A stretch of 33,538 nucleotides of DNA, from the NCBI GenBank assembly GCA_005888335.1, contig VAWY01000105.1, positions 1 to 33,538 on the forward strand. The letters are read 5' to 3'. The stretch is from Actinomycetota bacterium. GTDB lineage: Bacteria > Actinomycetota > Thermoleophilia > Solirubrobacterales > Solirubrobacteraceae. Under the pieces are notes generated by a model that did no database searches, was not told the DNA's origin, and saw only the letters and a program-made list of their open reading frames with translations. Position numbers and translations under genes: made by a program. This document shows, in pieces, positions 1 through 33,538 of this stretch (its first letter is position 1; each line of letters starts with the position of its first letter).

Positions 1-534
1 CGCGAGGTCGGGCCGGGGCCGCTCGCCGTGGGCGGCCTCGAGGGATCGGTCGACGTCGGCCGCGAGCCGCTCGCCGAGGCGCTGTGCCGGATCACCGTCG
101 AGATCGCGAACACGACGCCCTTCAGCGGCACCCGCGAAGAGGCGCTCAAGCGCACCTTCTGCTCGACGCACACCGTGCTGCGCGCGCCGCGCGGCTCGTT
201 CGTGTCGCTGACCGACCCGCCGGAAGCGCTGCGCCACGCGGCGGAGGCGTGCCGCAACGAGGGGACGTGGCCGGTGCTCGTCGAGGACCACCACACGCTG
301 CTGTCGTCCCCGATCATCCTCGAGGACTTCCCGCAGGTCGCCCCCGAGAGCCCGGGCGACCTCTTCGACGGCGGCGAGATCGACGAGCTGCTGATCCTCA
401 ACGTCCTCGCGCTCACCGACGCCGAGAAGGCCGAGATGCGCGAGACCGACCCGCGCGCCCGGGAGATCCTCGAGCGCTGCGAGGCGCTCAGCGAGGAGCA
501 GCTCCTGCGGCTGCACGGGGCGCGGCGGCGATGA
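1..534 (+). CDS. conserved hydrogenase-cluster protein, C-terminal part
   Basis: The frame is open from the first base, so the true start probably lies upstream of the window. A GTG at 28 is the first possible internal start. About 177 residues are visible, soluble and acidic, with no membrane segment. The C-terminal third (SSPIILEDFPQV, then an acidic stretch ending in LRLHG) has the look of a conserved domain, but I cannot name the family. The stop overlaps the ATG of the downstream hydrogenase endopeptidase (ATGA), so the two are probably translationally coupled. Context puts it among accessory proteins of a [NiFe] hydrogenase. A role in maturation or electron transfer is inference only. 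Confidence 0.75.
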   Translation, partial: REVGPGPLAVGGLEGSVDVGREPLAEALCRITVEIANTTPFSGTREEALKRTFCSTHTVLRAPRGSFVSLTDPPEALRHAAEACRNEGTWPVLVEDHHTLLSSPIILEDFPQVAPESPGDLFDGGEIDELLILNVLALTDAEKAEMRETDPRAREILERCEALSEEQLLRLHGARRR

Positions 535-1328
535 GCTGGGAGGAGCTCGAGCGCCGGGGCCCCGACGCGGTCGTCGTCGGCGGGACCGAGGTGCGGCGCG
601 GCAGCCGCGTGCGGCTGCGGCCGCGCGCCGGCGGCGACATCTTCGACCGCGCGCTGGCGGGGCGCGTCGGCGTCGTCGAGAGCATCGAGCAGGACATGGA
701 CGACGCCGTCCACCTCGTCGTCGTCGCCGAGGACGACCCTGGGCGCGACCTCGGCGAGCGCCGCCAGCCGGGGCACCGCTTCTTCTTCGCGACCGACGAG
801 GTCGAGCCGCTGGGCCCGGCGGACGCGCCGGCGGCGCGCATCCTCGTGGCGGGGGTGGGCAACGTCTTCCTCGGCGACGACGGCTTCGGCGTGGCGCTCG
901 CCGGCCGCCTCGCGGCGCGCGAGCTGCCGGCGGGCGTGAAGGTCGTCGACTACGGCATCCGCGGGATGGACCTCGCCTACGCGCTCGGTGAGGGGTGGGA
1001 CGCCGTCGTGCTGCTCGACGCGACCCCGCGCGGGCGGGCGCCCGGCACGCTCTACGTCATCGAGGCCGAGGTCGGCGAGGACGCCGGCGTGCCGATCGAC
1101 GCGCACGGGATGGACCCGGTCAAGGTGCTCGCCCTCGCCCGCGCGCTGGGCGGGTCGCCGCCGCGCACGCTGGTCGTGGGCTGCGAGCCGCAGACGCGCA
1201 TGACCGGCGACGAGGACGAGGTCGTGGCCGATCTGAGCGAGCCGGTGCGGGCGGCGCTCGCCGAGGCCGAGCGGCTTGTCGGAGAGGTGCTGAAGGACCT
1301 GATGACTCACGAGAGGAGCCCGTCATGA
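531..1328 (+). CDS. [NiFe]-hydrogenase maturation endopeptidase with N-terminal extension
   Basis: This protein should clip the C-terminal peptide of the hydrogenase large subunit after nickel insertion (HybD/HyaD/HycI family, peptidase M52). The protease domain covers about residues 103-255: GVGNVFLGDDGFGV (108-121) with the acidic metal ligand, DYGIRGMDL, VVLLDAT, and AHGMDP with the expected metal-binding His192, then GCEPQ. The family is usually 150-180 aa. This one is 265 aa because about 95 residues precede the protease, rich in beta-strand-like segments (VVVGGTEVRRGSRVRLRP, HRFFFATDEVEPL). The ATG at 531 overlaps the previous stop, and the stop overlaps the next ATG. Protease call is firm; the function of the extension is unknown. 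Confidence 0.92.
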   Translation: MSWEELERRGPDAVVVGGTEVRRGSRVRLRPRAGGDIFDRALAGRVGVVESIEQDMDDAVHLVVVAEDDPGRDLGERRQPGHRFFFATDEVEPLGPADAPAARILVAGVGNVFLGDDGFGVALAGRLAARELPAGVKVVDYGIRGMDLAYALGEGWDAVVLLDATPRGRAPGTLYVIEAEVGEDAGVPIDAHGMDPVKVLALARALGGSPPRTLVVGCEPQTRMTGDEDEVVADLSEPVRAALAEAERLVGEVLKDLMTHERSPS

Positions 1329-1423
1329 AGGTGATCGCCCTGGCAGCCGCGGCCGGCGTCGGCGCCCTGGTCGTCAGCCAGCTGCCCGAGATCAAGCGCT
1401 ACCTGAAGATGGAGAGGATGTAG
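1325..1423 (+). CDS. 32-aa single-pass membrane microprotein (DUF6893-like)
   Basis: The ATG overlaps the upstream stop (ATGA) and is preceded by GAGAGGAG about 6 nt away. The stop TAG directly abuts the GTG of hypB. The peptide has a short hydrophobic Ala/Val/Leu segment (residues 3-18) and then a basic/amphipathic tail containing PEIKRYLKMERM. From memory, actinobacterial hydrogenase clusters carry tiny proteins of this kind, annotated as DUF6893; I could not check this. The tight packing and good ribosome binding site make it a real gene. It might anchor or stabilise a hydrogenase or maturation subunit at the membrane, which is inference. Confidence 0.75.
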   Translation: MKVIALAAAAGVGALVVSQLPEIKRYLKMERM

Positions 1424-2104
1424 GTGCATCGCACGCGGGTGAGGGTCGTCGAGGACGCGCTCGACGCCAACACCACGATCGCCCAGGCCAACCGCGCCGA
1501 CTTCGACCGCGCCGGCGTGAAGGTCGTCAACCTCATGAGCGCGCCGGGCGCCGGCAAGACCGCACTGCTCGAGCGCGTCGTCCACGCGCTCGACGGCGTG
1601 CGCGTCGGCGTGCTCGAGGGCGACGTCCAGGGCTCCTACGACGCCGACCGCCTCGCATCGCTGCACGTCCCCGTCACCCAGATCAACACCGACCCGGGCT
1701 TCGGCGGCGAGTGCCACCTGGACGCCAACATGGTGCGCAGCGCGCTGGGCGCCGTGCCGCTCGACGACCTCGACCTGCTGATCGTCGAGAACGTCGGCAA
1801 CCTCGTCTGCCCCGCGGAGTTCCGCATCGGCGAGGACGCCAGGGTCATGGTCTGCGCGGTCACCGAGGGCGAGGACAAGCCGCTCAAGTACCCGCTGATG
1901 TTCCGCACCTGCGAGCTGGTGCTCGTCAACAAGGTCGACCTGCTCCCGCACCTCGAGCTCGACCTCGAGCGCCTGCTGCGCAACCTGGACGCGGTCAACC
2001 CCGGCGTCGAGCGGATCCTCACCAGCGCGCGCACGGGGGAGGGCGTCGAGGAGCTGCGCGCCTGGCTGGCGCGGCTGGCCGCGCCCGCGGAGGTCCCTGC
2101 GTGA
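1424..2104 (+). CDS. hypB: hydrogenase nickel incorporation GTPase HypB
   Basis: HypB is the SIMIBI-class GTPase that, with HypA, delivers nickel to the hydrogenase large subunit. All key motifs are visible in 226 aa: Walker A SAPGAGKT (39-46), LEGDVQGSYDADR, the metal-site pair C97-H98 in GGECHLDA, C129 in ENVGNLVCP, and NKVD (169-172). It lacks the N-terminal His-rich or CXXCGC nickel-storage stretch of some homologs. The GTG start follows the microprotein stop without a gap, with GAGAGG upstream. The GTGA overlap at 2101-2104 couples it to the SIS-domain gene. hypA is not in the window and presumably lies upstream. Confidence 0.95.
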   Translation: MHRTRVRVVEDALDANTTIAQANRADFDRAGVKVVNLMSAPGAGKTALLERVVHALDGVRVGVLEGDVQGSYDADRLASLHVPVTQINTDPGFGGECHLDANMVRSALGAVPLDDLDLLIVENVGNLVCPAEFRIGEDARVMVCAVTEGEDKPLKYPLMFRTCELVLVNKVDLLPHLELDLERLLRNLDAVNPGVERILTSARTGEGVEELRAWLARLAAPAEVPA

Positions 2105-3228
2105 GCCAGGTGGCGGCCGGCCGGCTCGACGAGCTGCTCGCCGCCCGCAGCGCCGCCAACGCGCGCTTCTTCGTGGACGAGGCCGAGCGGCTCGCGCGGC
2201 TGTGCCGGCTGATGGCCGAGCGCTTCCAGGCCGGCGGGCGCCTCGTCGCGCTCGGCGCCTCGCCCGTCGCGCGCTCGGATGCCCGCCACGTCGCCGTCGA
2301 GTTCGTGCATCCGGTGATCGTCGGCAAGCGAGCGCTGCCCGCGATCGCGGTCACGGCCGAGAGCGGCCCGGCGGAGCTGGTCGTGGCGCCGGGCGACATC
2401 GTCATGGCCTTCGACGGGCGCATCGCCGCTCCGCCGGGATGCCTGACGATCGCCTTCGCGCCCGACGCGGGCGCCGAGTGGGCCTTCGTGCCGCCCGGCG
2501 ACGACGCGTTCGTGCGCCAGGAGCTCGTCGAGACCGCCTACCACGTCCTGTGGGAGCTCGTGCACGTGTTCTTCGAGCACGCGTCGCGCAGCACGCCGGT
2601 CGGCGGGGAGGCGTCGTTCCTGTATCCGTTCCTCGCCGAGCGCGAGGACGACCTCGACGCCGTCGTGGAGGACGTGCGGCGGTCGGTGCTGATGAAGGCC
2701 GACGAGGTCGGCGCGCTGCGCGAGCAGACGCTCGGCGAGAACCGCGACGTCCTGCTCGCCGCGGCCGCCGACGTCCGGCAGGCGCTCGACGCCGGCGGCA
2801 CGCTGCTGGCCCTGGGCAACGGCGGCTCGGCGACCGACGCGATGGACGTGGTCGCCGACCTGCGCGCCGGCGGCCGGCGCGCGCTGGACCTGACCGAGGA
2901 CACGGGGATCATCACGGCGATCGCCAACGACATCGGGACCGAGGCGATCTTCGCGCGCCAGCTCATCGCGCTCGGGCGCGCCGGCGACGCGCTCCTGGCG
3001 CTGTCGACCAGCGGCAACTCGCCCAACGTGATCGCCGCGCTCGCCGAGGCGCGGCGGCGCGGCCTGGTGACCGTCGCGATGGTCGGCTACGGCGGCGGGC
3101 GCGTGGCCGCCGAGGGGCTGGCGGACCACGTCGTCGTGACGCGCTCGGAGCACATCCCGCGTATCCAGGAGGCGCAGGCGAGCGCCTACCACGTCCTGTG
3201 CGAGCTGGTCGAGGGCGATGGCGCTTGA
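2101..3228 (+). CDS. tandem SIS-domain protein (GmhA/phosphoheptose isomerase-like)
   Basis: A 375-aa protein built of two SIS (sugar isomerase) repeats. The C-terminal repeat (about 190-375) keeps the sedoheptulose-7-phosphate isomerase signature: LGNGGSATDA for phosphate binding, STSGNSPNV, and a final HIPRIQEAQASAYHVLCELVE. The N-terminal repeat (about 1-185) has the matching end, ETAYHVLWELVHVFFEH, but in place of the phosphate loop it reads LGASPVARSDARHV, so it is probably catalytically degenerate. GTG at 2101 overlaps the hypB stop, and its 3' end overlaps hypF by 11 bases, so it is an integral operon member. Its job in hydrogenase biogenesis is unclear; sugar-phosphate or nucleotide sensing is one possibility. 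Confidence 0.88.
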   Translation: MSQVAAGRLDELLAARSAANARFFVDEAERLARLCRLMAERFQAGGRLVALGASPVARSDARHVAVEFVHPVIVGKRALPAIAVTAESGPAELVVAPGDIVMAFDGRIAAPPGCLTIAFAPDAGAEWAFVPPGDDAFVRQELVETAYHVLWELVHVFFEHASRSTPVGGEASFLYPFLAEREDDLDAVVEDVRRSVLMKADEVGALREQTLGENRDVLLAAAADVRQALDAGGTLLALGNGGSATDAMDVVADLRAGGRRALDLTEDTGIITAIANDIGTEAIFARQLIALGRAGDALLALSTSGNSPNVIAALAEARRRGLVTVAMVGYGGGRVAAEGLADHVVVTRSEHIPRIQEAQASAYHVLCELVEGDGA

Positions 3229-5503
3229 CGTCCGCCCGGTCCGCGCCGCATGCCGCGCGCGGGCGCGCGTGGAGGGCACGGTGCAGGGCGTCGGCTTTCG
3301 CCCGTACGTCTGGCGGCTGGCCACGCAGCTGGGGCTCGGCGGCTTCGTGCTCAACGACGAGCGCGGCGTGCTCGTCGAGGTCGAGGGCGCGGCGGACGCG
3401 GTCGAGCGCTTCCGGGCGCGGCTGGTCGCGCAGGCGCCACCGCTCGCCGTGGTGCAGCGCGTCGCCTGGAGCGACGCGCCGGTCGCCGGCGAGCGGTCGT
3501 TCGCGATCCTGCCCAGCGAGCGGGGCGGCGAGGCGGACGTCCCGGTCAGCCCGGACACCGCCACCTGCCCGGACTGCCTGCGCGAGCTGTTCGACCCGTC
3601 CGACCGGCGCTTTCGCTACCCGTTCGTCAACTGCACCAACTGCGGGCCGCGCTTCACGATCGTCCGCGGCGTCCCGTACGACCGGCCACTGACGACCATG
3701 GCCGGCTTCGCCATGTGCCCGGCCTGCCGGGCGGAGTACGACGATCCGGCCGACCGCCGCTTCCACGCCCAGCCCAACGCGTGTCCTGTGTGCGGCCCGC
3801 GTGCGTGGCTCGCCGACGCGGGCGGGCGCGAGCTTGCGTGCGACGACGCCGTGGCGGCCGCCGCGCGCGCGCTCGCCGAGGGCCGGATCGTCGCCGTCAA
3901 GGGCGTCGGAGGGTTCCACCTCGCCTGCCGCGCCGACGACGAGCACGCGGTGGCCGCGCTGCGCGCGCGCAAGCACCGCGAGGACAAGCCCTTCGCGCTG
4001 ATGGCGGAAACGCTCGAGGCGGCGCGGGCGCTGGTCGAGCTCGAGACGCACGAGGAGGAGCTCCTGCTCTCGGGCGCCCGGCCGATCGTCGTCGCGCCGC
4101 GCCGCCGCGAGGCGGCCGTCGCGCCGTCCGTGGCGCCCGGCCACCCGACGCTCGGCGTGATGCTGCCGTACTCGCCGCTGCATCACCTGGTGCTCGCCGA
4201 CGTGCAGACGACCCTCGTCATGACGAGCGGCAACGTCTCCGACGAGCCGATCGCCTACGACAACGGCGACGCCCTCGCCCGGCTGGGCCCGATCGCCGAC
4301 CTCTTCCTCCTCCACGACCGGCCCATCCACATGCGTACCGACGACACGGTCGTGCGCCCGCCGGTCGTCCTGCGCCGCTCGCGCGGGCACGTGCCCGGCG
4401 CGATCGCCCTGCCGGTGGCGGCGGCCCGCCCGCTGCTGGCCTGCGGGGCGGAGCTGAAGAACACGTTCTGTGTGGCCAAGGGCGCGCGCGCCTGGGTCGG
4501 TCATCACGTCGGCGACCTGGAGAACTACGAGACGCTGCGCTCGTTCAGCGAGGGCATCGCGCACTTCGAGCGGCTCTTCGCAGTCGCGCCGGAGGTCGTC
4601 GCCCACGACCTCCACCCGGAGTACCTGTCGACGAAGTACGCGCTGGAGCGCGACGGCGTCGAGCACGTCGCCGTGCAGCACCACCACGCGCACCTGGCGG
4701 CGTGCCTGGCCGAGCACGGCGAGCGCGGCCCGGCGGTCGCGGCGATCTACGACGGGACCGGCTACGGGATCGACGGGACGATCTGGGGCGGCGAGATCCT
4801 GGTCGGCGGCCTGGCCGCGTTCGAGCGCGCCGGGGCGCTGCGCGCGGTCCGCCTGCCCGGCGGCGCGCAGGCGATCCGCCAGCCGTGGCGGATGGCCTGC
4901 GCGTGGCTCGCCGAGGCGGGCGAGGACGACGTCCCGCCGGCGCTGGCCGCGCGCGTGTCGCCGGCGCGCTGGCGCGACGTCGCGCGGCTGGCGCGCGGCG
5001 GCCTCGCGTCGCCCGTGACGACGAGCGCCGGCCGCCTGTTCGACGCGATCAGCGCCCTGTGCGGCGTGCGCGCCGAGGTCCACTACGAGGGCCAGGCGGC
5101 GATCGAGCTCGAGGCGGCGTGCGACCCGAACGAGCGCGGCGCCTATCCGCTCGCCGTCGAGGCCGGGCCGCCGATCGTGCTCGACCCGCGCGAGACCGTG
5201 CGCGCGGCGGCCGCCGACGCCGCCGACGGCACGCCCGCGGGCGTGATCGCCGCCCGCTTCCACCGCGCGCTCGCGGCCGCCACCGCCGAGGCGCTGGTCC
5301 TCGCCGCCGCGCGCCACCGGCTCGACGTCGCGGTGCTGTCCGGCGGGACGTTCGCCAGCCGCGTGCTGCTCGACGACGTCACGCGGCGGGCGCGCATCGC
5401 GGGGCTGCGCGTGCTCGTCCCCGAGCGCCTGCCGCCCAACGACGGCGGCATCTCCTACGGCCAGGCGGCTGTCGCGGCGGCGCGCCTGGCGGAGCGCGCG
5501 TGA
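3218..5503 (+). CDS. hypF: carbamoyltransferase HypF
   Basis: HypF makes thiocarbamate on HypE from carbamoyl phosphate and ATP, the precursor of the CN ligands of the NiFe site. The 761 aa show the full domain order. An acylphosphatase domain comes first (VEGTVQGVGFRPYVW, 18-32). Two zinc-finger-like units follow, with Cys pairs 117/120-139/142 and 167/170-189/192. Next is a YrdC-like domain (KGVGGFHLACRA, RKHREDKPFALM, VMTSGNVSDEP). Last is a Kae1-like domain with the HHHAH iron/metal motif, YDGTGYGIDGTIWGGE and LSGGTFASR. ATG at 3218 lies inside the end of the SIS gene with GAGGGCG upstream. The stop overlaps the permease ATG. Confidence 0.96.
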   Translation: MALDVRPVRAACRARARVEGTVQGVGFRPYVWRLATQLGLGGFVLNDERGVLVEVEGAADAVERFRARLVAQAPPLAVVQRVAWSDAPVAGERSFAILPSERGGEADVPVSPDTATCPDCLRELFDPSDRRFRYPFVNCTNCGPRFTIVRGVPYDRPLTTMAGFAMCPACRAEYDDPADRRFHAQPNACPVCGPRAWLADAGGRELACDDAVAAAARALAEGRIVAVKGVGGFHLACRADDEHAVAALRARKHREDKPFALMAETLEAARALVELETHEEELLLSGARPIVVAPRRREAAVAPSVAPGHPTLGVMLPYSPLHHLVLADVQTTLVMTSGNVSDEPIAYDNGDALARLGPIADLFLLHDRPIHMRTDDTVVRPPVVLRRSRGHVPGAIALPVAAARPLLACGAELKNTFCVAKGARAWVGHHVGDLENYETLRSFSEGIAHFERLFAVAPEVVAHDLHPEYLSTKYALERDGVEHVAVQHHHAHLAACLAEHGERGPAVAAIYDGTGYGIDGTIWGGEILVGGLAAFERAGALRAVRLPGGAQAIRQPWRMACAWLAEAGEDDVPPALAARVSPARWRDVARLARGGLASPVTTSAGRLFDAISALCGVRAEVHYEGQAAIELEAACDPNERGAYPLAVEAGPPIVLDPRETVRAAAADAADGTPAGVIAARFHRALAAATAEALVLAAARHRLDVAVLSGGTFASRVLLDDVTRRARIAGLRVLVPERLPPNDGGISYGQAAVAAARLAERA

Positions 5504-6234
5504 TGCCCGGCGTCGATCACTGGCTCGCGGGGCTCGGCGACGGATCGCTCGTCCTCGCGGCGGTCGTGGCCGTGCTGCTCGGCCTGCGCCACGCGACCGA
5601 CCCCGACCACCTCACCGCGGTCGCCACGCTCATCGCCGGCGACGACCGCCACGGCGTGCGCCGCGCGCGGGCGCTCGGGTTCGCCTGGGGCGCGGGCCAC
5701 GCGCTGACGCTGTTCGCCTTCGGCGTGCCGGTGGTCCTCGTCGGCTCGGCGCTGCCCGAGGCCGCGCGGCGGGCCGCCGAGCTGGCCATCGGCGCCCTCA
5801 TCGTCGCCCTGGCCGTCCGCCTGCTCGTGCGCTGGCGCCGCGGCGCCTTCCACACGCACGTCCATACGCACGGCGACGTCCGCCACGCGCATCCGCACGC
5901 CCACGAGCACGCGCGCGGCCACGGCCCCGAGCACGAGCATGCCCACGCCGAGTCGCTGGGGCGCACGCCGCTGGTCGCCTTCGGCATCGGCCTGATCCAC
6001 GGCGCCGGCGGGTCCGCCGCGGCCGGCGTCCTGCTCGTGTCCGCCGCGAGCCGCGGCGCCGCGGGCATCGCCGCGCTGGGCTTGTTCGCGGCGGCCACGG
6101 CGTGCTCGATGGCGCTGGCCTCGGCGCTCTTCGGCCACGCGCTCGCGCGCGGCCGGCTCGTCGAGCGCCTGGTCCCGGCGCTTGGCGCGTTCAGCCTGCT
6201 CTTCGGCTGCTGGTACGCGCTCGGCTCCTTGTAG
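5503..6234 (+). CDS. nickel/cobalt permease, His-rich (NiCoT/UreH-HupE type)
   Basis: A 243-aa polytopic membrane protein with about six hydrophobic segments. Its signature GLRHATDPDHLTAV (27-40) carries the H-x2-D-x-D-H metal-selectivity motif, followed by WGAGHALTLF. A cytoplasmic-type loop (about 108-150) holds more than a dozen histidines (HTHVHTHGDVRHAHPHAHEH), consistent with nickel binding. ATG at 5503 overlaps the hypF stop. An in-frame GTG one codon earlier is an alternative. Its position at the end of the hyp operon indicates nickel import for the hydrogenase. Cobalt as a substrate, or export, cannot be excluded from sequence alone. Confidence 0.88.
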   Translation: MPGVDHWLAGLGDGSLVLAAVVAVLLGLRHATDPDHLTAVATLIAGDDRHGVRRARALGFAWGAGHALTLFAFGVPVVLVGSALPEAARRAAELAIGALIVALAVRLLVRWRRGAFHTHVHTHGDVRHAHPHAHEHARGHGPEHEHAHAESLGRTPLVAFGIGLIHGAGGSAAAGVLLVSAASRGAAGIAALGLFAAATACSMALASALFGHALARGRLVERLVPALGAFSLLFGCWYALGSL

Positions 6235-6292
6235 TCCAGATTTCCGGTGTTCAGGTTCGGTTCAGGGAACGCCCCTAGCGTCGCGGCTCGCC

Positions 6293-7201
6293 GTGACCTA
6301 CCTCCAGGCGATCGCCATCGCCCTCGTCCAGGGCGTCACCGAGCTGTTCCCGGTCTCGAGCCTCGGCCACTCCGTGCTCGTGCCGGCGTGGATCGGCGGC
6401 AGCTGGCAGACGCTCGTCACCCAGTCCTCGCAGGCCAGCAGCGAGACGTCGTTCTACCTGGCCTACATCGTCGCGCTGCACTGCGCGACGGCGGTGGCGC
6501 TGCTGTGGTTCTTCCGCGAGGACTGGGTGCGCATCGTCACCGGCTTCTTCCGCAGCCTGTCGCGCAGCGTGCGCGCCCGCCGGCTCGACACCAACGACGC
6601 CTACGAGCGCCTCGCCTGGCTGATCGTGCTCGCCACCATCCCGGTCGGCATCACCGGCCTCGCGCTCGAGCACGTCTTCCGCACCGTCTTCGCCAAGCCG
6701 CTCGCGGCGAGCATCTTCCTCGTCGTCAACGGGCTGATCCTGCTCGGCGGCGAGGCGGTCCGCCGCCGCGCGCCCGAGCCCCCGCCGCCGGCCACGGCGG
6801 TCGAGTCCGACCAGCGTGTCGCGCGGATGCCCTACCGCGACGGCGTCTACATCGGCTCCGCCCAGATCCTGGCCCTGTTCGCGGGCATCAGCCGCTCCGG
6901 CGTGACGATGGTCGCCGGGCTGATCCGCGCGCTCGGCCACGAGGATGCCGCGCGCTTTGCCTTCCTGCTCGCGACGCCGGTCATCTTCGCCGCCGGGGTG
7001 CTCAAGATCCCCAGCCTCTTCGGCGACGCCGGCGCCCATATCCACGGCCAGGTCGCGGTCGGTGTCGTGATCACCGGCGTGACCGCCTACCTGTCGGTCC
7101 GCTTCCTCGTGCGCTACTTCGAGACGAGGACGCTGACCCCGTTCGCGATCTACTGCCTGATCGCCGGGGCGGCCAGCGTCGTGCGCTTCGCCGTCGGGTG
7201 A
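6293..7201 (+). CDS. uppP: undecaprenyl-diphosphate phosphatase (UppP/BacA family)
   Basis: This integral membrane enzyme dephosphorylates undecaprenyl diphosphate to recycle the lipid carrier for peptidoglycan and other envelope polymers. The 302 aa contain the family motifs QGVTELFPVSSLGHS (13-27, with Glu17) and GISRSGVTM, plus about eight hydrophobic segments. I chose the GTG at 6293 because homologs begin just before YLQAIAIALVQG. Upstream in-frame sequence looks non-coding. No clear ribosome binding site precedes the GTG, so translation may be leaderless. A 58-bp gap separates it from the nickel permease, so it is probably not part of the hyp operon. Confidence 0.88.
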   Translation: MTYLQAIAIALVQGVTELFPVSSLGHSVLVPAWIGGSWQTLVTQSSQASSETSFYLAYIVALHCATAVALLWFFREDWVRIVTGFFRSLSRSVRARRLDTNDAYERLAWLIVLATIPVGITGLALEHVFRTVFAKPLAASIFLVVNGLILLGGEAVRRRAPEPPPPATAVESDQRVARMPYRDGVYIGSAQILALFAGISRSGVTMVAGLIRALGHEDAARFAFLLATPVIFAAGVLKIPSLFGDAGAHIHGQVAVGVVITGVTAYLSVRFLVRYFETRTLTPFAIYCLIAGAASVVRFAVG

Positions 7202-7210
7202 CGGCTCGGC

Positions 7211-8056
7211 ATGATGCCGGGCATGGACGAGCCACTGGCTGACAAGACGCTGTTCATCTCGGGCGCGAGTCGCGGGATCGGCCTGGCCATCGCGCTGCGC
7301 GCCGCGCGCGACGGCGCCAACGTCGCGCTGATCGCCAAGACCGCCGAGCCACATCCCAAGCTCGAGGGCACCGTGTACACGGCCGCCGAGCAGATCGAGG
7401 CGGCGGGCGGGCGCGCGCTGCCGATCGTCGGCGACATCCGCGACGAGCAGCAGGTGTTCGCCGCGGTGGAGCAGGCCGTCGAGCGCTTCGGCGGGATCGA
7501 CGTCTGCGTCAACAACGCCAGCGCGATCAACCTGTCGGGGACCGAGGCGCTCGACATGAAGCGCTACGACCTCATGCAGGACATCAACACGCGCGGCACC
7601 TTCGTCGTGACCAAGGCGTGCGTCCCGCACCTCAAGCGCGCCGAGAACCCGCACATCCTCACGCTGTCGCCCCCGATCAGCCTCGAGCCGCGCTGGCTGG
7701 GGCCGCACATCGCGTACACGATCGCCAAGTACGGCATGAGCCTGTGCGCGCTGGGCTTCGCCGAGGAGTTCCGCGCCGACGGGATCGCCTCCAACGCGCT
7801 GTGGCCGCGCACGCTGATCGCGACGGCGGCAGTGCAGAACCTCCTCGGCGGCGACACGGCGATGGCGCGCGCGCGCCGGCCCGAGCTCTACGCCGATGCC
7901 GCGTACGCGGTGATCACCCGGCCGAGCCGCGAGTGCACGGGCAACACGCTGCTCTGCGAAGACGTGCTCGCCGAGGAGGGGGTCACCGACCTCGACCGCT
8001 ACTCCTACGTCCCCGGCGCGGATCTCCAGGTCGACCTCTACGTCGACAGCCTCTGA
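7211..8056 (+). CDS. SDR-family NAD(P)-dependent oxidoreductase (HSDL2-like)
   Basis: A classical short-chain dehydrogenase of 281 aa. It shows the cofactor motif GASRGIG (18-24), NNAS (101-104), Ser153 in TLSPPIS, and catalytic Tyr169/Lys173 in AYTIAKYGMS. The extended C-terminus and the LSPPISLEPRW stretch resemble the hydroxysteroid-dehydrogenase-like-2 / short-chain acyl reductase group. The substrate is unknown. A second ATG 12 bases downstream (7223) is an alternative start. It lies 9 bases after the uppP-like stop and may be cotranscribed, though no functional link is evident. Confidence 0.88.
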   Translation: MMPGMDEPLADKTLFISGASRGIGLAIALRAARDGANVALIAKTAEPHPKLEGTVYTAAEQIEAAGGRALPIVGDIRDEQQVFAAVEQAVERFGGIDVCVNNASAINLSGTEALDMKRYDLMQDINTRGTFVVTKACVPHLKRAENPHILTLSPPISLEPRWLGPHIAYTIAKYGMSLCALGFAEEFRADGIASNALWPRTLIATAAVQNLLGGDTAMARARRPELYADAAYAVITRPSRECTGNTLLCEDVLAEEGVTDLDRYSYVPGADLQVDLYVDSL

Positions 8057-8105
8057 GCGCTGAGTGCGTTTGGGGATCGGCGGCTCGGGTACCACGCGGC
8101 CGCTC

Positions 8106-8123
8106 GTTGACGTCGTTGTCAAC
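8106..8123 (+). promoter_or_regulatory. LacI-type palindromic operator upstream of glycosidase
   Basis: GTTGACGTCGTTGTCAAC has perfect 6-bp arms and a central CG; only two central base pairs deviate from full symmetry. It closely resembles the GTTGACAACGTTGTCAAC type operators bound by LacI-family repressors of sugar genes in actinobacteria. It lies 17 bp before the ATG of the secreted glycosidase-like gene. No LacI-family gene is in the window. Confidence 0.5.
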
Positions 8124-8140
8124 CGGGCCGCCAGGCACGG

Positions 8141-10810
8141 ATGCTCGGACCAGCTCTCAAGCGCGCGGGACTCGTCGCCGCGCTCGCACTCGCCGCGCTC
8201 GCCGGGCCGGCGGGCGTGGCCTCGGCGGCGCCGCCGGTCACGGTCGACCGCACGGCCGACCAGGTCGTGCTGGCCAACGGCTTCGTGCGCGCGGTCTTCG
8301 ATCTGCGCCACCCGCAGCTCGCCACCCTCCAGGCCGATTTCGAGGGCGCGGGCAACTACGGGCGCAACCTGACCAGCGGGATCGTGCTCGAGCGCAACGA
8401 CGGCGCCGAGCACGCCTCCTCGGCCGGCGCGGCGCCCGGGCTCTCGGTCACCGTGCCCGTGCAGACCGCCGACGCGGCGCGCGTGCAGATCGACGGCGTC
8501 GTCGACGACGTCAACAACCCGCTCGTCACCTCGACGTGGACGCTCGCCCTCAACAGCGGCTCGCGCGCGCTCGACCTCGCGGTCGACGCGCACGCGCTGC
8601 GCGCCGCGCCGGTCCGCGCGGTGCGCCTCGCCTACGCGCTCGCGCCGACCTCCGTCTACGGCTTCTTCGACCGCGGCGCCACGCAGCGGCTCGCCTCCGA
8701 CGCGCCGTACTTCGCGTCCGCCGACCACCTGCAGCGCTTCTACGCGCTCGGCGGCGGCGGCGCCGTCGACGTCACCGCGGCCGGACAGCGCCAGACCGTG
8801 CTGGTCAACCGCCCCGCCGCGCCGGCCAGCGGCCTCGAGCAGGTCATGGCCGGCTCCTACCCGCGTCTCGACGCCTGGGACGGCGGCGGGTGGGCGCAGG
8901 CCGCCTCGGTCAACGTCGCCGGCGGCGACAGCTGGCGGCTCACCGCGCGGATCAGCCCCAACAACTACGACTTCCCCGCGGGCGCCGTCCCGGATGGCGC
9001 CAACATGCGCCTCGACGACCTGCGGGCGATGCTGACCGCCGTCTACGGGACGGCGGCGGGGACGCTCGACACCTATGCGCTGCCGGGCGAGGCGGCGCCG
9101 TCGCTCGCCGCGCCGACGCGCTGGTACGGCGACGGGCGCAACTTCTACGACCCGGACACGTGGATGATCGACACCGCGCTGCTGTACTCGGGAGATCCGT
9201 ACCTCGAGCAGCAGGCGCGCACGCTGATCGAGAAGTCGGGCGCGGCGATGTCGTCCAGCGGGCAGATCCCGCACCACTTCAACGCAGCGACGCCGACGTA
9301 CACCGCGCTGAGCGGCGCCACGCAGACCGGCCCGAACATCTTCTGGATCGCCGCCGCGCTCCAGTACGTCAAGGCGACCGGCGACTACGACTGGCTGCGC
9401 GCCCAGATGCCCACGATCGAGCGGGCGCTCGGCTTCCTCACCAACCGCTACGACCCGGCGGTCAAGCTCGTCAACGCCCCCGGGCCGCTGTGGATCGACG
9501 TCTTCGTCCGCCAGAACTTCACGGCGGACACCAACGCCTTCATGGTCGAGATCCTGCGTCAGGTCGCCGACGCCGAGGCGCTGCTCGGCAACGACGGGCT
9601 CGCCGGGCAGCGCCGCGCGATGGCCGACAACATCGTCGCCGGCATGAACGACCGGTTGTGGGCGGGCGATCACTACGTCACGCAGCTCAACCCGGACGGC
9701 AGCACGCGCGACCTCGTCGACTACGACGCGAACCTGCTCGCCGTCGGCTTCGGCGTCGCCCCGCCGGACCGCGCGCAGAAGATCCTCGCGCGCGTCGACT
9801 CCGGGCCGTGCACCCATGCGCGCCCGAGCTGGGTCTCCGAGCGCACGTACGGGTCGGCAGACACGTACGGCGGCAACACGGGCGACTCGGCGGTGACCAT
9901 GGGCAGGATCGGCTGGGCCGATGCCCAGGCGCGCCGGCGCGTCGGCGACCGCAAGACCTTCGACGACCGGATCCTCGGGCCGGTCGAGTCCGACCTCCTG
10001 GGCCGCACGTGGCTGACCGAGCGCTACGACTGCTCGGGCAACGCGACGCGCGCGCCGTACTACTACGAGTACCCGTCGCTCGTCGCGATGCTCCTGCGCG
10101 AGACGGCGTACGGCATCGACGTCGGGCTGCAGGACGTCGACATCGACCCGTTCTCGCGCAGCGATTTCCGCTACCACCTCGGCTCGGTCGACGTCACGTA
10201 CAGCGGCGACGGCGTCGCGCTGACGCTGCCCGGCAGCGGGATCAAGCGCTACGCGATCCACGGCCAGCGCCCGGGCGCGACCTATCGCATCACCGTGACC
10301 GGCGCCAACGCGCAGCCGCCGGCGACCGCGGTCGCCGGCCCGGACGGGGTGCTGCGCTTCAGCGCCCCGATCGGCCCGGGGACGACCGTCACGACCGCGC
10401 CGCCCGGGTCGGCGGCGGGCGCGGGCGCGGGATCGAGCGCCTCGGCGGTCGACCGCACGGCGCCGAGGCTGCGGGTCAGCGCCCGCCGGCGCCAGCGCGC
10501 CCGGCGCTACCTCCGCGTCGCGGTCACGTGCGACGAGCGCTGCTCGGCCACGCTGCAGGCGCGCGCGCTGCGCCGCCGCGCCGGCAGCCTGCGCCGGACG
10601 CTCGCCGCGTCACGCCGCACGACGCTGCGCGTCAAGCTGACCCGGCGGTTCCGCAGCGCGCGGCACCGCGCGCTGCGCCGCCACCGGTCGATCCCGCTGA
10701 CGCTGCGCGTGCGCGCCGCCGACGCCGCCGGCAACGCGCGCACCGTCGCGGTGCGGATCAGGCTGGTCCGCAAGAGCCACCGCGCAAGGTCTCACCGGCG
10801 GGCGCGCTGA
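8141..10810 (+). CDS. secreted six-hairpin glycosidase-like protein
   Basis: An 889-aa exported protein. A signal peptide occupies residues 1-30 (AALALAALAGPAGVASAA). An N-terminal beta-rich region (about 31-320) is followed by a long helical region (about 330-640) with alternating helix motifs such as GPNIFWIAAALQYVKATGDYDWLR and ALGFLTNRYDPAVKL, typical of (alpha/alpha)6-barrel glycosidases. The C-terminus (about 770-889) is an Arg-rich Ig-like domain with a Cys pair (VTCDERCSATL), a tail common on secreted proteins of Solirubrobacterales-type genomes. Exact GH family, substrate and catalytic acids cannot be fixed by eye. A LacI-like operator upstream supports a carbohydrate role. Confidence 0.75.
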   Translation: MLGPALKRAGLVAALALAALAGPAGVASAAPPVTVDRTADQVVLANGFVRAVFDLRHPQLATLQADFEGAGNYGRNLTSGIVLERNDGAEHASSAGAAPGLSVTVPVQTADAARVQIDGVVDDVNNPLVTSTWTLALNSGSRALDLAVDAHALRAAPVRAVRLAYALAPTSVYGFFDRGATQRLASDAPYFASADHLQRFYALGGGGAVDVTAAGQRQTVLVNRPAAPASGLEQVMAGSYPRLDAWDGGGWAQAASVNVAGGDSWRLTARISPNNYDFPAGAVPDGANMRLDDLRAMLTAVYGTAAGTLDTYALPGEAAPSLAAPTRWYGDGRNFYDPDTWMIDTALLYSGDPYLEQQARTLIEKSGAAMSSSGQIPHHFNAATPTYTALSGATQTGPNIFWIAAALQYVKATGDYDWLRAQMPTIERALGFLTNRYDPAVKLVNAPGPLWIDVFVRQNFTADTNAFMVEILRQVADAEALLGNDGLAGQRRAMADNIVAGMNDRLWAGDHYVTQLNPDGSTRDLVDYDANLLAVGFGVAPPDRAQKILARVDSGPCTHARPSWVSERTYGSADTYGGNTGDSAVTMGRIGWADAQARRRVGDRKTFDDRILGPVESDLLGRTWLTERYDCSGNATRAPYYYEYPSLVAMLLRETAYGIDVGLQDVDIDPFSRSDFRYHLGSVDVTYSGDGVALTLPGSGIKRYAIHGQRPGATYRITVTGANAQPPATAVAGPDGVLRFSAPIGPGTTVTTAPPGSAAGAGAGSSASAVDRTAPRLRVSARRRQRARRYLRVAVTCDERCSATLQARALRRRAGSLRRTLAASRRTTLRVKLTRRFRSARHRALRRHRSIPLTLRVRAADAAGNARTVAVRIRLVRKSHRARSHRRAR

Positions 10811-10820
10811 CGCCCACCGG
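10795..10820. terminator. stem-loop at convergent gene ends
   Basis: CCGGCGGGCG and CGCCCACCGG can pair 9 of 10 positions around a 6-nt loop that contains the glycosidase stop codon. It sits between two convergent genes and could terminate both. There is no T-tract, so Rho-independent function is uncertain. Confidence 0.4.
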
Positions 10821-10825
10821 CGCCG

Positions 10826-11794
10826 TCACCACTCGCCGCCGCGGAACAGGTTCGCGAACAGCCGGCCCGCGCGCGAGGGGCGCTCGGGCCCGCCTTCGCC
10901 GGTCTCGCCGCGCGCCGCGCGCGAGTCGGGGAACAGCCGGTACGCGGTGCTGGCGATCGCGTCCATCGAGCCCGGGCTCAGCGTCCGCGTCAGCTCGCCG
11001 TAGTTGCCGAGGCGGCTGGAGATCCGCCGCGGGCGGCGAGTGATCGCCTCGGCGATGAGGTCGGCCGCCTCGTCGGGGGTCAGCGTCGGGAAGCGGTCGT
11101 AGGCCTCGGTCGGGCCGATCATCGGCGTGCGCACCAGCGGCATGTAGATCGTCGTGAACTGCACGCCGTCCGCGGCGACCTCCGGGTTGACCGAGTCCGA
11201 GAACGCGTCCAGCGCGGCCTTGGAAGCCATGTAGGCCGCGAAGCGCGGCGGGCCCGTCTGGACGCTGACCGACGAGATGTTCACGACGTGGCCCGAGCGG
11301 CGCTCGCGCATGCCGGGCAGGACCCGGAGGATCAGCCGCACCGGCCCGAAGTAGTTGAGCTGCATCGTGCGCTCGAAGTCGTGGAAGCGGTCATAGGACA
11401 GCGCGATCGAGCGCCGGATCGACCGGCCCGCGTTGTTGACCAGGATGTCGACGCGGCCGCGCTGCTCGAGCACCTCGTCGGCCATGCGGTCGATGTCCTC
11501 GAGATCGGACAGGTCGCACGGGTGGACGTGCGCGACGCCCCCGGCCCGCCTGATGTCCGCGGCGACCTCGTCGAGCTTCCCGCGCGTGCGCGCGACCAGC
11601 ACGACCTCGCCGCCCGCGTCGCCGATCTTCACCGCCGCCGCCCGGCCGATCCCCGACGACGCGCCCGTGATCAGCACGGCCTTTCCGCGCACGGCGTCCC
11701 CGAGCGACTGCCCGAGCAGCCGGCGCGCCACGACGGGCGGCGTGAGCGGGCTGCGCACGACGAGCTGCCGCGGGTCGAGGCTGAAACCGTTCAT
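10826..11794 (-). CDS. SDR-family oxidoreductase
   Basis: A 322-aa short-chain dehydrogenase: GASSGIG cofactor loop (44-50), LVNNAGRS, NISSVS, and catalytic Tyr188/Lys192 in AAYMASKAALDAF. It resembles the stand-alone relatives of the C-terminal acyl-reductase SDR domains of mycobacterial multidomain enzymes (EVAADGVQFTTIYMPLVRTPMI). That is a family impression only. I used the ATG at 11794; an in-frame TTG at 11815 and GTG at 11803 are alternatives. It follows the MarR gene by 66 bp on the same strand and may be the last gene of the YceI-dioxygenase-MarR operon. Confidence 0.85.
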   Translation of the reverse strand: MNGFSLDPRQLVVRSPLTPPVVARRLLGQSLGDAVRGKAVLITGASSGIGRAAAVKIGDAGGEVVLVARTRGKLDEVAADIRRAGGVAHVHPCDLSDLEDIDRMADEVLEQRGRVDILVNNAGRSIRRSIALSYDRFHDFERTMQLNYFGPVRLILRVLPGMRERRSGHVVNISSVSVQTGPPRFAAYMASKAALDAFSDSVNPEVAADGVQFTTIYMPLVRTPMIGPTEAYDRFPTLTPDEAADLIAEAITRRPRRISSRLGNYGELTRTLSPGSMDAIASTAYRLFPDSRAARGETGEGGPERPSRAGRLFANLFRGGEW

Positions 11795-11860
11795 CGGCCG
11801 CACCCATCGTCGCAAAGCGTGGCGGCGGGTGCGATCCGCCCGGCCGCGCCGGCCGCCCGA

Positions 11861-12298
11861 TCAGCCCAGCACGCTGTCCCAGGCCTCGCCCAGCGCGCGC
11901 TGGTCGTCGGCGCTCAACCGGTCGAGGAAGCGCTCGTGCACGCCCGCCAGGTGCGTGCGGCGCGCGGCACGCAGCTTCTCGCGACCGGCGTCGGTGAGCT
12001 GGGCGAACGCGCCGCGGCCGTCGGCCGCGCACGCGCAGCGCTCGACAAGGCCCGCCTCGACGAGCCGGTCGATCAGGCGCGTCAGGCCGCTGCGGCTCAC
12101 GAGCACGCGATCCGCGACGTCGGCCATGCGCAAGCGCTCCTGGTCGGCCTCGCCGAGGAGCATCAGCACCTCGTACGAGGAGAGCGCGAGGCCGTGCTCG
12201 GCACGCAGGTCGGCGTCGAGCGCGCGCGTCACCGCGGCGTGGACCTGCAGCATCCCGCGCCAGGCGCGCAGCTCCTCGGTGCGCAGGGCGGTGCTCAT
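11861..12298 (-). CDS. MarR-family transcriptional regulator
   Basis: A 145-aa winged-helix regulator. The DNA-binding core reads LSSYEVLMLLGEADQERLRMADVADRVLVSRSGLTRLIDRLVEAGLVERCACAADGRGAFAQLTDAG, interrupted by no gaps relative to the MarR fold; the wing contains two closely spaced Cys (CAC) that could be redox sensitive. Its ATG overlaps the stop of the upstream dioxygenase gene (ATGA), so it is translated in the same operon. Regulators paired with quinone dioxygenases (MhqR/YodB-like in Bacillus) respond to quinones. I infer that this one binds the two TTGC-type palindromes at the yceI promoter and regulates its own operon. Confidence 0.88.
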   Translation of the reverse strand: MSTALRTEELRAWRGMLQVHAAVTRALDADLRAEHGLALSSYEVLMLLGEADQERLRMADVADRVLVSRSGLTRLIDRLVEAGLVERCACAADGRGAFAQLTDAGREKLRAARRTHLAGVHERFLDRLSADDQRALGEAWDSVLG

Positions 12299-13245
12299 GC
12301 CGGCGACTCGCTGCTCACCGGCTCGGGCCGCCACGGCCGCGTGTCGGGCAGCGGGGTGAGCACGGGCTCGATCCTGCTGCGCAGCGGCTGGAGCTTGGGC
12401 GGCAGGGTGAGCGCCTCGCCCATCGTGTCCGGGTCCTCGTCGGCGCCGAAGCCCGCGCCGTCGAGGGTGGCGAGCTCGTAGAGGATCCCGCCGGGCTCGC
12501 GGAAGTAGACCGACTCGAAGTAGAAGCGGTCGATGACCGGCGTCGCGCGAGCGCCGGCGGCGGACACGCGCCGCTGCCAGTCCTCGATCTCGGCGCGGAC
12601 GACGGACCACGCGACGTGGTGCACGGTGCCGGCGCCGGCGATTCCCCGCTCGTCGCTGCGCTCGAAGAGGATCCGCCCGCCGCGGTGCTCGCCGCGCGCC
12701 TCCCAGTCGTGCGCGGAGCGCTCGGAGAAGCCGAGGACCTCGGCGAGCAGCGCCTCGCTGCGGGCCGGGTCGGCGACCAGGGCGCGCACCGCCTCGAAGC
12801 CCTGGAGCGCGTACGCGGCGGGGACCTGGTTGGAGCGCGCGGTGAGCGGCTCGTCCGAGGTCTCGACCACGGCGAGCTCGTGGCTCATGCCCTCGGGGTC
12901 GGCGAACAGCAGCCGCCCCGGCTCGCGCCGGACGGCCACGCCTTCGTCGCCCAGGCGCTGCTGCCAGAAGTCGAGCGCCTCCTCGGAGGCGACGCGGTGC
13001 ACGATCGAGGAGACCATGCCCGCGCCGGCCCGGCCGCGGCGCGCGCCCGGGTACTCGAAGAAGGTGATGTCGGCGCCCGGCGAGCCGTGCTCGTCGGAGT
13101 AGAAGAGGTGATAGACGGTCGGGTCGTCCTGATTGACCGTCTTCTTGACGAGCCGCAGCCCGAGCACGCGCGCGTAGAAGTCGACGTTCGCGGGGGCGTC
13201 GCCGGTGATCAAGCTGATGTGATGGAGGCCGTCGATGGGACGCAT
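12295..13245 (-). CDS. ring-cleaving dioxygenase, glyoxalase/VOC superfamily (MhqO/LinE-like)
   Basis: A 316-aa protein of two VOC (beta-alpha-beta-beta-beta) modules. Metal-ligand candidates are the first His of the N-terminal LHHISL (8-9), the His pair in TVHHVAWSV, and Glu in GGILYELATLDG. Other typical family stretches are FYARVLGLRLVKKTVNQDDP and a long ITFFEYPG segment. Homologs cleave hydroquinones or detoxify quinones and are usually run by MarR repressors, which matches the downstream MarR gene. Start ATG at 13245. An intercistronic hairpin separates it from the YceI gene. Confidence 0.88.
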   Translation of the reverse strand: MRPIDGLHHISLITGDAPANVDFYARVLGLRLVKKTVNQDDPTVYHLFYSDEHGSPGADITFFEYPGARRGRAGAGMVSSIVHRVASEEALDFWQQRLGDEGVAVRREPGRLLFADPEGMSHELAVVETSDEPLTARSNQVPAAYALQGFEAVRALVADPARSEALLAEVLGFSERSAHDWEARGEHRGGRILFERSDERGIAGAGTVHHVAWSVVRAEIEDWQRRVSAAGARATPVIDRFYFESVYFREPGGILYELATLDGAGFGADEDPDTMGEALTLPPKLQPLRSRIEPVLTPLPDTRPWRPEPVSSESPA

Positions 13246-13259
13246 GGTCTGATCCTCTC

Positions 13260-13286
13260 GGGGCGGCCGGCCAGGCCGGCCGCCCC
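13260..13286 (-). promoter_or_regulatory. perfect 13-bp intercistronic stem-loop
   Basis: GGGGCGGCCGGCC and its exact reverse complement are separated by a single A, between the YceI stop and the dioxygenase start. There is no T-tract on the transcribed strand, so it is more likely an RNA stability, processing or attenuation element than a terminator. Confidence 0.55.
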
Positions 13287-13300
13287 GTCCGGTAGGGGTG

Positions 13301-13864
13301 CTAGGCCTGCTTGACCGCAGAAACGTCGAGCGCGAGCTTGACCTTGTCGGCGACGAGCATGTTGCCGCTGCCCAGCGCCTGGTTGAACTTCATGCCGTAG
13401 TCGCCGCGCGAGAGCTGGCTGGTGATCTCCAGGCCGACGCGCTCGTTGCCCCACGGGTCGATGTCGGTGCCCAAGACGTCGGCGTGCAGGACCACCTCGT
13501 TGGTGACGCCGTGCAGCGTCAGGTTGCCGGTGATGCGGAAGGCCTCGTCGTCGAGCGCCTCGATCCGCGTCGACTCGAAGGTCATCTCCGGGTAGCGCTC
13601 GGCCTCGAAGAAGTCGGGCGAGCGCAGGTGGTCGTCGCGCTGAGGCTCGTTGGTGTCGACCGTGGCGACCTTGACGGTGCCGTAGGCCTTCGCGGTCGAG
13701 AGGTCGTCGCCGATCTCGAGGGCGCCCGCGAACTCGGTGAACTCGCCGCGCACGGTGGCGATGCCCATGTGCTTGACGGCGAAGCCGACCTTCGAGTGTG
13801 AGGCGTCGACCGTCCAGGTACCGGTCGGGACTGCGGTCGTGGCGGTGACGGTATCGGTAGCCAT
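13301..13864 (-). CDS. YceI-family lipocalin-like protein
   Basis: A 187-aa YceI-domain protein, the usual size for the cytoplasmic form. Motifs include TWTVDASHSKVGFAVKHMG at the start of the domain, DDHLRSPDFFEAERYPEMTFES in the centre and LTLHGVTNEV. YceI proteins bind amphiphilic isoprenoid-like ligands such as polyprenyl quinones. No signal peptide precedes the domain when the ATG at 13864 is used. GAGGAA lies 6 nt upstream of that ATG. A longer frame reading into the promoter is rejected. It is the first gene of an operon with a ring-cleaving dioxygenase and a MarR regulator, consistent with a quinone-handling role. Confidence 0.9.
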   Translation of the reverse strand: MATDTVTATTAVPTGTWTVDASHSKVGFAVKHMGIATVRGEFTEFAGALEIGDDLSTAKAYGTVKVATVDTNEPQRDDHLRSPDFFEAERYPEMTFESTRIEALDDEAFRITGNLTLHGVTNEVVLHADVLGTDIDPWGNERVGLEITSQLSRGDYGMKFNQALGSGNMLVADKVKLALDVSAVKQA

Positions 13865-13921
13865 GAGGATTCCTCGGTTCCTTGTCCGGCTGGCGGCGGG
13901 TCCTCGTCGCCCGTCCGGTGA

Positions 13922-13962
13922 TTGCACGCACAACTATACACCTAATGTGCTTGCGCGTGCAA
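13922..13962. promoter_or_regulatory. paired MarR-type operators
   Basis: TTGCACGCACAA (13922-13933) and TTGCGCGTGCAA (13951-13962) each fit the palindrome TTGCRCGYRCAA-like pattern and are also inverted copies of one another with one mismatch. Their centres are 29 bp apart, about three helical turns. One overlaps the -35 box and the other touches the -10 box, a repressor layout. The operon's own MarR protein is the obvious candidate to bind. Confidence 0.6.
13933..13962 (-). promoter_or_regulatory. yceI operon promoter
   Basis: On the minus strand, TTGCAC (13962-13957) and TATAGT (13938-13933) form a good -35/-10 pair with an 18-bp spacer, upstream of the YceI ATG. Confidence 0.65.
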
Positions 13963-13980
13963 CCTCATGGCGCCGAGCGC

Positions 13981-15120
13981 CTACACGACCGTCACCGTTG
14001 TTCGCATGAAGCCGAGCTTCGCGCCGGTGATCCAGTGGCGGTACGTGAACTCCACCGGGTAGACGCCGGTCTTCGTCGGCTTGAGGAGCAGGCCCAGCCG
14101 CTGGGCGGACGACAGGTGGTGCGGCTGCCAGTCGTTCCACGGCACCGCGATGGCAGCCTCGCCTCCGCCGAGCCCGTCGAGGTTGATGCCGGTGCGGATC
14201 GCGCGGCCGTCGGTCTCGGCGACGGACGCGAACTGTCCGAGGTCGCCGAGGTCCAGGTCGCACGGGTGGTACGTGCTCTGGATGATCCGGATGTAGGCCG
14301 TCTCGCCGGCGGGCATGGTCAGCGCGACGGGCTGCTCGGCGTCGCCGAGGATCGGCCGGCCGTCGGGGAACTGCGGGTGCTTGCCGAGCAGGAAGTACCT
14401 CGGGTTGAAGTCGTTCAGGCCGGCGTCCTCGCCGCAGAAGCCGGCGAGGTGGTTGAGCGTGTGCCAGTCGGGCTCGAGCGCGTAGGGCACCCAGACGCGC
14501 TCGTGCTGGTAGCGCCAGTCGTCGGGCGCGTCGGCGATCGGCTTCTTGCCGTCGGGATGCGGCTCGGGCTCGTACGGGTCGATGATGAGCCCGCCGAAGA
14601 GCCCCATCTGCACGTGCAGCGTGGTGTTGACGTGGCAGTGGTAGAAGAACGTGCCGCTCGAGGCGATGTGCGCTCGCCACTGGTAGATGTAGCTGCCGAG
14701 CACCTCGAAGGAGGTGTGGCCCACGCCGTCGTTGTCCCGGTCGGGCTCGATGCCGTGGTGGTGGATGGTGTGCCGGTTCTTCGACGCCTTGAGGTGCGTC
14801 TGCACGAGGTCGCCACCCATGACGCGGATGATGGGGGAGGGGAACGTCCGCGTCTGGTGCTCGTCCTCGAAGCCCCAGTGGCGCACCTCGACGCCGTCGG
14901 GCATCGTGAGCTTGCCGCTGGTGAAGACGAACCTGTCGAACTTCATGAGGCGCCCGATGCCGGTCGGCATGCCGGGGGCCATGAGGGTCGGATCGTTCTT
15001 CTTGACGTCCCAGTCGGCCTCGTCCTTCACGAACCCGAACGTCGGGCGGTTGCCGACCTGCTCGGGGAACGCGAGCTCGAACTGGGCCTCGTTGAGGACA
15101 CAGTTGAAGTTGCCGGCCAT
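13981..15120 (-). CDS. two-domain multicopper oxidase-type protein, no signal peptide
   Basis: A 379-aa cupredoxin protein. The N-terminal domain holds a copper-cluster motif HTIHHHG (117-123) and a type-1/type-3 style HCHVNTTLHVQMGLFGG (161-177). The C-terminal domain (about 230-379) shows few copper ligands (an isolated STYHPCDLDL). No export signal is seen at the chosen ATG. GGAAAGGA sits 6 nt upstream, a strong ribosome binding site. It lies 2 nt after the stop of another, Tat-exported-looking multicopper protein, so the two may form one enzyme or travel together. The substrate (phenolic, metal or nitrite-like) is not determinable here. Confidence 0.82.
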   Translation of the reverse strand: MAGNFNCVLNEAQFELAFPEQVGNRPTFGFVKDEADWDVKKNDPTLMAPGMPTGIGRLMKFDRFVFTSGKLTMPDGVEVRHWGFEDEHQTRTFPSPIIRVMGGDLVQTHLKASKNRHTIHHHGIEPDRDNDGVGHTSFEVLGSYIYQWRAHIASSGTFFYHCHVNTTLHVQMGLFGGLIIDPYEPEPHPDGKKPIADAPDDWRYQHERVWVPYALEPDWHTLNHLAGFCGEDAGLNDFNPRYFLLGKHPQFPDGRPILGDAEQPVALTMPAGETAYIRIIQSTYHPCDLDLGDLGQFASVAETDGRAIRTGINLDGLGGGEAAIAVPWNDWQPHHLSSAQRLGLLLKPTKTGVYPVEFTYRHWITGAKLGFMRTTVTVV

Positions 15121-15122
15121 GA

Positions 15123-16931
15123 TCAGTCCTTTCCGGGCTTGTCGCCGGAGCCGTTGGAGCCGCTCGAGCCATTGGAGCCGCTCGAGCCGCTGGAGCCGCT
15201 GGTGCTGCTCGAGCCCTTGCCGCCGCTCGAGCCGCTCGAGCCGCTCGAGCCGTTGCCCGAGCCGCCGCCGGGACCGCTGCTGTTGTTGACGACGTTGTCG
15301 ATCGCCGCCTGGACCTGATCCTCCGGGACGCGCGTGCGTCCCGCCTTGGCCTTGTCGGCCAGCTGCTGGGCGAGTGCCTCCACCGCCGCCGCGCCCGTCG
15401 CGAGGTGCCAATCGGTGAGCATCCCGAACGGGTACGAGCCGCCGCCCGCCGTCTGCGACATCTCGGCGTGGCAGTGCATCGGCCAGAACTGGTCCACCGG
15501 GATCTTGGGCAGCGGCGGGAACGAGTCGTAGCCGGTGTGCGCCGGCAGGATGACGTCGATGCGCTGCAGCGGCCTGACCTCCTGCACGTCGCGCTCGAGG
15601 ACCATCCCCGCCGCGGCCGGCACCGCGTTGAACTCCACCGGGAAGACGTGGTTGCCGTGCCAGTGCAGCGAGTGGGCGGCGACGCCGGTGTTGATGCAGC
15701 GGATGAGGACGCCGGCGAACGGCCGGGTCGGATCCTCCAACGGCACGATGGGGACGGTGAAGTTCGCGTTGCGCGTCGCGCCGACGCCCGTCTCTCCGTT
15801 GATCAGGAAATACCGCGGAAGGATCTTGCTCAGCGGGTAGGCGATCGTCGATTTGCTCGGCTGCGTGCGCGCGACCTCGCCGAGCACCGGGTCGACGTCG
15901 GAGAGCATCCACGTCATCTGGGTGCGCAGCTCGGTCTTGATCACGAGGCGGTCGGGCGCCGGCGCGTAGGGGAGGAGGATGCCCCCGACGTCCGTCGGCT
16001 CGACGATGAACGCGCCGTACATCCCCAGGAGGCGGTTGTTGCGGTCGGCGTCGCGGTACATGTACGACCCCGCGCCCGGGGCGGTGAAGTCGATCGTCGT
16101 GCTCCCGTGGGCCGGGATCGTCACTGGCCCGACCACCGGGTCGACCGGCGTCTCGCTGTCGGTCCGCTCGATGAGGAACGTGTGGTCGCGCCCGGTCGAG
16201 TTCGCCATGACGATCTGGACCGCGTCGCCCTCGAAGACCTCGCGGCCCTTGACGCCCGGGCCGACGTTGCCGATCGGCGGGCCGGGGATCTGCGGGACGT
16301 CGACGGTCGAGCTCGTGGAGCGGAAGCCGCGGAAGAAGACGAGCGTGCCGTCGACCATCTTCACGTCGCCTTCCGTGATCGTCAGCAGGAACGGCACCGG
16401 CGGCTGCGCCTTGGCGGCGGGGGCGACGCGGGACAGGCCGGCGACGGCAACGCCGCCCGCGGCGCCCAGCTGGATGAAGTTGCGGCGCGTCGTGCCGCGG
16501 GCCGGGGCCCTGGGGCGCGCCGGCGGGGCCGGCGCCGGGGCGCTGACGGAGGCCACCGCCATCGCGGGCGCTCTGCGGAAGGCGAGCGCGGCGGCGGAGA
16601 GAGGGACCGTCACCGTCAGCGCGAGCAGCAGATCGCTCCCCGGGCTCCCGGTCGCGGCCGTCAGGCCGGCGAGCGCCGCGGCAGCTGCGGCGGCCAGCGC
16701 CACGAGCGCTGCCGTCTCGCTGGGCGCCAGGCGGGGCAGCGCGCGGAGTGCCGCGGGGACGAGCCCGGCCGCCAGCGGCGCGGCGATCAGCGCGACCGCG
16801 CCCCAGCGCCAGCCGGCGCCGCCGTCGACCGCGGCCAGCCACGGCGCCGCCGCCGCCGCGGCAGCCGCGGCGACGACGGGCCGGCGGCCCGTAGTGCGAA
16901 TCATCCGTGAGGTCATGAGGTCGATCTCCAT
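15123..16931 (-). CDS. membrane-anchored multicopper oxidase with internal Tat-like motif and Ser/Gly tail
   Basis: A 602-aa protein. Residues 15-125 hold about four Ala/Leu-rich hydrophobic segments. A Pro/Ala linker leads to a Tat-like motif TTRRNFIQLG (147-156) with a hydrophobic stretch ending AAKA. A first cupredoxin domain (about 180-315) lacks the usual HCH site (MYRDADRNNRLLGMYG). The second (about 330-515) has HWHGNH (423-428) and the type-1 motif MHCHAEM (485-491). The last 55 residues are almost only Ser, Gly and Asn. ATG 16931 has AGGA 8 nt upstream; ATG 16916 with GGAG upstream is equally possible. First gene of a two-gene operon. Confidence 0.82.
   Translation of the reverse strand: MEIDLMTSRMIRTTGRRPVVAAAAAAAAAPWLAAVDGGAGWRWGAVALIAAPLAAGLVPAALRALPRLAPSETAALVALAAAAAAALAGLTAATGSPGSDLLLALTVTVPLSAAALAFRRAPAMAVASVSAPAPAPPARPRAPARGTTRRNFIQLGAAGGVAVAGLSRVAPAAKAQPPVPFLLTITEGDVKMVDGTLVFFRGFRSTSSTVDVPQIPGPPIGNVGPGVKGREVFEGDAVQIVMANSTGRDHTFLIERTDSETPVDPVVGPVTIPAHGSTTIDFTAPGAGSYMYRDADRNNRLLGMYGAFIVEPTDVGGILLPYAPAPDRLVIKTELRTQMTWMLSDVDPVLGEVARTQPSKSTIAYPLSKILPRYFLINGETGVGATRNANFTVPIVPLEDPTRPFAGVLIRCINTGVAAHSLHWHGNHVFPVEFNAVPAAAGMVLERDVQEVRPLQRIDVILPAHTGYDSFPPLPKIPVDQFWPMHCHAEMSQTAGGGSYPFGMLTDWHLATGAAAVEALAQQLADKAKAGRTRVPEDQVQAAIDNVVNNSSGPGGGSGNGSSGSSGSSGGKGSSSTSGSSGSSGSNGSSGSNGSGDKPGKD
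15148..15260 (-). repeat. degenerate 9-bp tandem repeat coding for Ser-Ser-Gly
   Basis: Variants of gagccgctc repeat throughout this stretch and encode the SSGSSG-type low-complexity C-terminal tail of the membrane-anchored multicopper protein. Such arrays slip easily during replication, so tail length probably varies between strains. Confidence 0.75.
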
Positions 16932-17075
16932 GCCCGCGATCCTGCGGGCGACGTCGAGGTCCAGGTCAGCGTCCGGGACGGATTGAGGGTCGCGGCGCGG
17001 CGGTGAAGGCTTGCTGCGGGCCCGGGTCGCGTCGCCGCGGCGGGCACCGAGTGCGCAGCTGGACGCTCTGTCGGC

Positions 17076-17459
17076 CTACGGGGGAGGCCGCGCGGCTCGG
17101 CAGGCGGCCGCCGCCCCCGAGGCGGCCGCGGCGGAGTGCCGGAGGATGCCCACGTCCGGCGTGCAGCGCGCGGGCGGTCCGCCGTGGGCGGTCGGGCCGA
17201 CGCCGACCTGGATCGGGAGCTCCTCGGAGGAGTCGCAGAGGACGAGCTCGACGACGTGGCGGGGCCGCGCCGTCCCGAAGCTCGCCGTCGCGTCGTCGCC
17301 GGCGCGGAGAGCGGGAGCGTCCGGCGTCATCGGGCTCGGCGGGGCGGCGACCGCGGCCGGCTCGCAGGCCGCCGCCCCGGCCACCAGGAACGCTCCGAGC
17401 AGCGTGAGCCGGCGCCGACTACGGCGGCAGATATTGGCCAGGCGTCGGGCGTGCGGCAT
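17076..17459 (-). CDS. putative secreted lipoprotein, unknown function
   Basis: A 127-aa frame from the ATG at 17459. It has a basic N-terminus (RRSRRR), a hydrophobic stretch and a Cys at a lipobox-like GAAAC, followed by a Pro/Ala-rich linker and a compact region with VVELVLCDSSEELPIQVGVGP and a second Cys. The C-terminus is Ala-rich. This region reads as natural protein, whereas the plus-strand frames over it look random. No family is recognised. It precedes the multicopper operon on the same strand with a gap of about 144 bp. Moderate confidence that it is real. Confidence 0.5.
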   Translation of the reverse strand: MPHARRLANICRRSRRRLTLLGAFLVAGAAACEPAAVAAPPSPMTPDAPALRAGDDATASFGTARPRHVVELVLCDSSEELPIQVGVGPTAHGGPPARCTPDVGILRHSAAAASGAAAACRAARPPP

Positions 17460-17628
17460 GGGCGGCGAACGGAGTGGGGGACCGGTACCGGGCGACCCTA
17501 GGCCGAGGCGCTCAGCAGCCACTCAACGGTGACGGAACCTGGAACGCCGGCAAGTCGAGCGTTGCATGGCGGGCGCATCTGGCGGGGAGGCCATGGACCA
17601 GGAAATCACCCCAGGAGGAGGGATCCGG

Positions 17629-18012
17629 ATGACCGTCGTCATCGTCGTCATCGCCATCGTCGTCGTGGCCGTGCTGGCCGTGGCTGCCACACGTGTGGTC
17701 GGGCGACGCCGAGCCCAGCAGGCCGAGCGCCGGGCCCGCCTGTCTGCCGAGGCCCGCGGCCACCGCCAGGAGCTCGAGGCGAGCGCGCTGCGCGCCAGGG
17801 AGGCCACCGAGGCCGCCGAGGCGCACGCGACGACCGCCGAGCGCCACCGTGACCGCGCAGAGCTGCTGCGCACCGAGGCCGAGCGCCACGAGCAGATCGC
17901 CGCCCGGGAGGCCGAGCAGGCCGCGGCCGACCAACAGCGCAGCGAGCGCGCGCGGGCGGCCGTCCAGCGACACGATGAGCGCGCCCAGGAGGTCGAGGAG
18001 CGCCTCAGCTGA
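17629..18012 (+). CDS. single-pass membrane coiled-coil protein
   Basis: A 127-aa protein with an N-terminal membrane segment of Val/Ile/Ala (residues 2-22) and then about 100 residues rich in Ala, Glu, Arg and Gln, a long charged coiled coil (for example EATEAAEAHATTAERHRDRA). I chose the ATG at 17629 because AGGAGGAGGG lies 6-12 nt upstream. An earlier ATG at 17593 would put hydrophilic residues ahead of the anchor. Function unknown; such proteins may be envelope scaffolds or stress proteins. Confidence 0.72.
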   Translation: MTVVIVVIAIVVVAVLAVAATRVVGRRRAQQAERRARLSAEARGHRQELEASALRAREATEAAEAHATTAERHRDRAELLRTEAERHEQIAAREAEQAAADQQRSERARAAVQRHDERAQEVEERLS

Positions 18013-18024
18013 GGTGCCGGCGGG

Positions 18025-18180
18025 TCAGCCGTTCGGCGGCTGGTGCGCCGCGAGCCACAGCGGGGTGAACGCCGCGGTGAAGATGGCGAAGGCCGGCAGC
18101 GCCGGGACGCCGATCGCCAACGCGACGATCAGCACGGCGAGGTTGAGGACTTGGCATCGGGCGGTCGACCAGGGCGTCAT
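18025..18180 (-). CDS. 51-aa small membrane protein
   Basis: From the ATG at 18180 the frame encodes two hydrophobic segments (QVLNLAVLIVALAIGVPALP and FAIFTAAFTPLWLAA) separated by a short Pro turn and ending HQPPNG. Codon use resembles its neighbours and the composition is convincingly membrane-like. No strong ribosome binding site. It converges with the coiled-coil gene and lies downstream of the frameshifted hydrolase. Function unknown. Confidence 0.5.
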   Translation of the reverse strand: MTPWSTARCQVLNLAVLIVALAIGVPALPAFAIFTAAFTPLWLAAHQPPNG

Positions 18181-18259
18181 GACCCCATGGTGAGGGCGGC
18201 CCGGCGCCGCCGACAGCCACCATTGGGATGCACGTGACCACCCCTGGTCGGGGCGCCGA

Positions 18260-20450
18260 TCAGGGACGTGACGGCGGCGGCGGGCAGTCGCCGCTGGCCG
18301 GGAACGGCTGGCGCGTCTGCTGCTGCCCCGTCTGCGGATCGGGGTAGTGCAGGCACTCGAGGTTGTTGGGGTCGGCGATCGGCACCTCGAGCCACGCCGG
18401 GTTGGTGTTGACGAGCTCGCCGGTCGACAGGAACGTCCCGAGCTGCTGCTCGCCCGACGTGCGGCCGGCCAGGCTCGGATCGGCGAGCCAGCCGTGCGGG
18501 TCGGAGTCGTAGGTGGGCGTCTTGTCGTTGCGGTAATAGACGACGCGGTCGAAGAGCTCGCCCGCGCGGTAGAGCGTCGCGGCCGTCGGGTTGGGCACCG
18601 TGCCGTCGCCGTACGCCGTCTGGAAGGCGACGTCCTTGGGGTCGCCGGCCCAGGCGCGATCGGGCCGCAGGCGGATCCGCGGGGCGAAGGTCTCGGGGCT
18701 GCCGGTGCGCTCGTACCAGTTGCTGGCGCCGAGGGTCGTTGCGCAGCGGCAGATCCTCGGTGAAGCCGTCGAGCCCGGGGCCGCCGTTGAGCACGTTGGG
18801 TCGCGAGCGCCTCAGCGTCGCGGCGAGGTCGCCGCGGAACCCCGACAGCCGCGCGATGTCGACGATCGGGCCGCCCGGCACATTGAGCAGGCCGCGGTGG
18901 AAGAGCGGGTCGGTGCCCATGAGCATCGTCCCGTAGATCCCGCCGAAGCTCAGCCCGTAGTACATGATCTTCGCCGGGTCGACGAGGTTGGTCCCGACGC
19001 CTGGGATGTCGAGGCCAGCCTTCAGCGCGCGCCCGAGCGCCATGTTGTCGACGACCGTCTGCACGAGCCCGGACTCGAGCCCGTCGAGCGGCTTGCGCGA
19101 CGGAAGCTCGCTGCCGTCGGACTGGACGTGCCCGGTCGGGCCGACGCCGTCGTTCAGTCCGTCGCCGATCGCGCCGTCGCCGTCGCGGTCGCGCCCGCGC
19201 CCGTAGCTGAGGAACGTCGTCGGCGTGCCGTTGCTGGTCACCGTCGTCGTGCTCTGGGGCCCGAACCCGTGGCCGGCCGGATCGGTGGCGAGCGTGACTA
19301 TCCCGAGCGACGCGTTGTAGTCGGCGGTGACGAAGAGGTCGTAGTCGCTGCGGGTGAAGCCCGGCCCGTAGATCGCCGCGGGCCAGGGCGGCGGGAACCG
19401 CGTCGGGTCGGGCGTGACGGCGATGACGCCGATGCGATCGGCGCCGAGCGGACGCGGAGTCTGCGTCGTGGGGACGGGCGGGATCTCGCCGTCGGTCAAG
19501 CCCTGCGGGTCGTCCTGGTGCCCGGTCGAGGACGCGTACTGGTAGCGCGGCGAGAGGAAGCTGCCGAACGCGTAGTAGCCCGGCCCTCCGGGCGGGATGA
19601 GGTTCGGCACCGCGCTCGACGTGAAGGCGCCCGGCGCGTTCGGATCGGCCTTGACCTGATCGGTGCGGGTGATGCCGTTGAGCGGGTCGGCCAGCGACGG
19701 CGCAACCGTCGCCGCCAGGAAGACGTCGTCCGTCCCGTTCTGCGTGAAGCTCAGCTTGCGGCTGTCCGTCGAGGTGGAGGCGCCGGGGAAGCCGGCGAGC
19801 GCGTACGCGTTGTTCGGGTCCGACAGCGGGAGGTCCATCGCCCGGCGGATGCGCACGAGCTCGCCGCTGGCCGTGCGCGTCGTGAAGCGCACGACGCACG
19901 CCTCGCCGCACGCGTCGACGCGCTTGCCGGCGCTGTCGCGGATGCCGCGGGTGACGTGGATGCGGTACGTCGTGTCCTCGCGCAGGAACGTGTCGCTGAT
20001 GCCCGCCAGCGTGTTCGTCGCCGGATCGAAGGTCAGCTGGCGCAGCCCGCTCGCGAAGCTCCCTGAGTCCGTCGTGATGAAGAAGTCCGAGTCGTTGACC
20101 GAGTCGAGCTTGATCGCACCCGTGAACGGCACGACGACGCGCGGCTGGAGGTCGAACCCGTCGAGCTTGTTGAGCTCGGCGAAGGCGTCGCAGATCGAGT
20201 AGTCCGCGTCGGTGCACGCCTTCTTCACGACGCCGTCGACGAGCGGGTAGTCGACGCCCTGACGGAAGTTCACCCGCCGGCCGGTGACCTGGCTGCGGTC
20301 CGCTTTCGTGAACGCGTTGTCGGGGAAGATCCGCGACCCGTAGCTCGCGCCGCGCTTCACCGCGACCGCAGCCGCCGCCGCGCCCGGCACCACGGCCGAG
20401 GCGCACAGCACCGCGCACCCTGCCAGCACGCTCCGCCGCATCCCCCGCAT
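18260..20450 (-). pseudogene. secreted lipase-like alpha/beta hydrolase with Ig-like domain, frameshifted
   Basis: A signal peptide (VLAGCAVLCASAVVPGAAAAA) precedes an SbsA-like Ig domain (about 90-210, ending ACVVRFTTRT) and an alpha/beta-hydrolase region with nucleophile elbow GLSFGG (Ser about residue 501). After FTEDLPLRND the reading frame is lost. The adjacent frame continues naturally with LGASNWYERTGSPETF and runs to a stop at 18260. Removing one base from the GGG at 18733-18735 (plus strand) would restore about 729 aa. It resembles bacterial extracellular lipases with an N-terminal Ig-like domain. It is the third gene behind the NAD(P)-binding and LanC-like genes (12-nt gap). The shift may be a real mutation or a sequencing error. 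Confidence 0.8.
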
Positions 20451-20462
20451 GCGCTGCGCACG

Positions 20463-21713
20463 CTACGGCGCGGGAGCGGAAGGCGCGCCGGTTGGCGCGG
20501 GCCGGCCTGAGGCGTAGAACACGTCGAGCGTCGGGAACTCCGCGGTCGCCTGCAGGCAGGCCCACAGGTAGATCGCCAGGCCGAGATCGCCGGTCCAGAG
20601 GGAATGGCGCATGTGCCCGTGACGCGCGGCCTCGTCGTTGGTCTGTGCGATGCCGTGCATCGCGAACGCGCGGGCCCGCTCGAGCCAACGCGCATCGCCC
20701 GTGCGGCGATGGAGCTTCAAGAACGCATAGCCGTTGCCGGCGGTGCCGTGACACAGGCCCGAGCCCTTCTTGAGCGGTCCGGCCGCCCAGATCGTCTCGC
20801 CGGCGGCGATCAGCAGCGGATCGAGCTCGTCCCCGGGCATCTCCCCGAGGCAGACCACGAAGCCGGGCGCGCCATGGCAGAACTGGACGATCGGCACCGG
20901 CGGCGGCGCGTCCAGCAGGGGGCGCCAGTTCGCCTGTGAGCCTTCGCGCGTCGCGGTGCGGGCGATCGTCTCGGCGATGACCTGCTGCCAGGCCGCCCAG
21001 TCGGCGTCGCCGAGCAGGCGGCGCCCGCGGATCAGCGGCGACGCGGTCGCGACGAAGCCGTGCACCCCGTCGAGGTACGTGGTGCGCCGGCCGTAGAGGT
21101 CCTGCGTCCAGTAGCGGCAACGGTGGTCGGCCGACCATTCGAGCTGCGACCAGAGCGTCGCCGCGGTGTCCCGGAACAGCTCGGCCCAGCGCGCATCGCC
21201 AGTGCGCTCGTGCAGGAACAGCGCCGCCAGCATCGTGCCGGGTGCGCCCCACATCAGCTCGCGCGCCGGGTGGTCGCGGTTGCCGGAGATCAGCGCCGCG
21301 AGGCGGTCGGCGCGCGCTTCGGTCGGCCCGCGGCCGTAGGCCATCATCTCGATGGGCGTGTCGCCCATCAGGTACGAGGCCGACTCGTGGCCGAAGCCGT
21401 TCGCTCCCAGCCACTCGCGGTTTGCGGCGAGCAGCGCGTCGAGGTGGGGAAGCGGGTCGTGCGACAGGCGCGCCGCGCCGATCGCCCGCAGGTGGTCGAG
21501 GGCCCACGCGACGCCGGCGGCGCCGAAGTAGAGCGTGGTTGAAGGAACGTCCGCATCGCCGGGTTCGACATCGCGCCGATGCACCGGCCACCAGGTCCGC
21601 TCGGAGAGGTGCGCTTCGGTGTCGCGCACGATGCGCTCGATGGCGCCCTGCGCGCGGTCAGGGTCCCAGTCGATCGCCTGCGGCGCCTCGTGGCGGGCGG
21701 GGTCGTAGAGCAT
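20463..21713 (-). CDS. stand-alone lanthionine synthetase C-like (LanC/LANCL) protein
   Basis: A 416-aa alpha/alpha-barrel protein of the LanC family. The zinc-site motifs are present: FCHGAPGF with Cys279, and LCHGTAGNGYA with Cys321-His322. Other repeats of the fold (YFGAAGVAWAL, LMWGAPGTMLAALFL, YLDGVHGFVATA) are clear. The ATG at 21713 has AGGTGA upstream. No LanB, LanM or precursor peptide lies nearby. It therefore resembles the LANCL-type proteins that add glutathione to dehydroamino acids rather than a lantibiotic cyclase. It sits 6 nt after an NmrA-like gene and 12 nt before a secreted hydrolase, an apparent three-gene operon. Confidence 0.88.
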   Translation of the reverse strand: MLYDPARHEAPQAIDWDPDRAQGAIERIVRDTEAHLSERTWWPVHRRDVEPGDADVPSTTLYFGAAGVAWALDHLRAIGAARLSHDPLPHLDALLAANREWLGANGFGHESASYLMGDTPIEMMAYGRGPTEARADRLAALISGNRDHPARELMWGAPGTMLAALFLHERTGDARWAELFRDTAATLWSQLEWSADHRCRYWTQDLYGRRTTYLDGVHGFVATASPLIRGRRLLGDADWAAWQQVIAETIARTATREGSQANWRPLLDAPPPVPIVQFCHGAPGFVVCLGEMPGDELDPLLIAAGETIWAAGPLKKGSGLCHGTAGNGYAFLKLHRRTGDARWLERARAFAMHGIAQTNDEAARHGHMRHSLWTGDLGLAIYLWACLQATAEFPTLDVFYASGRPAPTGAPSAPAP

Positions 21714-21719
21714 CGGAGA

Positions 21720-22472
21720 TCACCTGCTGAGCCACTCGGCGAACGTCACGCGGCCGCGCGGGATGGACGGGTCCGTGAGGCCGCCAGCGCGCAGCGCGCG
21801 CACGGGCCCGAGCGGCGGCAGCGGCAGCGGCACACGCGCGCCGCGCCGGCCGGTCTTGCGCCTCCAGGCCCGCGCCAGCGCGCCGAGCGTGACGATCTCC
21901 GGACCGCCGAGCTGGGCGGTCTGGCGCGTCGGCTCCCCGACGGCTCGCGCGGCCAGCTCGCGCGCGACTTCGCGCGGATCGACCGGCTGGACGCGCGCGG
22001 ACGGCAGCGGTGTCACGCGGAAGCGATCCGCGGCGGCGAGGAGCGCGGCGATGAGGGAGTGAAACTGCGTGGCGCGCAGCAGGCTCCACGCGACCGGCCC
22101 CGCCTTGATCGCCTCCTCCTGCTGCAGCTTGGCCCGGTAGTAGCCGAGCGGCACCCGCTCGATGCCGACGATCGAGATGCCGACATAGTGGCCGACACCC
22201 GCGGTGTGCACGGCGTCGAGCAGCGTGCGCGTCGCAGGGAGCAGGACGCCGGGCTTGCTGCTGTTCATCGCGTCGACGACGACCTCGGCGTCGTCGAGCG
22301 CCTCGCGCAGCCCGCTGCCGGTGGCCTGGTCGACCGCGAAATGGCGCGTGCCCGGCACCGGCTCGCGCGGCGGGCGGCGGCTGAGCACGCGGACGGCGTG
22401 CCCGGCGGCGGCGAGCTCTCGCACGACGTGCGCCCCGGCGCTGCCCGTGCCTCCGGTGACCGCGATCTCCAC
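21720..22472 (-). CDS. NAD(P)-binding NmrA/SDR-a-like protein
   Basis: A 250-aa atypical short-chain dehydrogenase with the N-terminal Rossmann motif VTGGTGSAGAHVV (4-16), LSRRP for NADP contact, and a typical NmrA-like flow (GVGHYVGISIVGIERVPLGYYRAKLQQEEAI, then WSLLRATQFHSLI). I chose the GTG at 22472, immediately before EIAVTGG. An extension upstream reads as non-coding. First gene of the LanC-like operon. The substrate is unknown; relatives reduce quinones or act as redox sensors. Confidence 0.85.
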   Translation of the reverse strand: MEIAVTGGTGSAGAHVVRELAAAGHAVRVLSRRPPREPVPGTRHFAVDQATGSGLREALDDAEVVVDAMNSSKPGVLLPATRTLLDAVHTAGVGHYVGISIVGIERVPLGYYRAKLQQEEAIKAGPVAWSLLRATQFHSLIAALLAAADRFRVTPLPSARVQPVDPREVARELAARAVGEPTRQTAQLGGPEIVTLGALARAWRRKTGRRGARVPLPLPPLGPVRALRAGGLTDPSIPRGRVTFAEWLSR

Positions 22473-22473
22473 G

Positions 22474-22496
22474 CCGCGGTGTCTACCGCACCGCGG
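22474..22496. promoter_or_regulatory. 8-bp inverted repeat next to the NmrA-like start
   Basis: CCGCGGTG - 7 nt - CACCGCGG, starting 1 base upstream of the minus-strand GTG at 22472. It could be an operator, or an mRNA hairpin at the start codon. No ribosome binding site is visible there. Confidence 0.4.
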
Positions 22497-22591
22497 AGCC
22501 CGCCGTTTGCGTCGTCCCACCGGGAGGTGGTATCCGTCGGCTCGTGGCCGATCCGCGTGGCGTGTCTGAGCACCCCAACACGGCGCACGCG

Positions 22592-23119
22592 ATGTTCGCG
22601 TCGCGCCGCCTGCTCGTGATCGTGATGATCCTGGTGACGGCGGCAACAGGCGGTTGCGGAAACCACGCCAAGAGCCAGAACCGCGGTTCCCGGGCCGGTC
22701 CCGCCGTCGATCTCGGCGCGTGGACCACTGCCGCGAGGGTGTACGCGCAGACCATGACGAACTGCGAGGCGCGCGTTAATCCGTTGCGGGGCTTCTGGTC
22801 GCAGTGCGCCGGCAGCGCGCAACGCGGCAACCGGCGTGCTGCCGCTCGCGTCACGCGCGAGCTCGACCGCCTGGGGCGCGGCCCCGCGCGGTGCCAGAAG
22901 AAAGCGGCAGCACTGCGCAGACTCATCACTCAGGCGACCGCAGCGCTGGACGCGGATTACAAGGCAAACGCCGACGCGTTGGCGGCGGCAGATCGTGGTC
23001 GGCGATACCAGGGCCCATCGCAGTTTGCGCTCGACGACCGCGCCCAGCGCATCACGCGCCGCAACGTGTCCTTGGCATCCACGCTGGCGAGATCGGCCAG
23101 CGGATGCCCGAAGGGCTGA
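22592..23119 (+). CDS. secreted lipoprotein-like protein, unknown
   Basis: Using the ATG at 22592, the 175-aa protein begins with a lipoprotein-type signal (MFASRRLLVIVMILVTAATG then Gly-Cys). The mature part is helical, rich in Arg and Ala, with four further Cys (NCEAR, SQCAG, ARCQK, SGCPK) spaced for disulfides. A GTG at 22544 in the same frame has GGAGGTGG 13 nt upstream and would add 16 polar residues ahead of the signal; I prefer the shorter form. No family recognised. It is divergent from the LanC-like operon. Confidence 0.65.
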   Translation: MFASRRLLVIVMILVTAATGGCGNHAKSQNRGSRAGPAVDLGAWTTAARVYAQTMTNCEARVNPLRGFWSQCAGSAQRGNRRAAARVTRELDRLGRGPARCQKKAAALRRLITQATAALDADYKANADALAAADRGRRYQGPSQFALDDRAQRITRRNVSLASTLARSASGCPKG

Positions 23120-23198
23120 GACCCACACCGGCCATTCCCTCGCCGGAGAGCTGGGGGAAGTCCTCGAGCGCGCAACGACCTGGTGCCGCTGCTCGGTA

Positions 23199-23465
23199 CT
23201 AGCGGGCGGCGATAGTCCGGCGCCACAGGCTGCGCTGCAGGCTGAGCTCGTGCCGGCCGCGCCGTGTCAGCGCAAACAGACCGCTCGGCCTGCGGCGCCG
23301 GACGAGGTTGCCCGCCGCCAGCCGTTCCAGCGTTTCGCGGGCCGCGGCGTCGCTCGCACCCCGCGGCCCGAGCCCGCGAGCCTGCAGCTCGCGCGAGACC
23401 TCGTCGGCGCGGCGCGGGCGAGTCTCGAGCATCGACAGCACGACGGGACAGAGCGGAGCGGTCAC
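23199..23465 (-). CDS. small winged-helix DNA-binding protein
   Basis: An 88-aa protein matching a lone winged helix: VVLSMLETRPRRADEVSRELQARG, ETLERLAAGNLVRRRRPSGLFALTRRGRHEL. It resembles the N-terminal part of PadR-like regulators without the dimerisation helix. GTG at 23465 is the only start after an in-frame stop; AAGGAG lies upstream but at a long 13-nt spacing. It is divergent from the SRPBCC-MarR pair, so it might also act at the palindrome there. Confidence 0.65.
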   Translation of the reverse strand: MTAPLCPVVLSMLETRPRRADEVSRELQARGLGPRGASDAAARETLERLAAGNLVRRRRPSGLFALTRRGRHELSLQRSLWRRTIAAR

Positions 23466-23662
23466 GATTGATCAACATCTCCTTCCTGATGAGCGGGTGG
23501 GGTCAGAAAGGGGTGGCGGCGCCCGGGCGCCGCCGCCAAGCCGAGAGGGGGTGGGCGGCCAAGCTGCGCCCTCGCCTTGGGCGCGTAGCGCTCAGGCGGC
23601 CCGCCTCCCGGTTGAAGGAGCGCGCGTCTAGCGTCAGCCAGGCACGGCGACCATGCTATGTG

Positions 23663-23691
23663 TTGACGTCTCTTATGCGCGCATATAATAT
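23663..23691 (+). promoter_or_regulatory. sigma70-like promoter of the SRPBCC-MarR pair, leaderless
   Basis: TTGACG (23663-23668), 17-bp spacer, TAATAT (23686-23691). A start site 7 nt after the -10 box falls on the A of the ATG at 23698, so the mRNA is probably leaderless, in line with no ribosome binding site. Confidence 0.7.
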
Positions 23692-23699
23692 GTGCGCAT
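23675..23699. promoter_or_regulatory. 25-bp near-perfect palindromic operator
   Basis: Arms ATGCGCGCATAT and ATATGTGCGCAT around a central A match at 11 of 12 pairs. The palindrome covers the -10 box, the predicted start site and the first two bases of the ATG. MarR or PadR regulators bind such sites; the adjacent MarR gene is the best candidate. Confidence 0.65.
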
Positions 23700-24126
23700 G
23701 ACTTCTCCTTTCACATACACCCATACGGTCGAGGCTGAGGTCACGGCGGAGGCGATTTGGTCGCTCTACGACGACGTCGCGACGTGGCCCAGCTGGGACG
23801 CGCAGGCCGAGTTCGTCACGCGTGATGGGCCGTTCGCGGCAGGCGCGACCGGCACGATGAAGTTCGTCGGCCAGGAACCGCTGCACTACCGCCTTGCGAA
23901 GGTCGACCCGCTGCGTGAGTTCGTCGACGAGACGCCGGTCGGCGAGCTCGTCGTCCGCGTCGCGCACCAGCTCGAGCCGCTGCCCTCCGGACGGCTGCGG
24001 ATCACCTACTCGGCGCAGATCGACGGGCCCGACGCTCAGGCTCAGCAGATCGGGCCGATGATCACAGCCGACTTCCCTGACACGATCGCGTCGCTGATCG
24101 CGCTCGCCAAGGAGCGCACCCCATAG
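23698..24126 (+). CDS. SRPBCC-family (polyketide cyclase/START-like) protein
   Basis: A 142-aa START-like fold protein: YTHTVEAEVTAEAIWSLYDDVATWPSWD at the N-terminus is the classical SRPBCC opening, then beta-strands with GTMKFVG and a C-terminal helix (DTIASLIALAKERTP). These proteins bind small hydrophobic ligands and can act as hydrolases or ligand carriers. The ATG at 23698 fits the predicted leaderless transcript; GTG 23692 is an alternative. The last codons contain the AAGGAG that should serve the next gene, a MarR regulator, so the pair is coupled. Confidence 0.87.
   Translation: MTSPFTYTHTVEAEVTAEAIWSLYDDVATWPSWDAQAEFVTRDGPFAAGATGTMKFVGQEPLHYRLAKVDPLREFVDETPVGELVVRVAHQLEPLPSGRLRITYSAQIDGPDAQAQQIGPMITADFPDTIASLIALAKERTP
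24109..24125 (+). promoter_or_regulatory. ribosome binding site in front of an ATA start
   Basis: AAGGAG (24109-24114) is placed 8 nt before ATA (24123-24125). The ATA overlaps the SRPBCC stop as ATAG, the same geometry as the ATGA overlaps elsewhere in this window. No ATG, GTG or TTG is available in frame until 24252, too far downstream. Confidence 0.6.
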
Positions 24127-24587
24127 GCCCGCCGCGACCAAGCTCGCGATTCCAGGCGCCAGAGCAGAGCCCCGGCTTTCTGCTCTGGCGCGCCACCCTG
24201 GCGTGGCAGCGAAGGATCCGCGCGGCGCTGACGCCGCACGATCTGACGCATGTGCAGTTCGTGCTGCTGGCGTCGCTGTGGTGGTTGGAGGACCACGGCC
24301 ACCTGCCGCCCACCCAAGCCAGACTCGCCGAGCAGGCCGGAACCGATCCGATGATGACCAGCCAGGTGATACGCAAGCTCGAGTCGCGCGGCCTGCTCCA
24401 GCGAGCGCCCAACCCCACCGACAGCAGGGCGCGACAGCTGCGATTGACCCCCGCCGGCCGCGCGCTCGTGGCGGCCGCGCTCACCGATGTCGAAGCGGCC
24501 GACGCCGACTACTTCGCTGCGCTCGGCAACCGTCACGACGCGTTCGTCGAGGCGCTCAACGCGGTATGCGCCGCAGGACGGGCCTAG
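24123..24587 (+). CDS. MarR-family regulator with a probable ATA start codon
   Basis: The conserved MarR core (THVQFVLLASLWWLEDHG, MTSQVIRKLESRGLLQRAPNPTDSRARQLRLTPAGR) extends in frame upstream of the first usual start (GTG 24252) through a well-formed N-terminal helix, FQAPEQSPGFLLWRATLAWQ. That helix is normal for this subfamily and completes the dimer interface. The upstream frame is open back to a stop at 24078 but has no ATG, GTG or TTG. ATA at 24123, with AAGGAG 8 nt before it, gives 154 aa, the usual length. It likely represses its own operon through the 23675-23699 palindrome. CTG at 24180 is a less likely alternative start. Confidence 0.8.
   Translation: MGPPRPSSRFQAPEQSPGFLLWRATLAWQRRIRAALTPHDLTHVQFVLLASLWWLEDHGHLPPTQARLAEQAGTDPMMTSQVIRKLESRGLLQRAPNPTDSRARQLRLTPAGRALVAAALTDVEAADADYFAALGNRHDAFVEALNAVCAAGRA
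24156..24191 (+). repeat. perfect 13-bp hairpin within the MarR 5' coding region
   Basis: GCGCCAGAGCAGA (24156-24168) and its exact reverse complement (24179-24191) enclose a 10-nt loop. It lies about 30 nt after the proposed ATA start, so it could pause ribosomes or set the SRPBCC:MarR ratio. Coding constraint may also explain it. Confidence 0.5.
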
Positions 24588-24607
24588 GGAGTCCCTGGGT
24601 ACGAGCG

Positions 24608-25348
24608 TCAGCCCGCCCGCATGACCTGCTGCGTACGCGCGTAGCAGGCGTGCACGCCGCGCTTGAACCCGTAGGCGACCCAGGCGCCGCGCAGCTTGGA
24701 TGACCCGTGCGCGTCCGGGTCGTCAATCCGCGTGCCGGGCGGGTCCCCGATCTGCCGGATCGCCCACGCCGCCTCTTGGACATCGCCGACGTCGGCCTGG
24801 CCAGAGGTGTAGAGGTTGCGAAGCCAGGCTCCGGCGAAGCAGTCGGCCTCCAGCTCGGCGAAGATGTTCAGGCGGAAGCGCTGGCCGAGCTGGTCCTGGA
24901 TCGCGTGCCCCCACTCGTGCGCGAGGACGAAGCCGACCGCCATGTCTCCCGCCTTCTCGTAGTACGGGCGCGTGAGATTCGTCTCGTCCCACGTGATGAA
25001 CCGGCCGGGGAAGCAGTACTCCGCGTTGCCCGGTTCGATCGCCTCGCCGCCGCACGTCACGCCGGTGGTCTCGTAGCCGGGTTGGAGCCCCGGAGAGACA
25101 TAGCCGCGGACGCGCTGACGCCAGAAGCCGTCGATCGAGGCGATGAGCGCCGGGACGCGCTGCTCGTACGGCGGCTCGCCGGCCGGAGCGAGGGCGCGCG
25201 GCGGGGCGGCCAGCGGCAGCTGCGCCGCGCGGGCCGACGCCGTCGTCAGGCCGACGAGCGCCAGGAGACAGCCGAGAAGGAGCCCGGCGACGGCGGCCCG
25301 GAAGGCGGGCCGGGCGGTCGTGACGGGCGGGGTATGGAGATCGTTCAT
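24608..25348 (-). CDS. secreted neutral zinc metallopeptidase (YpfJ-like)
   Basis: A 246-aa exported protein with a long signal peptide or anchor (residues 15-42). The zincin motif HEWGH is at 144-148, and the downstream family motif AELEADCFAGAW (164-175) supplies the third ligand. The Cys in that motif and others (TCGGEAIEPGNAEYCFPG) are typical of the YpfJ/putative neutral zinc metallopeptidase family (PF04228). Its ATG is 6 nt from a GACGTA -10 box, so the transcript is probably leaderless. Its promoter is the mirror twin of the one driving the STAS/sigma/CHAT operon, which implies co-regulation. The substrate is unknown. Confidence 0.9.
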   Translation of the reverse strand: MNDLHTPPVTTARPAFRAAVAGLLLGCLLALVGLTTASARAAQLPLAAPPRALAPAGEPPYEQRVPALIASIDGFWRQRVRGYVSPGLQPGYETTGVTCGGEAIEPGNAEYCFPGRFITWDETNLTRPYYEKAGDMAVGFVLAHEWGHAIQDQLGQRFRLNIFAELEADCFAGAWLRNLYTSGQADVGDVQEAAWAIRQIGDPPGTRIDDPDAHGSSKLRGAWVAYGFKRGVHACYARTQQVMRAG

Positions 25349-25354
25349 GCCCGT

Positions 25355-25385
25355 TACGTCACGTCCGGCGGCCTGCCACCTGACA
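25355..25385 (-). promoter_or_regulatory. TGTCAG-N19-GACGTA promoter, pair 1 leftward
   Basis: TGTCAG (25385-25380) and GACGTA (25360-25355) on the minus strand, 19 nt apart; the metallopeptidase ATG follows after 6 nt. Matches the three other promoters in this region. Confidence 0.7.
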
Positions 25386-25414
25386 GGCGTCTCGACGGGA
25401 TTGCGTCAAGCCGC

Positions 25415-25445
25415 TGTCAGGTCCAGATGCCCAAGGCGAGACGTA
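25415..25445 (+). promoter_or_regulatory. TGTCAG-N19-GACGTA promoter, pair 1 rightward
   Basis: TGTCAG (25415-25420) and GACGTA (25440-25445), 19 nt apart, 6 nt before the ATG at 25452. It drives the five-gene operon that includes the sigma factor, so autoregulation is plausible. Confidence 0.7.
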
Positions 25446-25451
25446 CACGGC

Positions 25452-25640
25452 ATGAACCACTTCTTCTCGCAGCCGCGCCGCGCTCGCGGCACCGCGGAGC
25501 CCATTCACACCGTGGCGGACGCGTTCGGCGACATCGCCGCCGCCGCCGATGACGCCGTCTGGTCGGTTCGCCTCGCGGGACTGTTCGAGGACCTCGAACG
25601 CGAGGCGGCACGCGCGACCGGCGGAGGGCTCCGCTCATGA
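25452..25640 (+). CDS. 62-aa small protein, first gene of the sigma/CHAT operon
   Basis: The ATG is 6 nt after the -10 box and the stop overlaps the next gene's ATG (ATGA), so it is a real, coupled gene. The N-terminus is basic (FFSQPRRARG) and the rest is an acidic amphipathic helix (TVADAFGDIAAAADDAVWSVRLAGLFEDLEREAARATGGG). There is no signal peptide, no membrane segment and no Cys. Family unknown. It could be a small regulatory partner or a CHAT protease substrate; both are guesses. Confidence 0.72.
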   Translation: MNHFFSQPRRARGTAEPIHTVADAFGDIAAAADDAVWSVRLAGLFEDLEREAARATGGGLRS

Positions 25641-26410
25641 TGAGCCCGGAATTCGAGCTTGCCGAGGACATGTTCGACGGGCGGACGCGGCTGATCGTCG
25701 TCGGCGGCAAGGTCGACGCCGCCGGCGTGGAGCGCGTCGTTGCCGCTGCCGTTCAGGCCCCAGGCCGGCGTCTCGTCGTCGACCTGGCCGACGCGGCGAT
25801 CGGGTCTCCGGAGCTCGTGGCGCTGCTGGACGGGCTCGAGGAGGTCCGTGCCGGCGGCCGGGTCCTTGTCGTCTCACCGGACGAAGTCCTCGCCGACCTC
25901 GCAGCGGTGGTGACCGTGAGCGGCGTCGTCGAGGTCGTCACCTCGCACCCGGACGCGTACATCGCGTTGCTGCTCGACGATCTGCTCGAAGCCGGCCGGA
26001 CCTCCGCCAACCCCCCAGGCAACGTTGCGTGGCGGATACCGGTGCGCCTTCGGAGCCTCGACGGCGTCGCGGAGGTGCAGGTGTGCGACTGGGCCGGCGG
26101 CGTGCGGTTGATCGGCACGTCCGCACGGTGGGAGGCGCGACTGTACGGCTCGCCACCGGGAAACGGCGCCGTCACCTCCGATCGGGACGGCGACCGCGAG
26201 CTGTGCCTGGCGTACGCCTACGCCGCTCCAGCGGTCGTCCTGCTGCTGGTCGTCATGCACGGCGACACCGAGCTCGCCGCGATCGACGCGCACCTCGTGA
26301 GGGAGGTGGACGTCGCCGTGATCGAGGACCCGAGCGGCGACGCGCTGTCCACCGGGACGCTCGCGGCGCGTGTCGCCATCGACGCGCCACCACCGGCGAG
26401 CGATCCCTAG
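25637..26410 (+). CDS. STAS-domain protein with unknown C-terminal domain
   Basis: A 257-aa protein. Residues about 10-110 follow the STAS (anti-sigma-antagonist) pattern: RTRLIVVGGKVDAAGVERVVAAAV, then RRLVVDLADAAIGSPELVALLDGL, where the Ser of IGSPEL occupies the phospho-acceptor region, and GGRVLVVSPDEVLADLA. The C-terminal 140 residues (VAWRIPVRLRSLDGVAEVQV onward) are beta-rich and not recognised; they may sense a ligand. It overlaps the 62-aa gene by 4 bases. Together with STAS domains on both CHAT proteins it points to a partner-switching circuit. Confidence 0.72.
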   Translation: MMSPEFELAEDMFDGRTRLIVVGGKVDAAGVERVVAAAVQAPGRRLVVDLADAAIGSPELVALLDGLEEVRAGGRVLVVSPDEVLADLAAVVTVSGVVEVVTSHPDAYIALLLDDLLEAGRTSANPPGNVAWRIPVRLRSLDGVAEVQVCDWAGGVRLIGTSARWEARLYGSPPGNGAVTSDRDGDRELCLAYAYAAPAVVLLLVVMHGDTELAAIDAHLVREVDVAVIEDPSGDALSTGTLAARVAIDAPPPASDP

Positions 26411-26463
26411 CGAGCAGCGCGGCTTGCGCTCGGCAAGCGATGCCAGGACACTGGACCGCGAGG

Positions 26464-27063
26464 ATGACTGATCCGGACCGCATTCTGAGCGAGTTCATCG
26501 ACGCTTGGACGGCCGGTCAGCAACCCGAGCCCATGGACTACATCGAGCGGGCGCCCGCCGACGCCCGCGACGCGCTCGCCGACGAGATCGCGACCTACCT
26601 CGCGCACGCCCCCACGCCGGACTACTCGGCCGACGTCCTCGCGGAGCTGATGGCCGATCCCGCGGTGGTGGAGCTGTCCAACGCGATCGAGAGCGATCAC
26701 GGGCTGTGGCCAACGCTCCTGCCTCGGCTGCGCCGGCGCGCGTCGCTGGACCGGGCCGAGCTGGCGGCGCGCCTCGCGGCGGGGCTCGGCATCGAGGGGC
26801 GCGAGGCCGACACGGAGAAGTACCTCGCGGAGATGGAGCAGGGGACGCTCGACCCGCGCGGCGTCTCGCAGCGCGCCCTCAACGCCCTCGGACGCATCCT
26901 CGGCGTCGGAGGTCAGGCCCTGGCGCGCGCCGGCGACTTCCAGCTCTTCAACGAGCCCGCGCTCTCCGGTGTGACGCTCCACGGCGAGCCGCGCGACGAG
27001 GTCGACATTCTGTTTCGAGGCGGACGTGAGCAATCAGGCGAGGACGGACACGAGCCCGTGTAG
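26464..27063 (+). CDS. XRE-like helix-turn-helix protein, candidate sigma partner
   Basis: A 199-aa protein. Its N-terminus (DRILSEFIDAWTAGQQPEPMDYIERAP) matches the short helical motif seen at the start of many actinobacterial sigma-associated and kinase-like regulators. The centre (about 88-150) is HTH/XRE-like: LDRAELAARLAAGLGIE, EKYLAEMEQGTLDP, VSQRALNALGRILGV. The C-terminus is acidic. It lies 53 nt after the STAS gene and 15 nt before the sigma gene. I infer an anti-sigma or co-regulator role. ATG 26464 is preferred to ATG 26440; neither has a clear ribosome binding site. Confidence 0.7.
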   Translation: MTDPDRILSEFIDAWTAGQQPEPMDYIERAPADARDALADEIATYLAHAPTPDYSADVLAELMADPAVVELSNAIESDHGLWPTLLPRLRRRASLDRAELAARLAAGLGIEGREADTEKYLAEMEQGTLDPRGVSQRALNALGRILGVGGQALARAGDFQLFNEPALSGVTLHGEPRDEVDILFRGGREQSGEDGHEPV

Positions 27064-27078
27064 CGACATGAGGTCAGC

Positions 27079-27846
27079 TTGCGATCCGGCGGTGTGAAGC
27101 GGCCCGGCGGGGACGCCGCGGACGAGCGGAGCTCCAAGGCCGCCGCCGCAACGAGACCTCTGCCGTCGGCGCGGAGGCTGAGCGACAAGCACCTCAGGGC
27201 CATCCCGGAGCACGAGTACGGGTTCTTGGGCTCCGAGGAGCTCTGGCGTCTGATGATCATCGGGCGGCGGAGCCGCTACGCGCACGACAACAAGCACGCC
27301 AAGGCCGCCGCGCGCATGCTGGTCGCGCGGGAGATGCCGCGCGTGCGCGCCTTGGTTGCGACCTTCCGCTTCCCGGACAGGCCATGGGTGCGCATCGATC
27401 GCGAGGACCGCGACGAGCTTGCACAACTGGCCTTCATCGAGCTGCTCGAGCTGCTCGAGGACTTCCGGGGCGACAAGCTCGTCCAGTTCTACAGCGCCAT
27501 TCGCACGTGCGTCGGCTACGTCTGCATGCGCTTCCTCTCACGCCAGGCGAAGAGCCGGAGCCGCGAGGCGCCGGACCCCGACGCGATCGAGCGGGCCGCC
27601 GAGCAGGCCCACCGCGACGAGATCGAGGAGATCGACGAGACCGACGCCGTCGAGCAGACGATCGCCGCGATCCCCTGGGAGGGCCCACGTGACGTGATGC
27701 ACCTCAGCGTGCTGGAGCAGCTCAGCTCGGAACAGATCGGCCAACGGCTCGGGATGAAGGCCAACACCGTCGACGTGTACCGCCGCCGCGGACGCGATTG
27801 GCTGCTCGAGAACCATCCCGAGATGCGCCGACGGATCGCCCGCTGA
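27079..27846 (+). CDS. sigma-70-family RNA polymerase sigma factor
   Basis: A 255-aa ECF-like sigma factor. Region 2 (about 75-155) includes AKAAARMLVAREMPRVRALVATF, DRDELAQLAFIELLELLEDF and FYSAIRTCVGYVCMRFL. Region 4 (about 190-245) ends in a helix-turn-helix, LSSEQIGQRLGMKANTVDVY. Residues 1-45 are an unusual basic, low-complexity extension. The TTG at 27079 has GAGG 5 nt upstream; GTG 27094 is an alternative. Located between the XRE-like and CHAT-STAS genes. It is the natural candidate to read the four TGTCAG-N19-GACRTA promoters around it, including its own. Confidence 0.82.
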   Translation: MRSGGVKRPGGDAADERSSKAAAATRPLPSARRLSDKHLRAIPEHEYGFLGSEELWRLMIIGRRSRYAHDNKHAKAAARMLVAREMPRVRALVATFRFPDRPWVRIDREDRDELAQLAFIELLELLEDFRGDKLVQFYSAIRTCVGYVCMRFLSRQAKSRSREAPDPDAIERAAEQAHRDEIEEIDETDAVEQTIAAIPWEGPRDVMHLSVLEQLSSEQIGQRLGMKANTVDVYRRRGRDWLLENHPEMRRRIAR

Positions 27847-27867
27847 CCGCGCCAGCCACGGTGTGCG

Positions 27868-29388
27868 GTGCCCGGCTACGACGAACTCCACCTGCGATTC
27901 CAGCGATCCGGCGAAGGAGCCTATGCCGTCGCGGCCGAGTCACCGGCGGGCGACGGACAAGGCCTCTTCGAGCCGCCCTTCAGCGACGAGGCGCTCGAGA
28001 ACTTCGTCCTCAAGCTGTCGCTGCGCAAGGCCGGCGTCCTGGGCTTCGACACCGTTCAGGTCGACCGGGTCAAGCGCTTCGGCGCCGTCCTCTTCGCCGC
28101 GCTGTTCCGGGGCGAGATCGGCGACCTGTACCGCGCCTCGCGGGCGCGGGCCGACCGCGCCGGGAGGGCGCTGCGCATCATCTTGCACCTCGCCGAGGCG
28201 CCCGCACTGGCGGGTGTTCCCTGGGAGTACCTCTTCGACGATCCCGACTTCCCCGCCCTCTCGAGGTGGACGCCCGTGATCCGGAAGCTCGAGGTGCCGA
28301 ACTTCCGCAGACCGGCGAGGATCAAGCCGCCGCTCCGCGTCCTCGGCATGGTCAGCAGCCCGCCCGATCACGAGCCGCTGAGCCGTCACGACGAGCAGGC
28401 GGGTCTCGAGGGCGCCTTGGGCGAGGTGCGCGACATGGGATTGGTCGAGATCGAATGGTGCGAGTCGGCCACGCTCGCCGGCCTTCACGACAGGCTCGAA
28501 GAGGGGCACTTCCACGTCTTCCACTACGTCGGCCACGGGAGCTATGACCTCGCGGCCGACGACGGCGTCCTGTTCCTCGAGCGGCCTGACGGCAGCCAGC
28601 CCGTCAGCGCCATGCAGCTGGGCACGATGCTCCGCGAGGACAGGGACCTGCGCCTGGCCGTGCTCAGCGCCTGTCAAGGCGCACGCATGTCGCGCGACGA
28701 CCCTTTCGCCGGCGTGGCCGCCGGGCTGGTCCGGCGAAGCATGCCGGCGGTGGTGGCCATGCAGTTCGACATCACCATGACGGCCGCGCGCGTGTTCACG
28801 CATCACTTCTACAAGAGCCTCGCCCGCGGCCACCCCGTCGACACGGCCGTGGCGAAGGGCCGCCAGGGCGTCTACGCATCGGGCAACGAGCTCGAGTGGG
28901 GAACTCCCGTGCTCTTCCTCCAGGTGCGGGATGGTCGCCTCTTCGACATCCGGTGGAGGGAGGGGCGCGACGCGAGGCTGCGCGACGCGTTGGAACGGGC
29001 GTCCGACGCGCTGCCCGAGGACGGCGGTCGCGTCCCCGTGGCAGCTGGCAGGTTCGCCCTGAGCGTCGAGGCGATCTCCGAAGGCGTCGAGCTGATCGCC
29101 GTGCGCGGCGAGGTTGACCTCTACACCGCGATGGAGCTCAGAGCGGCGGCCATGGCCTCGAGCGCGCCGTGCCTCGTGATCGACCTGTCGGAGGTGACGT
29201 TCCTCGACTCGACGGCGCTGGGCGTCTTCACAAGCGCGGAGAAGCGTCAGCGGGGGCGCGGGGGTGAGCTGCGGCTCGTCGTGCCGGAGGAGAACGCGAG
29301 CCTGAGGCTGACGTTCGAGATCACCGGACACGACGAGGTCCACGCCATCTATCCGTCTCGGTCGGCGGCGCTCGAGGCCGGCCGGTAG
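27868..29388 (+). CDS. CHAT (caspase-like) protease fused to STAS domain
   Basis: A 506-aa cytoplasmic protein. The N-terminal 110 residues are a conserved lead domain shared with the paralog downstream. The CHAT domain (about 115-355) carries the caspase-clan dyad: His223 in FHYVGHG and Cys269 in LSACQGA, followed by AVVAMQFDI and GTPVLFLQV. A linker leads to a STAS domain (about 398-503) with phospho-acceptor-like FLDSTALGV (445-453). CHAT proteins are proteases in conflict and signalling systems. STAS fusion suggests that activity is gated by partner switching. GTG at 27868 is the only start in frame. Last gene of the operon. Confidence 0.9.
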   Translation: MPGYDELHLRFQRSGEGAYAVAAESPAGDGQGLFEPPFSDEALENFVLKLSLRKAGVLGFDTVQVDRVKRFGAVLFAALFRGEIGDLYRASRARADRAGRALRIILHLAEAPALAGVPWEYLFDDPDFPALSRWTPVIRKLEVPNFRRPARIKPPLRVLGMVSSPPDHEPLSRHDEQAGLEGALGEVRDMGLVEIEWCESATLAGLHDRLEEGHFHVFHYVGHGSYDLAADDGVLFLERPDGSQPVSAMQLGTMLREDRDLRLAVLSACQGARMSRDDPFAGVAAGLVRRSMPAVVAMQFDITMTAARVFTHHFYKSLARGHPVDTAVAKGRQGVYASGNELEWGTPVLFLQVRDGRLFDIRWREGRDARLRDALERASDALPEDGGRVPVAAGRFALSVEAISEGVELIAVRGEVDLYTAMELRAAAMASSAPCLVIDLSEVTFLDSTALGVFTSAEKRQRGRGGELRLVVPEENASLRLTFEITGHDEVHAIYPSRSAALEAGR

Positions 29389-29389
29389 C

Positions 29390-31621
29390 TCAGCGGGCTC
29401 GCGGCAGGCCTTCCCGCGCCGCCGCTGTCGAGCGATACACGTCAATGAGCTGCTCGACCCCGGGGATGCGGAACATCCTCGAGAGCCGGTGGCCGGCGAC
29501 GATACGGAGGTCGCCCCCCGCGTGGCGTTGCCGGTGCGTCGCAGAGACGATGAAGTCCAAGGCAGTCGAATCGAGGTTCTCGACGTCGGACATGTCGATG
29601 ATCACGCATGTGGCGTCGCCGGGAGCGGCGTCCTCCAGCTCGGTCTTGAGCTCGATGGCCTTCCCCAGATCGATGGCGCCGTGCAGAGCGATCACGTGCG
29701 GCTCTTCCCCGGTCGGCTCGAAGGCGCGCACGACGAGGACCGACATGTCGCGCTGCGGGTCGGCACCGTCCTCGCAGAGCGCTGTCGCGAGGCGCGCTCC
29801 GGTCTGTCCGTCGGGTCCCCTCCTCGCACGCTCCAGCAGTCGTGCGATGTTGGACTCGCGCGCGCCGGTCCGACCGTAGACGTCCTGGGTGCAGAGGACG
29901 AGCGCGTCGCCCGCGTCGAGCTTGACGGACTGATCGACCGGACCGCCGTTGCCGTCGAGCTCGCCGGAGCCGCGAGACGTCACGAGCCCATGCACGGATC
30001 CGTCGGCGCGCACCAGCAGCGGACGCGGACCGGGCGTGGCCCACGGGTACCAGGCCGGCGGCGGGCCGCCCCAGGCGAGCTCCGCTTCGGTTGTCGCCTG
30101 TGTTCGAACGAGCGCGCACGCCACGCTCCAGGTGCCGTCGGTCGGACTCGAGAGCACGAGCGCGCGGTTGACGGCACCGAGGAGCTCATGCGCGCGACAG
30201 CCGGTCGACGCAGCCGTTCGGACGGCGCCCTCCGCCTGGGCCTTGGCATCCTCGTGCTCGGCGGCCATGCCCGAGAGCTGCCCGACGACGATCGCGCACT
30301 CGGACGCGCCCCTCTGCACGACGACGTGAAAGTCCGTCCCCAGGTCGCCTACCGCGCTCCCCGCTCGATGGACGCACGCCAGCTCCACGCCCGTGAGCTG
30401 GGGCAGCGCGACCGGACGCGCGGCGCCGGTCGCCGGTGCGCCGTGCGGTTCCTTGCGCTCGCGGACGGCGACCGGCCGGACGGGGGACTTCTGGACGATC
30501 TCCCGTGGAGATCGCCATCTGTCGTCGAAGATGCGGCCGTCCGCGACCTGCAGGAAGAGCACCGGCGTCGCCCATTCGACGCCGCCGTTGCAGTAGGCGT
30601 GGATGGCGAGGCGGCCGTAGACGACCGCTGTGTCGACCTGATTGCCCTCCGCCAGAGCCTTGTAGAAGTGCTCGGTGAACTCGCCTGCCGCCTCGACCTT
30701 GATGTCGAACTGCATCGCGACGACCGCCGGCATGCTGCGCCGGACGAGCGCCGCCGCGACGCCGGCGAACGGGTCCTCGCGGGCCGCGCGAGCGCCCTCG
30801 CAGGCGTTCAAGACGGTGAGGCGCAGCTGAGGGCCCTGTTCGCGGAGGATCAGCCCGAGCTTCCTGCCCGTGACCCGATCGCTGTTTCCCCCGGGCCCCT
30901 CGAAGAGCAGCACCCCGTCCTCCGCGGCGGCGTCATAGGCGCCGTGACCGCAGTAGTGGAAGACATGGAAGGAGCGGCCGGAGAGCCGCCGGTTGAGCTC
31001 GCGCAGCGTTGCCGTCTCACACCACTCGACCTCGACGAGCCCGTCGTCGAGCAGGTCGCGCAACGCGTCCTCGAGCCGGCCCCGTTGCTCGGGGACGTCC
31101 AGCTGCTCGTGGTCCGCCGGGCTGCTCACCATGCCGAGGACGCGGAGCGGCGGCTGCTTGATCTTCAGGACGGGCCGTGGGTCGGGCACGGCAAGCTTCC
31201 GGGTGATCGGCGTCTGGACACCGAGCGCCAGGGGGTCGGCATGGTGGCCGTCGAACAGGTACTCCCACGGGATGTTGGCCAGCGCCGGCGCGCCCGCGAG
31301 CTCCAGCGTGATGCGCAGCCCCTTGCGAGCCTTGTCGGCGCGCGTACGCGAGTCCCGGTACAGCTGACGGACCTCACCCTGGAACAGTGCCTCGAACAGC
31401 TCGCGCCCGAAGTCCTCCGCCTGCTGCTCCCGGACCGTCTCGAGGCCGAGCCTTCCGCTCGGCTGCCCCGCCATCCTCAGAACGAAGAGCTCGATCTTGT
31501 CGTCGCTGAACGGCAGGCGGAACGTGCCTTCGCTCGATCCCACCGGCGACCGCGCGGCCACGACGTAGTTCCCGCTCGCCGAACACTCGAGCCGAAGCTG
31601 CAGTTCGTCGTATTTGAGCAA
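29390..31621 (-). CDS. CHAT protease - degenerate PP2C/SpoIIE-like - STAS fusion
   Basis: About 743 aa, paralogous to the CHAT-STAS protein over residues 1-370, with the dyad His226 (FHYCGHG) and Cys274 (LNACEGA). A SpoIIE/PP2C-like domain follows (about 405-632), but metal-binding motifs look eroded: the usual DVSGHG reads GQLSGMA and the usual TDG reads TQD, so it may bind rather than dephosphorylate partners. A STAS domain with NLDSTALDF closes the protein. The TTG start at 31621 aligns exactly with the paralog's start (M-x-x-YDEL). It lies 142 nt after the secreted-protein gene and is probably driven by the promoter at 32953-32923. Confidence 0.88.
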   Translation of the reverse strand: MLKYDELQLRLECSASGNYVVAARSPVGSSEGTFRLPFSDDKIELFVLRMAGQPSGRLGLETVREQQAEDFGRELFEALFQGEVRQLYRDSRTRADKARKGLRITLELAGAPALANIPWEYLFDGHHADPLALGVQTPITRKLAVPDPRPVLKIKQPPLRVLGMVSSPADHEQLDVPEQRGRLEDALRDLLDDGLVEVEWCETATLRELNRRLSGRSFHVFHYCGHGAYDAAAEDGVLLFEGPGGNSDRVTGRKLGLILREQGPQLRLTVLNACEGARAAREDPFAGVAAALVRRSMPAVVAMQFDIKVEAAGEFTEHFYKALAEGNQVDTAVVYGRLAIHAYCNGGVEWATPVLFLQVADGRIFDDRWRSPREIVQKSPVRPVAVRERKEPHGAPATGAARPVALPQLTGVELACVHRAGSAVGDLGTDFHVVVQRGASECAIVVGQLSGMAAEHEDAKAQAEGAVRTAASTGCRAHELLGAVNRALVLSSPTDGTWSVACALVRTQATTEAELAWGGPPPAWYPWATPGPRPLLVRADGSVHGLVTSRGSGELDGNGGPVDQSVKLDAGDALVLCTQDVYGRTGARESNIARLLERARRGPDGQTGARLATALCEDGADPQRDMSVLVVRAFEPTGEEPHVIALHGAIDLGKAIELKTELEDAAPGDATCVIIDMSDVENLDSTALDFIVSATHRQRHAGGDLRIVAGHRLSRMFRIPGVEQLIDVYRSTAAAREGLPRAR

Positions 31622-31763
31622 TGGACCCGCCGTCGTCCGTGCGTGGCGCGGATCGCCGGCGCGGGCCCGGGTTGGCGGCCCCGCATCCGGCTCAGCCAAC
31701 CGTACGCCCCCGGAGAGGCGAACGCCAGTCGAGCCGGCTGCGGGTTCAGCGCGAGAGAATCGC

Positions 31764-32915
31764 TCAGCGCCAGGCCGTGAGGATGGCGACGAAGCCCTCG
31801 CGCGCCGCGTAGCGGCTGCCGACGTCGCCGTCGCTTCTCGGCTCGCCGGCGCGGATCCTCCAGGTCCCGTGCGCGCGGTCGACGTGGCCGAACAGCCAGA
31901 GCTGCCGGCGGCTCGACGGCGAAGCGCAGACGTAGTTGAGCCGCCGTCCCGCGCCGTCGACCATCGACGCACCCTGCTGCAGGAGGCACCGCTGGCCGTT
32001 GGCGAGGCGCATGGCCCAGGGAACCCGTGGATCGGCGTTCGAGGCTGCCCGGACCTCGGGGTCGTGATCGAGGTGCAGCCGGATGACCGTGTGGGCCCAC
32101 GGGTCGTCTGCGCACACGACGCTCGGATCGTTGGGATCGAGACCGCCGGGCGGCTCGAAGCAAGGGTCGTGGATGTAGTTGCCGGCCATGCACCGGAAGG
32201 CGCGATGCGCGACCGTCGCCTCAGGTGTCGTCCAGCACTGGCCGTGGCGCCGCACGATCTTCAGGCCCGGGCGGACGGAGCCGTCCTGCGCGAACGGCCA
32301 GTAGGTGATCAGGCGGGTCGTCGCGGCGCGCGCCGCTGAGCCGCCCCCGGGCGCCTTCGACGCGTCGACGAGCCGGAAGCTGCGCGTGAACGCGTGGCCC
32401 GTCCAACGCAGCGTGCCGACCTTCAGTCGCGAGGGACAGCAGTTGGCATCGCCGGACGCGTACTTCGGCTCCGTCGTGATCAGACGCGTGCCGTCGCCCT
32501 CGAGCTTGAACGTCGGGTCGTGCAGGCGCGCGTACGCGACGCGCCACGTCTCTCCGCGACGGCGAAGGACCGCCCACGGCGCGGGCGACGAGACGGTGCA
32601 GCACTGGTAGAGCACGGCGCGATCGGTCTGGCCGTCACCGTCGAAGTCGCCGCACAGCGAGGTCGCCGGGCGCTTGTACGTCTCGCTCGGCTTCGCCGAG
32701 CCGAACGCGCGGCGCAGGACCGGGTCGGCATCGAGCGCCTGCGCGAGCCCGGCGGCGCGGGCCGCGGCGTCGCCTGCCGCCTTCGAGCAGCGCGTCCACG
32801 GCGTTGGGTGTGCGCCATCAGCGGGTGCGGAGGTCGCGCTGATGCCGATCAGCCCCAGGAGCGGGATGAGCAGAAGTGCGGCGACGGTGTGGAGGTTGGG
32901 ATGGAAGTGGCTCAT
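31764..32915 (-). CDS. secreted Cys-rich protein with a Ca-binding-like loop
   Basis: A 383-aa exported protein: N-terminal hydrophobic signal (VAALLLIPLLGLIGISATSA), then a mature region with about ten Cys. A DFDGDGQTD segment (90-98) looks like a calcium loop of the FG-GAP or EF-hand type. A C-terminal half resembles a beta-trefoil/lectin-like sequence (CLLQQGASMVDGAGRRLNYVCASPSSRRQLW is its core; identity uncertain). ATG 32915 lies 7 nt from a GACGTA -10 box. It precedes the CHAT-PP2C-STAS gene on the same strand and may be an envelope sensor or effector, which is inference. Confidence 0.75.
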   Translation of the reverse strand: MSHFHPNLHTVAALLLIPLLGLIGISATSAPADGAHPTPWTRCSKAAGDAAARAAGLAQALDADPVLRRAFGSAKPSETYKRPATSLCGDFDGDGQTDRAVLYQCCTVSSPAPWAVLRRRGETWRVAYARLHDPTFKLEGDGTRLITTEPKYASGDANCCPSRLKVGTLRWTGHAFTRSFRLVDASKAPGGGSAARAATTRLITYWPFAQDGSVRPGLKIVRRHGQCWTTPEATVAHRAFRCMAGNYIHDPCFEPPGGLDPNDPSVVCADDPWAHTVIRLHLDHDPEVRAASNADPRVPWAMRLANGQRCLLQQGASMVDGAGRRLNYVCASPSSRRQLWLFGHVDRAHGTWRIRAGEPRSDGDVGSRYAAREGFVAILTAWR

Positions 32916-32922
32916 GCCTTAC

Positions 32923-32953
32923 TACGTCACGCCCAGCGCTGGGCAATCTGACA
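32923..32953 (-). promoter_or_regulatory. TGTCAG-N19-GACGTA promoter, pair 2 leftward
   Basis: TGTCAG (32953-32948) and GACGTA (32928-32923), 19 nt apart, 7 nt before the ATG at 32915. Drives the secreted protein and probably the CHAT-PP2C-STAS gene. Confidence 0.7.
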
Positions 32954-32981
32954 CCGTCGCTGTCGGACTCGCTTGAAGAGC

Positions 32982-33012
32982 TGTCAGATCCGCGGCGGCC
33001 CCGCGAGACATA
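32982..33012 (+). promoter_or_regulatory. TGTCAG-N19-GACATA promoter, pair 2 rightward
   Basis: TGTCAG (32982-32987) and GACATA (33007-33012), 19 nt apart, 6 nt before an ATG at 33019. The only one of the four with A in the fourth position of the -10 box. Confidence 0.65.
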
Positions 33013-33018
33013 GAGGGC

Positions 33019-33123
33019 ATGGACAACCACACGCCCCTCGCTGCGCGCCGCCTTCCTCGCGCCGCGCTCATGTTCGTCGGCTCCATTGGGGTCTCCACCG
33101 GTCGCGCCGTGAGCCAGAGCTAG
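33019..33123 (+). CDS. 34-aa small protein behind the fourth shared promoter
   Basis: ATG 33019 is placed 6 nt after GACATA, exactly as for the 62-aa gene at the other promoter pair. The peptide starts MDNHTPLAARRLPRAA and continues with a short hydrophobic stretch (LMFVGSIGV), ending before TAG at 33121-33123. It may be a small membrane or exported peptide. The next gene starts 3 nt later. Reality rests on the promoter geometry. Confidence 0.5.
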   Translation: MDNHTPLAARRLPRAALMFVGSIGVSTGRAVSQS

Positions 33124-33126
33124 CCC

Positions 33127-33363
33127 GTGCGAAGCAACTTGATCGCTGCCGTCGCCGCCGTGGCGACGCTCGCCGCGCCTGCCTCTGCACGCGCAGACGT
33201 GACGGTCTACGACGCGATCCCGGGCGAGTACAGCGTCACCGTCACGATCTGCCGGGCGGGCGTCCCTCAGGGGCCAGCCTGTTCGAGTGCCACGGGGCCC
33301 GCCGTCACCGCGCCTTTATCCGCCACCGTCATCCCCGTCACCAAGGAGAGACCCCGTGAGTGA
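33127..33363 (+). CDS. small secreted protein, unknown
   Basis: A 78-aa protein from GTG 33127 with a clear signal peptide (LIAAVAAVATLAAPASARAD) and a short mature part of about 53 residues with two Cys (TICRAG, PACSSA) and beta-rich composition (VTVYDAIPGEYSVTV). It overlaps the next gene by 8 bases and follows the 34-aa gene by 3 nt, so all three are probably expressed from the promoter at 32982-33012. No family recognised. Confidence 0.65.
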   Translation: MRSNLIAAVAAVATLAAPASARADVTVYDAIPGEYSVTVTICRAGVPQGPACSSATGPAVTAPLSATVIPVTKERPRE

Positions 33364-33538
33364 GCTGCGCCCGTTCAGCGTGCAGATGTTCGAGGAGTAC
33401 GCGTGCGCCCGCGAGTACCCCTACCTCGTCGACAGCGAGGGCAACTACCTGATCCGCTTCCGCGCCGACGACGACGTGCCCGCGCTGGACTGCTGGTTCA
33501 GGAGCGATGCCAACGGAGATGTCGCAACGATCGCGTTC
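33356..33538 (+). CDS. start of a gene cut by the window edge (possibly YbjN-like)
   Basis: GTG at 33356 has a strong AAGGAG 7 nt upstream. The frame stays open to the last base, giving 61 residues. The visible part is acidic with EEYACAREYPYLVDSEGNYL and DCWFRSDANGDVATI, which weakly recalls the YbjN/type-III chaperone-like fold. That identification is tentative. It belongs to the rightward transcript of promoter pair 2. Confidence 0.6.
   Translation, partial: MSELRPFSVQMFEEYACAREYPYLVDSEGNYLIRFRADDDVPALDCWFRSDANGDVATIAF

Follow-up and report, generated by a model that had tools for sequence, protein, structure and literature searches.

An ECF-like sigma factor and an XRE-like partner in a Thermoleophilia island with CHAT-STAS proteins: a probable local regulon

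Immunity or repair can be switched on through XRE repressors under protease control and through sigma factors that a protease sets free, each a known mechanism. As reported in the respective papers, CapH, an XRE repressor that controls CBASS, is cut by the M78-type protease CapP (PMC10904395), DdrO, an XRE repressor of Deinococcus, is cut by the M78-type protease IrrE, also named PprI (PMC7593790), and in type III-E CASP the TPR-CHAT protein Csx29 cuts Csx30 and so releases CASP-sigma, whose motifs lie within the locus (PMC10028731). Here we analyzed a contig of 33,538 nt (33.5 kb; the whole stretch is hereafter called the window), for the right part of which a preliminary description had proposed that CHAT proteases gated by STAS domains cleave the inhibitor of a dedicated sigma factor, which then fires four shared promoters. 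Our analysis points to a local regulon island, probably under the control of an ECF-like sigma factor of its own together with an HTH (XRE-type) partner and gated by a protease, with the CHAT proteins as induced effectors.

The relatives of the window resemble the CapH-CapP and DdrO-IrrE systems in pairing an XRE-type HTH protein, recognized by its fold match, with an M78 metallopeptidase, and in some of their cargo, which is of the defence or DNA-repair type. They differ in that a dedicated sigma factor is a conserved third partner in the Thermoleophilia module, in the extra N-terminal domain and C-terminal tail of the Thermoleophilia XRE protein and, for the window itself, in that no M78 match adjoins the XRE gene. 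Type III-E CASP shares with the window a locus that combines a CHAT protease, an ECF-like sigma factor and a candidate inhibitor and that contains sigma motifs. It differs in its sigma factor, as that of the window scores 15.2 bits against NF041236 (cutoff 100), and in its CHAT protein, as those of the window carry STAS domains and matched no TPR family. No Cas family was detected among 30 Pfam-scanned window proteins, and there was no evenly spaced family among the 20 repeats listed (of at least 60) at 23,600-33,538.

Gene content and promoters of the island

The island (24,608 to 33,538; Table 1) contains two convergent gene runs, one encoding the 62-aa, STAS-like, XRE-like, sigma and CHAT-STAS proteins, the other the 383-aa and CHAT-SpoIIE-STAS proteins. 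Pfam and NCBIfam models, profiles and fold matching bore out the gene inventory reported beforehand, namely two CHAT-STAS proteins, a STAS-like protein, an HTH (XRE) protein, a sigma factor and a zinc peptidase. The sigma factor is predicted to be of the ECF-like type, with regions 2 and 4 only (TIGR02937, 57.5 bits, cutoff 42.9; Sigma70_r4_2, 27.7 bits, cutoff 25.7; region 2 reached 17.7 bits, under the Pfam cutoff of 24). The 199-aa protein itself has no Pfam match; its fold matches the HTH domains of CapH, SinR and DdrO, which upholds its designation as XRE-like, and the alignment of its family shows a conserved N-terminal domain, the HTH and the C-terminal tail. The 62-aa protein, which had been put forward as another candidate inhibitor of the sigma factor, matched neither Pfam nor PHROGs and has no relative in the fetched loci, so that this role is unsupported. 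The designation of the 257-aa product as a third STAS protein holds for its N-terminus, the first ~105 residues of which match a profile of STAS proteins from other genomes (28 bits; 6e-10 in a 7-protein set, 7e-8 among 843; hhalign 92%), but not at the level of Pfam, where no match was found.

Proteins A and B qualify as candidate CHAT proteases, each having a CHAT domain with the His and Cys catalytic motifs. These start at residues 219 (HYVGHG) and 267 (SACQGA) in A and at residues 222 (HYCGHG) and 272 (NACEGA) in B, positions that confirm the cysteines named earlier, Cys269 and Cys274, respectively; the CHAT region also aligns with 8tl0, a solved CHAT protein. The STAS domains of both proteins contain a DST motif, the serine of which we take to be the STAS phosphosite. 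The gene of protein B starts 142 nt beyond the 383-aa gene on the same strand. Since A belongs to the sigma operon and the minus-strand promoter at 32953 leads through the 383-aa gene into B, both CHAT genes should be readable from sigma-type promoters.

Exactly four perfect matches to the motif TGTCAG-N16-CGWGAC occur in the window. Each divergent region holds two of them and the remainder of the window none, in agreement with the mirror-image promoters that had been described as bounding the island. A start codon follows 9-10 nt past the GAC at all four promoters, and together they precede both convergent gene runs, the zinc peptidase and the genes running off the contig. When two mismatches were allowed, six matches were found against 7.5 expected, which is no better than chance, so only the perfect ones carry weight; for a related pattern with two matches, 0 were expected in shuffles. 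In either divergent region, exactly 103 bp separate the two start codons, yet the regions agree in only 46 of the 103 bases, which indicates that the layout was kept while the filler drifted.

Table 1. Features of the island, in window coordinates
Feature	Coordinates	Strand or sites	Evidence and remarks
Zinc metallopeptidase, Zn_peptidase PF04228	24608-25348	(-)	Pfam 5e-15; signal-like hydrophobic N-terminus by eye; promoter site 25385-25358(-)
Divergent promoter region 1	25349-25451	sites 25358-25385 (-), 25415-25442 (+)	TGTCAG-N16-CGWGAC
62-aa protein, opens the sigma operon	25452-25640	(+)	Gene calling
257-aa protein, STAS-like N-terminal domain	25637-26410	(+)	STAS profile; no Pfam match
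199-aa XRE-like protein	26464-27063	(+)	N-terminal helical domain, HTH ~79-156, C-terminal DEVDxLFxGGR tail
ECF-like sigma factor (predicted)	27079 (TTG start) or 27094 (GTG start) to 27846	(+)	TIGR02937, Sigma70_r4_2
CHAT-STAS protein A	27868-29388	(+)	CHAT 1.7e-20, STAS 2.3e-11; HYVGHG, SACQGA (Cys269); DST in STAS
CHAT-SpoIIE-like-STAS protein B	29390-31621	(-)	CHAT 5.9e-24, SpoIIE 3.1e-06, STAS 9.2e-11; HYCGHG, NACEGA (Cys274)
383-aa protein, upstream of protein B, same strand	31764-32915	(-)	Signal-like N-terminus by eye
Divergent promoter region 2	32916-33018	sites 32926-32953 (-), 32982-33009 (+)	TGTCAG-N16-CGWGAC
34-aa open frame	33019-33123	(+)	ATG 9 nt past the promoter's GAC; absent from the gene caller's output
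78-aa frame, signal-like start	33127-33363	(+)	Absent from the gene caller's output
Gene truncated at contig end	33356-33538	(+)	No Pfam match

The sigma-XRE unit and its promoter in Thermoleophilia

A word-based search of 5.8 billion proteins returned only two relatives of the sigma factor and, for the XRE-like protein, 250 matches, itself included. Of 399 genomes of the class, at least 104 contain the XRE family, with seven candidates scored per genome (three in the corresponding CHAT search), a depth at which absences are not proof. Flanks were fetched for 60 of the ~110 XRE places from this class genome search. The 67 neighbourhoods fetched were annotated by a gene caller, and the XRE gene was called in 60 of them; the seven in which it stayed uncalled (L060, L067, L072, L075, L077, L082, and L094) are outside the synteny count. 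In all but two (L059 and L086) of the 57 loci with enough sequence, which makes 55, the gene immediately upstream of XRE encodes a sigma factor related to that of the window, and the two genes often overlap by a few bases. An M78 (ImmA/IrrE-type) metallopeptidase gene follows within three genes downstream of the XRE gene in 50 of 53 loci, while in the remaining three it is an uncalled frame right after the XRE gene (L071), the fourth gene (L081), or lies ~10 kb off on the same contig (L057), so that M78 is present in 53/53 relative islands with readable flanks. By these counts sigma, XRE and M78 form the conserved unit: at the level of sequence, the sigma-XRE pair is its constant part in Thermoleophilia and M78 the usual third member. 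No description of a class-wide sigma-XRE-M78 regulator was found in the literature searched. In the window, an XRE gene of the family adjoins a related sigma gene on one strand, in reversed order. The co-occurrence check suggested in the preliminary description for Solirubrobacterales, carried out here on the class, came out positive for sigma and XRE as conserved neighbours, and no CHAT gene was found in the 67 relative loci.

A motif of the form TGTCAG-N15/17-C(GA)GAC close to the start codon is common to the sigma gene and to cargo genes near it in many relatives. As the promoters lie this close to start codons, that of the sigma gene included, leaderless transcripts and a self-amplifying switch are probable. 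The variant TGTCAG-N17-CGAC, in whose definition some of the counted loci had a part, occurs upstream of 21 of 55 sigma genes of relatives (none in shuffles; the other 34 are without the exact motif), of 0/59 XRE genes, and of 26/652 other genes in the same loci. Across whole genomes the motif is rare, but it gathers at the locus: in four genomes (G303, G359, G367, and G160), 14 of 32 motif sites lie within 10 kb of the five XRE genes, or 9 of 27 when the sigma promoters are left out. The 26 genomes examined with the XRE family, mostly high scorers of the 104, have 170 sites against 30 in the backward control, compared with 51 against 41 in 16 genomes drawn from the 295 in which the family was not detected. 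A count over ten genomes agreed, with 48 against 17 in the seven with XRE and 9 against 9 in the three without. The window differs from its relatives in a TGTCAG-to-GAC distance one base longer (19 vs. 18) and in CGWGAC instead of CGAC, and CGAGAC is also carried by L064 and L073.

The enrichment in XRE-bearing genomes and the clustering at the locus tie the motif to this sigma family and, by extension, suggest that the four promoters of the window belong to its sigma factor. Counting against this tie are the 34 sigma genes without the exact motif, G104, which has no site beside its XRE gene, and the longer spacing in the window. The earlier idea of a dedicated sigma factor firing all four is likely in this light, as relatives carry a near-identical promoter before their own sigma gene and neighbouring genes. 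The shared motif could instead belong to another, genome-wide sigma factor, the adjacent sigma gene being incidental, and many sites are indeed found at a distance from the XRE genes, some of them clustered (G104 and G099). We consider this very unlikely, because the excess over the backward control is hardly seen where the family was not found and because the motif clusters at the XRE locus.

The cargo to which motif sites lead in the relatives varies from genome to genome. It includes the ZacABC defence operon once (L057), RmuC, a NurA-like gene with a weakly HerA-like one behind it, a large helicase-nuclease (L044), vWA and TPR proteins, ARPP-1, HsdM (174 nt away from a site), and, close to motif sites in L138, an ADP-ribosylglycohydrolase, and several other cargo genes match no known family. 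Judging from gene families, the cargo looks partly defence- and DNA-repair-like and would fit a DNA-damage or infection alarm; the island of the window may act as a defence against stress or phages that is induced on demand.

The CHAT proteins and the control of the sigma factor

The window departs from its relatives in three respects: the XRE gene precedes the sigma gene, M78 was not detected, and CHAT and STAS genes are present. The best six-frame match to M78 in the 33.5 kb had an E-value of 0.83, and to the right of the XRE gene the contig extends for ~6.5 kb. In a midpoint-rooted XRE tree the window groups with the metagenome proteins P0005-P0010, and the fork joining its branch to the M78-opposite branch has a support of 93/84; in the clade around it, every locus with readable flanks has M78. 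M78 is probably ancestral, since the XRE protein of the window nests among those of M78 carriers, and with the contig ending where it does, its loss in the lineage of the window is not proved.

CHAT found no support as a conserved partner of the sigma factor. Profile and six-frame searches found none in the 67 sigma-XRE relative loci (844 kb). Within the class, four genomes gave a match to the CHAT part of protein A (three candidates scored per genome), and their loci (L132-L135, two of them only 4 kb long) had no sigma or XRE match. The rarity of sigma and CHAT genes as neighbours, which that description had itself named as counting against it, refutes a conserved pairing and leaves the arrangement in the window standing; no second genome with its sigma-XRE-CHAT arrangement was found. 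CHAT-STAS fusions are likewise rare, with three among the 120 CHAT matches listed of 606, of which two are the window's own pair or near copies and one is P0127 (49% identity over 99%), while the listed matches without STAS are 44-53% identical to protein A over 67-82% of its length. CHAT genes have variable C-termini and some adjoin Trypco1 genes, as do the relatives in L132 and L134; the C-terminal domain in the window is STAS instead, and none of the scanned island proteins matched Trypco1 (Pfam).

By analogy with DdrO/IrrE, CapH/CapP, and Csx30/CASP-sigma, the XRE protein would restrain the sigma factor until a protease cleaves it, and the sigma factor thus released would fire its own promoters, which we infer it reads itself. 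The CHAT proteins produced in this way would serve as effectors and, when the cell is stressed or attacked by phages, cut proteins of the cell or of the operon. A protease acting on the XRE protein is a reasonable assumption, because DdrO and other XRE repressors are substrates of the protease class to which M78, the usual third partner, belongs. Overall, the preliminary interpretation finds partial support, and in this lineage a CHAT protein might deliver the triggering cut as well.

Several readings of how this circuit is triggered were weighed. We narrowly favour CHAT being only cargo: the trigger would be some other signal or an M78 peptidase encoded beyond the contig or at another place in the genome, and the sigma factor would in turn express the CHAT effectors. 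The promoter leads to variable cargo in the relatives, both CHAT genes sit behind such promoters, and the four CHAT loci found elsewhere in the class, two with a Trypco1 gene, gave no sigma or XRE match; this has to be set against the M78 not seen in the window and the lack of CHAT in every other sigma-XRE locus examined. Rather unlikely, in our judgement, is that CHAT-STAS took over from M78 the cleavage of the XRE protein, and with it the release of the sigma factor, in a CRISPR-free parallel of Csx29-Csx30-CASP-sigma. M78 is present in all 53 islands of relatives, among whose carriers the XRE protein of the window is nested, yet was not found in the 33.5 kb here, only 21 nt separate the sigma gene from that of protein A, and CHAT release of a sigma factor has a published precedent (PMC10028731). 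However, the contig end lies nearer to the XRE gene than the M78 of one relative does (10 kb), the arrangement was found in a single genome, and CHAT could simply be cargo. The fuller version, in which the CHAT-STAS proteins occupy the seat of the ancestral M78, cut the XRE partner, free the sigma factor and are themselves induced by it, making the island a caspase-gated alarm parallel to type III-E CASP, is unlikely.

Partner switching, as in SigB/SigF control, had also been proposed: an anti-sigma kinase would be bound or released by the STAS domains, whose dephosphorylation would fall to the SpoIIE-like domain. The window resembles SigB/SigF modules in its STAS domains, which end both CHAT proteins and contain the DST motif, and in the SpoIIE-like stretch of protein B (27.7 bits, cutoff 25), in which the metal-binding Asp residues of the SpoIIE motif nevertheless appear, by eye, to be substituted. 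It differs from them in that no HATPase anti-sigma kinase was found among the 30 Pfam-scanned window proteins (five called genes at 11.8-18.2 kb lie outside the scan, and the contig is partial), in that its sigma factor is ECF-like and not SigB/F-like (14.5 bits against a SigBFG cutoff of 234), and no STAS was found among the called proteins of the 67 relative loci. Taken together, this makes partner switching highly improbable.

In the preferred reading, that of a sigma-XRE island under protease control, two known types of switch appear joined in one module spread through a class, and its readable promoter points to the targets. Trigger, substrate, and cargo become directly testable, and the motif TGTCAG-N15/17-C(GA)GAC beside a sigma-XRE pair provides a search key for new defence-like genes. 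The window may, in addition, offer a natural test of whether a protease of the caspase type can stand in for a metalloprotease within one circuit.

Conserved tail and extra frame of the XRE family

The C-terminal tail DEVDxLFxGGR was strongly conserved across the XRE family, including the window's protein (alignment A1), and its candidate roles are a contact with the sigma factor, a degradation tag or a protease site. A second, shorter family frame (137 aa) adjoins a complete module (sigma, XRE and M78 metallopeptidase) in the same island of locus L081.

CHAT relatives and left part of the window

Among the CHAT matches listed (120 of 606), the C-terminal domains varied. Small Trypco1 proteins adjoin relatives of the window's CHAT proteins in loci L132 and L134. 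Hydrogenase maturation genes (HycI-like protease, HypB-like, HypF, NicO-like transporter) occupy the window's left end.

Coordinates of the features
Feature	Locus	Position
ZacABC operon	L057	8754-13371
Second XRE-family frame	L081	6145-6558
CHAT relative/Trypco1	L132	1466-4078
CHAT relative/Trypco1	L134	7117-7290
Hydrogenase maturation genes	Window	531-6231
LanC-like protein	Window	20463-21713

Defence cargo and distant promoter clusters

In genome G375, the sigma-XRE pair adjoins a TGTCAG-N17-CGAC site that precedes the ZacABC defence operon, which starts 11 nt past it, and ARPP-1-like and AddAB-like genes (the latter assigned by eye) lie on the opposite side. TGTCAG-N17-CGAC promoters also clustered apart from the XRE gene in G104 (L136, L137) and G099 (L138), preceding vWA and other genes, with TPR proteins and an ADP-ribosylglycohydrolase close by; these clusters are possibly second regulon islands.
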